Shown here: in pieces, positions 1 to 57,179 of the stretch
How positions within the stretch are numbered: position 1 is the stretch's first letter
Layout of the letters: every line of letters begins with the position of its first letter
From: Cyclobacterium sp.
GTDB lineage: Bacteria; Bacteroidota; Bacteroidia; Cytophagales; Cyclobacteriaceae
DNA: 57,179 bases
Assembly: GCF_014762705.1 (NCBI RefSeq)
Contig: NZ_JABURL010000083.1
Span: forward strand, 1-57,179
Reading direction: 5' to 3'
Notes under the pieces: model-generated
What the model was told of the DNA's origin: nothing
Seen by the model: the letters and a program-made list of their open reading frames with translations, nothing else
Database searches by the model: none
Made by a program: the position numbers and the translations under genes

Positions 1-1
1 T

Positions 2-94
2 ATGGAGGTCGGCAAGCAGTTTGGCTATGTGTGTAAACACGTAACCAGGAAGCTAGTAGATGGTGAAGCTAATGAGGATATTTTCGACAGCTGA
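2..94 (+). pseudogene. SusC-like gene fragment at window edge (inverted copy)
   Basis: Codons from the ATG at 2 to the TGA at 92 read EVGKQFGYV, then a CKHVT-type stretch and KLVDGEA. This aligns residue by residue with VGSQFGYV...KLIEGEA near the end of the opposite-strand SusC ORF. The shared block corresponds to the SusC region before the last barrel strands. The changes I to V and E to D look like real protein divergence, but the piece stops after 30 codons and cannot be a functional gene. It could be the visible end of a second SusC gene lying to the left, or a fold-back artefact at a contig end. Confidence 0.4.
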
Positions 95-194
95 TAACAG
101 AGTTTTGGTGGTGGTGAAAATAATGAAATAAGCTTCCCCTTCTATTAACTTCATGGTTACGGTGGAACCCACATAGCCAAACTGGCTGCCGACC
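7..194. repeat. Imperfect inverted repeat (about 64-bp arms) closing the truncated susC
   Basis: Positions 7-70 match the reverse complement of 131-194 without gaps at 51 of 64 positions by hand count. Weaker symmetry (14 of 30, including a run of seven) continues to the axis at 100/101. Both arms code for the same SusC segment in opposite directions. The gapless symmetry down to the axis suggests a fold-back event, while the conservative amino-acid changes argue for two diverged paralogues. Confidence 0.7.
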
Positions 195-2530
195 ACAATC
201 TCATCGATTCCCTCTCTGATGGATTTGATTTCGTTGTCGTTGATGGATAAGTTGGCACTGATGTTCCAGGAAAAATCCTGGCTTTGAACCGGAGTACCAC
301 CCAGAATAAACTCAAATCCGGTGTTTTCTATCTCTCCCGCATTGGTAATATAAGACGAGTAGCCTGTGGCATCGGAAATCGGCACCGGAATGATCTGGTC
401 CCTTGCGTTTGATTTGTAATAGGTGACATCAAAATTGGCCCGGTTATTCCAGAAAGCTGTCTGAAGGCCAAATTCCAGTGAGGTGGTTTGTTCCGGTCTC
501 AGGTTAGGATCTCCAAATACCGAATTCCTGGTAAATCCCACTTGCCCGTTCAATGGAAAAATATCCGGGGAGGCGTAAGTAGCACCCAGTATGTGTGGAT
601 CGGTATCTTTACCTACCTGCGCCCATGAGGCCCGTAATTTACCAAAGGTGACCCATGAAGGCAATGTCATGTTTTCACTGAATACATAACCCAGGTTTAT
701 GGAAGGGTAAAAGAAGGAATTGTTGTCCTTGGGTAAGGTGGAGGAAATGTCATTCCTTCCGGTAATATTCAGAAACAGGTAATTTTTATAATCCACCATC
801 AGATCACCATAAAAGCCTACCAGCCTTCTTAGTCGTTTCCGTTGACTGGCAAAAATCTGGGTGGTATTGTTCAGGTTATAAAACTCAGGGATCACAAAAT
901 TTTCTCCACGGGCGGTAACTTCGTCAAATCGCCTTTCAAAAATATCATTTCCTAGTCGGAGGCTGGTATTCCAATCCGAATTGAATTGCTTTTTCAGGGT
1001 AATGAAGAAGTTGGACGTAAGGTCTCTGCTATTGATCCGTGTCTCTTCCAACAGACCGGTGGAGCTCAATGCCACTTCCCCGTCTATTCCTTTTGGTCCA
1101 GGAGTGATTTCTGTACGGGTATCACTGTAGAAATCATTTCCAAGCCGGTAAGAGAATGACAGCCAGTCTGTAGGGTGGTAGTTGAGGTTGATATTACCGA
1201 TGATCCTGTTCACATCGTCTTCGTAGGTAGCAAAGCGGGCATCGTATATGGGGTTGGTATTGCCATAGGTACGCATGGTACCATCCTCGTTGATGTAATC
1301 CCGGACATCGGTTGTTTCAGACCAGTACATCATGCGTTCCATAAAACGGTCATGTGGCACGCGGTTTCCTCCTGTATTGGAGAAATTGATTGAACCGGAA
1401 AAATCAAATTTATCACTTGCTTTTACCGAACCGGATAACTTGGCCGTGGTCCTGTCCCAGGTGGAAAAGGGTATGATCCCTTCCTGGGTAAGGTTGCCAA
1501 AGGAGCCATAGAAAGTAGCAACTTCATTTCCTCCGGAAATACTCACACTGTTGTCAATCTGCACCCCGGTGTTGAAAGCCCTGTTCCAGTTGTCCTGGTA
1601 CCTGTGATCAGGTACAGTCTGCTGCACCTCGCTGATGGGCGCCCCCCAGGAAGGCCAGAAACTGTTGGGTTGGTATTCTCCGCTGAAACCCTGCCCGTAC
1701 TGATCCTGTAGTTTGGGAAGCCGGTTCAGCTCTTCAAAGCCAACCGATCCGTTGTAATTGACCCTGATCTGACCTTCTTTCCCCTTTTTGGTGGTAATGA
1801 TGACTGCACCGTTTGCTGCACGTACCCCGTAGAGGGCGGTGGCCGCAGCTCCTTTCAGTACGGACATGGATTCAATATCATTTGGGTTGACATCAGCCAT
1901 CCGGTTGGATAGGCCCCTGGGTGTGCCAGAGGATTCAATGGTGGAATTATCCACAGGGACACCGTCCACCACAAAGAGGGGCTGGTTATCCGCACCAGGA
2001 TCCAGGGAGTTAATGCCCCTGATGATGATTCGGGCAGATTGGCCCGGAGCACCTCCCGAATTGGTAACCTGAACTCCTGCTACCTGCCCTTGCAGCGCAT
2101 TGACCAGGTTGGGCTGCTTCATTTTGGTGATCGCTTCCGAATCTATGCTTTGGGCTGCATATCCCAGTGATTTTTTCTCCTGGGAAATGCCAAAGGCCGT
2201 CACAATGAATTCATCCAAATCCCCGGCCTCTGGGCTTAATGCAACATTCAGGGTTTGATTGTTGCCTACCTGACGGGATTGGGAAGCAAAACCTATAAAA
2301 GAATACACCAAAACCGCATTGGGGCCTGGTACATCGATGGAATAATTGCCGTCAATGTCCGATACCGTCCCTGTGGTGGTACCCTCTATTACTATGCTGA
2401 CCCCAGGGAGAATTCCTCCATCCTCCGTGGAAGTCACTTTTCCGCTAACGCTCCTTTGCTGGGCCAATAAAGGCAGTTGCAGCAAAAGCAAACAGATTAG
2501 CAATAAATAATGTGTAAAATTTCTATTCAT
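53..2530 (-). CDS. SusC/RagA family TonB-linked outer membrane protein, C-terminally truncated
   Basis: This is an outer membrane receptor that, with a SusD-type lipoprotein, imports glycans or peptides using TonB energy. A signal peptide (residues 1-23, ending LLAQQ) is followed by a carboxypeptidase-regulatory-like domain (about 27-112), a TonB-box-like DEFIVTAFG, a plug domain (about 115-245 with FVVDGVPVDN and LKGAAATALYG) and beta-barrel sequence. Family members run to about 1000-1100 residues; this one has 825, and homology ends at KLIEGEAY near position 131. The last 23 residues look unrelated. The final 200 or so residues and the closing strand are missing, so it is probably non-functional as shown. 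No susD is visible because its expected position lies beyond the left edge. Start is the ATG before the signal peptide. Confidence 0.85.
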   Translation of the reverse strand: MNRNFTHYLLLICLLLLQLPLLAQQRSVSGKVTSTEDGGILPGVSIVIEGTTTGTVSDIDGNYSIDVPGPNAVLVYSFIGFASQSRQVGNNQTLNVALSPEAGDLDEFIVTAFGISQEKKSLGYAAQSIDSEAITKMKQPNLVNALQGQVAGVQVTNSGGAPGQSARIIIRGINSLDPGADNQPLFVVDGVPVDNSTIESSGTPRGLSNRMADVNPNDIESMSVLKGAAATALYGVRAANGAVIITTKKGKEGQIRVNYNGSVGFEELNRLPKLQDQYGQGFSGEYQPNSFWPSWGAPISEVQQTVPDHRYQDNWNRAFNTGVQIDNSVSISGGNEVATFYGSFGNLTQEGIIPFSTWDRTTAKLSGSVKASDKFDFSGSINFSNTGGNRVPHDRFMERMMYWSETTDVRDYINEDGTMRTYGNTNPIYDARFATYEDDVNRIIGNINLNYHPTDWLSFSYRLGNDFYSDTRTEITPGPKGIDGEVALSSTGLLEETRINSRDLTSNFFITLKKQFNSDWNTSLRLGNDIFERRFDEVTARGENFVIPEFYNLNNTTQIFASQRKRLRRLVGFYGDLMVDYKNYLFLNITGRNDISSTLPKDNNSFFYPSINLGYVFSENMTLPSWVTFGKLRASWAQVGKDTDPHILGATYASPDIFPLNGQVGFTRNSVFGDPNLRPEQTTSLEFGLQTAFWNNRANFDVTYYKSNARDQIIPVPISDATGYSSYITNAGEIENTGFEFILGGTPVQSQDFSWNISANLSINDNEIKSIREGIDEIVVGSQFGYVGSTVTMKLIEGEAYFIIFTTTKTLLSAVENILISFTIY

Positions 2531-2928
2531 AGGAAAATGGTTTATAAGATGAACAATGCTTGATTAAGTTTCTTGAATTTTATGCTTTATTTGTCTGAAA
2601 GACCTTAAAGGACCGGATTTTCAAGTGTTTTTTTAACCCGCAATCCTGGAATTAAAACTATAGTGTCGGTATTTGGTTTAGAATTTCATGAAATTAAAAA
2701 ATTAAGTTAAACATAAAAAAAATAATTTAGTCCAATTTGATTCAAATTTTTTTCTGTTATTTATAGAAAGCTTCGGTATCAGAAAGTGAAAATCCGAATA
2801 TTTACTGTAGCTTTTGAATTAACACAAAATGTTAATTGGATAATTTAAGGATATTGCTTGAAATCGTCAAAGATTCCATAGCCTCACCCAACTAATCGGC
2901 GTGACCTTAAAGAAGCAATTATAAACAG
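2531..2928. other. Divergent AT-rich intergenic region between susC and cdd
   Basis: About 400 bp separating two divergently transcribed genes. It is A/T-rich with long A and T runs around 2690-2760 and must hold promoters for both directions. I found no convincing TTG/TAnnTTTG promoter pair, no strong hairpin and no ORF with a recognisable product. Confidence 0.5.
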
Positions 2929-3417
2929 ATGAAAGAATACCAAAAAATTACACATACCAACACTTTACAAGTCATCCCCTGGAATGATCTGGATGATAAA
3001 CGTAAGGATTTGATCCAACTGGCCACCAAAGCGGTTGATCTGGCTTATGCCCCCTACTCCAATTTTCGGGTTGGTGCAGCAGTAGTTTTGGAAAATGGTC
3101 AAACCTTTTGGGCCAACAATCAGGAAAACATCTGTTTTCCGGTGGGGGTATGTGCAGAGCGGCTTTTGCTGGGTTATACCCATGCCAATCACCCCGATCT
3201 GAAACCTGAAATCCTGGCCATAGTGGCAAAAAAAGCGGATAATAGTGGATTGGCCACCGTCACCCCATGTGGCCTTTGCAGGCAAAGTATCAGTGAATAC
3301 GAAATGAAATTCAAAAAACCCATCGAAATACTGATGTACAGGCCTGATGGAACGGTGCTTCAGGCCCATGGAATAGATGCCTTGCTGCCTTTTAAGTTTG
3401 AAGACCTGAATCAGTGA
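2929..3417 (+). CDS. cdd: Cytidine deaminase
   Basis: Hydrolytic deamination of cytidine and deoxycytidine to uridine forms, in pyrimidine salvage in the cytoplasm. The 162 residues contain the substrate region YAPYSNFRVGAA (40-51) and the zinc site C-A-E-R at 75-78 (Cys75 ligand, Glu77 proton shuttle) plus P-C-x-x-C at 113-117 (Cys114, Cys117). The length fits the homotetrameric, three-cysteine type. It begins a + strand run; its stop overlaps the next gene's ATG by one base (TGATG), which suggests translational coupling. Confidence 0.95.
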   Translation: MKEYQKITHTNTLQVIPWNDLDDKRKDLIQLATKAVDLAYAPYSNFRVGAAVVLENGQTFWANNQENICFPVGVCAERLLLGYTHANHPDLKPEILAIVAKKADNSGLATVTPCGLCRQSISEYEMKFKKPIEILMYRPDGTVLQAHGIDALLPFKFEDLNQ

Positions 3418-4064
3418 TGGTTCGGCAAAATATTTCCTTCCGGCAGCAGCACATGTACCACCTGAGCCATCAGCCGTCCGGAGAGGAGAACTCCCTTTGG
3501 CTGGTATTTCATGGGTACGGGCAATTGGGGAATTTCTTTCTCAAGAAGTTTTCAGCACTTTTTGATCCAAAAACCTTGATGGTGGCTCCTGAAGGTCTCA
3601 ACCGCTTTTATCTGAAGGGTTTTTCCGGAAGGGTGGGTGCCAACTGGATGACCAAACATGAGCGGGAGAACGATATGGCCAATGCCAATAGCTACCTCAA
3701 TGCCCTGATCAAAAACCTGCGCCAGCAACTTCCCCAACTTGAACACAGTCATGTATTGGGTTTTTCTCAGGGAGCCGCCACCATGAGCCGTTGGATCTGT
3801 CAGGCTGAACTGGATTTGGACAAGGTCGTTTTCTGGGGAGGCGCTCCGGCCCATGACCTGGATCCAGAATTACTCCAAAAGACCCTGGCCAACAGCCGGG
3901 TAATCGCAGCATTGGGAGAAGAAGATCCATTTCTGGCAACAGCTAATTTTCAGGCGCAACTGAAACAACTAACAAGCGCAGGTCTATCCCAGTTACAAAT
4001 CAAATATTATCCCGGAGGACATGAACTGGAAGCCGGGTTGCTCAAAGAAATATTTTTGATGTAA
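3417..4064 (+). CDS. Alpha/beta-hydrolase, phospholipase/carboxylesterase-like
   Basis: A 215-residue serine hydrolase of the YpfH/carboxylesterase type. FHGYG near residue 31 is the oxyanion-hole region, GFSQG (Ser about 117) is the nucleophile elbow, EEDPF carries the probable acid and PGGHE near 205 the catalytic histidine. It has no signal peptide, so it is probably cytoplasmic. The GTG at 3414 is also in frame, but the ATG at 3417 overlaps the cdd stop by one base and is the more natural start. The substrate cannot be deduced; linkage to cdd and waaA looks like operon packing rather than a pathway. Confidence 0.85.
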   Translation: MVRQNISFRQQHMYHLSHQPSGEENSLWLVFHGYGQLGNFFLKKFSALFDPKTLMVAPEGLNRFYLKGFSGRVGANWMTKHERENDMANANSYLNALIKNLRQQLPQLEHSHVLGFSQGAATMSRWICQAELDLDKVVFWGGAPAHDLDPELLQKTLANSRVIAALGEEDPFLATANFQAQLKQLTSAGLSQLQIKYYPGGHELEAGLLKEIFLM

Positions 4065-4073
4065 TTTTGCCCC

Positions 4074-5324
4074 ATGAAGATTTTATATCAACTGGGGATG
4101 TTGCTGATGGATGGGCTGATGAAGCTGGGCAGCCATTGGTCTCCCAGGTTGAAACAGGGAGTCGCAGGTAGGGAAGGCTTGTTTGAAAAACTGGAGGCAT
4201 TTAGAAAAAAACATCCCAGTCCACTGGTCTGGTTTCATGTGGCTTCCCTGGGGGAATACGAACAGGCGAAACCGGTAATCGCTGCCTTCAAGGAGAAATA
4301 TCCCTTTTGGGCAGTAGCCGTTTCCTTCTTCAGTCCTTCGGGCTATGAACAGGCGATCAAGAAAAAACAGTTGTGGGTGGATCACATTACCTATATTCCC
4401 ACCGATACCCCTGCCCATGCCAAAATGTTTGTGAAAATCCTTTCTCCAGATATAGTTGTTTTTATCAAATATGACCTTTGGGCCAATCATATAGGAGAAT
4501 TGAAAAAGCAGGGTGTTCCGCTCTTTCTGGTGGCGGCAGCTTTCAGAACGGAACAAGTGTTTTTTAAATGGTATGGTGGCTTTTTCCGAAACCTACTTTA
4601 CCAATTCGACCATATTTTCACCCAAAACAGCCTGTCCAAAGATCTTTTGGAAAAAATCAATTGTACCCGGGTAAGTGTCACCGGAGACCCAAGGTTTGAT
4701 AACGTGGCCCGGATCAGCACTCAACCCAAATCTTTTCCGGATATCCGGGAGGGGATCACAGCTCCTGTGATGGTGCTGGGGAGTGTATGGCAGGAAGACA
4801 TGGACCTGCTGATACCCTGGATCAACCAGGCGGAAGACATGCAATTTATACTTGCCCCACATAACATTCACGTACCTACCATCCAGCGGTGGGAGCAATC
4901 CATCCAAAAACGCTGCATCAGGTATTCGGCATTTGTCCAAAACAAAAGTGATTGGCAGGTATTGATCATTGATAATATTGGCATGCTTTCCTCCCTCTAC
5001 CAGTTTGGTCGATGGGCATATGTGGGAGGAGCTTTTGGGAAAGGCCTGCACAATATTCTGGAGCCGCTGGCTTTTGGCATACCGGTCTTGTTTGGAGAAC
5101 TGAAACAGGTATCCAGGTTTCCGGAGGCAGGCATCAGCGAAGCATATGGCTGTGGCTTCCCGGTAAAAAATAAAGCAATGCTGGCTGAAACCATGAACCA
5201 ATTGATGCAGCCTGAACCTTATCAAAAGACCTGCCAGGCTGCCAAAAAGCTGCTTTTGTCCAACCTGGGCAGTGCAGAAAAAACCATCGACACCATCAAA
5301 GAGATAACATGGAAGGAAGGGTAA
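4074..5324 (+). CDS. waaA: 3-deoxy-D-manno-octulosonic acid (Kdo) transferase
   Basis: Transfers Kdo from CMP-Kdo to the lipid A precursor in lipopolysaccharide inner-core assembly at the cytoplasmic face of the inner membrane. The N-terminal hydrophobic stretch (about 4-20) fits a membrane anchor. GREGLFEKL carries the acidic position expected near the catalytic Glu, WFHVASLGEYEQA and KYDLWANHI are typical of the N-terminal glycosyltransferase domain, and VGGAFGKGLHNILEPLAFG marks the C-terminal CMP-Kdo domain. At 416 residues it matches the family. It starts 9 bp after the esterase stop and its 3' end overlaps rsgA by 16 bp. Confidence 0.93.
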   Translation: MKILYQLGMLLMDGLMKLGSHWSPRLKQGVAGREGLFEKLEAFRKKHPSPLVWFHVASLGEYEQAKPVIAAFKEKYPFWAVAVSFFSPSGYEQAIKKKQLWVDHITYIPTDTPAHAKMFVKILSPDIVVFIKYDLWANHIGELKKQGVPLFLVAAAFRTEQVFFKWYGGFFRNLLYQFDHIFTQNSLSKDLLEKINCTRVSVTGDPRFDNVARISTQPKSFPDIREGITAPVMVLGSVWQEDMDLLIPWINQAEDMQFILAPHNIHVPTIQRWEQSIQKRCIRYSAFVQNKSDWQVLIIDNIGMLSSLYQFGRWAYVGGAFGKGLHNILEPLAFGIPVLFGELKQVSRFPEAGISEAYGCGFPVKNKAMLAETMNQLMQPEPYQKTCQAAKKLLLSNLGSAEKTIDTIKEITWKEG

Positions 5325-6232
5325 TCAAAACCACAGGATCCTGGTACGAGGTGCAAACCCCGGAAGGCCTGTTAAAAGCCCGGCTGAGGGGCAAGTTCAA
5401 GCAGGATGAGCTCAAACTCACCAATCCCATTGCGGTAGGAGATTATGTCCTCCTGCAAAAGGAGAAAGACCAGGAAACTGCCGTCATCAGTGAAATCCTT
5501 CCCCGGGAAAACTACATCATCCGGAAATCTACCCGGAAGCAGCACTTTTCGCATATCCTGGCTTCCAACGTGGACCAGGCTTACCTGGTAGTGACCGTGC
5601 GCAATCCCAGGACCTCACTCGGTTTTATTGACCGGTTTTTGGTAAGTACAGAAAGTTTCAGGATTCCTGCCAGCATTATCATCAATAAATCGGATGAGAT
5701 CATCAAGGAAAAGGACAAGGAATATGCTGAACTGATCAAGGAAATTTATGAGCCGCTGGGTTATCCGGTGATCCTTATTTCAGCACTATATGACAAGGAA
5801 ATGATCCCGGTTTTTGGTTCGCTGCTGGAAGGGAAGACCACCCTGATGACCGGACATTCCGGGGTGGGAAAATCTACCCTGCTCAACCGCCTGGTGCCTG
5901 CTGCCCGGCAAACCACTCAGCCGGTATCGAAATCCACCTCAAAGGGGACCCATACCACTACCTTTGCCGAAATGTTTCCCTTTGGCCAGGATGCTTACAT
6001 CGTGGATACACCCGGCATCAAGGAATTTGGCATATTGGATATTGGTGATGAGGAGCTCTCTCATTACTTTGTGGAATTGAGGAAATACCTGGGCCAGTGC
6101 AAGTACAATAATTGCCGGCATGTCAATGAACCGGGATGCAAGGTATTGGAGGTGCTGGAGCAGGGATACATTCATCCCTATCGCTATGAAAGCTACCTAA
6201 AGATTTTGTACGAAGAAGATGACCACCGCTAG
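5309..6232 (+). CDS. rsgA: Small ribosomal subunit biogenesis GTPase
   Basis: A circularly permuted GTPase that acts in late 30S subunit maturation. An N-terminal OB fold (about 1-70) is followed by permuted G motifs: NKSD (126-129), then the P-loop GHSGVGKST (182-190), then DTPG (233-236). A C-terminal zinc knuckle has Cys264, Cys269, His271 and Cys277. The 307 residues match the family. The ATG lies inside the last 16 bp of waaA, so translation is probably coupled; the weak AAAGAGA just upstream is the only candidate ribosome-binding site. Confidence 0.95.
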   Translation: MEGRVIKTTGSWYEVQTPEGLLKARLRGKFKQDELKLTNPIAVGDYVLLQKEKDQETAVISEILPRENYIIRKSTRKQHFSHILASNVDQAYLVVTVRNPRTSLGFIDRFLVSTESFRIPASIIINKSDEIIKEKDKEYAELIKEIYEPLGYPVILISALYDKEMIPVFGSLLEGKTTLMTGHSGVGKSTLLNRLVPAARQTTQPVSKSTSKGTHTTTFAEMFPFGQDAYIVDTPGIKEFGILDIGDEELSHYFVELRKYLGQCKYNNCRHVNEPGCKVLEVLEQGYIHPYRYESYLKILYEEDDHR

Positions 6233-6371
6233 TTGACGGGAAATCCGCTGTGACTTCAGGACACCGGAAGCCGTAAAAAACCGGCAATCCTTTGAAATCA
6301 GTTTCTTTTAAAGTAATTTTCTTTTTTTATTCCATCCGGATATATTTTCGGGTTAAAATCCTAATTGTCCC

Positions 6372-6875
6372 ATGAGTGAAACAAAAACCCTAGTGCTGAA
6401 CCACAAGCAGATCCAACAGAAAATCGTGCGGATAGCCTATGAAATCTATGAACGCAATGTGGGAGAAACAGCATTGATTTTTGCCGGATTGACAGGCATG
6501 GGTCATGTCCTGGCAGGATTGATCGCTGAAAAACTAAGCGAAATATCTCCGATAAAGGTGGACCTGATCGCAGTGACACTGGACAAATCCAAGCCCAAAA
6601 TCGGGGAGATCGTCCTGTCGGACAAGGGTCCATTTGATGGAAAATGCATCATCATCGTAGATGATGTGCTCAATACGGGTAAAACCCTGGCCTATGCGAT
6701 GATTCCCTTTTTGGAAGACAATGTCAAGCAAATAGAAGTGGCCGTACTGGTGAACAGAAGTCATAAGTTGTTTCCCGTTTCTCCTGATTATGCCGGCTTT
6801 GAACTGGCCACTACCCTTAGCGAACACATTACTGTAGATTTAAAACCTGAAGCCTCCACCGTTCACCTGCACTGA
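6372..6875 (+). CDS. Phosphoribosyltransferase family protein (PyrR-like)
   Basis: Type I phosphoribosyltransferase fold with the PRPP-binding signature [13 protein letters not shown] (about residues 94-106) and an upstream FAGLTGMGH loop. The 167-residue length and the sequence resemble PyrR-type proteins and the uncharacterised phosphoribosyltransferases of Bacteroidota. No pyrimidine gene or attenuator is seen nearby, so a PyrR regulatory role should not be assumed. Its TGA is separated by a single base from panB, so the two are surely co-transcribed. Confidence 0.8.
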
Positions 6876-6876
6876 T

Positions 6877-7698
6877 ATGTCTGTACACCAATCTACCCAC
6901 CTGAAACGGATCACCACGCATATCCTGCAGGAGATGAAAAAGCGGAATGAAAAGATTTCCATGCTTACCGCCTATGATTTTTCCATGGCCGGAATTGTGG
7001 ACAGTGCCGGCATAGATATGATTTTGGTGGGCGACTCTGCCTCCAATGTAATGGCCGGTCATGAAACCACGCTTCCCATTACCCTGGATCAGATGATTTA
7101 CCATGCCACCTCCGTGGTGCGGGCGGTGGAAAGGGCATTGGTAGTGGTGGACATTCCCTTTGGCTCCTATCAGGGCAATAGCTCTGAAGCTCTTCGCTCT
7201 GCTATCCGGATCATGAAGGAGTCCGGAGCCCATGCCGTAAAGGTGGAGGGGGGAGCAGAGATCAAAGAATCGGTGGTCCGGATTTTAAGCGCCGGGGTAC
7301 CTGTAATGGGTCATTTGGGCCTTACCCCTCAATCAATCTATAAATTTGGTACCTATACCGTCAGGGCAAAGGAAAAGGATGAAGCTAACAAGTTGCTGGA
7401 AGATGCCAAAGTACTGGAAGACTGTGGCTGTTTTGCCTTGGTACTGGAAAAAATTCCCGCCAAATTGGCCAAAAAGGTGGCTGAGCAGGTTTCTATTCCC
7501 GTAATCGGAATTGGTGCTGGTCCGGATGTAGACGGGCAGGTGCTGGTATTGCACGATATGCTGGGCATCACCCAGGAGTTTCAGCCTCGTTTTCTACGGC
7601 AATATGCCGATATCCGCAGCACCATGCACGAGGCGGTCAGCAATTACATTAAAGATGTAAAAGCCAAGGATTTTCCCAACGAAAAGGAGAGCTACTGA
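6877..7698 (+). CDS. panB: 3-methyl-2-oxobutanoate hydroxymethyltransferase (ketopantoate synthase)
   Basis: Adds the hydroxymethyl group of methylene-tetrahydrofolate to 2-oxoisovalerate, the first committed step of pantothenate and coenzyme A synthesis. The TIM-barrel sequence shows LTAYDF near 34-39, the metal-site segment [27 protein letters not shown] and [17 protein letters not shown]. The length of 273 is typical. It follows the phosphoribosyltransferase by one base. Its last 7 bp overlap the 3' end of the convergent haem-protein gene, and no terminator is visible between them. Confidence 0.96.
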
Positions 7699-10343
7699 CT
7701 TTCCAGAAAGGCCAGCAGGTCTTTCAGGTCCTGATTGCTTAGCCGCTGTTCCAGGCCTGCAGGCATCAGGGAAGTTTCTGACATGCCATATTCCGAAACA
7801 TCCGCTTTTTTTACCTGGACAAATCCCGCTGTCTGGGTATACAATTTGATGTCATCATAACCCACGTCTATTTGCCGGCCATCATACCGGGTGCCGTCTT
7901 TCATGGCTATGTACCAGCCTTGCCATTCGGGACTCATTTCATCTGATGGCATCAGTATGGAACCGATCAGTCCCTTTCTGTCCTTTGATTTGCCTACATT
8001 GCTCAGGTCGGGCCCCAGGTCTCCTCCCCGACCTTCTACTACATGACAGGTGGAACAAAGCGAAGTGTTGGAATAAAATACCCTCCTGCCCCGGTCCGGA
8101 TCGGCCGGGCCTTCAAGGAGGGAGCTCCACTGATCCAATTCCTGTGGATCGGGTCGTTTGCCGGTATCCTGTGACAAGGCCAGCATCAGCTGTTGTCGCA
8201 GGCCTTCGCTGTCACAACTGCTGCCGTCATTCAATACCCGTTCCATGGCTTGTTTTACCTCATCTTCTCCGTTTTTGTTCCGCAGGTACCTGGCTGCAGC
8301 TATGGCAAGGTTTTCACTGGAAACTTCCAATAGGGGAATAATTTCCCTCCAGGCCTCAAGAGGCTGCCTGGAGAGTGCCGACAGCGATTCTGCCCGTAAA
8401 TTTATGGGCCTGCTTCCTGACAGACTCACCTGAAGCAGGGCTTCGGCTACTTGTTTATCCGGTATATTGGCAAGGGTCTGGATAACTTCCATTAGCAGGT
8501 CCTCCTCTTTTTCCAGGGATAAAAAATCCAGGAGAAGGTCTTTCTGCTCCGCAGGATCCTCCAGGTAGCGGAGGGCATAGGCCCTCATCTGCGAAGGATT
8601 GGAAGGATCACTGACGATTTCAGCAATAAATCCATCCGGTAATTTTAAAGGAATCCGTTTGGAAATTTCTTCCTGTTTATTAGTGAATGCCTTTAAAAAT
8701 CCCGGTTCCAGAAGTTTGACTGTTTCCAGATAGGTTTCGAACAATGCTGTCGTAAACTCGCCAGTGGTGAGGGCCAATTCCAGATTTGCTTTTTGAGAGA
8801 CGAAGCCCTGGCTGCCTATCCATATCAGTGCCATTTTTCGGATTTCGGGATCAGGATCTTCCAAAAATTGCCCTGCAAGCTCAGCCCCATCGGGATGCTC
8901 TGATTCCATTAAGGCCAATAGTACGCCCAGCCGCACATGGGCGGATTCATTTTGTAGGGCCTGCACCAATTTTTCACGGTGCACCTCCCTGCTTAAGCCC
9001 ATAACCGAAGCATGTCTAACGAAGGGATCATCGGATCGCAGGTTTTTGAAATGCTGGTCAAAATTAGTTGAGTCTGATAGCAATTGGTTTAACCGCTTCA
9101 CCTTTTCGTTGGCAATAGGGGGATCGTAAAGGCTTCTTTGCACCAAAAGTTCTGTATTTTCTTTTGCCGAAAGCTTCCATATTTTGCCCTTTCCGTGATT
9201 GGGGTACACTCTTTCCACCCAATCGGTAAAATAGATATTGCCTTTACTGTCAGCGGCAAAAGCCACCGGCCTGAAGTCCTCGCCGCCCTGCAATATCACC
9301 TCCGTGGATCCGCTAACGGACAGGCCCTTTTCTTCCATGGCAATGCGGACAATGCTGCTTTCTTCCCAAATGGTACAGAGCATCTGATCATGGTAATCTT
9401 GAGGCAGTCTGCCCAGGTTGGCGTTCAGCAGTCCGGAAGGAGATTCACCCAAAGGGACTGCATAAGGTAAGGTATTTGGTAATTCACCATTCCAAGCCAG
9501 GTAGGGATGAATGCCGCTGCCCCCAAACAAGGATTGGTAGCCAAAATGGGAGCCTCTTACCGCATGCACCAACCGGTTGGGGCCGCGGCTGTCGGGGTCG
9601 TTGTCTGCCACCAGCAAGCGACCGTAATTGTCAAATTTCAGGTCAAACGGATTCCAGTAACCCGTAGAAAAGATTTGAGCTTCGGAGCCATCTGTTCTGG
9701 CCCGGATAATATTGCCGCCATCTCCATAACCAGATACTTCTTTGCCATCACTGCCCTGAAAAACCCAGTGGGCTGCTCCGGTGTTGCCCCTGCCGATATA
9801 CATGTATCCTTCCGTGTCGAAGGCAATGCTCAGGATGGCTGCATGGACATAGACCTGTTTGGGTTGGGCAAAGGCCATCAGCTTTTCGCTTTTCTCGCTG
9901 ATCCCGTCCCAATCCTCATCATAAAATTTCCACACTTCTTTGGAGGTCACCGCATAGAGTTGACCTTCCGGTGAAAAGGCAATATTTAACCCTTCTATTA
10001 ACCCTTCCGCAAATATCGATTCTTTGTCCCAGTTCCCATCTCCATTGCTGTCTTCATATACTTTAATGATATCATGGTCGGGACCACCATAGTCTTTAGG
10101 CGGCTGGTGGGTATGGGACTCCAACACATATATCCTGTCTTGCTCATCTACCGCAATGCCTATGGGGGTAACAATATCAGGAGCCTGCTTCATCAGGGTC
10201 AATTCCAGGCGATCATCCAATAGGGTGACTCCTTTCACTACCCTGGGTCCGGACTTTTCCTCATTGCTGCCACAGGAGAAAATAACAGGTACCATTAAAA
10301 TGATTAGTGAAAACAGGTATAGGTCTGGTTTTTTTAATCGCAT
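7692..10343 (-). CDS. PVC-type haem-binding lipoprotein with beta-propeller and HEAT-like repeats
   Basis: A secreted lipoprotein of the Planctomycete-type membrane-bound dehydrogenase family. An upstream in-frame ATG (10424) exists, but the ATG at 10343 puts a lipoprotein signal, [11 protein letters not shown], at the N-terminus, so I use that start. A glucose/sorbosone-dehydrogenase-like propeller (first 400 residues, with [12 protein letters not shown] and [13 protein letters not shown]) precedes HEAT-like helical repeats. A cytochrome c module has C-S-T-C-H about 120 residues before the end and a probable Met ligand in TSLMPAG. The substrate is unknown; such proteins occur with sugar isomerase-like partners, as here. 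Confidence 0.85.
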
Positions 10344-10395
10344 GACGGTGTTGTTTTTTCTTTTGGAAGCGCTTTGGTTATTACCCAAAATTCGC

Positions 10396-10463
10396 AAACC
10401 TGTCAGGTTTTTGTTGATATTCAATCAACAACAAACTTTGAGTAAATGAAACCTGACAGGTTT
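10396..10463. repeat. Nested palindromic repeat (AAACCTGTCAGGTTT family)
   Basis: Two exact 15-bp inverted copies, AAACCTGTCAGGTTT at 10396-10410 and AAACCTGACAGGTTT at 10449-10463, enclose a smaller perfect hairpin TTGTTGAT/ATCAACAA (10411-10418 and 10424-10431). Each 15-mer is itself near-palindromic. It lies between two co-directional genes and could act as an mRNA processing or termination hairpin, or be a copy of a dispersed REP-like element. Confidence 0.8.
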
Positions 10464-10537
10464 TACGTGATTTTCTTGACCAGATTCAACCCATCAAAAC
10501 ACGACTAGGGTTGGCGGATGATGGAATAAAGCAATCA

Positions 10538-11455
10538 CTATTTCTGGTATTTTTCGAATAATTGGTAAGCCCGGGTCAGGTCATTTACCAGGGTAGCCTC
10601 ATTGATTGGCGGGGCCATTTCTACCAAAAGGTAACCTTCATACCCATGCTCCAGCATTTTTTGAATCACCCCATCATTGTCTGTCACGCCTTCACCAAAA
10701 TTGACCACCTTATGGACACCCATTTTTTCGGTATCCTTGATGTCTATGTGGAGGATTTTTTCGTGAAATTTATCCACGACCTCCATCAGGTCCACATTGG
10801 AACCATTGAAGTGGGCATTGTCCATGCACATGCCCAGATGGCTGGAATTAACGGCATCAAAAATTTTTCCATAATCCTCAATGAATTCGATGTTGTTATT
10901 GGCATGGTTTTCCAGCAGGAGCAGTACATCCATTTCTTCCGCAGCAGGGGCTAATTCCCGAACGATTTCCACCACGGCTTCGGGACCTCCAGCTTTCCCC
11001 CGGCCGGCCCCGGTACATTTTACACGGCGGCAACCGAGTTTTTTTGCTGCTTCCATCAGCCACAGTTTATGGGCAACATCCTTTACGATGTTTCCTTCTG
11101 CCCCAAAGGAGCTGCCCTGCACACAGATGGGGGTCAAGCCATGTTCGTAGCAGCGTCGCTGTATGCTGCCAATGCCCGAAGGGGTAAGGTTACGGCCATA
11201 CCAGCAGTTGAATTCCACATTTTTAAAAGGGAGTTGAGGAATGATTTCAAAGGCTTTCTCAAAGTTCTCGTCCCCAAATCCATCGCAGGTGATGGTGGCA
11301 ATGGCCAATTCCACCTTTTTTTCCTGGCTTATTGAATGCCGGAAGTTTCCCAGAGAATCGGGCTGAAAAGATGCCAGGCCTGCCATGCCCAAACCTGCTT
11401 TTTTAAGAAATTTACGCCGGTCATGCGTTGAATCCTGAAGGTTTACGTTTTTCAT
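10538..11455 (-). CDS. Sugar phosphate isomerase/epimerase-like TIM-barrel protein with Tat-type leader
   Basis: A xylose-isomerase-like TIM barrel of 305 residues. The N-terminus has a twin-arginine-type leader (RRKFLKKAGLGMAGLASF at about 14-31), so export to the periplasm is likely. Metal-site features typical of the superfamily are LLLENHANN, GMCMDNAHFNG, ILHIDIKDTEK and a final GYLLVEM. It lies 195 bp upstream of the PVC-type haem lipoprotein on the same strand, a pairing that suggests joint periplasmic carbohydrate or polyol metabolism. The substrate cannot be read from the sequence. Confidence 0.85.
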   Translation of the reverse strand: MKNVNLQDSTHDRRKFLKKAGLGMAGLASFQPDSLGNFRHSISQEKKVELAIATITCDGFGDENFEKAFEIIPQLPFKNVEFNCWYGRNLTPSGIGSIQRRCYEHGLTPICVQGSSFGAEGNIVKDVAHKLWLMEAAKKLGCRRVKCTGAGRGKAGGPEAVVEIVRELAPAAEEMDVLLLLENHANNNIEFIEDYGKIFDAVNSSHLGMCMDNAHFNGSNVDLMEVVDKFHEKILHIDIKDTEKMGVHKVVNFGEGVTDNDGVIQKMLEHGYEGYLLVEMAPPINEATLVNDLTRAYQLFEKYQK

Positions 11456-11637
11456 GCGCTGCTTTTTATCGTTCCCTAAAGTACTAAAAATTCCAATCAG
11501 AAGCGGTATTTTGCAGCATTGATCCTTTGTGTGCTACTAATTTGGGTTCAATGAATGCAAGTACAATCTGCTAGCTTCCGAGCTAGACCGGATATAAGCC
11601 GCAACTACATGCCTAATTTCCGTTGACAAACGAGAGC

Positions 11638-12005
11638 CGAGGCATTTGCAAAGCCGGATACTACGGACATATGAAAATCACTCCCGGAAATGCGCCCATT
11701 TAGCCATTTCAAATGGTTTTCGGACGGTTCAAATCCGTTTATGACTCCGAAAATATCAGGGTGAAGTGGCATACTTCACCCAGTCTCTATTCTTTTACCA
11801 GGCCTGGGTGTAGATTGCATCTACATCCCTTTTATCCTTTTATTTACGCCAGTGAGGCATTTGCAATGCCGGGTCCCATGGACAGACCGTTTAGAAAATC
11901 ATTGCTGGAAGCGTTTACGTTTAGCCATTGCAAATGGCTTTTAGGCAGGTCTTTTCAATTTACGACGGCGAAGATAGCAGGGTGAAGTGGCCTACTTCAC
12001 CCAGT
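11638..12005. repeat. Two copies of a ~215-bp REP-like palindrome block
   Basis: Three short palindromic motifs recur in the same order about 214-221 bp apart: GAGGCATTTGCAA-GCCGG (11639 and 11853), TTAGCCATT-CAAATGG (11700 and 11921) and the hairpin CAGGGTGAAGTGG-TACTTCACCCAGT (11757-11784 and 11978-12005). The sequence between motifs is less conserved, as expected for old palindromic repeats. No RAYT-type transposase gene is in the window. Confidence 0.75.
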
Positions 12006-12023
12006 GGCGTTCTTCACCCAATC

Positions 12024-12066
12024 TTTTATCTGTGTTAATCTGCGTAATCTGTGGTGCACTTTTTTT
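12024..12066. repeat. Solitary half-unit of the ATCTGTGTTAATCTG repeat family
   Basis: TTTATCTGTGTTAATCTGCG followed by TAATCTGTGGTGCACTTTTTT closely matches the left half of the units in the 39190-39590 array. It sits directly beyond the 3' end of the CAP-domain gene, so the family is dispersed and tends to occupy gene ends. Confidence 0.75.
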
Positions 12067-12074
12067 ATAAGACT

Positions 12075-12614
12075 TTATGGAATATCCTCCATCTCCCCAA
12101 ACCAGACCACCGCATATTCCTTATAGATCCCCACGCCCATGGCTTTCCAATTGGCCACATTGAACGGCGGCAGATTGGCGAGGACAGCATGGTGACCCGG
12201 GCTTTTTTTCCAGACTTCCAGGGCATCTTCCGGTTGGGCGGCAGCAGAGTGCCAGTAGGCAATTTCGTATCCGGGGCTGTCGTATCCTGCGATTTCCTTT
12301 GGCTTGTCCCACATGCAGTTGGGGTCTTTGTGGTTGTCGGTATAGCAGCAATCCGTCCAGGGACCTTCCCTGGACCAGGAATGCATGTTGCAGCGTTTGC
12401 TCTGCTGGTAATTTTCCATCAGGTCTTTGGCGTGGATCTGAGCTACTTTTGTCAGAGCTGTTGAAAGGGGAACTGCCTCCAGGCCCCGGCTCAGCCGATA
12501 GGTATTGATCAGCTCAAACAGTTGTTTTTCATTCGGGGAAACAGTAGGAAAGGCTGTGGATCCGACTGCTCCACTGGTCAGGAACAGCCACAATAAAATC
12601 AAATACATTGCCAT
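12075..12614 (-). CDS. Secreted CAP-domain (SCP-like) protein
   Basis: A small extracellular or periplasmic protein of the CAP superfamily (cysteine-rich secretory, antigen 5, PR-1), 179 residues. A signal peptide (about 1-20) precedes FELINTYRLSRGL, then QIHAKDLMENY, a four-cysteine central segment, the conserved SPGHHAVLANLP and the terminal GVGIYKEYAVVWFGE. The CAP cavity histidine is plausible in IHAKDL and in GHH. The function is unknown. It stands alone: repeats lie on its 3' side and divergent icd on its 5' side. Confidence 0.85.
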   Translation of the reverse strand: MAMYLILLWLFLTSGAVGSTAFPTVSPNEKQLFELINTYRLSRGLEAVPLSTALTKVAQIHAKDLMENYQQSKRCNMHSWSREGPWTDCCYTDNHKDPNCMWDKPKEIAGYDSPGYEIAYWHSAAAQPEDALEVWKKSPGHHAVLANLPPFNVANWKAMGVGIYKEYAVVWFGEMEDIP

Positions 12615-12651
12615 AGAAATTAATGATTACAGATTTTCTAAACGAGGCTGA

Positions 12652-15021
<2,370 letters not shown>

Positions 15022-15044
15022 TTTGATAACTTACACTTTACTTA

Positions 15045-15075
15045 AAAAAAAGCCGCTGAAATCAGCGGCTTTTTT
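15045..15075 (+). terminator. Rho-independent terminator of icd
   Basis: A perfect stem AGCCGCTGA/TCAGCGGCT with a two-base loop, extended by an A-run on the left and a T-run on the right, 30 bp after the icd stop. The A/T symmetry would let it work in both directions. Confidence 0.92.
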
Positions 15076-15405
15076 GCTTATATAGAAATTCCAGGGCTAT
15101 TTGTGCTGAATGGGTATCGTTGCAACGGGCTGAGAAAACTCTCTGGTAATACCGTGAGCGGTAATCCGTACGTATCCAAATCCCCCTTACTAAGGAGGAT
15201 TCACTAAAATTTGGATTTCCTGTTGATTTTTATGGTTTTACTGGGCTACTTAATAGATTAGCAATAATCAAATTAAACCATCAAACTATTTGTTAAATGA
15301 TCTGGATAATCCCGATATTGAAGCCAACATGTTAATAATTTAAATATTCCTGTCGTTTTTATAAAGGAAGAACTCAAAAATAGATTATTGGAAAGGACTT
15401 AGAAT
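15076..15405. other. Intergenic region with one imperfect palindrome
   Basis: About 330 bp without a gene. The only structure noticed is AATCCCCCTT (15179-15188) paired with AAGGAGGATT (15192-15201), a hairpin with one mismatch and a 3-base loop. A segment near 15130-15170 resembles pieces of a TPP riboswitch but lacks the required core. Confidence 0.5.
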
Positions 15406-15846
15406 ATGAAAACCTTCTTTATCGACATTTTTACTTACCACCATCACTTCAATCAAAAACTGATCGACCAACTGATTGCACACGAAAAAAGATTGCCAGA
15501 TCGAACCATCCCACTTTTTTGCCATACCCTGAATGCCCACCAAATTTGGAATTCCCGGATTACCAAAAAAGACACCTTAGGTGTGCACCAAATCCATCCA
15601 CTGGAGGCCTGCAAAAGTTTAGATCGGGAAAATTATCAGGAAACCCTGCAGATTTTAGAGGAGAGAGCACTGGATGAAATGATCGTATATGGCAATTCAC
15701 AAGGAACAGAATTTACCAATACGGTTCAGGAGATCTTATTCCACGTGGCCAATCATTTCAGCCACCACAAAGGACAGATCATATCGGATTTCAGGCAAAG
15801 TGGCATTGCGCCTATTAAAACTGACTATATTTTATACAAAAGGTAA
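15406..15846 (+). CDS. DinB family protein
   Basis: A four-helix-bundle metalloprotein of the DinB/YfiT superfamily, 146 residues. The three metal ligands expected for the fold are visible: His45 in NAHQIW, and His117 and His121 in the HxxxH of ANHFSHHKGQI. Such proteins include thiol-dependent transferases and uncharacterised stress-induced enzymes; no substrate can be proposed. It stands alone, followed by decayed sequence. A second, dissimilar DinB protein is encoded at 43366-43878. Confidence 0.85.
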   Translation: MKTFFIDIFTYHHHFNQKLIDQLIAHEKRLPDRTIPLFCHTLNAHQIWNSRITKKDTLGVHQIHPLEACKSLDRENYQETLQILEERALDEMIVYGNSQGTEFTNTVQEILFHVANHFSHHKGQIISDFRQSGIAPIKTDYILYKR

Positions 15847-15948
15847 AAAAGTACATCTTATCCATTAACATCAAGGACTCCTTTGAAAACGTATTGGAAA
15901 GGATCACCTTTTTTGATAAAGACTCCAACCCTATTGTTAAAAAAATAT

Positions 15949-16134
15949 ATGCATCAAAGAAAAAGTTTTACCTTAAAGAATTTAGAAGCAGATTACAATT
16001 ATTTTAAGGATTTCTATGCCCGTGCGGATTTATAAATAGATATAAGCAACATCGCCCTGGATGCTTTTCCGATTGAGATAATGAAAGCATTGACCAGTTT
16101 AACTGATCTAAGTGATTTAAACTATGAAAAACAA
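15949..16134 (+). pseudogene. Possible remnant of a small gene, interrupted by one stop codon
   Basis: The ATG at 15949 opens 28 codons ending FKDFYARADL and a TAA at 16033. The same frame then continues as IDISNIALDAFPIEIMKALT to a TAA at 16132, overlapping the next gene's ATG (16124). The uninterrupted amino-acid character on both sides of the stop suggests a nonsense-mutated gene, but I do not recognise the family and this could be chance. Confidence 0.3.
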
Positions 16135-16861
16135 TAAAACACTTGTCATCGGTGCCAGTGGCGCTACAGGAAAGCACCTGGTAAGCCAACTGCTGCTGCT
16201 GGGGCAAGGCGTCAAAGTTATCGTTCGTCCCCATGCGAAAATACCCAATGCCTGGCTAACAAATGACAAAGTCTCCGTCTTTAGGACTGAAATATCCAGC
16301 CTCAGTGAGGCAGAATTAGCTGATTACATTAAAGATTGTCAGACCCTGGCTTCCTGTCTTGGCCACAACCTGAGCTTGAAAGGCATTTATGGTGCTCCTC
16401 GAAAATTGGTAAGCCAATCCGTTCAGTTGCTTTGCCGGGCTGTTGAAAAGAATAAATCCAAAAATCCCGTCAAGTTGGTGTTGATGAATACGGCCGGCAA
16501 CCAAAACAGAGACTTATCCGAACCTGGTTCTTTCGCAGAAAAATGCATGATCGCCCTTATCCGGCTGCTGTTACCACCCCATACCGACAATGAAGCAGCC
16601 GCTGATTTTCTAAGAAATCAAATCGGCCAAAAGCACCCATTCCTTGAATGGGTGGTGGTACGGCCGGACACATTGATTGACAGGGAAGAAGTCTCCGATT
16701 ATACCTTACATGCTTCTCCAACAAGAAGCGCACTTTTCAATCCGGGTAAAACCAGCCGGATAAATGTAGCGCATGCTATGGCCAAACTGATTGGAGAAAA
16801 TGGCCTATGGGAAAAATGGAAAGGACAAATGCCTGTAATCTACAATAAAGAAATAAAATGA
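16124..16861 (+). CDS. NAD(P)-binding oxidoreductase (atypical SDR, NmrA/YwnB-like)
   Basis: A Rossmann-fold protein of 245 residues with the dinucleotide loop IGASGATGKHLV (about 7-18) and a following basic residue in VIVRPH that favours NADP. LVLMNTAGN and the WVVVRPDTLID segment are typical of NAD(P)H-binding atypical short-chain dehydrogenases such as biliverdin reductase B-like and YwnB-like proteins. It lacks a clear YxxxK, as in many of these. The substrate is unknown. It is followed by a hairpin shared with the convergent ompA gene. Confidence 0.8.
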   Translation: MKNNKTLVIGASGATGKHLVSQLLLLGQGVKVIVRPHAKIPNAWLTNDKVSVFRTEISSLSEAELADYIKDCQTLASCLGHNLSLKGIYGAPRKLVSQSVQLLCRAVEKNKSKNPVKLVLMNTAGNQNRDLSEPGSFAEKCMIALIRLLLPPHTDNEAAADFLRNQIGQKHPFLEWVVVRPDTLIDREEVSDYTLHASPTRSALFNPGKTSRINVAHAMAKLIGENGLWEKWKGQMPVIYNKEIK

Positions 16862-16932
16862 AACGAAACTTGATACCATCATCGGGCTTAAGGAATGCTA
16901 TCCGGAACAGGAAAATACAATGGTAAAAAGCA

Positions 16933-16956
16933 AAGCCCGGTAAGTAGACCGGGCTT
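16933..16956 (-). terminator. Hairpin between convergent oxidoreductase and ompA genes
   Basis: AAGCCCGGT (16933-16941) pairs perfectly with ACCGGGCTT (16948-16956) around a six-base loop. Read on the - strand it follows the ompA stop and is succeeded by a short T-rich stretch (TTTGCTTTTTACC), so it probably terminates ompA. Confidence 0.6.
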
Positions 16957-16966
16957 CTTAAAATAA

Positions 16967-17812
16967 TTACATCAAAGCAAAAAACTTATCCAGATCCGGA
17001 ATCAATATGATCCGGGTTCTTCGGTTTTTGGCCATATTTTCAGGGCTGTCATTTTCCACTACCGGGAAAAAACTGCTCCTTCCGGCTGCAATCAGTTGTT
17101 CCGGAGCTACAGCATGATTCTCCACCAGCTTTCTGACAATAGATGTTGCCCGCTTTACACTCAGGTCCCAGTTATCCTGAACGGTAGCTGTAGAAATCGA
17201 CCTGGGATCAGTATGACCCTCCACCATTACCTCCAGGCTGGGTTCCGAATTGATAACTGCGGATAGTCTCTCCAGCAGTGGATTGGCTTCCTGATTTACC
17301 CGGAAACTTCCAGTGTTGAACAATAGCCGGTCCGAAACCGAAATCATGACCACTGTTTTGTCAATATCAATGACAATGTCCTCCTCCTGTTCGTTTCCTT
17401 TTCCACCGATAGCCGTTAAAAGATTATGAGAAATCGCCAGGTTAACGGAGTCCTCAAGGGTCTTTGCCTGAGCCAATTTTTCGGTATCTATCTTGCTAAT
17501 GGTCTTTTCCAATTGCATTCTCAATTGGTCAGAAACCAAGATATCTCCGCTTTGAGACATCATCCTGCCATTCTTTTCCAGTAATTGTTCATTATCACCC
17601 CTCAAGGAATTAATTTTGGCGTTGTACTCGGCTACCCTGCTTTGGATTTGGTCGAATTTGGCTTCAAGGGCCTCCTTTTCAGAGCTGGTTTGGGCCAACT
17701 CAACCTGAGTGCTGTGCAATTCCCCCTGAAGGGAGGTGTATTTCTTTTTGGACACACAGGAAGCCAGGCCTCCCATGATCAATAATGTGAAAATAAAAGG
17801 TAGTTTTTTCAT
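16967..17812 (-). CDS. OmpA family lipoprotein
   Basis: A peptidoglycan-binding outer membrane lipoprotein. The ATG at 17899 is in frame, but the ATG at 17812 places a lipoprotein signal, LLIMGGLASC, at the N-terminus and is preferred. A coiled-coil region (about 25-100, rich in E, Q, L and K) is followed by a C-terminal OmpA domain with LFNTGSFRVN, the diagnostic VMVEGHTDPRS and WDLSVKRATSIVRKL, then RRTRIILIPDLD. It probably tethers the outer membrane to the cell wall. It is divergent from the DUF1549/DUF1553 gene with 193 bp between starts. Confidence 0.9.
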   Translation of the reverse strand: MKKLPFIFTLLIMGGLASCVSKKKYTSLQGELHSTQVELAQTSSEKEALEAKFDQIQSRVAEYNAKINSLRGDNEQLLEKNGRMMSQSGDILVSDQLRMQLEKTISKIDTEKLAQAKTLEDSVNLAISHNLLTAIGGKGNEQEEDIVIDIDKTVVMISVSDRLLFNTGSFRVNQEANPLLERLSAVINSEPSLEVMVEGHTDPRSISTATVQDNWDLSVKRATSIVRKLVENHAVAPEQLIAAGRSSFFPVVENDSPENMAKNRRTRIILIPDLDKFFALM

Positions 17813-18005
17813 GGTAATTAATCGTTGGTTTTCTTGAAATAGCCCCAATTCAAAAACAGGGCCAATTTTCAATTTCCCTTCCTTACACCAGGCTATCAAT
17901 GGGGTTTCTTTCCATCAGAGGGCCTATTATTTTATGAAAATATGGGAACTGAGTAAAATTTCGATTAGTTTTAACTTTATCATTAAACTTGTCCCATGTA
18001 AAATA

Positions 18006-21000
18006 ATGTTAGTACGTTATTTATGCATATTTAGTATCACCCTGGCCGTTTCCTGCAAGCCAAACCTGCCGGAAGAAATAAAAATCGCCATGGAAGAATT
18101 GCCGGAGGAATTGGATTTCAACATTCATGTGAAGCCCATTCTATCAGACAATTGTTTTTCCTGCCATGGGCCGGATGAAGCAGCCAGAGAAGCCGGAGTC
18201 CGGCTGGATCTGCCAGAAGCAGCCTATGCTCCTACCTCAGAAAGTGGCTTGATTCCCATCAAGCCCGGAAAACCCGGAAAAAGCGAAGTTTTCCACAGGA
18301 TTCTTTCTGAAGATCCCGACTACCTGATGCCCAGCCCGGAATCTCACCTTAGCCTTACCGACCGGGAAAAGGCCATCATTGTCAAATGGATTGCATCCGG
18401 TGCGGAGTATAAAAAGCACTGGGCATTTATCCCGGCAAACAAGCCTGAATTGCCCGATCCAAAAATGGATAATTGGTCCGTACAGCCCATTGATCTGTTT
18501 GTTGCTCAGAAACTGCATCACAACGGTTTAAAACCCAATGAAAAAGCGGATAAGGAATTGTTACTCAGAAGACTAAGTTTGGACCTAACCGGTTTGCCTC
18601 CAAGCCTGGAAGAACTGGATGCCTTTTTGGCCGATGATTCAGAAAAGGCTTATGAAAAACAGGTAGACCGTTTGCTCTCTTCTCCACATTATGGTGAACA
18701 AATGGCCATGCATTGGATGGATGTGGCTCGTTTTGCCGATACCCATGGCTATACGGTAGACCGCTTTAGAGACATGTCTCCCTGGAGGGATTGGGTCATT
18801 GAAGCATACAACCAAAACATGGGGTACGATCAGTTTATCACCGAGCAGCTTGCCGGGGATCTTCTGCCCAACCCTACTAAAAAACAAATGCTGGCCACGG
18901 CATTTAACCGAATCCATCCGCAAAACATGGAAGGGGGTATCGTACAAGAAGAGTTTAGAGTTGAATATGTCGCAGACAGGACCAATACGGTAGGCAAAGC
19001 ATTTATGGCCCTGAGTTTGGAATGTGCCCGGTGTCATGACCACAAATACGATCCAGTAAGTCAAAAAGAATATTTTCAAATGAGCAGCTTTTTCAATCAG
19101 GTGGACGAAGCCGGTCAGATCTCCTGGGATAATGCCATGCCTGTGCCCACCATGCTCTGGACAGATAGTGAAAAGGACGCCCTGCTGGAAATGTTGAAAA
19201 AGGAAATAACGGAGACAGAAAAAGCACTCAGCGCTATCAAAATTGCTGAAAAAGCTGATTTTGACAGCTGGATAAGCAGTCAAGGGTATAAAGAAACGCG
19301 CTTTTACCGTCCTGCTACTTCCTTGATCGCGCACTTTGATTTTGATGAGGTTCCCTTGCAGGACAAGGTAAATCCTTCCATAGCCGGTAGTATGGAAAGT
19401 ATAGGAGAGGAAAGTAAACAACCGCCTTTGGTGGACGGGTACCGGGGAAAAGCGGCTTCTCTTAATGGTGACTCCTGGCTGAAAATGGGGGGCGTAGGAA
19501 GTTTTTCCAAGGACCAACCCTTTAGCGTGGGAATTTGGCTCACTGTTCCCGAAAATCTGGATAATGGGGCCATTTTTCATACCGGAGACGGAGCGGTACT
19601 TTACAATCGACGCGGTTATCATTTATACTTGAAAGATAACAAGTTGGAAATGATTCTTGCCCACACGGCTCCTTACAATGTCATCAGCAACCTTACTCTG
19701 GAAGGTATACCGAGAAATGAATGGATACATCTATTGATGACCTATGATGGCTCCTCCAAAGCTTCGGGAATAAAAACCTACCTGAACGGAAAACTAATGG
19801 CCAGCAAAACGGTCAAAGACAAGCTATACAAAGACATTTTATTTGACCGCAATAACCAACCGGGTATTCAAATTGGCGCCGTTTGGAGAGGTAAGGGACT
19901 GAAAGGGGCCGCAGTTGATGAGCTGAAGGTATTTGATAAGGAATTGTCGGCAGTGGAGATCATGCAGTGGCTACAACCAGATCTGCTGGCAGCCATACTA
20001 AAAAAATCTCCAAACGATTTGAGTTCGGAGGAAAGAAATGCAATGGAAAGCTTTTACTGGCACAACCTTTCTCCGGCCTACAAAAGTCAACTTAAAAAAT
20101 TAGCGGCCGCAAGAAAAAAGCATTCTGAGACGGTAGAACCCATACAGGAGGTCATGATCATGCAAGACATGGAACCCAAAAGACCTACTTTTGTACTGGA
20201 AAGAGGGGAATACCATGCTCATGGAGAGGAAGTGCAGGCCGGGACTCCAGAAGCCATATTACCCATGGCAGATGCTTATGAAAAAAACCGGCTTGGACTG
20301 GCCAAATGGCTCCTGGATGAGCGTCATCCCCTCACCGCCCGGGTGGCAGTCAATCGGCTTTGGCAGCAATTTTTCGGCAGGGGGCTGGTGGCTACAGCCG
20401 CTGACTTTGGCAATCAGGGAGAAATGCCCAGCCATCCTGAATTACTGGATTGGCTGGCGGTAACCTTCCGGGAATCTGGCTGGGACGTGAAAAAGCTTCA
20501 GAAAATGATCGTCCTTTCCGAGACCTACAAACAATCGTCCGTGACGAGCCCGGAACTTCTGGAAAAAGACCCTGAAAACATTTTGCTGGCCAGGGGACCT
20601 TCTGGAAGAATGCCCGGAGAAATGATCCGTGACAATGCCTTGCTGGCAAGTGGCATGCTGGGTAAAACCATCGGCGGCCCCAGTGTGAAACCCTACCAAC
20701 CCGACGGTCTTTGGTCAGTCAATGGCGGCCAATACACAGAAGATACAGGGGAAAATCTTTTCCGGCGCAGTCTGTATACCCTGTGGAAAAGATCTGTTCC
20801 ACATCCTACCCTACATATTTTTGACAGTCCGGAGCGTTCTGAAACCACGATCAAAAGGCAGGAGACCAATACCCCGCTTCAGGCTTTGGTTTTGATGAAT
20901 GACCCCATTTATGTAGAAATCGCCAAGGTGCTGGGTGCCGGCATTTCCCGGCATCAGGAAACCCGGCAAGGCATACAGGAAGCATTCCGAAAACTTACGG

Positions 21001-21212
21001 GAAGAGCTGCCCAGCCGCAGGAAATAGAAGTATTATTGGCCCTAAGGACCAATGAAATCAATAAATTCAAAAACGCACCGGAAAAGATGGATGGCTGGCT
21101 TAGTACCGGATCCTATCCCGTTCAGGAAAAACCGGATCGCCTGGATTGGGCTGCCAATACGGTGGTAGCCAGTGCCATTCTGAATTCCGATGCCACCATA
21201 ACGAAAAGATAA
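18006..21212 (+). CDS. Planctomycete-type cytochrome c / DUF1549-LamG-DUF1553 lipoprotein
   Basis: A large exported protein of the PSCyt1-PSCyt2-PSD1 architecture. The ATG at 18006 (not the upstream 17934) gives a lipoprotein signal, FSITLAVSC. In order: a cytochrome-like C-F-S-C-H module (PILSDNCFSCHGPDEA), a DUF1549 domain (LLLRRLSLDLTGLPPS, ARFADTHGYT, ECARCHDHKYDP with a second CxxCH), a central LamG-like lectin fold (DSWLKMGGVG, FSVGIWLTVPE), and a DUF1553 domain (HPLTARVAVNRLWQQFFGRGLV, IKRQETNTPLQALVLMNDP). The biochemical role of the family is unknown; it is often linked to polysaccharide or sulfatase loci. It is one base upstream of its DUF1501 partner. Confidence 0.9.
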   Translation: MLVRYLCIFSITLAVSCKPNLPEEIKIAMEELPEELDFNIHVKPILSDNCFSCHGPDEAAREAGVRLDLPEAAYAPTSESGLIPIKPGKPGKSEVFHRILSEDPDYLMPSPESHLSLTDREKAIIVKWIASGAEYKKHWAFIPANKPELPDPKMDNWSVQPIDLFVAQKLHHNGLKPNEKADKELLLRRLSLDLTGLPPSLEELDAFLADDSEKAYEKQVDRLLSSPHYGEQMAMHWMDVARFADTHGYTVDRFRDMSPWRDWVIEAYNQNMGYDQFITEQLAGDLLPNPTKKQMLATAFNRIHPQNMEGGIVQEEFRVEYVADRTNTVGKAFMALSLECARCHDHKYDPVSQKEYFQMSSFFNQVDEAGQISWDNAMPVPTMLWTDSEKDALLEMLKKEITETEKALSAIKIAEKADFDSWISSQGYKETRFYRPATSLIAHFDFDEVPLQDKVNPSIAGSMESIGEESKQPPLVDGYRGKAASLNGDSWLKMGGVGSFSKDQPFSVGIWLTVPENLDNGAIFHTGDGAVLYNRRGYHLYLKDNKLEMILAHTAPYNVISNLTLEGIPRNEWIHLLMTYDGSSKASGIKTYLNGKLMASKTVKDKLYKDILFDRNNQPGIQIGAVWRGKGLKGAAVDELKVFDKELSAVEIMQWLQPDLLAAILKKSPNDLSSEERNAMESFYWHNLSPAYKSQLKKLAAARKKHSETVEPIQEVMIMQDMEPKRPTFVLERGEYHAHGEEVQAGTPEAILPMADAYEKNRLGLAKWLLDERHPLTARVAVNRLWQQFFGRGLVATAADFGNQGEMPSHPELLDWLAVTFRESGWDVKKLQKMIVLSETYKQSSVTSPELLEKDPENILLARGPSGRMPGEMIRDNALLASGMLGKTIGGPSVKPYQPDGLWSVNGGQYTEDTGENLFRRSLYTLWKRSVPHPTLHIFDSPERSETTIKRQETNTPLQALVLMNDPIYVEIAKVLGAGISRHQETRQGIQEAFRKLTGRAAQPQEIEVLLALRTNEINKFKNAPEKMDGWLSTGSYPVQEKPDRLDWAANTVVASAILNSDATITKR

Positions 21213-21213
21213 C

Positions 21214-22701
21214 ATGTGCCATCACCATAAAAAACACCGCTTTCAGGGCCTCCCTGAGCTCCATGAACTGGAAAAAAAGATGGATAGAAGGGATTTTCTT
21301 TCCAGAACGGCCATGGGCATGGGCGCACTGGCCCTTGGCTCTATTTTTACCCAGGATGGTCTGATGGCAAAAAGCCTCGGGCCCGGGGGAGGATTACCCG
21401 GACTTCCACATCATCCGCCTAAAGCCAAACGTATTATCTATCTCTTTCAAAGCGGGGGACCCTCTCAACTTGATCTGTATGATTATAAACCCCAACTAAC
21501 TGACATGCATGGAAAAGACCTACCGGAATCCATTCGGGGAGGTCAGCGCCTGACCGGCATGAGTGCCAACCAAAGTATTTTCCCCGTGGCCCAATCGGCT
21601 TTCAATTTCAAACAATATGGGCAGAGCAGGAGCTGGGTAAGCGAGCTTATGCCCTATACAGCAGAAGTGGTGGATGATTTGTGTTTTATCAAATCCATGA
21701 TCACCGAACAGATTAACCACGATCCCGCCATTACCTTTATGCAAACGGGCCACCAATTGCCGGGAAGGCCTTCCATGGGTGCATGGATGTCCTACGGTTT
21801 GGGATCCGAAAACCAAAACCTACCGGGCTTTGTGGTATTGGTCTCTAAAAATGCCGTCAGGGATCAACCTTTGTATGCCCGCCTTTGGGGCAATGGCTTC
21901 CTGCCCTCCCAGCATCAGGGGGTACAGTTTCGATCGGGAAAGGATCCGGTATTGTACCTGAGTAATCCTGAAAACTATGAAGGACAGGACAGAAAGGAAA
22001 TGCTGGATTACCTGAAGGAACTCAATGGCTTGCAATACGATACCTATGGGGATCCGGAAATCAATGCACGGATCTCTCAATATGAAATGGCTTTTCGCAT
22101 GCAAACCTCCGTCCCCGAGGTAAGCGATATGTCAGACGAACCGGATTGGGTTTTTGATCTCTATGGGGAAGATAGCCGGGACCCCGGAACTTACGCAGCC
22201 AATTGCCTGCTGGCCAGAAAACTGATCGAAAAGGATGTGAAGTTTGTACAACTCTACCACCAGGGCTGGGACCAGCATGGTAACCTTCCGGGAGGAATCC
22301 GAAACCAGTGCGCCAAAACCGATCAGGCGACGGCAGCTTTGATCAAGGATTTAAAACAAAGGGGCCTTCTGGAAGACACCCTGGTCGTCTGGGGCGGTGA
22401 ATTTGGCAGGACGGTGTACAGTCAGGGTACGCTCACTGCCGATAATTACGGCAGGGATCACCATCCCCGCTGCTTTACCATGTGGATGGCGGGCGCTGGC
22501 GTCAAGCCAGGTTTCACCTATGGTGCTACGGATGAGTTTGGATACAATGTAACTCAGGATCCCGTGCATGTACATGATTTTCACGCCAGTCTCCTACACC
22601 TGTTTGGGGTGGACCATGAGCAATTGATATTCAAGCATCAGGGAAGAAGATTCCGGCTCACAGATGTGGCCGGAAAGGTGGTCAATGATTTGTTTGCCTG
22701 A
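21214..22701 (+). CDS. DUF1501 family protein with Tat leader
   Basis: A sulfatase/alkaline-phosphatase-fold protein of 495 residues of unknown activity that nearly always accompanies DUF1549/DUF1553 proteins. The start at 21214 follows the partner stop by one base. A short His-rich N-terminus (MCHHHKKH) is typical, followed by the twin-arginine leader DRRDFLSRTAMGMGALALG at about 27-45. Motifs include LFQSGGPSQLDLYDYKP, DPAITFMQTGHQLPGRPSMGAW, WGGEFGRT and GRDHHPRCFTMWMAG. It is probably exported folded and works with the upstream lipoprotein. It is convergent with dps, with almost no space for a terminator. Confidence 0.92.
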   Translation: MCHHHKKHRFQGLPELHELEKKMDRRDFLSRTAMGMGALALGSIFTQDGLMAKSLGPGGGLPGLPHHPPKAKRIIYLFQSGGPSQLDLYDYKPQLTDMHGKDLPESIRGGQRLTGMSANQSIFPVAQSAFNFKQYGQSRSWVSELMPYTAEVVDDLCFIKSMITEQINHDPAITFMQTGHQLPGRPSMGAWMSYGLGSENQNLPGFVVLVSKNAVRDQPLYARLWGNGFLPSQHQGVQFRSGKDPVLYLSNPENYEGQDRKEMLDYLKELNGLQYDTYGDPEINARISQYEMAFRMQTSVPEVSDMSDEPDWVFDLYGEDSRDPGTYAANCLLARKLIEKDVKFVQLYHQGWDQHGNLPGGIRNQCAKTDQATAALIKDLKQRGLLEDTLVVWGGEFGRTVYSQGTLTADNYGRDHHPRCFTMWMAGAGVKPGFTYGATDEFGYNVTQDPVHVHDFHASLLHLFGVDHEQLIFKHQGRRFRLTDVAGKVVNDLFA

Positions 22702-22702
22702 T

Positions 22703-23179
22703 TTATTTCTTTAAAAAGGCAGAATACATCCAAACAAGTTTTTCCTGCTCCCGGATATAGTCACTCATCAGGGCATTGGTGCCTTCATCGCCGATTTCAC
22801 CGGAAAGATCCAGTAATTCCCTTTGCAGGGTAAGGATACTTTTCAAGGAGGCTAAAATATTTTCTACGGCCTTCATGCCATCAGTTACTTCCTGACTTTC
22901 CTGGATGGCAGACGCTGCCTGGTACTTGGAATACCGGTGCTGAGGAGCATGGCCCAGGGTCAGGATCCTTTCTGCTATGTCATCAATCTTCACCTGCAAG
23001 TCTGTGTACAACTCTTCAAACTTGAGATGAAGTTCAAAAAACTTATCCCCTTTGATATTCCAGTGATATCCTCTGGTATTTTGATAGAAGATGGAATAAT
23101 TGGCCAGCAAAACGTTTAATTTCTTCGCCAACTCTTCTGAGCGCTGTATATCCAGGCCTATTGCATTTAAATTTTCCAT
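22703..23179 (-). CDS. dps: Dps family DNA-binding ferritin-like protein
   Basis: A dodecameric mini-ferritin that oxidises and stores iron and protects DNA in stationary phase or under peroxide. The 158 residues preserve the intersubunit ferroxidase ligands with canonical spacing: His39 (GYHWN), His51, Asp66 and Glu70 (KIDDIAER). The N-terminal tail is short with few lysines, so DNA binding may be weak. It stands alone on the - strand; no recognisable OxyR or PerR site was found upstream. Confidence 0.93.
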   Translation of the reverse strand: MENLNAIGLDIQRSEELAKKLNVLLANYSIFYQNTRGYHWNIKGDKFFELHLKFEELYTDLQVKIDDIAERILTLGHAPQHRYSKYQAASAIQESQEVTDGMKAVENILASLKSILTLQRELLDLSGEIGDEGTNALMSDYIREQEKLVWMYSAFLKK

Positions 23180-23815
23180 GTTTTGATAGGATGTAGGTTT
23201 TAGAAAGATGCCTTTTTTTGTTTCTAAATTTAACTTATTTCGGTTAGAGTTTTGGGGTCGGAGATAGATAAAAACATTTAATTTTTTAATTTCAGACTAG
23301 GCTCCTGGCATACTGGACAGTTCTACCACATAAGCTTATTGCCACAATTACCATCTTAAACCAAAGGAAGAGTAAATGGTTTTGAGAATTCCCAGGATTC
23401 AAAATCAGTTATAAGGGAATATAAACTTCTCATTGTTTAATGGATAATTATGAGTCAAAGGCTATTTATGACATTTTAGCTTGTTTCTATTGTACTTTTT
23501 CCTTGATGAAAAGTACCAAAAAATCAAGACAAAAAAATCCTTCCTCCCACAAGCCTCCTGCGCACCCCGGTTTTTTGTCGGGCTTGCGCTCTTTTCGTAT
23601 TAAAATTTATCTCTTCTTTATTTAAGAAATATTTTAGGGTTTCTTCTTTATCAAAAATAAATGATTCAATTTCGTCACCGGTAGGCTAAGCATATAGAAA
23701 ATACACAAATCAGGATGATAGAGTTTTTTTTCACCACATTGATTTACAGGTATTTAATAAACACGGAATTGGTAGTTGGTTGAATACCAACAAAACCTGA
23801 AAGGCTAACGGAATT
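23180..23815. other. Gene-free region of about 636 bp
   Basis: No credible gene. A 61-codon ORF at 23440 is dominated by low-complexity K/S/P sequence and looks like chance or the remnant of a dispersed element. The stretch TTCCTTGATGAAAAGTACCA followed by AAAAAATCAAGACAAAAAAA (about 23500-23540) has the look of an intergenic repeat, but no second copy is present in the window. Confidence 0.5.
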
Positions 23816-24430
23816 TTAAAACCGATAACCCAACTCAGGTCCCCAATAGCTTTCACGCATCCGGAATTGCTGATCCATCATGATGCCTGCCTGCAGGCCG
23901 AGGCGCAACCGATTTCCCAGAGACTTGTGCAAAGAAATTTGACCAGGAAAAATAAGACCCACAGCGTATTGGTCTACCAGGTTGAAACCCCTGTAGGCTC
24001 CCCGTTCTTCATCAAACAGGATCGGCTGGTAAAACCGGTTTTCATCTACCGCCAATCCAAGCCCCAAACCAATTCGGCCTTTCAAACCCAATGGAAGGGG
24101 AAATTTCCTGCTTAAAATAAATGAAAAATGATCCGAAATAATCTCGCTTCTAATGGGCAGATCTCCAATAATTATTGGTGTTTCAGCGACTGATTCCCGA
24201 AAATAAGCATTGAAGGAGCGGTTAAAAACCGTACCCATGGTCCATTCAGGTGTCCAGTCATGGGTGAGTCCAATAGAATAATACCAACCGACAGCAGGCC
24301 TTTCATAACCGTAATCCCGGTTCAGACTAAAGGACCCAAGACCTAGCCGGATATCAAAGCCCTGCGCTGCTATTGCATTTGCCGAGAGAATCAGCAACAT
24401 TGATAAAATTGTTCTTTTGACGTTCATCAT
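23816..24430 (-). CDS. Small outer membrane beta-barrel protein (unknown function)
   Basis: Not assigned to a named family. It has 204 residues, with a signal peptide ending NAIAAQG (about 1-23) and alternating hydrophobic/polar strands with many aromatic girdle residues (YYSIGLTHDWTPEWTMG, RLGLQAGIMMD). The end GPELGYRF fits a C-terminal Phe-ended barrel strand. The ATG overlaps the stop of the preceding paralogue-like gene by one base (TAATG), so the two are translated together. They probably form related 8-stranded barrels; the role is unknown. Confidence 0.7.
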   Translation of the reverse strand: MMNVKRTILSMLLILSANAIAAQGFDIRLGLGSFSLNRDYGYERPAVGWYYSIGLTHDWTPEWTMGTVFNRSFNAYFRESVAETPIIIGDLPIRSEIISDHFSFILSRKFPLPLGLKGRIGLGLGLAVDENRFYQPILFDEERGAYRGFNLVDQYAVGLIFPGQISLHKSLGNRLRLGLQAGIMMDQQFRMRESYWGPELGYRF

Positions 24431-25026
24431 TAAAAAAGAAATCGAATTTCAGGCCCCAAATGGAAGCCCCCAATGGCATAGAAAGGTGTAAAAAACAAAC
24501 CGGTTTTCAATCCTATGGTCCCGATGGTACCTAAAGGTTTGGATAAATTCAGCAATAAGGGCATGCTAAAGTCCCGGGTAAACAGGGGTAAACCTGTCTG
24601 ACTATCCCTTTCATCAGGGTAGCTTGCCAGAAAAAATCCAGGACCAGTTCCTACTGCCATGTTCCAATCATTTCCCAGGGAAAAATTTCTTTGCAAAGTC
24701 CAGTAAATCAAATGAACCTGAACCGCGGATTTTTCAGGTAAGCCCGTTTGCTGGGTAGCTTCCGGGGAATAGGAAAATTTTCCAAACTGATAATGGGAGC
24801 CCAAAGATAGTTTACCCTGAAACCGGTAATCAAAACTCAGGCCCATGGAATAACCCAATTGGGCATTTGGGTACCTGCTGCCATAATCGATGGGAGTAAA
24901 CATGCCCGAATGAAAACCTATGGTATACTGCTGCGCCTGAACACCAGAAACAAATAAGGCTGACAAAAGCAAAATAAAAATCAGCCCTCTATTAAGAGCA
25001 GGGAAGGAAATATAATTTGTAAGCAC
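24430..25026 (-). CDS. Small outer membrane beta-barrel protein, paired with its downstream neighbour
   Basis: 198 residues starting at a GTG (25026). A signal peptide ends SGVQAQQ (about 32), followed by amphipathic strands and the C-terminal GPEIRFLF. It resembles the downstream protein in size, layout (YSMGLSFDYRF against YYSIGLTHDW) and the GPE-x-x-F end, so the pair looks like an old tandem duplication. The TAA overlaps the next ATG by one base. The function is not recognisable. Confidence 0.65.
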   Translation of the reverse strand: MLTNYISFPALNRGLIFILLLSALFVSGVQAQQYTIGFHSGMFTPIDYGSRYPNAQLGYSMGLSFDYRFQGKLSLGSHYQFGKFSYSPEATQQTGLPEKSAVQVHLIYWTLQRNFSLGNDWNMAVGTGPGFFLASYPDERDSQTGLPLFTRDFSMPLLLNLSKPLGTIGTIGLKTGLFFTPFYAIGGFHLGPEIRFLF

Positions 25027-25124
25027 CTTGTAAATGAAACTGTTAAATTACTCCATTTCAAACAGACCTTTTGCTGATGAAAATGCAATATTACGAATAA
25101 TCTCGTTGTAGAGACTGTTTCCTT

Positions 25125-26426
25125 TCAGGATATTTTTTTGTAGCGCTTTTCCAAATCTTCCAAATCCCTTTTTTCTTCAAACTGCTGTTTGGCCAGGTTC
25201 CAGGTCATTTCTGCATGCTTTTTTATAGCCCCTTTTTGTTCTTCTGTCTGGGCAAATTTACTGAGCGTAATCATGGCTTCCATTAATCTGATGATCACGG
25301 GAGGACTGTCCCTGGCATACTGGCGGATGGCATTAAATGCCGCATCCATCATTCCGGCAAAGGTGAGTACGTCAGCCTTTATCCGCAAAGTACCGGAAGC
25401 ATCTACCCGGTAGGGAGATGGAAAGCGAATACTTGTTAGATAGGCCAGGCTGCTACACAGGTTATCTATACAAGAAATCGCTGTGTAGGGATCATTTACC
25501 CCAGGAGAAAGGGCTCTGGCGGCGATCTCCACCATTTGATGAATGGCATGTTCGGCATCCTGTTGGGGAGTCCTTGTTTTTCCTCCCAAAAAGTGCTGCC
25601 GCAAACGGTCGAGTTCCTCATTTTTCAGGTCTTTATGTGCATACACCTCTCCCAGTTCAAGATCTTTAACCAGATAGCTGCCCGGCCGGTGGTACAGGTC
25701 TAAAAATACATCCAGTTCACGGACATCTTTCATCAAAGCCTCGCTATCGATGTACCGCAGGTAGCCATCAAATTCGCAGGTGAGTTTTTGGGATGAGGAA
25801 TGGCTCTCTTTCACCTTTTCAATATCATGAATCTGCTGTTCCCCCCTATTTCCCATATCCTGGGGAAAAAGTTGGGCCAGGTGGCGGGATAGATTTATGG
25901 AGATATTTCCAATAATATAATCCGCCTGTATGCTGATCGCTACATGGTGGATAAATACGATCAACAATACGATATTGGCAATGGCCATCAGCAAAGCAAA
26001 GGCCACTGAAAACAAGGGGATAAATTGCATCTCCCCGGTATCCTTCACTGTATTGAGAACGATCAGACAATAAATAAACAGGGAAACATAGGTTCCCAAA
26101 ACTGTTTGATTGATTCTGTCATACATGAAATTTTTGACTAGCCTTGGACCAAACTGATTACTTGCCAGGGTAAGGGCCACCAGGGTAATGGAAAAAACGG
26201 TTCCTGCCACGCCGATCATGGCCCCAGATATAATGGTTAAAATATCTTTAGCGGCATCAGGACTACCCGGAAAAAAAAATCTAATGGCCCCACTGGGTTC
26301 AAATTCCGAATTGCTGTCCCAATACACCAGCCCTATGGCCAAAGCTATCCCACTAATAATAATAAAGACAGGAATAAACCAAAAAGTAGATTTAAGTTCT
26401 GACCACCAAAACAATAATTTTTTCAT
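25125..26426 (-). CDS. DUF2254 family membrane protein
   Basis: A predicted inner membrane protein of 433 residues. The upstream ATG at 26462 adds 12 unlikely residues; the ATG at 26426 gives the usual start MKKLLFWWSELKSTFWFIP. Four hydrophobic segments lie within the first 200 residues (around IIISGIALAIGLVYW, ISGAMIGVAGTVFSITLVAL, VLGTYVSLFIYCLIVL and ALLMAIANIVLLIVFIHHV). A soluble C-terminal part contains the family motif ALSPGVNDPYTAISCID. The function of the family is unknown. Confidence 0.88.
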   Translation of the reverse strand: MKKLLFWWSELKSTFWFIPVFIIISGIALAIGLVYWDSNSEFEPSGAIRFFFPGSPDAAKDILTIISGAMIGVAGTVFSITLVALTLASNQFGPRLVKNFMYDRINQTVLGTYVSLFIYCLIVLNTVKDTGEMQFIPLFSVAFALLMAIANIVLLIVFIHHVAISIQADYIIGNISINLSRHLAQLFPQDMGNRGEQQIHDIEKVKESHSSSQKLTCEFDGYLRYIDSEALMKDVRELDVFLDLYHRPGSYLVKDLELGEVYAHKDLKNEELDRLRQHFLGGKTRTPQQDAEHAIHQMVEIAARALSPGVNDPYTAISCIDNLCSSLAYLTSIRFPSPYRVDASGTLRIKADVLTFAGMMDAAFNAIRQYARDSPPVIIRLMEAMITLSKFAQTEEQKGAIKKHAEMTWNLAKQQFEEKRDLEDLEKRYKKIS

Positions 26427-26514
26427 GCTATCAAAGGGATTTACCTGGTGGAAGGTACCCAAAAAAGACTACAATTCTATCCCGGAAGTTGATTTTTGGC
26501 CGCTGTTGTGGTAT

Positions 26515-26991
26515 TTATTTCTTTCGGGTAAACAATGCCACGATCGCAGTTGTCAAGATGCCCATTATCGGTGCCCCCACAATGCTTTGAATCATGTAGT
26601 TGCCCTGGGAAAAATAGGCTTCGGCGGCTTGCTGTTCCATTTTTCCGGATTCCACCGCATAGGACCTGGCATTTTCAAGAAAATCAGGGGTAATTAATGC
26701 CAGGGTAAGCCATATTGTCAAAGGTGTCAACAGGGTAACCACAAGTGTGATGATAAGACCCGTCTTAAAACCCTGACCGTAGGTCATGCTTCCGCCATAG
26801 TACTTTTTCCTTTTTTCCAGTAGACCCAAAACGTAAATAGCAATGGCCGGAATAGCCACAAAATTGGTATAAATGGCATGTTGCTCAATGTACTGGTCGT
26901 GGAGTCCTGCCATCCGCTCCAACACCATCCAAAGCAGGCTCATCAGCCCAAAAATTATTCCCCACTTGATTTCTGTTTGGTGTTTTTTCAT
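26515..26991 (-). CDS. DUF4199 family membrane protein
   Basis: 158 residues with four predicted transmembrane segments (about 10-27, 42-60, 75-100 and 130-155) and the family-typical YGQGFKTGLIIT after the second segment. DUF4199 proteins are common in Bacteroidota and have no known function. It lies between the DUF2254 gene and a VOC protein on the same strand with short gaps, so co-transcription is possible. Confidence 0.85.
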   Translation of the reverse strand: MKKHQTEIKWGIIFGLMSLLWMVLERMAGLHDQYIEQHAIYTNFVAIPAIAIYVLGLLEKRKKYYGGSMTYGQGFKTGLIITLVVTLLTPLTIWLTLALITPDFLENARSYAVESGKMEQQAAEAYFSQGNYMIQSIVGAPIMGILTTAIVALFTRKK

Positions 26992-27001
26992 GAGGTATTG
27001 C

Positions 27002-27394
27002 TTATTTCATGGAATGAAGACCAAAAACATTCCCTTCCGTATCCATACATATGGAACAATGCCCGTGCTCTCCAATGGGGAATTTGGCCTGAACGATCTT
27101 TCCACCTGCCTTTTCCACCCGGCTTTCTTCCACTTTACAGTCTTCACAAGTAAAATAAACCAACGTGCCTCCAGCACCAGGCTGCACGCTGTCAGATTTG
27201 ACCAGGGCACCGCTGGCATTGGGTGCTCCTTCCACCCAGGGGAATGAGACCATTTTCATGTCTTCTTCCGAACCATCCGGTAATTCCATATCTATCATTT
27301 CCTCATTCAATACTGTACCATAAAATTTCTTGGCCCTATCCATGTCGCCGACATAGATTTCAAACCAGGTTCCTACGTTTACTTTTCTTGCCAT
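27002..27394 (-). CDS. VOC family (glyoxalase/bleomycin-resistance fold) protein
   Basis: 130 residues with the paired beta-alpha-beta-beta-beta units of the vicinal oxygen chelate fold. WFEIYVGDMDRAKKFYGTVL opens the first module and VYFTCEDCKVEESRVEKAGGKIV the second, which ends GHCSICMDTEGNVFGLHS. It resembles the uncharacterised glyoxalase-like proteins that bind small metabolites or antibiotics; the substrate is not predictable. Confidence 0.88.
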   Translation of the reverse strand: MARKVNVGTWFEIYVGDMDRAKKFYGTVLNEEMIDMELPDGSEEDMKMVSFPWVEGAPNASGALVKSDSVQPGAGGTLVYFTCEDCKVEESRVEKAGGKIVQAKFPIGEHGHCSICMDTEGNVFGLHSMK

Positions 27395-27481
27395 AAAACA
27401 AACAGTTGAGGTTATATCTGGGATTAAACTTTCACAAAATAAGCATTCCCTTGAAAAAACTACTTGCCCTAAGGCAAGAAA

Positions 27482-28072
27482 TCAACGACCCGTTTGGGCA
27501 ACTTCTTTCCTGATTCGGCTTAGAGAAGAATCAGTCACCCCCAAATAAGAGGCAATGTGTTTCAATGGAGCCACCTGCAACACTTCGGGTTGTTCTCCTC
27601 TCAAGCGCAGGTACCTGTTGGTGGCAGAATCAGTAATCATGCTTAAAGACCGCTGCTTATTGGCCAGAAGTGCCCTGGACATCCAGGTTCTTCCCCATTC
27701 CGTAAAGCCTTCAATTCTTTCAAAAAGCTCCTGAAAAGCCTCATAGCCAATCATCCAACAGTCACAATCACTTAGTGCCTGAATATTTTCCTTGGTAGGC
27801 TGCCTTAAAAACAGGGAAGCCACTTCAATGACAATTTCATTTTTACTGATAAAACCGGTAGTGATGTCTTTACCGTCGATATTTCTGGCAAAGGCCCGGA
27901 CCAGGCCCTTTTCCAGACAATAATAGGCATTGGATAACTGTCCCTCGGTTAAAATCAAATCCCCTTTATGGAAAAAAACCTTCTCATGAGCCCTAAAAAT
28001 ACTTTCCAGATCCGCATCGCTAATTCCGGGATGGGCATATATTTCCGTAATGCAAGAAGGATAGATCATCAT
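27482..28072 (-). CDS. Crp/Fnr family transcriptional regulator
   Basis: A 196-residue regulator with an N-terminal cyclic-nucleotide-binding-type beta roll (FFHKGDLILTEGQLSNAYYCLEKGLVRAF) and a C-terminal winged helix whose recognition region is LKHIASYLGVTDSSLSRIRKE. There are no Fnr-type cysteines. A TTG at 28075 is in frame, but the following ATG codons (28072, 28069) are the natural start. It begins 11 bp after the CNNM/CBS gene and is probably in its operon. The ligand and targets are unknown. Confidence 0.9.
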   Translation of the reverse strand: MMIYPSCITEIYAHPGISDADLESIFRAHEKVFFHKGDLILTEGQLSNAYYCLEKGLVRAFARNIDGKDITTGFISKNEIVIEVASLFLRQPTKENIQALSDCDCWMIGYEAFQELFERIEGFTEWGRTWMSRALLANKQRSLSMITDSATNRYLRLRGEQPEVLQVAPLKHIASYLGVTDSSLSRIRKEVAQTGR

Positions 28073-28083
28073 CAAAAATACTT

Positions 28084-29142
28084 TTAATCTATATTTTCTC
28101 CCGGAGGAAACAATCCCATTTTAAGTGCCCGCTCCTTCCATTGCTTTCTGGCCAGCTCCTGCATGTCTGTAACCCCATCCGTTTCGTCTTGAATTTCCAA
28201 TCCCAACAGTGTTTCAAGGATATCCTCCATGGTCACTATTCCGGCCAATCCCCCAAACTCATCAGTTACCATGGCCAGATGTTCCCTGGCTTGCATCAAC
28301 TTTTCCAAAACCTCGGGAATTGGATCGTTTACCTCCACTACCAGAATATTTCTTTTCAAATCCTTGAGCACATATCCGAACTGATCCTGTGCCAACTTTT
28401 CAAGTACATCATATTTTAAAATATATCCCGTTACCTGGTCGATGGCTTGTTCATAAATGGGAATCCTGGAAAATTTCTTGATCCCAGGGTGTAGCAAGAA
28501 TTCTTTTAAATTCATGTTTTCTTCCAAAGCTACCGTAACAGTTCGGGGAGTCATTACATGGTACACCAATATAGACTGGAAGCGGATCAGGTTGTAGATA
28601 ATTTTGGACTCATTTTCTTCCAATACCCCTTCTCTCGTGGCCATGTTGGTCAACGCAGCCACTTCTTCCCTGCTGGTCTGGTTTGCTCCCTGATCCTTGA
28701 AAAAACGGGTCATCCATTCCGATACCTTCACCAGGGGATAAATGGACAAAATCATGAAATTAAGTACTTTTCCCATAATGGGTGCCATTTGTTTCCAGTA
28801 AGTAGCCCCCAGTGATTTGGGGAAAATTTCTGAAAGCACCAGAATAGCCAGTGTCAATAATGCCGAAATGATTCCAAAGTAAGCCTCACCAAAAATTTTG
28901 GTCGCCTGAGCACCTACACCTGCTGCACCTACCGTATGGGCAATGGTATTGTAGCTCAATATGGCCGCAAGCGGCCTGTCCACATTTCCTTTCAGCTTTT
29001 CCAATCCTTTCCCATAGCTTTTCCCTTTTTGCTTCAGGGATTCTATGTAGGAAGGAGTGATGCTGAGTAAAGACGCTTCAAGGGCGGAACAAACAAAAGA
29101 TACCCCTATGGCCAAAAACAAATAAAAAAACAAGAGTATCAT
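28084..29142 (-). CDS. CNNM/CorC-type membrane protein with CBS domains (hemolysin C family)
   Basis: A 352-residue integral membrane protein. A DUF21/CNNM domain with four hydrophobic segments (residues 1-150; LAAILSYNTIAHTVGAAGVG is a typical pore-lining segment) is followed by a CBS pair (YHVMTPRTVTVALEEN and ILVVEVNDPIPEVLEKLMQAREHLAMV, then DEFGGLAGIVTMEDILETLLG). The C-terminal CorC_HlyC transporter-associated domain is absent or very short, so the protein is shorter than the usual 420-440. It is probably a divalent cation (Mg2+ or Co2+) efflux protein; hemolysin is a historical label. Confidence 0.88.
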   Translation of the reverse strand: MILLFFYLFLAIGVSFVCSALEASLLSITPSYIESLKQKGKSYGKGLEKLKGNVDRPLAAILSYNTIAHTVGAAGVGAQATKIFGEAYFGIISALLTLAILVLSEIFPKSLGATYWKQMAPIMGKVLNFMILSIYPLVKVSEWMTRFFKDQGANQTSREEVAALTNMATREGVLEENESKIIYNLIRFQSILVYHVMTPRTVTVALEENMNLKEFLLHPGIKKFSRIPIYEQAIDQVTGYILKYDVLEKLAQDQFGYVLKDLKRNILVVEVNDPIPEVLEKLMQAREHLAMVTDEFGGLAGIVTMEDILETLLGLEIQDETDGVTDMQELARKQWKERALKMGLFPPGENID

Positions 29143-29222
29143 CTGGTTTGGTTAATTTTATACTAAGTTTAAAACAGTCAAGTGAGGGTAAGGGACAATA
29201 AAGCTGTTTTTACTTTTCCGCA

Positions 29223-30245
29223 TCACCAATTCACGTATATTTTTCCGGTACTATTCCCTGATTCAAGCAATTCATGTGCCGCTGCTATATCTTTTGCCTT
29301 AAATGTTGCTCCTACCTGTGGTTGGATTTCATTTTCTTCCCATAAACCCACCAGGGCATGTAAACAATGGCCTATGATATCGATGCGGTGATCAGCAAGC
29401 CGTAGCATGTTAACCCCGATAATGCCCTGAGACTTCATCATCATAAAAAGAGGACTGATAAACCCGGTTTTTAGTAAAAATGCGAGATCGTTGAAGACAT
29501 GGGCCTTTTGACCGCTCCTGGCTGCGCCTCCAAAACAAAACATGCGCCCGCCATAGGAAAGCAGCCTCAGGTCATCCTTAAAACTTTTGCCCGCCACGGT
29601 ATTAAAAATAAGGTCCATCTTTCGTTTCCCAAATTCCTTCTCAATGGCCTCTGAGTAATTTACCTCCTTATAATTGACCCGAAAATCTACCTCCATCTTT
29701 TCCAGATATTCCATCTTCCGGGCAGAGCTGCAAAGGCCTACCACCTTAACTCCCATACGCTTGCATAATTGGGTTAGGGCTGTACCTACTCCTCCGGCAC
29801 AGGCATGTATCAGGGCAATTTCCCCGGCATGAAGACGGCCCTGATAGTCAGTCATGTAATATGCCGTACAATATTGGGTAGCGAGTGCACAGGCTTCCCC
29901 ACCCGGAATATCCGCAGGCAATAGGACAATGGCCCTGTGATCGGCCAGGGCAAAATCAGCATATCCCCCAAACCGGGTAAATGCAACCACCCTTTTTCCC
30001 AGGAATTTTTCCGATACTCCGGCACCTTTCCCGGTCACTAATCCCACGATTTCGTAGCCTGGAACAAAAGGGATTTTAGGCGCTTCCTTATACAAGCCAT
30101 TTCTCGCCATCACATCGGCGTAGTTGAGGCCAAAACCCTCCACCTTAACCAACACCTGATGTGGCTCAGGTTCAGGCTGTGAAACCTCCCGGAGTTCAAA
30201 GGCCTCTCTGGCGGCTCCATATTTTACAATGGTTAATTGTTGCAT
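29223..30245 (-). CDS. Zinc-type MDR alcohol dehydrogenase/quinone oxidoreductase-like protein
   Basis: A 340-residue medium-chain dehydrogenase/reductase with an N-terminal GroES-like domain (VKVEGFGLNYADVMARNGLYK, FVPGYEIVGLV) and a Rossmann domain with the cofactor loop HACAGGVGTALTQL. The zinc ligands of alcohol dehydrogenases are absent, which puts it with NADPH:quinone reductases or VAT-1-like enzymes. The C-terminus LLESGNSTGKIYVNW is typical. It is a single gene, with about 200 bp between it and the divergent aldolase-like gene. Confidence 0.88.
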   Translation of the reverse strand: MQQLTIVKYGAAREAFELREVSQPEPEPHQVLVKVEGFGLNYADVMARNGLYKEAPKIPFVPGYEIVGLVTGKGAGVSEKFLGKRVVAFTRFGGYADFALADHRAIVLLPADIPGGEACALATQYCTAYYMTDYQGRLHAGEIALIHACAGGVGTALTQLCKRMGVKVVGLCSSARKMEYLEKMEVDFRVNYKEVNYSEAIEKEFGKRKMDLIFNTVAGKSFKDDLRLLSYGGRMFCFGGAARSGQKAHVFNDLAFLLKTGFISPLFMMMKSQGIIGVNMLRLADHRIDIIGHCLHALVGLWEENEIQPQVGATFKAKDIAAAHELLESGNSTGKIYVNW

Positions 30246-30441
30246 GAAATTATTTTAAGATACCTCAATATAGGCTATTTTCAATGAAGAGAAAACTTTA
30301 GGGGTACTCCGCGACGGAAATTTTCTTCCAAAGGAGGGGCATAACTGCCATACTTACAGCATTTTTATCGATCACTGGTAAAATCATGCTGGCCCATTCA
30401 GGTAAAATCACTATTTTTAAAAACCACCAAAACCACTATCC

Positions 30442-31662
30442 ATGACAAATCAATTTAACCGCAGAAAATTCCTTCAATATACCGGCATGGCAGGCAGTGC
30501 CTTTTTTCTTCCCGGAAAAAGTACCGCTACACCAGCTCCCATTCTCACAACAAACGAAATTGGGCTTTCCAAATGGGAACTGGAGACACCATCTCTTTGT
30601 CTGGAGCTGGAGGTCATGGAATACAATCTCAAAAAAGTCCATCAAAATCTCCAGGGTACGGGTATAGGTGTGCGGCCGCATATCAAAACCCACAAAAGTC
30701 CTTTCCTGGCCAAAATGCAAATGGAAGCGGGTGCCGTAGGTGTTTGTGCGGCGAAATTGTCGGAATCGGAAATCATGCTGGAAAATGGCATTTCCCAGGT
30801 CCTGATGACGGGCGTAAATGTGACACCCGAAAAAATCAGGAAGGCCATGGCCCTGAGAAAAAAACACTCCGGGTTTATTCAAGCCGTGGACAACCCGGTA
30901 AATGCCAGGGACCTTCAGGATGCGGCCAAAGCAGCAGGTATCGTTGCGGAGGTGGTGGTGGACCTGGATGTAATCAGGAGATCTGGAGTACCTACCGGTA
31001 TACCCGCTCTTGAATTGGCTCAGCTGGTAGACCGCGCTCCTAATCTTCGGTTCATGGGTATTTTGGCTTATGACGGAGGAGCACAGCATGTCAAAGGCCA
31101 TGCCGCAAGGAAAGCGCGAACAGTACAGACTTTTGAACCTGTAGTGGAAACCTACGAGAGCCTTGTTAAGTCAGGCCTCAATGTGGAAATTTTCAGCGGA
31201 GCCGGCACCGGTACCTACGACATGATGGCAGATATCCCTGGTTTTACAGATGTACAGGTAGGCAGCTATTTATTTATGGACGCCCAGTACATGGCCATTG
31301 GAAGCAAGGACAATGCGGCTCTTTACGATGATTTTGACCCCTCGCTAACTGTCATGACCACTATCATCAACACCAACCATCCCAACCGCCTGATCACAGA
31401 TTCGGGTGCCAAGGCATTTACCATCAACAAACCCAGCGGAATCGTTATCAGTGAACCGGATTTTACCTACAATGCAGGTTCAGATGAATATGGCACCATT
31501 ACCTACACAACAGCCAATAAGTCCTACCAGGTAGGCGATAAATTAGAGGTGATCGTTCCTCATTGTGACCCCGCAATCAATTTGTATGACCGCATTTATG
31601 GCATCCGCAGGGGTAAGGTAGAAATGATCATCCCCATAATGGCCAGGGGCATGTCCCGGTAA
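30442..31662 (+). CDS. DSD1-type PLP enzyme (D-threonine aldolase/D-serine dehydratase-like), Tat-exported
   Basis: A fold-type III PLP enzyme of 406 residues. The alanine-racemase-like N-terminal barrel holds the lysine motif RPHIKTHKS (Lys82 the likely Schiff-base residue) and FSGAGTGTYD as phosphate-binding loop. A C-terminal domain ends in HCDPAINLYD, where His and Asp form the metal site of D-threonine aldolases. A twin-arginine leader NRRKFLQYTGMAGSAFFL (about 6-23) predicts a periplasmic enzyme, which is unusual for PLP proteins and implies export after cofactor loading. The substrate is probably a D-beta-hydroxy amino acid. Confidence 0.87.
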   Translation: MTNQFNRRKFLQYTGMAGSAFFLPGKSTATPAPILTTNEIGLSKWELETPSLCLELEVMEYNLKKVHQNLQGTGIGVRPHIKTHKSPFLAKMQMEAGAVGVCAAKLSESEIMLENGISQVLMTGVNVTPEKIRKAMALRKKHSGFIQAVDNPVNARDLQDAAKAAGIVAEVVVDLDVIRRSGVPTGIPALELAQLVDRAPNLRFMGILAYDGGAQHVKGHAARKARTVQTFEPVVETYESLVKSGLNVEIFSGAGTGTYDMMADIPGFTDVQVGSYLFMDAQYMAIGSKDNAALYDDFDPSLTVMTTIINTNHPNRLITDSGAKAFTINKPSGIVISEPDFTYNAGSDEYGTITYTTANKSYQVGDKLEVIVPHCDPAINLYDRIYGIRRGKVEMIIPIMARGMSR

Positions 31663-31663
31663 G

Positions 31664-31679
31664 CCAGCTTGCAAGCTGG
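31664..31679. repeat. 16-bp perfect palindrome at gene end
   Basis: CCAGCTTGCAAGCTGG begins two bases after the stop codon of the aldolase-like gene. It is an exact palindrome without a T-run. It may be a processing hairpin or a short REP-type element; no other copy is in the window. Confidence 0.6.
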
Positions 31680-31754
31680 ATCTACAATTGACAGATACTG
31701 CTTCCTCAGAAGTAAGCGACTCACAATTTTTCAGGCAAGCCGGGAGAAAATAAT

Positions 31755-32945
31755 TTAGGTCGCTTCGCTGGAAGCTTCCTCTTCTTTAGGCTTTGCGGTC
31801 AACATGCCCAGCATCAAGGCAACAGAGGTAAAAATGATTACCTGGATGATCAGGGAGTCATTCGCAATGTCGATGGCAAGCGAAGCAGGAATACTGAGGT
31901 AAAGCAATATGGTAACTAATCCCCTGGGAGCAATGAACAATAAGGGGAGAATTTTGATCTTGAAAATACGCAAAATAAAAAACCTTAACAGGAGTATCCC
32001 ACCTGTAATGGTCAGGGACCAGATCACTGTCTCCGAATTGAAAAGTTCGCTGGTATTGATCAGAAAGCCAAATACCAGAAAAAACAGGCTCCGTATCAAA
32101 AAAGTAAGTTCCATGGTCAACTCCTTAAACTTCCTGATTTCCTTTTTGAAACTTTTGGTATGGAGCTTCTTTACAAATATTTGCTGCTTGAGCTGATTGA
32201 GGTTGCCAATAAACAAACCAAAGAGCAAAATGAAGATCAGTGCCGGAAGATGGTACAATTCGGAGACTGCGAAAATCAATACAATGACCAGAATAATCGG
32301 AGCAAATTTGACGGGATGTTTGATCCTGCTGATTAAAAAAGCCAGAATGATGCTGGCAACAAAAGTGATGATCAGGATCAATATGATTTCTCCAAAAAAA
32401 TAACCCACCGAAGCCAGGCCGATTTTTTCATTCTCCAATAAAAAATTAAAAAAGATTACGCCAAAAATATCCGATAGGCTGCTTTCATAAGTTACGAATT
32501 CCTTGTTTTTAGCGCTCAGGTTATTAACTGAAGGTATGGCGATGGCACTGCTGATAACGGCAAATGGTATGGCATTAAGCAGAGCGCTTTTAAACGACAC
32601 ATCCACAAACTGCCTGAATACAAATGCCAGCCCAAAACTGAAAATCAGCACGGGAATTATTGCAATCAGAATGGTTCGGCCTACAAAGGAAAACTTGGAT
32701 TCATCAAAATCTAGTTCCAGAGACCCTTCGAGTACAATAAGCACCAAACCTATGGTACCCAAAAAGGGCAAAACAGTACTCAGGTCCGGAATGCCCAACC
32801 AGAAGATTTCCGCCAGCTGATTCACCGCCCAGCCCAAGGCAAACAGCAGGATCACCGGAGGAATCTTTGTTTTGGCCGAGGTGATGTCGAAAAAATACGC
32901 TGACAACATCAGTATACATAAAGCTATTATTATTGGCAAAGTCAT
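31755..32945 (-). CDS. Cation:proton antiporter (CPA family)
   Basis: A 396-residue membrane protein with about 11-12 hydrophobic helices, beginning with a signal-like first helix. Features of the Na+/H+ exchanger domain include ILLFALGWAVNQL, an acidic helix VLIVLEGSLELDFDESKF, NAIPFAVISSAIAIPSV and the paired FLLENEKIG and FLVFGFLINTSEL segments. The late APRGLVTILLYLSIP resembles the GLV/R motif of CPA1/CPA2 exchangers. There is no TrkA-N regulatory domain. It is likely a Na+ or K+/H+ exchanger for pH and salt homeostasis. Confidence 0.87.
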   Translation of the reverse strand: MTLPIIIALCILMLSAYFFDITSAKTKIPPVILLFALGWAVNQLAEIFWLGIPDLSTVLPFLGTIGLVLIVLEGSLELDFDESKFSFVGRTILIAIIPVLIFSFGLAFVFRQFVDVSFKSALLNAIPFAVISSAIAIPSVNNLSAKNKEFVTYESSLSDIFGVIFFNFLLENEKIGLASVGYFFGEIILILIITFVASIILAFLISRIKHPVKFAPIILVIVLIFAVSELYHLPALIFILLFGLFIGNLNQLKQQIFVKKLHTKSFKKEIRKFKELTMELTFLIRSLFFLVFGFLINTSELFNSETVIWSLTITGGILLLRFFILRIFKIKILPLLFIAPRGLVTILLYLSIPASLAIDIANDSLIIQVIIFTSVALMLGMLTAKPKEEEASSEAT

Positions 32946-33063
32946 GCAGGGTTGGTTTTAAGTCCCGGTAAATAATATCAAACTCTAAAAATCGCAAAGA
33001 AGTTTGGCATTGGCTTAATTTACAATAAATGATTTCAAATAAAAAGTTTATTTGTCGCCCTGC

Positions 33064-33576
33064 CTATTCCGACATATTGTCCATCATGGCTTTAAATTCT
33101 TTAAAGGGAAGGCGGTCTCTGTTGTTTTTTCCTATATACCGGTACACTTCTCTTCCTTCAGGATTGATCAGGATCAATGCGGGGTAATGAACCAATTGAC
33201 CGTGGAAGGGGTAACCTCCCGGTATATCCAGCCGTTTTGCCAGGTTAGCTTCTGCATCACGGTATATGGGAAAGTTTGTCTGTTCCAGGTTTTCTGCCCA
33301 TTGCCGGATCTCTTCCTCCGTATCCGGTTTGATAAATACATGGATGACCTGATCCATTTCAGGTGAATTTTCCACGTATTCGTGGGTATGGCGAATACAA
33401 AAAGGGCACTCTGTCTTCAATAAAAAATGGAGGGCCACATATTTGCCTTTGGCCTCGCTTAATTTAAACGGCGCATGGTTTCCCAGAGCAGAAGGAAGGG
33501 AAAAATCCTGGACTTTTTCCTGGGCCTGGACTACAGTGAAAAGAGCTGTCAGGAGAACTATTAAACAAATTTTCAT
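33064..33576 (-). CDS. Secreted thioredoxin-fold (AhpC/TSA-like) protein
   Basis: 170 residues with a signal peptide (1-18, ending VVQAQ) and a redoxin domain. The active-site region LKTECPFCIRHTHEYVE contains C-P-F-C in place of the usual C-x-x-C of TlpA/ResA proteins. YPALILINPEGREVYRYIGKN is the typical second half with a cis-Pro-like turn. The Asp-rich SPEMDQVIHVFIKPDTEEEIRQW helix follows. It is probably a periplasmic thiol oxidoreductase. No cytochrome maturation genes are nearby. Confidence 0.82.
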   Translation of the reverse strand: MKICLIVLLTALFTVVQAQEKVQDFSLPSALGNHAPFKLSEAKGKYVALHFLLKTECPFCIRHTHEYVENSPEMDQVIHVFIKPDTEEEIRQWAENLEQTNFPIYRDAEANLAKRLDIPGGYPFHGQLVHYPALILINPEGREVYRYIGKNNRDRLPFKEFKAMMDNMSE

Positions 33577-34670
33577 AGTTGTTAAGTAATTTTGTGAATT
33601 AACTACCGGATAAGCAGCACTGAAAGTACAGAAAATCTCAATCAGTAGCCAGCAGGTATTCGAAATTATTGGCCCTCGGAAAAACCGTTTAAAGACAATT
33701 CAAAAAACTTATAGTTCTTCTATCCCTTATATGGTTCAAAAATAGGGAACCATAGAAGGAATATAAGGGCATAGAAGAGGACTGCTTTTAGTGATAGGGT
33801 CCCTTTTTAACTAACAGAATAAAAGCACTTTGACGGAATAATCGCTTTGAGGCAATTCAAAAATCCTTATATGTTCTTAAATGCCTTATATGGTTCAAAA
33901 ACAGGGAACCATAGAAGGAATATAAGGGCATAGAAGAGGGCTCTTTTTAGCGATAGGGTTCCTTTTAACTCACGGAATAAAAGCACTTTGACGGAAAAAC
34001 CGTTTAAAGCCAATTCAAAAAACTTATATGTTCTTAAATGTCTTATATGGTTCAAAAATAGGGAACCATAGAAGGAATATAAGGGCATAGAAGAAGACTT
34101 CTTTCAGTTTTACGGCTTCATTTTAACTGACAGGATAAACGCACTTCGACGGAATAACCCCGTTGACCCAATTCAAAAAAACCTAATATGTTCCTATATG
34201 CCTTCTATGGTTCAAAAAAATAGAACCATTGAAGAAATATAAGGGCATAGAAGTGGGCTCCTTTCAATTTTACAGCTTCATTTCAACTGACACGATAAAA
34301 GCAATTTGACGGTATTACAACTTTGACCCAATTCAAAAACACCTTATATGTGCTTATATGCCTTATATGGTTCAAAAACAGGAAACCATAGAAGGAATAT
34401 AAGGGCCTGTTTTATGGCAAGGGATGGCCGGGACCATTTCTAGGAAGCAACTGAGGTTTGAAGTTAATGGATCCCCCAAAGGCACACTTTCCATCCTCAC
34501 CCTAATCCTTCCCAAAAAACGAAAAGGACCAGCAAGCATTCGGCAATACGCAGCATAATGACAGTTTCTAACAGAAATATTTCCTAACTTACTGAATCTC
34601 TATTCACATGCGCTAATTTGGTTTTTACGATCAAAACTCCCATTTCCTGATCAATTAAATATGAACGGCT
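33577..34670. other. 1.1-kb gene-free region holding a tandem repeat array
   Basis: No credible gene. The centre (33675-34405) is a five-unit tandem array described separately. On the right, 34406-34670 is unique sequence upstream of the TPR gene, with no clear promoter. A 73-codon ORF on the - strand across the units is a by-product of the repeats. Confidence 0.75.
33675..34405. repeat. Five-unit ~159-bp non-coding tandem array of hairpin-forming repeats
   Basis: The anchor GGTTCAAAAA recurs at 33733, 33892, 34049, 34209 and 34369 (spacings 159, 157, 160, 160). Each unit holds a left arm like CTTATATGTTCTTAAATGCC plus TTATATGGTTC and a right arm like GAACCATAGAAGGAATATAA plus GGGCATAGAAG. 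The arms are imperfect inverted repeats of about 31 bp around a short AAAAACAGG loop, followed by GCACTTTGACGGAA and CAATTCAAAA. The last unit is cut short after AAGGGC. Coding potential is poor in all frames. Confidence 0.9.
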
Positions 34671-36017
34671 ATGAATAAAATGATCTTAGGAATGCTTGCC
34701 CTTGTTTTGGCCGCTGTTTCGGTACAGGCGCAACATGCAGGCGTGAAGGCCGCTGCGAAAGCACTGGCCGCATACAATCTCGATCCTCATGCTTCTAAAG
34801 AAAGGCTTAAAGAAGCCGTAGCCGCCATTTTGCCGGACCCTCTTGGCGAAGATGTTGGCGATCCGAAATTTTACATCCTGAAAGGGGAAATATTGAACAC
34901 GTTGGCTAGCCGAATCGTTGTTGTGAAACAGACCTGCCTGGGTTCTTTAGAAGAACTTCCGCAGGTAGACGGTGTGGCTGTCAAGGCATTTAACGCGTAT
35001 GCAACTGCTGTAGAGAAGCATGCGCAGGTAATAAATTCTCCTCGTTATCTTCTTCAGGACGCATTAAAGGGTATCCTGGAAGTACAAGGGCACCTTTACA
35101 ACTTTGGGATCTACGCTTTCGAAGCCCAAGACTACGGATCGGCTTATCTCAACTTCTCCTCGGGTCTGGCCGCACATGAAATCCTGAAAAACCAAGGTGA
35201 GGAAAGCATTCTGGATGATGCATACGCCATGATGGACCAGAAATACATCACGGCCCTGGCGGCCCTGAACAACCACATGCCCGAGGCGGCCAGGCCGCTC
35301 TTTGAAGAGCTCTACCAGGCGAATTACGATAACGCCGCTATCTATGAAGCCCTGTACACCATCCATGCCAGGGGCGAAGTAGCCAGCATGGAAGCCGCCT
35401 ATCCGTACCTGAAGGCTGGTCGGGAAAAATATCCCGGGGAGACCTCGCTGCTGTTTGCCGAGATCAATCATTTCCTGAAGCTCAACCGACTCGATGAACT
35501 CATTGATAAATTGAAAATGGCCATCAATAGGGAACCAGATAATCTGGCACTCTACATCACCCTGGGTGGCGTATACGATAATTTGTACCAGCGCGAACTT
35601 GCGGCCGGAAACAGCGACCGGGCCAGGAATTACTTCGACCAAGCCTTCAATTATTACCATCAGACCCTGGAAAAAGATCCAACCAATTTCGATGCGCTGT
35701 ATAGCACCGGTACCCTGTACTACAACCGCGCTGCTACGATGACAATAGCGTTGAGTGAACTGTCCTCAGACAATAGCCCGGCGGGTATGGAGAAATACGA
35801 AGCCATGGAAGCCGGGGTATTCGCTGCATTTGACCAAGCGCTTCCTTATTTCCAGAAGGCGGAAAGGATCAACCCGAACAGCGTGGAGACGCTCATTGCT
35901 TTAAAGGAAATTTATGCCAGATATAATGAACCGGAAACTTCAAATGCCTTAAACGAGCGCCTGGAGAACCTGCAGCATGGCGGCATCAACGAAACTTCTT
36001 TTTTCAATGGTTTCTAA
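34671..36017 (+). CDS. Secreted TPR-repeat protein
   Basis: A 448-residue exported protein with a signal peptide (1-20, ending VSVQAQ) and helical tetratricopeptide-like repeats through most of its length. The clearest are near 260-310 (INREPDNLALYITLGGVYDNLY), 325-345 (LEKDPTNFDALYSTGTLYY) and 400-425 (ERINPNSVETLIALKEIYARY). It resembles other Bacteroidota TPR proteins of unknown role, probably a periplasmic scaffold. The gene looks richer in G/C and in GCC/CGC codons than its neighbours, and it sits between a repeat array and nuclease genes, so lateral acquisition is possible. Confidence 0.8.
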   Translation: MNKMILGMLALVLAAVSVQAQHAGVKAAAKALAAYNLDPHASKERLKEAVAAILPDPLGEDVGDPKFYILKGEILNTLASRIVVVKQTCLGSLEELPQVDGVAVKAFNAYATAVEKHAQVINSPRYLLQDALKGILEVQGHLYNFGIYAFEAQDYGSAYLNFSSGLAAHEILKNQGEESILDDAYAMMDQKYITALAALNNHMPEAARPLFEELYQANYDNAAIYEALYTIHARGEVASMEAAYPYLKAGREKYPGETSLLFAEINHFLKLNRLDELIDKLKMAINREPDNLALYITLGGVYDNLYQRELAAGNSDRARNYFDQAFNYYHQTLEKDPTNFDALYSTGTLYYNRAATMTIALSELSSDNSPAGMEKYEAMEAGVFAAFDQALPYFQKAERINPNSVETLIALKEIYARYNEPETSNALNERLENLQHGGINETSFFNGF

Positions 36018-36042
36018 AATACCTTATCGGGTTTAAAGACAT

Positions 36043-36066
36043 TATTCCATATTCGAATACGGAATA
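36043..36066. repeat. 24-bp near-palindrome downstream of the TPR gene
   Basis: TATTCCATATTCGAATACGG followed by AATA is symmetrical around TTCGAA with one mismatched pair. It lies 25 bp after the TPR stop. There is no T-run, so it is a weak terminator candidate; a protein-binding site is equally possible. Confidence 0.45.
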
Positions 36067-36302
36067 TTTGCAATTATCAAACATCAAAAAGTGTATTGAT
36101 AACTCCGATTCCATTTATTTGATATACAAATAAATTGCTTGACCAAAATCTTTTTTGCGGATTTTTTACAGCTGTGTTCTGGCCTCCTTCAAATTTTACA
36201 GACAGATAACTTTTTTGGGTGGATCATTCGTTTTGACAATTACTATTCGAGGAATGATGGTTAGCTGATGGAATACTCTACGTTTGTTTTTACTTTTACC
36301 TT

Positions 36303-37139
36303 TTAAAAATATCCCTTAAATGTTATGGGGATTGACGTACAAATCGTGTCCAAACCTCCATTTTTAAGAAACATTTTTGCATTTTTTTCAAAGTTGAATA
36401 ACCGATACAAATGAAAGTTATTCGATTTCTGTTTTGAGAACTGCAACTCATTTCTTGAGAAAAAAAATGGGGTTTCCTTTCCCAGTTTGGTGGTCTTTAC
36501 TTCTATATACTTATCGGTGCCATTGGGGTTTTTTGAAAGAATATCAAAGCCGACTCCATCTCCCTCTTCTTTTGAAATCCACTTTACTTGATCAGCCAAA
36601 TTTTCTCTTCCAGAAATGCTGAGTTGCCATTTTTCATATTCTAACACCATTTCTTCTCCCAATAAGCCAAGATTCCTGTTTTTCTGTTCCTTTTCTAAAT
36701 AATTAATTTTAATAGGGTTTCTAGTATAGGCCGCAGATGGTTCCTCTAATTTATTGTTTCGGAAGGGGGCATCCACAACTAGATTTTTAAAATCTTTTAT
36801 CCTTGATGGTTGATTTATTTCCTTTTCTGCAAATTGTTTAAATAGTTCCTCTATTGACTGATGGCCATTGAGATAGACAATTACTACTTCTTCTAATTTC
36901 CACTGATAATTATATCGTGGTAAATACCCATTTAGGTAAGGCTGACCAAGGTTGATCAGAACTGCACTAATATTTTGATGCTTGAATTCAATAGACCCTT
37001 CTGATCGACTAGAAAGCAAAGGCAGCAATTTCTTTCTGTGTTCTGATTTTTTGTATTCCTGCCCAGACAATTCTTTTTGAAGCATGCTAAAATAATCTGC
37101 TACAATCAACTCGACTTCGATGTTAGACCATGCGCTCAT
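36303..37139 (-). CDS. DUF3883 domain protein, PD-(D/E)XK nuclease fold
   Basis: 278 residues. The N-terminal part (1-120, WSNIEVELIVADYFSMLQKEL, RSEGSIEFKHQNISAVLINLG) is a conserved module found with DUF3883 proteins. The C-terminal DUF3883 domain (about 155-255) keeps nuclease-like residues: Glu163 in GLLGEEMVLEYE, Asp199 in GVGFDILS, and Glu213-Val-Lys215 in YIEVKTT. The family is linked to restriction and other defence loci. It lies just downstream of a vsr remnant and a PF14281-type nuclease on the same strand. A stand-alone nuclease or DNA-recognition role is an inference; no methylase partner is present. Confidence 0.8.
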   Translation of the reverse strand: MSAWSNIEVELIVADYFSMLQKELSGQEYKKSEHRKKLLPLLSSRSEGSIEFKHQNISAVLINLGQPYLNGYLPRYNYQWKLEEVVIVYLNGHQSIEELFKQFAEKEINQPSRIKDFKNLVVDAPFRNNKLEEPSAAYTRNPIKINYLEKEQKNRNLGLLGEEMVLEYEKWQLSISGRENLADQVKWISKEEGDGVGFDILSKNPNGTDKYIEVKTTKLGKETPFFFSRNELQFSKQKSNNFHLYRLFNFEKNAKMFLKNGGLDTICTSIPITFKGYF

Positions 37140-37152
37140 TTTTTTAACTAAA

Positions 37153-37275
37153 TTAACAGAAAGGGAAAACTGGTTCTTGAAGGAATTCCATATCCAAATT
37201 TTCTGGTTTAGTATTCTTCCCTTTGATCCGGCTCATGTTATAGCTTCTTACCTCCGGTTCGTGAACGTCTGCCAT
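37153..37275 (-). pseudogene. vsr: N-terminal remnant of a Vsr (very short patch repair) endonuclease gene
   Basis: The ATG at 37275 opens 40 codons reading MADVHEPEVRSYNMSRIKGK and then NTKPE, the conserved N-terminus of Vsr endonucleases, which nick T:G mismatches next to C5-methylated sites. After NTKPE the family sequence (normally about 130-150 residues with the catalytic Asp and zinc ligands) is lost and a stop follows at 37153. The catalytic domain is absent, so it cannot be active. It lies between two nuclease-fold genes and is probably the scar of a deleted restriction-modification locus. Confidence 0.8.
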
Positions 37276-37346
37276 GATAAAATTAATTTGTCTTACTGAA
37301 ATAAGGGTGTATTTGAAATACCAAGGATGGAAGGCGTTGGCTCCCC

Positions 37347-38609
37347 CTAATTTGTTTCATATTCTAGTCCCGGGAATTTTTCAGTGAATTTATTGATAAG
37401 TTTATGTATGTTGCCGATTCCCCAATTTCTTGCAACATAATACCCATCTCCTTTATAAATGAGCTCAGGAGCCTCATTTGCTCTGTATTTTCTGTACTTA
37501 ATTTCCGTGTCTGTAAAATCTTCCTTTTTCTTTAACAGAAAAAAACTACAACTTTTGTCCTCTCTCAAAAAGCTGATAACATTATCGTCAATAAGGCCAT
37601 TGGCTTCAAGCAAGTTAATTGTCTGAAGTCCAATGTCAGATTTTTTAAAATTTCTGCTAAAAATTTCCCCATTGTATTTTAGGTTATAGGTACTTCGGTC
37701 TCTGTCGGAGGATAAACTATCAAGAGCTTCTTTAATATTTTCCCTTGTATCTTTTTCCTGTTCCGGATCAGAACTAATTGCGTACAGGGACGCCAAAATT
37801 AGTTTTTGGTTTTTTTCCCAAAAACTAGATAATAGTTTCCTCTCCTCATTACCGAGTGCCATAATCAATTCCTGTTTGTGTCCATCAGCTTCTTCGTTAA
37901 TCGAAGGTTGACTTAAGGATTTTAAATATTCAGTTAATATATTCTCTGTACGCGCAGAAATATTTTGGTTTAATGCGGGTTCAATCAAGTAGTCTACAAT
38001 AGATTGGTAATTAATTTGAATAAATTCTTTGCAGTTACATTCCGGCTCGGTTAGTTCTATTAGTTCAAGCGTTGAGATAGGGGTTAAGTAAATATAGATT
38101 ACAATATTGTCATTGTTTTCTGAAGGATTAAAGAATCTGAAGTAGCTGTTCGTTTGATCGTTGTTCTCTCTGCTTTCAACTTTATTTTCAATAACCAATC
38201 GTATGTTCTTCTTTTTTCCTGCAATTAAAAGGGTCAATTCAATATAGAGGTCAAGTCTCCCAAAATTTTTGATCGAATACTCAGGCTTAATGAAAAGCCT
38301 TTCAACCAGGTAGTCCTCTGTCACAAAAGAATTTAAAAGGTCGCGGTGCTTGCTTTTTAACTTATCACTGCTAAATTTTAAAATTATGTCTAAAAATTTC
38401 TTGATCGGAAATTCTCCCAAATTATGGCTTTCCTGGTTTCCTAACAACCAGGCAAGAAATCCGCTATGGCTGATTTCCCTTCGGCTAACGCCCAATATTT
38501 CTGAGAATGATTTGGAATAGTAAAAGTTTTCCAACTTTTGGAAGTCGGGATCATTTTTAAATTTTATAATCTCATCCCTGATTTGATCTATCGTGAAATT
38601 ATCTGTCAT
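37347..38609 (-). CDS. PD-(D/E)XK nuclease family protein (PF14281-like)
   Basis: 420 residues. The N-terminal helix motif REISHSGFLAWLLG (about 44-57) and the nuclease core are characteristic of this family: Asp120 in FGRLDLYIEL, then Glu141-Asn-Lys143 in RLVIENKVESRE, with a Gln152 following in DQTNSY. The C-terminal half (about 240-420) is variable and has no recognised domain. Family members are often found in defence islands, but their activity is not established. It is likely in one transcription unit with the upstream HTH gene and downstream DUF3883 gene. Confidence 0.82.
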   Translation of the reverse strand: MTDNFTIDQIRDEIIKFKNDPDFQKLENFYYSKSFSEILGVSRREISHSGFLAWLLGNQESHNLGEFPIKKFLDIILKFSSDKLKSKHRDLLNSFVTEDYLVERLFIKPEYSIKNFGRLDLYIELTLLIAGKKKNIRLVIENKVESRENNDQTNSYFRFFNPSENNDNIVIYIYLTPISTLELIELTEPECNCKEFIQINYQSIVDYLIEPALNQNISARTENILTEYLKSLSQPSINEEADGHKQELIMALGNEERKLLSSFWEKNQKLILASLYAISSDPEQEKDTRENIKEALDSLSSDRDRSTYNLKYNGEIFSRNFKKSDIGLQTINLLEANGLIDDNVISFLREDKSCSFFLLKKKEDFTDTEIKYRKYRANEAPELIYKGDGYYVARNWGIGNIHKLINKFTEKFPGLEYETN

Positions 38610-38848
38610 TACTCTTTTCGATTCGTACTACTTGCTTACCTCCCTAAAAACATTCCCAGATAGCTAACTGCTTACAAAATACCAGATCTTCCCAACTTCA
38701 TTAGTCAAAAAATCCTGCATTTCCTCCCGTAAATTCCCTAACAAGATAGTGGCTTTTTTTGGAAGGGGAAAATCTTTTTACACCAAAAGTACAGGAACTG
38801 ATTCGCAGGGTTTCCACAGATTTTTTGGGGATTTCTTTGAGCAGATCT

Positions 38849-39064
38849 TTATTTATCCTCTGCCGCATGGTCTTCATTTATAGCACCCGCCACATGGCCA
38901 AACATTTGGAGTACCTGATTGACCTTTGTCAAACTGAGGTTTTCTTTGCCCTGTTCAATCTTTCGAATAACCGTAAGTGCAACCCCTGCCTTTTCTGCGA
39001 ATTCTTCCTGCGTGATGGCCAATTTCCTCCTTCTCGTCTTTACAAAATCTGATAATTGGCTCAT
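38849..39064 (-). CDS. HTH XRE-family regulator, HipB/Y4mF antitoxin-like
   Basis: 71 residues from the ATG at 39064 (an in-frame upstream ATG at 39100 adds 12 atypical residues). A single lambda-repressor-like HTH (TRRRKLAITQEEFAEKAGVALTVIRKIEQGKENL) and a short tail LTKVNQVLQMFGHVAG are diagnostic of Y4mF/HipB-type antitoxins, which normally precede a HipA kinase. No HipA-like sequence follows in 38610-38848, so it is an orphan. It may now regulate the nuclease genes located downstream on the same strand. Confidence 0.85.
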   Translation of the reverse strand: MSQLSDFVKTRRRKLAITQEEFAEKAGVALTVIRKIEQGKENLSLTKVNQVLQMFGHVAGAINEDHAAEDK

Positions 39065-39100
39065 ATTATATGCATTAACGTATAATACTATCTGATTCAT

Positions 39101-39588
39101 TTAAATTATATGTAAAAGGATATCATTAAATGTTCACCCAGATTAAAATAACCCTTTTGTTTTGGTTTCATGTAAACCAGATTAATGCATAATTTATCTG
39201 TGCTAATCTAAGTAATCCGTGGTGCACTTTTTTCACCACAAATTTACATGGATTTGCACAGATAATTTTTTTTCTACCAAATGATAAAATCCCCAATTTA
39301 TCCGCGTTAATCTGTGCTAGCTGTGGTGAATCCACTTTTTTTCACCACAGATTCTCACGGATTTCCACAGATTTTTTTTGGCTTATTAGATGATAGTCAA
39401 ATCATCACTTATTTATCTGTGTTAATCTGCGCTATCTGTGGTAAACTCTTTTTCCACCACTGATTCTCACGGATTCGCACAGATTATTTTTTTCCTGAAT
39501 ATAAACCTGACCCAATCCCCAATTTATCTGTGTTTATCTGTGTTATCCGTGGTGCCTATTTTTCCTGAACCTATCTGTGGTGAATTTA
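39101..39588. other. Gene-free region occupied by a palindromic repeat array
   Basis: Between the HTH gene and the 3' end of the dipeptidyl-peptidase gene. Almost all of 39190-39590 is repeat; the first 90 bp is AT-rich and should contain the HTH gene promoter, but no clear element was identified. Confidence 0.7.
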
Positions 39589-39590
39589 TT
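39190..39590. repeat. Array of 3.5 palindromic ~110-bp units (ATCTGTGTTAATCTG family)
   Basis: Units begin near 39191, 39295, 39409 and 39520 with TTTATCTGTGTTAATCTGNG-type sequence leading to CTGTGGTG. After a T-rich turn they run back as CACCACAGATTCTCACGGAT and TTGCACAGAT, so each unit is a long imperfect hairpin. The fourth is a half-unit followed by a short extra CTATCTGTGGTGAATTTATT. Spacings are about 104, 114 and 111 bp. The same sequence occurs once at 12024-12066. Confidence 0.88.
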
Positions 39591-41439
39591 ATTCTGTAGC
39601 CGCCTGATAGGCCTCCATACCTCCCACTACCGGCAATTGCAGGTAGCTGGCATCCAGGTCCACTGTCAGCTCCGTGCCGGGTTCAGGCCAGAGGGTAAAT
39701 TCCTTGTCACTGGAAAAAATCAACAAACCGATCTGCTGCCCTTTGGGTATGATCTGATCATCAGGCTGCAGCTCAAAGGAAAGCGAATAAAACCGGCCCC
39801 GCTTCAAGGGCTCGCTTTCTGTCAGGGAACGGTGATTTTGCGGATCGGCCCAACCTCGGGTGATGATATTGTCCGTAATCTTGGCATTTTTTCCTTCGTT
39901 CCAGGGCAGGGAAACCAGCCAAACGGAGAGATTGGCGGCAGGCTTGCTGGAAGCCAGCCGGATGTTCATCTCTGCAAGCCCTGAGAGGTGCAGGTCCTCC
40001 TTCAGCTCCGGACTTAAAAACAACAAGCGGTGATCGGTAATTTCGGCCCTGGCCAGTGAAGCTCCGTCAAAGGAAAAATTGTCCACCAGGGTTTCCTTTC
40101 CCTGCCGGGCTGGTTTCTCCAGCTGCAGCTTACCTGCTGCCGGGGCGGCCCCTTCCAGAAAAAGCGGGACGGCTTCAGATTGTGGATGGGGGTAGGCTTC
40201 ATAGGGGGACGGATTCTCCTGACTGTCATTTTCCCGAACGATCCATACTTTTGGATCGTCTTCAACCCCGTTTTCTACCCCGTGCAGGTACCGGGTAAAC
40301 CAGCGGTTCATCATGCGCATGGGAGGCGGTCCGCCATGCCCGTCCTGGTGATAGTACAATTGCACCGGAAGGCCCATGGATTCGGCTTTTTTATAGATCC
40401 GGTAACTGTGTTCGGGCATCACATTCCAGTCGTTGAATCCGTGCGCCATCAGCAGGGCGGCTTTCATGGGCTCCATCTGGTTCAGGTAATCCCTGCCCGC
40501 CCAAAAATCATTGTAGTCTCCGGTCACCCGATCCATGCCTTCCTTCATTTCGATATCGCGGATACGGGCATTGTTCCCGGCCCTTTTGGAGGTGTCGCCA
40601 CTGTGGATAAAATCATACAATACGTCAATATCTTCTCCCAGGTAACCTCCCGGAGAACGCACCAATCCATGGGAGCGGTAATAATGGTAGTAGGAAGTAT
40701 TGGGCGCTATGGGAATGATGGCTTCCAGTCCCTCCACGCCAGTAGTGGCTGCGGCCAGGGGAATGGTGCCATTATAGGAAGTGCCGGTCATGCCTACCTT
40801 TCCGGTAGACCAATAGGCCTCCACAGGATCTCCTCCCTGAGGATGGGTGAAGCCTTTGGCCCTTCCACAGAGCCAGTCGATTACGGCTTTGGGAGCCAAA
40901 GATTCGTTTTTACCACCCACGGTAGGGCTGCCTTGTGACAAGCCTGTTCCCGGAGAGGAGGAATGTACCAGGATATAGCCCCTGGGCACCCAGGTTTGGA
41001 TATGCGAATCGGAAATAAATGGCCGGTTGTTGATGGGGGTTACTTGCGGAGAGACCCTTTCTTCCGGCGGGTAACCCAGTTCGTGACGCACATCCCAGAA
41101 CAAGCCGTCCACATCCGGTGCCACCCCTGCAAAATAAGGACTGCTGACATAAATCACGGGCAATTTTAAGCCTTCATATTCGGTTTGGTAAGGACGGGTC
41201 ACGGCCACATGCATGCGGTCGGGTTGCCCGTCGGCATCTGAATCAAATTCGGTTTCAACCCACAGGTCATGCCGGATCCAGCGGGAAGGATCCTTGAAGG
41301 CCAGCACTTCCTGTGCTTCGCCATTCTCAATTCTGGGTTTTGCACCGGATTGAGCTGGCAGCAAGTGAATGGTCCATCCATTTGCCAGGATCAGGCAAAG
41401 GAGCGTCAATGGATAAAGTATTCCTGATCTATTGTTCAT
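39589..41439 (-). CDS. Xaa-Pro dipeptidyl-peptidase (S15/CocE family)
   Basis: A secreted serine peptidase removing X-Pro dipeptides from proline-rich peptides. The 616 residues begin with a signal peptide (about 1-29, ending HLLPAQS). The alpha/beta-hydrolase core has the nucleophile GTSYNGTIP, the acid in LMAHGFNDWNV and the histidine in YHQDGHGGPP. The jelly-roll C-terminal domain (RGWADPQNHRSL, PKGQQIGLLIFSSD) completes the X-Pro dipeptidyl-peptidase architecture; the size is closer to the bacterial CocE/PepX group than to the 760-residue lactococcal PepX. It stands alone, next to a repeat array. Confidence 0.88.
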   Translation of the reverse strand: MNNRSGILYPLTLLCLILANGWTIHLLPAQSGAKPRIENGEAQEVLAFKDPSRWIRHDLWVETEFDSDADGQPDRMHVAVTRPYQTEYEGLKLPVIYVSSPYFAGVAPDVDGLFWDVRHELGYPPEERVSPQVTPINNRPFISDSHIQTWVPRGYILVHSSSPGTGLSQGSPTVGGKNESLAPKAVIDWLCGRAKGFTHPQGGDPVEAYWSTGKVGMTGTSYNGTIPLAAATTGVEGLEAIIPIAPNTSYYHYYRSHGLVRSPGGYLGEDIDVLYDFIHSGDTSKRAGNNARIRDIEMKEGMDRVTGDYNDFWAGRDYLNQMEPMKAALLMAHGFNDWNVMPEHSYRIYKKAESMGLPVQLYYHQDGHGGPPPMRMMNRWFTRYLHGVENGVEDDPKVWIVRENDSQENPSPYEAYPHPQSEAVPLFLEGAAPAAGKLQLEKPARQGKETLVDNFSFDGASLARAEITDHRLLFLSPELKEDLHLSGLAEMNIRLASSKPAANLSVWLVSLPWNEGKNAKITDNIITRGWADPQNHRSLTESEPLKRGRFYSLSFELQPDDQIIPKGQQIGLLIFSSDKEFTLWPEPGTELTVDLDASYLQLPVVGGMEAYQAATE

Positions 41440-41593
41440 ATGTTTACAATTGTTCTTTAATGGTCATAACCTGCCCCCGACTGAAGGTTTCCGACTTTCG
41501 GGAGAAGCTCACATCCATCCCCCTGTTTGACGTTCCCCTCATGCCTGAGGCAGGCTCCGTTTCATCTGTTTATAATTTGATTTTAATGGTCAG
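41436..41593. repeat. Direct repeat of the leader/start region of the dipeptidyl-peptidase gene
   Basis: TCATATGTTTACAATTGTTC with TTTAATGGTCAT (41436-41467) resembles TCATCTGTTTATAATTTGAT with TTTAATGGTCAG (41562-41593), 126 bp away. On the - strand both read as a leader followed by an ATG, but the second copy opens only eight codons. This suggests a partial duplication or a lost second gene. Confidence 0.5.
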
Positions 41594-41729
41594 ATGGAAT
41601 CTTTGACGATTAAAATAATCATTGCCCTGGATTTAATGATTATATTAATCGTGTCGATTTCAAGGCTTAAAAATAACTTTTTTTTTAAACCCTTCCGAAT
41701 CCTGAGAGAGGATCTCCCCTCGCCTGTCG

Positions 41730-41912
41730 TTGCGATGGTTGGCAGCGGATTTGTCAGGCGGACAGGTAGTAAAAACGCTAAATGGACAGGAAATAACCGT
41801 TTCCATTACCGACGGAAAAGTGATGATCAATGGGGCCGCGGTCACAACTGCTGATCTTTCCGGAAGCAATGGCCTGATACATGTCATAGACGGAGTCTTG
41901 TTACCAGAATAA
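41730..41912 (+). pseudogene. C-terminal remnant of a fasciclin (FAS1) domain protein
   Basis: A reading frame ending at the TAA at 41910 gives AADLSGGQVVKTLNGQEITV, SITDGKVMINGAAVTTADL and SGSNGLIHVIDGVLLPE. This is the conserved final 50 residues of a FAS1 adhesion domain (the NGxIHVIDxVLLP box). The first 90 or so residues of the domain and any signal peptide are missing; upstream in frame is a stop at 41703. A proper terminator follows, so it is the tail of a formerly expressed gene. Confidence 0.75.
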
Positions 41913-41934
41913 TACCATAAAAACCTAATCAGCG

Positions 41935-41961
41935 AGGCTTGCCAAATGGCAGGCCTTTTTT
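41935..41961 (+). terminator. Rho-independent terminator of the fasciclin remnant
   Basis: AGGCTTGCC pairs with GGCAGGCCT across an AAAT loop with one G-U pair and is followed by TTTTTT. It lies 23 bp after the remnant's stop codon, on the same strand. Confidence 0.8.
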
Positions 41962-42000
41962 CGTTTATGTCACTTTCCTGAGAATAAATTCAGATTATTT

Positions 42001-42208
42001 TCATTTCGAGAAGCTCATTTCATCCATGGTATTTCCTTCCAGGTCATAGACTTTGAAATGTATTCTGCTCGAATCGATCTCCAGGATTCCATAAAGGTGA
42101 TTTTTGATCATTTTCAAAAAATGCCTCCCTATAGCCTACCCATTCCTGATCCGGCCCAAGAGCCTGGAGAAAAAAACATGGCCAAATCAGGGCAAACCAC
42201 TTATTCAT
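42001..42208 (-). pseudogene. Deleted/frameshifted gene coupled to the alkaline-phosphatase-like gene
   Basis: The ATG at 42208 overlaps the upstream gene's TGA by 4 bp (ATGA). It opens a hydrophobic, signal-peptide-like MNKWFALIWPCFFLQALG, then PDQEWVGYREAFFEN, and stops at 42044. A second frame, from 42111 to the stop at 42001, reads IKNHLYGILEIDSSRIHFKV and YDLEGNTMDEM. This resembles the C-terminus of calcineurin-type phosphoesterases. The two pieces look like the ends of one gene whose middle was deleted. The family call is tentative. Confidence 0.4.
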
Positions 42209-43293
42209 GGCAAAATCCCGGCAATGGAAGCTGCAGCTTTATCATCGGGATATTTCAGTCCCAGCAATTGGAATACTGTCCGGGCAATCATGGAGGCATA
42301 AGATACTTCCTCCTTTTTCACTTCTCCCAATGCCGGACTATCAGGGCCGATAGCTGCAAGCCAAATTTCTTTGGAACGGGGAATTTCTGAACCATGGCCC
42401 GTCCAGGTAGCCTTATCAATACCTCTGCCATGATCTGTGGTAATGATCATGCTGGTTTTGTCCTTGTACTGTGGTGTGGACTGAATGTATTCCCAAAGTT
42501 CTTTCAGGTAGGCATCAAACTGCTTGATGGAATGCAGGTATTCGTCATACCTGTTGTCATGGGCCCAGTCATCAGGTTCCCCGTAAGCAATGTACACCAA
42601 TCTGGGACCGGTTTTTTTGATGGCTTCCATGGCATAGTGGTGGGTGAAGGCATCCAGCCTTACCCCTGCCCAGGGACCACGAATTTCATCCTGAAACTGG
42701 TTGATCAGCATTTCCCTCTCAGTGAGATCGGGACCTGCTGCTTTATCAAACCCGGCATTCACCGGGATTCCATTGCGCTCCTTATTGATGATATAGGGAA
42801 AAACATCCCAACTGCCAAAAGCCAATATCTTTCCCTTAAATTCAGGTACCTGTTGCAGGTGTTCCAACAGGGTAATGTTTGGATTATTTTTTTTTGCATT
42901 GGAATTGATGCGTTCATCATCTGCAGAGCCGGTTAAAATTTCGTTGTAGCCAGGGTAGGAAAAAAGCATATCATTTTGCAGATCGACCTGATTTCCATAG
43001 GCACGGTTGCCATAAAGCTGCCCTTTTTTTGCCAGAGTAGACCAGGTAAAGGGCATGAGCATTTCCCTGCGATTCTGGGGATCTGTATCCCAAAATTCCT
43101 TCAGCAGTGAGCCTTGAGATTCGATCATTCCCGTGTCATCCACAAATAAAGAATCAGCACCTTTAAACATTTCCTGCCAGCGAAGGCCGTCCACTGTTAT
43201 CAGGAAGATGTTTTCGGTTTGGGTGGTTTTTTGAGCAGGGGCATAACCAAAACCCAGCCCCATCAATATCAGTAGAATAGCCATTTTTTTCAT
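42205..43293 (-). CDS. Secreted alkaline phosphatase superfamily protein
   Basis: 362 residues with a signal peptide (about 1-20, ending GYAPAQ) and an alkaline phosphatase/sulfatase-type fold. The metal and nucleophile segment IFLITVDGLRWQEMF contains Asp, with a Thr/Ser nucleophile position further on (PFTWSTLAKKG). The later metal ligands are in YGEPDDWAHDNRYDEY and IITTDHGRG, then WTGHGSEIP. It fits the uncharacterised phosphodiesterase or phosphoglycerate mutase-like subgroup of Bacteroidota. Its stop overlaps a decayed downstream gene by 4 bp, implying it once headed a two-gene operon. Confidence 0.85.
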   Translation of the reverse strand: MKKMAILLILMGLGFGYAPAQKTTQTENIFLITVDGLRWQEMFKGADSLFVDDTGMIESQGSLLKEFWDTDPQNRREMLMPFTWSTLAKKGQLYGNRAYGNQVDLQNDMLFSYPGYNEILTGSADDERINSNAKKNNPNITLLEHLQQVPEFKGKILAFGSWDVFPYIINKERNGIPVNAGFDKAAGPDLTEREMLINQFQDEIRGPWAGVRLDAFTHHYAMEAIKKTGPRLVYIAYGEPDDWAHDNRYDEYLHSIKQFDAYLKELWEYIQSTPQYKDKTSMIITTDHGRGIDKATWTGHGSEIPRSKEIWLAAIGPDSPALGEVKKEEVSYASMIARTVFQLLGLKYPDDKAAASIAGILP

Positions 43294-43365
43294 AGGACTA
43301 AAGATAAGGATTTTGATTTTTTCCTAGGGTCTGCAGGATTATTTTTTCCTTGAATTAACAGTTGT

Positions 43366-43878
43366 CTATATCCGCTTTTCTTCTTTTTCTTTAAGCACAC
43401 TTACCGTTACCAACAATTGACCCAGATGCCGCTGGCTGTGTTCGGCAGCATGAAAATATAAACCTAAAACAGTACTGGGTAACCTTTTCCGTCCAACATA
43501 ACGGGGTTCCATCAAAGTTTCGGCTGTTGTGCTTTTAAAAATAGCCAGGGCCTGCATCACTTTATTTTCAAAAGTATCAACCAACATTTGGCTTGTTAAT
43601 CCGGGATCAGGAATACCTTCTTTTTTTAAATATTCGAGTTGTTTGCTATTCAGGGATTTTCCTGCCGCATAGGAAAAAAGCCGGTCTATTACTCCTGCCA
43701 TATGCTGGATATGAAAGCCCACAGCAGCACGGCCGGCGACTTTTTCCCATAAATATTCCTCCCGAAAATTTTCCATGTAAATTTTCAGGTCTTCTGCACT
43801 TTGTATCAGGGCATGGGCAGCAGGTTGCAATAAAAAAGGAATTTCGGGGACTGCTCCCCTAAGCCAGGCTTCAGGCAT
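43366..43878 (-). CDS. DinB family protein (second in window)
   Basis: 170 residues with the four-helix DinB fold. The first metal histidine region is GFHIQHMAG (His56, His59) and the second is HAAEHSQRHLGQL with an HxxxHxxxH pattern. The sequence differs clearly from the 146-residue DinB protein at 15406-15846, so it is a separate subfamily (metal-dependent hydrolase-like). It is downstream of the beta-oxidation operon by about 40 bp on the same strand and may be its last gene. Confidence 0.83.
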   Translation of the reverse strand: MPEAWLRGAVPEIPFLLQPAAHALIQSAEDLKIYMENFREEYLWEKVAGRAAVGFHIQHMAGVIDRLFSYAAGKSLNSKQLEYLKKEGIPDPGLTSQMLVDTFENKVMQALAIFKSTTAETLMEPRYVGRKRLPSTVLGLYFHAAEHSQRHLGQLLVTVSVLKEKEEKRI

Positions 43879-43919
43879 TTTGATCTGTATTAGTAGGTAA
43901 CATTTTACTTGCTCAGCAT

Positions 43920-45728
43920 TCAGGCATGAAAAAAGAAGTACTTGCCTTCTGCTATCAGGGAAGCCGCTATTTCCCTTCTCAGGGCTTTGGTATTGACTGC
44001 ATTAATTTTAGTATACCTTTTCAATCCCATTAATAGTACTTTTTGCTCATCCCCGGAGGTAAAGGAATAAATGGCTTCTTTGCCGGCAGCATTTATTTTT
44101 TCCACTGCTTCATAAAGATACACCTGGCTCATGGCCAGATGGATCTTCGCAGCGTCTTTGCCTTTCAGGGCAATCAACTTCTCCGTTCTCAAGATTGTCG
44201 ACTCCGCTGCATATATTTCAATCATGATATCGGCCAGATTCATCATGATCTCCTGCTCTGTTTCCAGTTTATCTCCCAGATTTTGGGCTGCCTGCCCTCC
44301 AATCATAAGGAAAACTTTCTTCAGATTATTCAAAACGGCTTTTTCCCTGGATAAAGGTGCATCATCATCCGGATTTGAAAAATCGGGAACGGCTTTTAAT
44401 TCCTCCCCTACTTTTTGGGCAGCCTCCATGATGTTCAATTCCCCTTTCATGGCTCGCTTTAGCAGCATGCCCACCATTAATATCCGATTGATTTCGTTTG
44501 TTCCCTCGTAAATCCTGGAAATCCGTGCGTCGCGGTAAGCCCGCTCCATGGGTGCTTCGGCAGAATAACCCATGCCTCCGTATACCTGAACACCCTGGTC
44601 TACCACATAATCCAATACCTCAGACCCATGAACCTTTGCAATAGCGCATTCAATGGCAAATTCCTCAACACCCTTAAGCTTGGCTTTGTTGGATTCCATA
44701 CCTTCAGCCTCCAATGCTGCAATACGATCTTCTATATCTTGTCCGGCACGGTAACACAATGATTCGCATGCATAAGTTTTGACGGCCATCTCTGCCAGTT
44801 TGGCCTTTATTGCACCAAAGGAATCAATGGAAACCCCAAATTGCTTTCTTTCGGATGCATATTGTAGGGAAAGACCCAAAATCCTGCGACATCCTCCCAG
44901 CACGCCTGCCCCTAATTTTACCCGGCCAATATTCAGAATATTAACGGCAATCTTAAATCCCTGACCTCTTTCAGCGAGCATGTTTTCTACCGGAACCGGA
45001 CAGTCCTTGAAAAATACCTGGCGGGTGGAACTTCCCTTAATGCCCATCTTTTTCTCTTCCTCATTCATGGAAATACCACCGAAGGTTTTTTCCACCAAAA
45101 AGGCGGAAAGATTTTTGTCCTCATCCACTTTGGCAAAGACAATAAAAAAATCGGCAAAGCCTGCATTGGAAATCCACATTTTTTGCCCGTTAATCAGGTA
45201 ATGGGTCCCTTCCGGATTTAAGGTAGCTTTGGTTTTTCCGCTATTGGCATCCGATCCCGCATCAGGTTCTGTCAGGCAATAACAAGCTGCCCATGCTGCA
45301 TTGGAAAGTTTGGGAAGGTATTTTTCTTTTTGTTGATCAGTACCATAATACAATACAGGGAGAATTCCAATGCCGGTATGCGCCCCATAGGTAGTAGAAA
45401 AAGAACCGGCAGCACCAATGATATCTGCGATCAGCATGGAAGTATTGAAACTCATGCCCAGACCCCCATACACTTCCGGCACCGAAATTGCCAGCAAACC
45501 CAATTCTCCTGCCTTTTTTAAAATTTGAGGTACCAAATCAGGGTTTTGCATGCTGTCAATTTCTTCCATTTTGGGTAAAATTTCTTTATCCAAAAATTCC
45601 TGGCAAGCCTGCGCCATCATTTTTTGTTCTTCGGTAAATGCCTCAGGAATAAAAACATCAGCAGCTGCTGTTTCCCTGATCAAATACGCTCCACCATTTA
45701 GGGCATTATTTTTTGTCAACGGTTCCAT
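43920..45728 (-). CDS. fadE: Acyl-CoA dehydrogenase
   Basis: A flavoprotein introducing the trans-2 double bond in fatty acyl-CoA, the first beta-oxidation step. It has 602 residues, longer than the 380-residue short-chain class, with a C-terminal extension like FadE of Bacillus and mammalian VLCAD. Motifs: CYCLTEPDAGSDANSGKTKA (substrate/FAD site), KMWISNAGFADFF, VYGGMGYSAEAPMERAYRDARISRIYEGTNEI, where the Glu of IYEGTNE is the expected position of the catalytic base. The ETF partner is not in the window. It is the third gene of the fad operon after the thiolase. Confidence 0.93.
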   Translation of the reverse strand: MEPLTKNNALNGGAYLIRETAAADVFIPEAFTEEQKMMAQACQEFLDKEILPKMEEIDSMQNPDLVPQILKKAGELGLLAISVPEVYGGLGMSFNTSMLIADIIGAAGSFSTTYGAHTGIGILPVLYYGTDQQKEKYLPKLSNAAWAACYCLTEPDAGSDANSGKTKATLNPEGTHYLINGQKMWISNAGFADFFIVFAKVDEDKNLSAFLVEKTFGGISMNEEEKKMGIKGSSTRQVFFKDCPVPVENMLAERGQGFKIAVNILNIGRVKLGAGVLGGCRRILGLSLQYASERKQFGVSIDSFGAIKAKLAEMAVKTYACESLCYRAGQDIEDRIAALEAEGMESNKAKLKGVEEFAIECAIAKVHGSEVLDYVVDQGVQVYGGMGYSAEAPMERAYRDARISRIYEGTNEINRILMVGMLLKRAMKGELNIMEAAQKVGEELKAVPDFSNPDDDAPLSREKAVLNNLKKVFLMIGGQAAQNLGDKLETEQEIMMNLADIMIEIYAAESTILRTEKLIALKGKDAAKIHLAMSQVYLYEAVEKINAAGKEAIYSFTSGDEQKVLLMGLKRYTKINAVNTKALRREIAASLIAEGKYFFFHA

Positions 45729-45771
45729 TTTAATTTTTTGTTAGCTTAGAGAATTTTATCAAGCATTTTTT

Positions 45772-46947
45772 TTAGCTGAGCCTTTCGATTACCCCAGCTA
45801 CGCCCTGACCACCTCCGACACATGCGGTAACCAGACCATATGTTTTGTTCCTTTTGGCCAATTCATACATCATCTGTACGGTAAGTTTTCCACCCGTACA
45901 TCCCAAAGGATGACCTAATGCCACAGCCCCACCATTTACGTTTACAATATCCGGATCAAAATCCAGCGAACGGATCACGGCCAGTGCCTGAGTGGCAAAT
46001 GCTTCGTTCAGCTCTATCAGGTCAATATGATTAAGGCTTAAACCCGCCTGCTTTAAGGCTTTTGGGACAGCTTCTTTAGGTCCGATTCCCATAATCCTGG
46101 GTTCAACCCCAGCCACGCTGTAAGAAACCAACCTTGCTTTAGGTTCCAGATTAAGGCTTTTCATCAATCGTTCCGACATAACCACCACAAAAGCAGCCCC
46201 ATCAGAAGTCTGAGAAGAATTACCTGCCGTTACCTGTCCTCCTTGTTTGAATACAGGTTTTAAATTTGCCAAAACCTCCATGGTAGTACCTGGGCGGGGA
46301 CCTTCGTCGGTTTCCACAGTGAATTTTCTTGTTTGTCTTTTTTTATTTTCATCCAGATAGGTTTCTTCTACCTCCACAGGGACAATTTCGTCCTTGAACC
46401 TGCCATTTTCTATGGCGCTCAATGCTTTTTCATGAGATTTGACGGAAAACTGATCCGCATCTTCACGACTTACCTGGTAATCCCTGGCCAGTTCTTCGGC
46501 TGTCAAACCCATACTCAGGTAATAGTCTGCGTTTTTTGAGGCAATATTCCAGTTCAATGCTGTTTTATAACCCATCATCGGTACCATTGACATGGATTCC
46601 GTACCCCCGGCAATGATACAATCTGCCATACCCATTTTGATTTTCGCTGTAGCCAGGGCAATGGCTTCTAAACCCGAACCACAATACCGGTTAACAATAA
46701 AGCCCGGATTTTCTTTTCCCAATGCCAGCAAGGAAATCATGCGCCCCATTTGCATACCCTGTTCCGCTTCCGGTATGGCATTGCCGACAATAAGATCGTT
46801 CACCATTTTATTTTCCAAGCCGGGAATTTCAGCAACCAAATGTTTGATAACATCAGCTGCCAGGTCATCCGGTCGATAAAAACGAAAACTTCCTTTTTTT
46901 GCTTTTCCCACTGCTGACCGATAACCTTCGATGATATATGCGTCCAT
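45772..46947 (-). CDS. fadA: Acetyl-CoA C-acyltransferase (3-ketoacyl-CoA thiolase)
   Basis: Thiolytic cleavage of 3-ketoacyl-CoA, releasing acetyl-CoA. 391 residues of the thiolase family: the active-site Cys lies in NRYCGSGLEAIA (about residue 91), the second half has NVNGGAVALGHPLGCTGGKL with the catalytic His, and the terminal TACVGGGQG has the second Cys. It lies between the FadN-like gene (85 bp upstream) and the acyl-CoA dehydrogenase gene (43 bp downstream), the usual fadN-fadA-fadE order. Confidence 0.95.
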   Translation of the reverse strand: MDAYIIEGYRSAVGKAKKGSFRFYRPDDLAADVIKHLVAEIPGLENKMVNDLIVGNAIPEAEQGMQMGRMISLLALGKENPGFIVNRYCGSGLEAIALATAKIKMGMADCIIAGGTESMSMVPMMGYKTALNWNIASKNADYYLSMGLTAEELARDYQVSREDADQFSVKSHEKALSAIENGRFKDEIVPVEVEETYLDENKKRQTRKFTVETDEGPRPGTTMEVLANLKPVFKQGGQVTAGNSSQTSDGAAFVVVMSERLMKSLNLEPKARLVSYSVAGVEPRIMGIGPKEAVPKALKQAGLSLNHIDLIELNEAFATQALAVIRSLDFDPDIVNVNGGAVALGHPLGCTGGKLTVQMMYELAKRNKTYGLVTACVGGGQGVAGVIERLS

Positions 46948-47032
46948 TGTTAGATTTGATTTAAAATTTTAAGTATAATCACTGCCAAAGGAAATACGGA
47001 ATGGTATTTTCCCTGCAGCATCATGTTATTGC

Positions 47033-49438
47033 TTAATTCCTTAAAGGCTTTCCTTTAAATAGAATACTATGAATTCTTTCCAAGGTCTTCTTTTCTCCGG
47101 TAAGACTTAGGAAGGCTTCCCTTTCCAAATCCAAAAGGTATTTTTCGCTTACTTCGGTAGCTTCGGATAAATCCCCACCACTCATGACCCAGGCCAGCTT
47201 TCTAGCTATTTTGGCATCATGTTCAGAGATATAAGATCCATAAAGCATACCTGTAATTCCCGCTTCAAACAAGGCCAAAGAAGATTTGCCCAACACCCGG
47301 ATATCTTCTCTCTCCAGTGGCCTGCTATAGCCGGCATCATGCAGCATCAAGACTTTTTCCCTGGCATCTGCCAACTGTCTTTTTCGGTTCAGGGAAATAC
47401 TATCCTTTTGTTCCAGGTAACCTAAATTTCTGGCCTCTTCCGCTGATGTGGAAACTTTGGCTGTGGCTATATTCATAAATGTATCCTGTAATCGGTTGAG
47501 TTCAACATCTCCTGAAACCAGATTCTTTGAAAACCTAAGGGTCATTTCCTTGGTCCCGCCTCCAGCCGGAATTAAGCCAACACCTACTTCTACCAATCCC
47601 ATATACAATTCTGCATGGGCCTGTACGAGATCTGCATGAAGAGACAATTCACATCCTCCCCCCAATGCCATATTGTGTGGTGCAACCACGACTGGAATAG
47701 ATGAAAAACGGGCTCGCATCATGGTTTGTTGAAATTGCGCAATCATCATATCAATTTCATCAAAATCCCGATCTCCGGCAAACATATACAGCATGGCCAA
47801 ATTTGCACCTGCGGAAAAATTTGCTCCTTCATTGCCAATTACCAGACCTTTGTACGACTTCTCTGCCATACCGATTGCCTTGTTAATGCCTTCCACTACT
47901 TCCTGGCCCAGAGAATTCATTTTTGTATGAAATTCCAAACCTATTACTTCATTGCCGATATCATAAATAGAAGCTCCCTCATTTCCCCATAATTTTTTGT
48001 TGGCCGATTTGAGGGTATCCAGCAAGATAAAATCCTCCAATCCAGGGACGACTTTATAGCTTTTAGACGCTATATCATAATAGTTTTTACTTCCATTAAC
48101 AACCTTATAAAAACTGCCTACTCCTTGTTCCAACATTTCATAAACCCAGCTGGCCGGTTTGTCTCCGGATTTTTCCATCTGTTGAACCGTTTCCTTAACG
48201 CCAAGAATATCCCAGTTTTCAAAGGGTCCGTATTCCCAACCAAAACCTGCACAAACAGCCTGATCGATGCGGTACAATTCATCGGCTATCTCAGGAATTC
48301 TAAAAGAACAATACCTGAAAAGATCATAAAATGTTGCCCGGTAAAATTCACCGGCTTTATCATCAAAATTTACAAGAAATTTGATTCTTTCCTTCAGGTT
48401 ATCTATTCCTTTGGAAGCCTCCAAAGCTTTGATTTTTGGTTTTTCCGCTGGTTTGTAGGAATAGGTATTGAAATCAATTTCCTTAAGTTCCTTTTTGCCA
48501 TTCTCATGTCGGATCATATGGTAAAAGCCCTTGCCACTTTTATCACCATACCATTCATTCTCCTTGAGTACAGATACACTTTTTGGCAGCTTAAATCGCT
48601 CTCTTGATTCATCATGCTCAAGAACCTGGTACAAATTCGTGGCTACATGTACAGTGGTATCCAATCCTACTACATCTAAGGTTCTGAAAGTTCCTGATTT
48701 TGCCCTGCCAATGACTGTACCAGTAAGTTTGTCTACTTCTGATACGCCCATACCCATTTTCTCAATAATATGTATGGCCGACATGATGGCATAAACTCCA
48801 ATCCTATTGGCAATGAATGCGGGTGTATCCTTGCACAAAACTGTTTCTTTCCCTAAAAATCGATCCCCATAATCCATCATGAAATCAATAATTTCCGGGT
48901 TTGTTTGGGGACCGGGGATAATCTCCAATAAGCGAAGATACCTTGGTGGATTGAAAAAGTGGGTACCGGCAAAACATTGTTGAAAATCTTCAGATCTGTT
49001 ATCTGCCATCAAATGAATAGGTATACCTGAAGTATTGGAAGAAATTAAAGTGCCGGGTTTCCGGTATTTTTCTACTTTTTCGAAGAGTCCCTGTTTGATT
49101 TCAAGGTTCTCGATAATCACTTCAATGATCCAGTCAGCATCTTTGATTTTGGGTAAATCATCATCAAAATTCCCGGTAGCAATACGATTGGCAAATTCTT
49201 TGTCATATATGGGAGAAGGCTTAGCCGATAGCGTATCCTGCAAAGCTTTATTTACAATCCTATTTCTGACCTGCTCATTTTCCAGTGTCAGCCCTTTTTT
49301 CTTTTCCTGATCGTTAAGCTCTTTTGGAACCATGTCCAAAAGCAATACCTGAACGCCGATATTTGCAAAATGGCAAGCTATTCTGGATCCCATAATTCCT
49401 GATCCCAAAACGGCTACTTTTTTTATGCTTTTTTTCAT
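47033..49438 (-). CDS. fadN: 3-hydroxyacyl-CoA dehydrogenase/enoyl-CoA hydratase (FadN-like)
   Basis: A two-function beta-oxidation enzyme of 801 residues in the FadN order: an N-terminal NAD-binding dehydrogenase (KVAVLGSGIMGSRIACHFANIG, residues 7-28; GTHFFNPPRYLRLLEIIPG; NRIGVYAIM) followed by a C-terminal crotonase domain (about 500-700, with NFSAGANLAMLYM and MALGGGCELSLHAD). This is the reverse of FadB, where the hydratase is N-terminal. It sits 26 bp after marR and heads the degradative genes. It acts with the thiolase and acyl-CoA dehydrogenase encoded next to it. Confidence 0.94.
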   Translation of the reverse strand: MKKSIKKVAVLGSGIMGSRIACHFANIGVQVLLLDMVPKELNDQEKKKGLTLENEQVRNRIVNKALQDTLSAKPSPIYDKEFANRIATGNFDDDLPKIKDADWIIEVIIENLEIKQGLFEKVEKYRKPGTLISSNTSGIPIHLMADNRSEDFQQCFAGTHFFNPPRYLRLLEIIPGPQTNPEIIDFMMDYGDRFLGKETVLCKDTPAFIANRIGVYAIMSAIHIIEKMGMGVSEVDKLTGTVIGRAKSGTFRTLDVVGLDTTVHVATNLYQVLEHDESRERFKLPKSVSVLKENEWYGDKSGKGFYHMIRHENGKKELKEIDFNTYSYKPAEKPKIKALEASKGIDNLKERIKFLVNFDDKAGEFYRATFYDLFRYCSFRIPEIADELYRIDQAVCAGFGWEYGPFENWDILGVKETVQQMEKSGDKPASWVYEMLEQGVGSFYKVVNGSKNYYDIASKSYKVVPGLEDFILLDTLKSANKKLWGNEGASIYDIGNEVIGLEFHTKMNSLGQEVVEGINKAIGMAEKSYKGLVIGNEGANFSAGANLAMLYMFAGDRDFDEIDMMIAQFQQTMMRARFSSIPVVVAPHNMALGGGCELSLHADLVQAHAELYMGLVEVGVGLIPAGGGTKEMTLRFSKNLVSGDVELNRLQDTFMNIATAKVSTSAEEARNLGYLEQKDSISLNRKRQLADAREKVLMLHDAGYSRPLEREDIRVLGKSSLALFEAGITGMLYGSYISEHDAKIARKLAWVMSGGDLSEATEVSEKYLLDLEREAFLSLTGEKKTLERIHSILFKGKPLRN

Positions 49439-49463
49439 TGATCTATTATTTTTTTAATGCTTT

Positions 49464-49898
49464 CTAACCTTTCTGAATGTTTTGAATCACCCGATTAATT
49501 TTTTCAAACAGCGTAAAAAACGATTTCATTTCCTGTTCTGAAAGAACATTCCTAACCTGTTCGTTAAAATACTTTATAGTCTGTACCGCAACGGATTTTT
49601 TTTCCTTTCCCAGTGGTGTAAGAAATATTCTTACGGATCTTTTATCGACCGGATCCGGAGATTTTCTAATCAATCCCTTCTGCTCCATGGATTTTAAGAT
49701 CCGGGTCAAACTTCTGGATTCCAAACCCATCAAGGGGGCAATTTTTGTTGCTGCCGCTCCTTCGGTAGAATCAATATTAATCAGAACAAATCCCATAGAT
49801 GTCGTAAGGCCCTCCATATTGGCTTTTTGATTGTACATTCTGGATATGGAATGCCAGCAGGATTTGATATGAAAATCTATCGTTTCTTCCTTTTTCAT
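49464..49898 (-). CDS. MarR family transcriptional regulator of the fad operon
   Basis: A 144-residue winged-helix regulator with the MarR arrangement: N-terminal dimerisation helix, helix-turn-helix (STEGAAATKIAPLMGLESRSLTRILKSMEQKGLI) and wing SPDPVDKRSVRIFLTPLG (DKRSxxxxLTxxG). Being the first gene of a fatty acid degradation operon, it probably senses acyl-CoA or a fatty acid and represses the cluster. A perfect 10-2-10 inverted repeat starts 3 bp upstream of its ATG and is the likely autoregulatory operator. Confidence 0.9.
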   Translation of the reverse strand: MKKEETIDFHIKSCWHSISRMYNQKANMEGLTTSMGFVLINIDSTEGAAATKIAPLMGLESRSLTRILKSMEQKGLIRKSPDPVDKRSVRIFLTPLGKEKKSVAVQTIKYFNEQVRNVLSEQEMKSFFTLFEKINRVIQNIQKG

Positions 49899-49901
49899 CA
49901 G

Positions 49902-49923
49902 TTAAAGTTAATCTTAACTTTAA
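49902..49923. promoter_or_regulatory. Probable MarR operator (10-2-10 inverted repeat)
   Basis: TTAAAGTTAA (49902-49911) and TTAACTTTAA (49914-49923) are perfect inverted repeats separated by TC, right before the marR ATG. The symmetry, half-site size and position are as expected for a MarR dimer site. Binding there would block the ribosome-binding region and the operon promoter. Confidence 0.7.
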
Positions 49924-49936
49924 GTTACTGAAAATA

Positions 49937-49952
49937 ATTATGCATGCATAAT
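49937..49952. promoter_or_regulatory. 16-bp perfect palindrome upstream of marR
   Basis: ATTATGCATGCATAAT is an exact palindrome 13 bp beyond the first inverted repeat. It could be a second operator (different half-site) or a site for another regulator of fatty acid catabolism. Confidence 0.5.
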
Positions 49953-50502
49953 AAAACGGATAATTTATTTTTGAGAATCATCTAGGTATAAACTGCATTT
50001 AAAATAAAGAATCGATTCAAAAATAAGCCACCTAAGAACTACGATTCAAAAACAGAAAAGAGATATCAACAAGGATATAACAATTAGAAAAGATTGAATT
50101 AAAAAAATCTATTGTTATTATTATAAGGTGGATATGTGGGTATCTCAGTTAAATAAATGTTTTCAACTTTTCTCCCTCATCAATTTACTTTCATCAACAG
50201 CTTATACACAATTATTTCTTGCTTAATTTAGTGTAAATGAGATGTTTAATTTGATTCGGTTGTTTTTGGTTGATAATGTGTTTCAAGCAATGATGTGTAT
50301 ATTTATTTTGGTGGTTAGGTGTTGATAAGGGTTGATAAAAATGGACTTATCACCAGGGATACATTTCTATACGGTAATGGCTTTTTTTAATGAACTTCCG
50401 TTGTTTGTTATTCAGGTCTTTTTGTTTTTTATCCACTGTTAATTTTGTCTTATCAACAGTTTTTCTCTTGAAATAAAATTAACATAATTGTCTGATTATG
50501 AG

Positions 50503-52251
50503 TTAATTAAGTAAGTCTTCTTCAGTAATGGTCAAAATTTCAATGGGTAATTTTATTGCGGGTCCATCCTTGGTCATATCTTCTTCTATATTAAACCCAG
50601 AATTTAATTTTGGTTCTATAACCAGGTCATCTAATGTCCATCCTCCTCTCAAAATAAACTCATGTTTGTTGGTTTCTTCATCAAAGAAGGCATAAATAGG
50701 TTCTGGTTGAATATTCTCATAATAATTACCTGGATCCCATCTTCTGTTTTGATTTCTGTCAATAATGGCTTGTATCTTGTAATTGGTAGCTTCTATGGCC
50801 TTGAATTCAAAATAATTGGTGTCAGTCAGGTATATTTCTCTGATGAGCTGTCCTTTGCTATTGAGTAGTTGTAAGATAATCGGTCTTTCGTTTATATTAA
50901 CTGTTCCATTAATACCGTCTGCAAGATTATCAGTTTTCAACCGTGTGTAAGTAGCGTCTACAGGTGACTCATTCCAAAGACCTTCCACATCCATAAATGT
51001 AGAATCAGCTGCAAATAGCTTAAAAGAACTGTTCTTTACCGAATCGGGTAATGCTATATTAATGTTAATCGTAGTATGTAAATGACTGCTGTCAGGTATA
51101 CTGACCATTGATTGATTTATCGGGATATAGGAAGCGGAATCATACTGTACGTAAAGGGAATCGTAGACTATTTGGTAAAGAGGTTTGTTAAAGTCCAGTT
51201 TTGCCTGGATAGTTTGATTAAACTTGGCACCCGTGTTGGTAGTTATTTTCAATTCTTCTTTAGGTCGGTCGCTTTCTTCAAACTTTGCGTATAATGTTGT
51301 ATCAACCTTAAAACCTACTGAATCTTGAAGTAGTATGTTGACTGGAATGCTATCATTTTTGATTGTTCTATGATATAGCCTGATGTTTTTATCATTGATT
51401 CTGTAAAAAAGGTTGGTATTGATATCCGGATGGACTATAGAAAATTCCGCTAGAGGTTTGCTAAGAATGATATCGAAATTTGAGCCTGTGCTTGAACTTC
51501 GATTAATTTTTAATGGCGATAAATCTCCTTTGGCTAAATTGAAGTGTAAATTTTGCCGGTTTTTATCTATGGTAATGGTGTCTGGTGCAAAGCCATAAGC
51601 TTCATTTCTGTATTCTGCCTTTAAGGATCCGTTCTCATCATGCCAGGCGTAAGCCTTGAATGTCCCGGCCTTAATATTCGTTATCTCGTAATATCCGGTT
51701 GAGTCGGGTTGTGCAATGTAATACGGCGGAGCATTGAATAAATCTGTAGTGTCGGCAATGCTGTACAGACCGACAAGGACATCTTCGAAATTTTGTTCCA
51801 CAAATGGATCAATATAAGCAACCGTACCTGAAACTTTTAAACTATCAATATTTTCGCCAGTGGAAAATACAAGTTTCAATCTCTCTGCGGGATTGCCTTC
51901 TGTAATGTCTTGTATACTTTTTTGAAAATTGAATAAGTAAGTTGTATTTTCTTCCAATTCCTGATTCAATTCAATATTGACTCTATTTTTGATAGCCAGA
52001 AATTCCATTTTATCTTTTTCAACTCTTGGTGTAATGATTATGGATTGGTTTGGGTTTTCTAATTTCACATATTCATTAAATTCCAAATTGATTTCTGAAG
52101 GTGAGGTGTTCGTACTTTCATTTTGTGGATTGGAGTATAGCAGGACTGGTGGATCTTCATCTACTGGTCCACCCATTGGAGAGCTTTGTTTTGCACATGA
52201 GCTAATAATTAGAGTGGTTATTGGAAGAAAGTACCTAAAGATGAACCTCAT
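50503..52251 (-). CDS. Lipoprotein with SbsA-type Ig-like domain
   Basis: A 582-residue secreted lipoprotein (signal ending LIISSC, Cys19). After a GGP-x-D-x-DPPVL linker an Ig-like domain (about 38-130; NEYVKLENPNQSIIITPRVE, NTTYLFNFQKSIQD) is followed by a carboxypeptidase-regulatory-like/DUF2141-like region (YYEITNIKAGTFKAYAWHDEN) and a repeated later copy (NYKIQAIIDRNQNRRWDPGNYYENIQPEPIYAF). This is a conserved Bacteroidota cell-surface family of unknown role. The start codon overlaps the upstream methyltransferase stop by 4 bp. Confidence 0.85.
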   Translation of the reverse strand: MRFIFRYFLPITTLIISSCAKQSSPMGGPVDEDPPVLLYSNPQNESTNTSPSEINLEFNEYVKLENPNQSIIITPRVEKDKMEFLAIKNRVNIELNQELEENTTYLFNFQKSIQDITEGNPAERLKLVFSTGENIDSLKVSGTVAYIDPFVEQNFEDVLVGLYSIADTTDLFNAPPYYIAQPDSTGYYEITNIKAGTFKAYAWHDENGSLKAEYRNEAYGFAPDTITIDKNRQNLHFNLAKGDLSPLKINRSSSTGSNFDIILSKPLAEFSIVHPDINTNLFYRINDKNIRLYHRTIKNDSIPVNILLQDSVGFKVDTTLYAKFEESDRPKEELKITTNTGAKFNQTIQAKLDFNKPLYQIVYDSLYVQYDSASYIPINQSMVSIPDSSHLHTTININIALPDSVKNSSFKLFAADSTFMDVEGLWNESPVDATYTRLKTDNLADGINGTVNINERPIILQLLNSKGQLIREIYLTDTNYFEFKAIEATNYKIQAIIDRNQNRRWDPGNYYENIQPEPIYAFFDEETNKHEFILRGGWTLDDLVIEPKLNSGFNIEEDMTKDGPAIKLPIEILTITEEDLLN

Positions 52252-53132
52252 TTCTTTTTGATGATAAAAAGTAAGCTTGAATAATTATTGTTCTTTTGCG
52301 CTGCTTTGTTGGACAGATACCCGGCTTTTATGGCTTTCAAGTATTTGTTTTTTGATCCAGTGTATTGATGGCTTAAAAGTGACACATAATAACTATCAAA
52401 AGGCATGGGTAAGATTTCAGTAATTCTACATTCATTTTTCTCTACCAGGTACTTCATGGATGCTTCATTAAAATGATACAGGTGCCTTGGTACGTCCAAT
52501 GCTGCCCAATTTTCCTTAAAAAATGCTGCGTCTTGAGATGTTCTATTGGGTACTGCAATATAAAGAAGTCCCCGTTTCTTTAATTTGCTCAATAGAATTT
52601 TAACTGTTTTATTTAGATGGTGTATGTGTTCCAGAACATGGAATAGCGTAATAACATCGAATTTTTTTTGTTTCTCCAGAGCAGAAAAATCTTCAATTAA
52701 ATTGATTTTATTGTCTTCTTGAGCAAGTTTAGCAACTGATTGGTTTGGTTCCATTCCATAAGCTTCCCAGCCATTATCCTGACAGGTTTTGACAAAATGG
52801 CCCATACCGCAACCGAAATCCAGAATTTTCCCTTTTTGAATGGAACGCGAATTAATTTCTTTCAGCTTTTGCTTTAAGGTATATTTTCTTACTGCCTTGT
52901 ATAAGAAATCCTTTAAACCTTTGATTTTACTTTGATGGGATATATAGTTGTCTCCAGCGTAATATTTTCCAATGTTTTTTTCATCAGGTCGCGGGTTGGT
53001 AAACCAAAGGTTGCAATTCTTACATGCACAAATGATGAATGATTCTTTGCTATAAGCATGGTCCTTTACCACCATTTGATTAATAAAAAGCTCACTTTTA
53101 CAAAGAGGGCATTTGGTTAATCTTTCATACAT
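52248..53132 (-). CDS. Class I SAM-dependent methyltransferase with N-terminal zinc ribbon
   Basis: 294 residues. An N-terminal knuckle CPLCKSELF (Cys8, Cys11) with a later C-A-C-K-N-C and NPRPDEKNIGKYY resembles the zinc-binding head of Bacteroidota sugar/peptide methyltransferases. The Rossmann methyltransferase domain shows motif I ILDFGCGMGHFVKTC, an acidic loop YGMEPNQ and LFHVLEHIHHLNKTV. The substrate is unknown. It lies one base after mnmG on the same strand and overlaps the next gene by 4 bp. Confidence 0.85.
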   Translation of the reverse strand: MYERLTKCPLCKSELFINQMVVKDHAYSKESFIICACKNCNLWFTNPRPDEKNIGKYYAGDNYISHQSKIKGLKDFLYKAVRKYTLKQKLKEINSRSIQKGKILDFGCGMGHFVKTCQDNGWEAYGMEPNQSVAKLAQEDNKINLIEDFSALEKQKKFDVITLFHVLEHIHHLNKTVKILLSKLKKRGLLYIAVPNRTSQDAAFFKENWAALDVPRHLYHFNEASMKYLVEKNECRITEILPMPFDSYYVSLLSHQYTGSKNKYLKAIKAGYLSNKAAQKNNNYSSLLFIIKKK

Positions 53133-53133
53133 T

Positions 53134-54999
53134 TTATCTCCCTAGGTATATGGTTATAATGGACATGTCTGCGGGTGAAACACCACTTATTCTGGATGCC
53201 TGGCCTATGGTTTCTGGCTTGATCTTGTTTAATTTTTGTCTTCCTTCTGCTGAAAGTGCCTTTATGGTTGAATAATCCATATGGCTGGGAATTTTCATAT
53301 TGTCCAGATTGCTTATTTTTTCCACCATTTGTCTCTCTTTGTCTATATAGGATCGGTACTTGATCTGAATTTCTGCTTGCTCGAGTACATTTTTATCAAA
53401 TGGAGCTAACTCATCTTTTAGCTCTTGATTCATTCTCATCAGATCGCTTATTCCCAACTGGGGCCGTTTCAGTAATTTTTCTATGGTAGTATTTTCTTTG
53501 ATTGTAGCCGTTTTGTTTTGAATCAATGCAGCATTTATAGCGTCCGGGGTAACCCGGATTTTTTCCAGTTTGGCTATGAGCTTTTCAGTATCGTACATCT
53601 TGTCTTTCATTAACTGATAGTTGGTTTCATCAGCTAAATTCATTTGATAACCATAGGATGTCAATCGGAGATCAGCATTATCCTGACGCAATAGCAGTCG
53701 GAACTCAGCTCTGGAAGTAAACATTCTATAGGGTTCTTCTGTGCCTTTATTGATCAGATCATCTATCAAAACGCCAATATAAGATTCTGAGCGTTTAAGG
53801 ATAAATGGTTCTTCATCCTTGATTTTTTTATGAGCATTGATGCCGGCAATTAATCCCTGTGAGGCTGCTTCCTCATATCCTGTAGTACCGTTAATTTGTC
53901 CTGCAAAAAAGAGGTTGTCAATCAATTTAGTTTCCAGACTCAATTTTAACTGTGTGGGAGGAAAATAGTCGTATTCTATGGCATAACCAGGTCGGAACAT
54001 TTTGGCATTTTCAAAGCCGGTTATTTTCCTCAAAGCCTTGAATTGTACGTCTTCCGGCAAAGATGTGGAAAAGCCATTTACATATATCTCTACCGTGTCC
54101 CAGCCTTCCGGTTCGACAAAAATTTGATGCCGGTCTCTTTCGGCAAACCGATTGATCTTGTCTTCTATGGAAGGGCAATAGCGTGGTCCCAGTCCTTGAA
54201 TTCTGCCATTAAACATGGGGGACCTGTCAAAGCCCTCTGTAAGCGAGTCGTGGACCTCTTTATTCGTATAGGTGATCCAACAGCTTCTCTGCTTAATGGG
54301 TGCCTGGGTAGTTGGAGAATAGGAAAATTTCTCGGGATTTTCGTCTCCTTCTTGTTCTTCCATCAAGGAATAATTCAAGCTTCTCCCGTCAACTCTGGGA
54401 GGAGTACCAGTCTTCATTCTGCCTGATTCAAAGCCCAATTGACGCAAATCTTCGGTAATTCCTGTTGCTGCCTTCTCTCCTGTTCTTCCTCCCCCCATTT
54501 GTTTTTCTCCTATATGGATGATACCATTTAGGAAGGTCCCATTAGTCAGGACCACCGACTTTGCCTGAATCTCGAGTCCTAATCCTGTTCTAACCCCTGC
54601 GATTTTCTTGTTTTTGACGATGAGACCCGTAACCATTTCCTGCCAGAAGTCTACGTTGGGGGTGTTTTCTAATATCAACCGCCATTCTTCGGCAAATCTC
54701 ATTCTATCGTTTTGGCTTCTTGGAGACCACATGGCTGGTCCTTTAGACCTGTTGAGCATCCGGAATTGTATCATTGACTTGTCTGCAACGATTCCTGACT
54801 TACCTCCCAATGCATCAATCTCCCGAACTATCTGCCCTTTTGCTACCCCTCCCATAGCTGGGTTGCATGACATCTGCGCTATGGTGTTCATGTTCATCGT
54901 ACATAACAATACCCTTGAACCCATTTTTGCTGCAGCTTGTGCTGCTTCACAACCGGCATGCCCTGCCCCTACTACGATTACATCATAAATTGGAAACAT
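53134..54999 (-). CDS. mnmG: tRNA uridine-5-carboxymethylaminomethyl modification enzyme
   Basis: With MnmE it installs the cmnm5 group at wobble uridine 34 of several tRNAs, using FAD, NADH and methylene-tetrahydrofolate. 621 residues: the FAD fingerprint VVGAGHAGCEAAQAAAKMG (about 9-27), CNPAMGGVAKGQIVREIDALGG, the PRVDGRSLNYS region, GYEEAASQGLIAGINAH and the C-terminal helical part with RYKSYIDKE-like YRSYIDKER. One parS-like palindrome lies 16-31 bp upstream of the ATG, a second inside the 3' end of ybeY. mnmG is frequently adjacent to oriC. Confidence 0.97.
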   Translation of the reverse strand: MFPIYDVIVVGAGHAGCEAAQAAAKMGSRVLLCTMNMNTIAQMSCNPAMGGVAKGQIVREIDALGGKSGIVADKSMIQFRMLNRSKGPAMWSPRSQNDRMRFAEEWRLILENTPNVDFWQEMVTGLIVKNKKIAGVRTGLGLEIQAKSVVLTNGTFLNGIIHIGEKQMGGGRTGEKAATGITEDLRQLGFESGRMKTGTPPRVDGRSLNYSLMEEQEGDENPEKFSYSPTTQAPIKQRSCWITYTNKEVHDSLTEGFDRSPMFNGRIQGLGPRYCPSIEDKINRFAERDRHQIFVEPEGWDTVEIYVNGFSTSLPEDVQFKALRKITGFENAKMFRPGYAIEYDYFPPTQLKLSLETKLIDNLFFAGQINGTTGYEEAASQGLIAGINAHKKIKDEEPFILKRSESYIGVLIDDLINKGTEEPYRMFTSRAEFRLLLRQDNADLRLTSYGYQMNLADETNYQLMKDKMYDTEKLIAKLEKIRVTPDAINAALIQNKTATIKENTTIEKLLKRPQLGISDLMRMNQELKDELAPFDKNVLEQAEIQIKYRSYIDKERQMVEKISNLDNMKIPSHMDYSTIKALSAEGRQKLNKIKPETIGQASRISGVSPADMSIITIYLGR

Positions 55000-55013
55000 A
55001 TAGATTTTTTCAG

Positions 55014-55031
55014 GTGTTCCACGTGGAACAC
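55014..55031. promoter_or_regulatory. parS-like centromere site 1
   Basis: GTGTTCCACGTGGAACAC is an 18-bp perfect palindrome. Its core GTTCCACGTGGAAC differs from the classical ParB-Spo0J site TGTTTCACGTGAAACA at two symmetrical positions, and it is of the type reported in several phyla. It lies in the mnmG 5' untranslated region. Confidence 0.75.
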
Positions 55032-55055
55032 ATAAATGTTGTTTGATTTTTATTC

Positions 55056-55502
55056 TTAAAGTGTTCCACGTGGAACACTTAGTGATTGAAACAAGTTCAG
55101 TGCTTTTTCCTCTTCCTCCCTCATCCGTTTTTTTTCCTTTGTACTTTTATCTTTTAATCCACAAAGGTGAAGGAGACCATGTATCAATACCCTTAAAAGT
55201 TCCTCATGATAGATTACTCCCAGGGTGGTTGCATTTTCTTTTACACGATCAATGCTGATATAAATATCCCCCTCAATTTCTCCTTCCTGCTCTGCCTGGT
55301 CAAAGGTGATAATATCTGTGAATGTATCATGGTTTAAATAATTTCTATTGATTTGTAACAGGTAATCATCCGTGCAAAAGATGTAATTGAGGGTTGAAAT
55401 ATGGAATCCTTTTTCTTTTGCTGCTGTTTTAATCCAATCCTTGATTTTTCTTTTTTGGTTAATTCTTGATTGGACTCCTTCTTCAAAGAAATTTATGGCC
55501 AT
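55056..55502 (-). CDS. ybeY: Endoribonuclease YbeY (rRNA maturation)
   Basis: A zinc-dependent RNase for 16S rRNA 3'-end maturation and ribosome quality control. 148 residues with YIFCTDDYLLQINRNYLNHDTFTDIITF (conserved strand region) and the metal motif in VLIHGLLHLCGLKDKS. The usual motif is HGxLHLxGxDH; here the third histidine position is Asp, a variant seen in Bacteroidota. The final VPRGTL is coded by a parS-like palindrome. It starts one base after the anti-sigma-like gene stop. Confidence 0.92.
   Translation of the reverse strand: MAINFFEEGVQSRINQKRKIKDWIKTAAKEKGFHISTLNYIFCTDDYLLQINRNYLNHDTFTDIITFDQAEQEGEIEGDIYISIDRVKENATTLGVIYHEELLRVLIHGLLHLCGLKDKSTKEKKRMREEEEKALNLFQSLSVPRGTL
55061..55080. 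promoter_or_regulatory. parS-like centromere site 2, partly inside the ybeY coding end
   Basis: AGTGTTCCACGTGGAACACT is a 20-bp perfect palindrome, 47 bp from site 1 and with the same 18-bp core. Read on the - strand it encodes the last ybeY residues VPRGTL, so the site is fixed within the coding end of ybeY. Confidence 0.75.
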
Positions 55503-55503
55503 G

Positions 55504-55905
55504 TCAATTCATATAAAAAGTGAGGGTGATTTTGCTTCCCTCATTTTCAAAATTAATTTCATCGCACAAATGCCTCATGATAAAGACTCCCCTACCCCCT
55601 GATTTTTGCAGGTTTTCAGGCGAGGTTGGATCGTTCAAATGTTGGTAATCATAACCCCTTCCTTCATCCTCGATGATGAATTTCAGCTGGTCCTCCAGAA
55701 ATTTTACCTCTAAACGTACAGATTTCTTTTTGTCTTCCTTGTTACCATGGATAATGGCGTTGCTCACACATTCGGTAACAGAAATCATGATATTGCCGTA
55801 GATGTCATCGCTGATTTGGAATTTCTCTTTGGCATTATCAATGAAACTCTCAATAATTGTTATATTTTCAATTATAGATGGTATAGAAATTTTTATTGAT
55901 TTCAT
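55504..55905 (-). CDS. ATP-binding anti-sigma-factor-type kinase (HATPase, RsbW-like)
   Basis: 133 residues of the GHKL ATPase fold: N-box VTECVSNAIIHGNKED, G1-box DEGRGYD and G2 region SGGRGVFIMRHLCDEI, followed by FENEGSKITLTFYM. The RsbW/SpoIIAB type lacks other domains and phosphorylates an anti-sigma-factor antagonist or binds a sigma factor. No partner gene is visible nearby. It precedes ybeY by one base. Confidence 0.87.
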   Translation of the reverse strand: MKSIKISIPSIIENITIIESFIDNAKEKFQISDDIYGNIMISVTECVSNAIIHGNKEDKKKSVRLEVKFLEDQLKFIIEDEGRGYDYQHLNDPTSPENLQKSGGRGVFIMRHLCDEINFENEGSKITLTFYMN

Positions 55906-55947
55906 TGATTTTTTAGGCTTTAATCATGATTAAATTAATTTTTTCAA

Positions 55948-56706
55948 TTAGAGATTTAGGCTTACAGGACAATGGTCCGAGTGATGTACCTGCTGTAGTA
56001 TGTCTACTTCCTTTACCTGCTTGCTAATAGATGGACTTGTCATGTGGTAGTCTATTCGCCATCCTTTATTGTTGTCCCTGGCATTGGCACGATAGCTCCA
56101 CCAACTGTATTGATGGGCTTCCTTATTGAGTAAACGGAAACTATCATCCAATCCAGAAGAGGTGAGTTTGTCCATCCATTGCCTCTCCTCAGGTAAGAAC
56201 CCGGAAGTGTTTTTATTTGAGATGGGGTTGTGTATGTCAATGGCTTTGTGACATATGTTGTAATCCCCACTAAGGATCAAATCAGGATAACCCTTTAATA
56301 AATCCTGAGTATAATGGTAAATATCATCCAAAAACCGGTATTTAAAATCTTGTCGAATGTCTCCTGTGGTGCCTGATGGAAAATAAGCACTAATAAAGGT
56401 GAAATCTTTGTAATCTGCCTGGATGATTCTTCCCTCATCATCGTAAGCATCGATTCCCATTCCGTATTTGACCTTATCAGCCGGATTTTTACTTAAAATC
56501 GCTACGCCACTATAACCTTTCTTAACTGCCGGATACCAATAAACATGGTATCCCAGGTCTTTGAACATAGTGGTATCAATCTGGTTTTCCAGAGATTTTA
56601 TTTCCTGAAGCCCGATAATGTCAGGATCAGCAATTTTCAACCAATCCACAAATCCTTTTTTTATGGCTGCTCTGATCCCATTGACATTGTAGGTTATTAT
56701 TTTCAT
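55948..56706 (-). CDS. xth: Exodeoxyribonuclease III / AP endonuclease
   Basis: A Mg2+-dependent base-excision repair enzyme cutting at abasic sites with 3'-exonuclease activity. 252 residues with MKIITYNVNGIRAAIKKGF, the metal ligand Glu in GLQEIKS, the catalytic region LILSGDYNICH (Asp and Asn), SWWSYRANARDNNKGWRIDYHM and the terminal VHHSDHCPVSL with catalytic His. The ATG overlaps the upstream hypothetical gene's stop by 4 bp. Confidence 0.95.
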   Translation of the reverse strand: MKIITYNVNGIRAAIKKGFVDWLKIADPDIIGLQEIKSLENQIDTTMFKDLGYHVYWYPAVKKGYSGVAILSKNPADKVKYGMGIDAYDDEGRIIQADYKDFTFISAYFPSGTTGDIRQDFKYRFLDDIYHYTQDLLKGYPDLILSGDYNICHKAIDIHNPISNKNTSGFLPEERQWMDKLTSSGLDDSFRLLNKEAHQYSWWSYRANARDNNKGWRIDYHMTSPSISKQVKEVDILQQVHHSDHCPVSLNL

Positions 56707-57071
56707 TGGATGTCTATTTCAAATTCTTCTTCAAAATACTCCAAAACATGAATTTTTAATAATTTTTCCTGTTCGGAGGCATTTAAGTGTGGCAAGGATT
56801 TCTCTAATTTCCAATGAGGCCAACCATCCTGATCGATAAAATCCAAAACATAAAAGCCTGATAAGCTCAGGACTTTACATGTTGCAATATGCATCAAATC
56901 TTGTTTTTCCTCTTTAGAAAAATGACGGGGTCCCTTGCCCAATTCCTGCACCCCGATGATAAACAGTACGGCATTTAAGTCTGCAGGTTTTTTACCGAAA
57001 ATTTCTCTTAAGCCCTCCAGAAGTTTGCCCCACCTTTTTTCAAGATCCAGATCTTTTTTTAATAATGTCAT
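56703..57071 (-). CDS. Conserved hypothetical protein coupled to xth
   Basis: 122 residues, not recognised as a named family. It has no signal peptide or membrane helix; the sequence is mostly helical with KRWGKLLEGLREIFGKKPADL, LNAVLFIIGVQELG, SLSGFYVLDFIDQDGWPHWKLE and an acidic tail YFEEEFEIDIQ. Its stop overlaps the xth ATG by 4 bp (ATGA), so the two are translated together. Its presence as the first gene of the xth unit suggests a role in DNA repair or general housekeeping, but that is only inference. Confidence 0.75.
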   Translation of the reverse strand: MTLLKKDLDLEKRWGKLLEGLREIFGKKPADLNAVLFIIGVQELGKGPRHFSKEEKQDLMHIATCKVLSLSGFYVLDFIDQDGWPHWKLEKSLPHLNASEQEKLLKIHVLEYFEEEFEIDIQ

Positions 57072-57160
57072 TCAAGAAAGATTATTTATTGATAGTCCCA
57101 TTGACCATGTTTTTTTATCCTTAACGAATTTTTTGTAAATTCAATGGTGTCTGTAAAGTA

Positions 57161-57168
57161 CAAATATA
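57161..57168 (-). promoter_or_regulatory. Bacteroidota-type -7 element (TAnnTTTG)
   Basis: On the - strand this reads TATATTTG, a match to the -7 consensus TAnnTTTG of primary-sigma promoters in Bacteroidota, about 90 bp upstream of the first gene of the xth unit. The -33 TTG element would lie beyond the right edge of the window and cannot be checked. Confidence 0.4.
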
Positions 57169-57179
57169 ACAGGTATAAT

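Follow-up and report, generated by a model that had tools for sequence, protein, structure and literature searches.

The intergenic gap at positions 49899–50502 of the stretch of DNA analysed here (the window, 57,179 nucleotides) is almost certainly the chromosomal replication origin (oriC) of the Cyclobacterium from which it comes. The computed basis for this consists of the position of the turn in GC skew, a cluster of DnaA boxes, the weakness of the DNA duplex, a conserved core and linkage to parS. The binding of DnaA, melting at 50076–50125, the loading of helicase and the action of ParB are proposed by analogy with other bacteria.

The locus and its neighbouring genes

A draft Cyclobacterium genome (G000; 6.08 Mb in 125 contigs) contains the window as its contig C28, and the closest named relatives, judged by the Big_5 protein encoded beside the gap, are Cyclobacterium species (C. 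plantarum, 95% identity). To the left of the gap, beyond a gene for a MarR-family regulator, lies a gene for a fused 3-hydroxyacyl-CoA dehydrogenase/enoyl-CoA hydratase; to the right there are genes for a Big_5 lipoprotein and a methyltransferase, then mnmG, ybeY and a HATPase gene. The homologous locus was compared among relatives, of which the best 80 of 428 were kept and one (L187) was left out for its short flank, giving 79 loci. The features of the locus are collected in Table 1.

A preliminary description of this DNA had put mnmG at 2.6 kb from the gap and two parS-like sites at 4.5 kb, and both distances hold (mnmG begins at 53134, and the palindromes lie at 55016 and 55063). It had also raised the objection that all flanking genes are on the minus strand; this is true of the near neighbours, but the skew still turns at the gap when the genes of the two strands are separated.

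Table 1. Features of the origin gap and its surroundings (positions in the window).
Feature	Position	Strand	Basis or remark
MarR-family regulator gene	49464–49898	-	Left border of the gap; detected in 49 of 79 loci
Almost certain oriC, intergenic gap	49899–50502		Between the MarR gene and the Big_5 lipoprotein gene; box cluster, skew turn, conservation
Left flanking DnaA box, degenerate, ATATCAACA	50063–50071	+	Two mismatches; aligned with TTATACACA in 4 of 12 congeners
Probable DNA unwinding element	50076–50125		Nearest-neighbour stability; abuts the tandem pair
Core tandem DnaA boxes, ATATCCACC (50127–50135) and ATACCCACA (50135–50143)	50127–50143	-	Two mismatches each
DnaA box TTATACACA	50202–50210	+	One mismatch
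DnaA box-like TTATCAACC	50268–50276	-	Two mismatches
DnaA box TTATCAACA	50320–50328	-	One mismatch
DnaA box-like TTATCAACC	50330–50338	-	Two mismatches
DnaA box-like TTATCACCA	50347–50355	+	TTATCMCCA in 12 of 12 congeners
DnaA box TTATCCACT	50429–50437	+	One mismatch; alignment
DnaA box TTATCAACA	50450–50458	+	One mismatch; alignment
Big_5 (Ig-like) lipoprotein gene	50503–52251	-	3′ end adjoins the origin gap; syntenic marker
mnmG (gidA)	53134–54999	-	Classical origin-linked gene; same side in 79 of 79 loci
parS palindrome GTTCCACGTGGAAC	55016–55029		Exact GTTNCACGTGNAAC match
parS palindrome GTTCCACGTGGAAC	55063–55076		Exact GTTNCACGTGNAAC match

Two perfect palindromes, TTAAAGTTAATCTTAACTTTAA (49902–49923) and ATTATGCATGCATAAT (49937–49952), lie inside the origin gap directly upstream of the MarR gene, and the second of them is kept in several congeners. 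They are possibly operators for the MarR regulator.

DnaA boxes in the gap

The gap has a G+C content of 27%. It holds four nine-mers that differ from TTATCCACA by one mismatch each (at 50202 and 50429 on the plus strand, and as TTATCAACA at 50320 on the minus strand and 50450 on the plus strand) and eight more with two mismatches (including TTATCAACC, which occurs on the minus strand at both 50268 and 50330), making 12 in total, on both strands. The words TTATACACA at 50202 and TTATCCACT at 50429, both on the plus strand, are present as first described, and the earlier count of seven boxes within about 260 bp agrees with the 8 of these 12 boxes that fall in 50202–50458. In 1000 dinucleotide shuffles of the gap the mean counts were 0.26 (at most one mismatch) and 3.1 (at most two), and the observed 4 and 12 were reached in none of the 1000.

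Counted as words with at most one mismatch, boxes are denser in the gap than at any other place in the window, and each of the nine other gaps of at least 250 bp to the left of the origin gap has at most one such box. One of the other gaps in the window, of 982 bp (38610–39591), has 10 box-like words with two mismatches and none with one; thus, the two-mismatch count alone is not decisive. A search of the whole genome for TTATNCACA was uninformative, with 192 matches to the word itself and 134 to its reversed control.

The conserved core and the AT-rich stretch

The alignment across relatives that the preliminary description had called for is possible for the gaps of 12 Cyclobacterium genomes, in which the box array is conserved. 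The order of the elements is fixed in all 12: a box on the plus strand (at 50063 in the window), about 50 AT-rich bases, GTGGATATGTNGGTA, and then the array of boxes up to 50458. Within the AT-rich bases, 50076–50125 is the weakest 50-bp duplex of the 57-kb window, although by a small margin (48.4 kcal vs 49.3 kcal for the next weakest), and in 9 of the 12 Cyclobacterium gaps the least stable part of the aligned stretch is at the same place. Thus, as judged by computed stability, the boxes have next to them the easily melted AT-rich element expected of an oriC.

The plus strand of the core at 50128–50142 is GTGGATATGTGGGTA. Read on the minus strand, GTGGATATGTNGGTA consists of two DnaA boxes that have one base in common. 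Ten of the 12 congeners have it without a mismatch in the gap, and the other two have it with one. In G000 and in two complete congeners, G002 and G011, exact GTGGATATGTNGGTA occurs once per genome, always in the homologous gap; G003 and G008 each have one further exact match to the core pattern elsewhere in the genome. Exact matches alone were used for these genome-wide searches, the pattern with one mismatch being so loose that controls were nearly as frequent.

Across the family, the core has no or one mismatch to one of three variants in 36 of the 79 loci and two mismatches in a further 37 of the 79, a conservation that is inflated by the choice of the core as the best match; control stretches (1.35 kb elsewhere in the 79 loci, one strand) gave no core match with fewer than two mismatches. 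The flanking columns were not chosen in this way. In 73 loci (the 6 of 79 with more than two core mismatches being left out), the 50 bp to the left of the core have 14% G+C, with T at position -7 in 97%, at -10 in 88% and at -16 in 89%. Adenines recur beside the core with a spacing of 3 nucleotides, on the DnaA-box strand and not on its complement.

The turn in GC skew

Raw GC skew at the 20-kb scale was misleading, being confounded by runs of genes on one strand (e.g. at 1.86 Mb in G011). Because of this confounding by gene orientation, skew was calculated from G and C at the third codon positions of long open reading frames, separately for the genes of each strand, in the top-strand reading, and the two strands were averaged. 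As the window's own assembly is in 125 contigs, complete congeners stand in for the chromosome-wide skew.

For the complete congener G011, 40 stretches of 20 kb were sampled, which cover 0.8 of 6.16 Mb. Of the 25 stretches running from 5.27 Mb through the record start to 2.06–2.08 Mb, 23 have negative skew; the other two have +0.006 (1.70 Mb) and +0.045 (2.02 Mb), and the second of these values comes from very few plus-strand genes. From 2.08 to 4.98 Mb it is positive in all 14 stretches that have genes on both strands, a fifteenth having no minus-strand genes. The cumulative count, taken gene by gene over 2.04–2.10 Mb, has its minimum between a gene end at 2,068,733 and a gene start at 2,069,558, i.e. 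in the homologous gap. The opposite turn falls somewhere in 4.98–5.27 Mb, an interval that includes the point half a chromosome from the gap, 5.15 Mb. In the complete congener G002, sampled in 7 stretches (0.14 of 6.22 Mb), the cumulative skew over the stretch 2.09–2.12 Mb has its minimum in the homologous gap at 2,105,447–2,106,302, and the flanking and far stretches carry the expected signs. The cumulative skew of the window itself has its minimum at the gap, with only 6.7 kb to the right of it. The expected turn near the locus is present, with noise, in the 23 stretches sampled from G023 (same family) and the 21 from G045 (another family); in the 9 stretches of G040 (another family) the skew is too slight to be informative. 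Thus, the skew minimum that separates replichores falls in the exact gap in the sampled G011 and G002 and, as a local minimum, at the gap in the window, and the minimum elsewhere in the chromosome that the preliminary description had allowed for did not appear in these samples.

The position of the turn also bears on the likeliest alternative to oriC, namely that the gap is a cluster of boxes that titrates or reactivates DnaA (datA-like or DARS-like), near the true origin and not at it. In E. coli, clusters of DnaA boxes are known outside oriC, and boxes alone cannot discriminate between the two. Against this explanation are the turn of the skew within this very gap in G011 and G002, the presence in the gap of the window's weakest duplex beside a conserved tandem pair, and the fact that no other sampled stretch of G011 (800 kb) or G002 (140 kb) equals the gap in box density, which together make such a cluster improbable.

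Conservation in Cyclobacteriaceae and beyond

In 76 of the 79 Cyclobacteriaceae loci the densest 500 bp of boxes is just downstream of the Big_5 gene, i.e., in the gap; the remaining 3 failed this test. The 79 gaps total 39.9 kb, with 30% G+C, and hold 330 boxes, compared with 11.3 on average and 19 at most in 20 shuffles. Exact TTATCCACA occurs 54 times in the gaps and twice elsewhere across the same loci. An equal density of such nine-mers in other AT-rich gaps, which the preliminary description had named as an observation that would count against an origin, was not found: the 79 gaps have 8.3 boxes per kb, and 57 other AT-rich gaps in these loci have 0.26 per kb. When scrambled consensus words were used as controls, TTATACACC gave 78 and TTATACCCA 75, the other four gave 2 to 15, and the true consensus gave 330; the high counts of TTATACACC and TTATACCCA come, we think, from overlap with real variants of the box. 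Thus, both the shuffles and the family loci place the number of boxes in the gap beyond chance, as would be expected of a DnaA-dependent oriC.

The same data bear on the idea that the gap is a promoter and operator region of the MarR gene, in which AT-richness yields box-like words by chance. The two perfect palindromes upstream of the gene and the 27% G+C speak for it; the boxes exceed those in all 1000 shuffles, and 28 of the 30 loci (of 79) in which MarR was not detected keep their densest box stretch at the gap, so that this idea is very unlikely. That the origin belongs to an integrated plasmid or mobile element and not to the chromosome is less likely still, verging on the negligible: plasmid origins can also have DnaA boxes, yet no evidence of such an integration was found, the same side of the gap has mnmG in 79 of 79 loci, and the gap is where the skew of the G011 chromosome changes sign.

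Among five complete genomes, the densest sampled 500 bp is the homologous gap in four (G011, G002, G040 and G023). In G045, from another family, it is elsewhere, with 3 boxes at 2.108 Mb; this box-dense stretch (L222, G045:C1:2100001-2120000, at about 2.1077 Mb) also has an extreme third-position skew. Farther from Cyclobacterium the signal weakens. Stretches beside a Big_5 match, possibly non-orthologous, were taken from 20 further genomes (19 from other families, 1 from the same family), and in 10 of them some span of 500 bp contains 3 or more boxes. Six of the 20 have no box beside the Big_5 match (L231, L233, L236, L242, L248 and L249, of G037, G039, G043, G050, G057 and G058). In these six genomes the origin may have moved, the boxes may have changed, or the Big_5 match may be non-orthologous; thus, the locus is not the origin, or is not recognisable as such, throughout the order.

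parS, ParB and dnaA

An exact-match search of the entire G000 genome found GTTNCACGTGNAAC at two places only, each at a distance of about 4.5 kb from the gap. There are two exact parS sites each in G000, G002, G011 and G040, and one each in G023 and G045; in 5 of 5 complete relatives (G002, G011, G023, G040 and G045) the sites are within about 5 kb of the homologous locus. The reversed control pattern had no match in any of the six genomes. Thus, the window's genome has exact palindromes near the gap and nowhere else, which is the arrangement of origin-proximal parS. As for ParB itself, G000, G002 and G011 each have one homologue that passes the cut-off. In the two complete congeners this sole homologue is toward the terminus (L229, G011:C1:5367519-5368040; L228, G002:C1:5330859-5331374), at 2.9 to 3.0 Mb from the presumed parS by the shorter way.

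The dnaA gene of the window's genome (G000:C94:12688-14067) is on a contig other than that of the gap. In G002 and G011 dnaA is at the start of the record, about 2.07–2.1 Mb from the skew turn and the homologous gap, and the record coordinates of G023, G040 and G045 put it 0.76 to 3.1 Mb from the locus. An origin linked to dnaA was considered for the relatives and rejected. Around dnaA there are 0–3 scattered boxes per 3.0–4.4 kb in six genomes (in G002 and G011 the upstream side is cut, dnaA being at the record start), and the stretch 1–20,000 of G011, which holds dnaA, has negative skew, like its neighbours.

A possible mechanism and its comparison with BUS and DnaA-trios

Studies of other origins (PMC8287927, PMC7561715) provide a model in which DnaA binds its boxes, spreads and opens an AT stretch. 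On this model, DnaA would bind the array at 50202–50458 and the tandem pair at 50127–50143, and from the tandem pair would extend over the adjacent AT-rich stretch at 50076–50125. This stretch would then melt and admit helicase, and two forks would depart in opposite directions. At the parS pair, 4.5 kb away, ParB would mark and segregate the newly copied origin.

The arrangement resembles the basal unwinding system (BUS) of Bacillus subtilis and others (PMC8287927) in that tandem DnaA boxes abut a weak AT-rich stretch. It is also BUS-like that in 12 of 12 congeners 10 bp separate the upstream box from the beginning of three NAN trios. Unlike the 3′-GAT-5′ consensus described there, the trios at the core are three of 3′-TAT-5′ in 10 of 12 congeners, and, also unlike that BUS, the adenines conserved at the level of the family, with their 3-nucleotide spacing, are here on the box strand. 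Trios that fit 3′-[G/A]A[T/A]-5′ are absent at the core in 10 of 12 congeners; in the window there are three after the box at 50202, and the left box in G011, G002, G010 and C. qasimii is followed by four trios, three of which fit the consensus.

A published relaxed rule for BUS (a box with at most two mismatches, a spacer of 0–16 and at least three NAN trios) is satisfied at the core in 12 of 12 congeners, yet 25 to 43 of 50 shuffles per gap also satisfy it somewhere. Matches number 8 to 24 per gap, compared with shuffle means of 0.9 to 3.8, and chance matches are common. Since shuffles satisfy the trio rule so often, it was not used to assign membership.

A more far-reaching reading, and an unlikely one, is that Cyclobacteriaceae and some other Cytophagales share a type of origin with an unwinding module of its own. 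This module would comprise a fixed tandem pair (plus strand GTGGATWTGTGGRTA) abutting about 50 bp of 14% G+C, with adenines at a 3-nucleotide spacing on the DnaA-box strand, i.e., opposite to the published DnaA-trio strand. Were this so, the other strand would be captured by DnaA or by a different factor. The consensus-fitting trios beside other boxes of the gap make this reading somewhat less probable.

Relation to known origins

Apart from this doubtful module, the locus is an ordinary kind of bacterial origin, linked to parS and, in congeners, remote from dnaA. It is like the bacterial oriC predictions of Ori-Finder and DoriC (PMC10225481) in having a skew minimum, an intergenic cluster of boxes, gidA (mnmG) nearby and an AT-rich unwinding element, and it differs from those origins in that dnaA is remote in the complete Cyclobacterium congeners. 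The complete Cyclobacterium genomes are likely to carry this prediction in DoriC already; a search of the literature, judged by title and separate from DoriC, found no paper on oriC of this genus.

Origins in gut bacteria, two Bacteroidetes included, have been located by parS clusters and GC skew with support from coverage, and it is already published for these bacteria that origins are not necessarily beside dnaA (PMC10197239). The present locus is like them in that a cluster of parS and an inversion of skew mark the origin; it differs in that those origins are of other lineages and are backed by coverage, whereas here there is a computed gap with an anatomy of boxes and an unwinding element. 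Cytophaga hutchinsonii belongs to the same order as Cyclobacterium. Plasmids of C. hutchinsonii are listed as oriC-bearing (PMC5288383), and the likeness of these plasmids to the present locus is one of order and of the oriC label.

Significance for Cyclobacterium

With the gap located, the probable origin of Cyclobacterium is fixed, and its replichores follow from this. As the records of G011 and G002 start at dnaA, about 2.07 and 2.1 Mb, respectively, from the skew turn, analyses that take dnaA as the origin would misplace it in these genomes. The short conserved core provides a concrete target for oriC plasmids and for studies of opening by DnaA in Bacteroidota.
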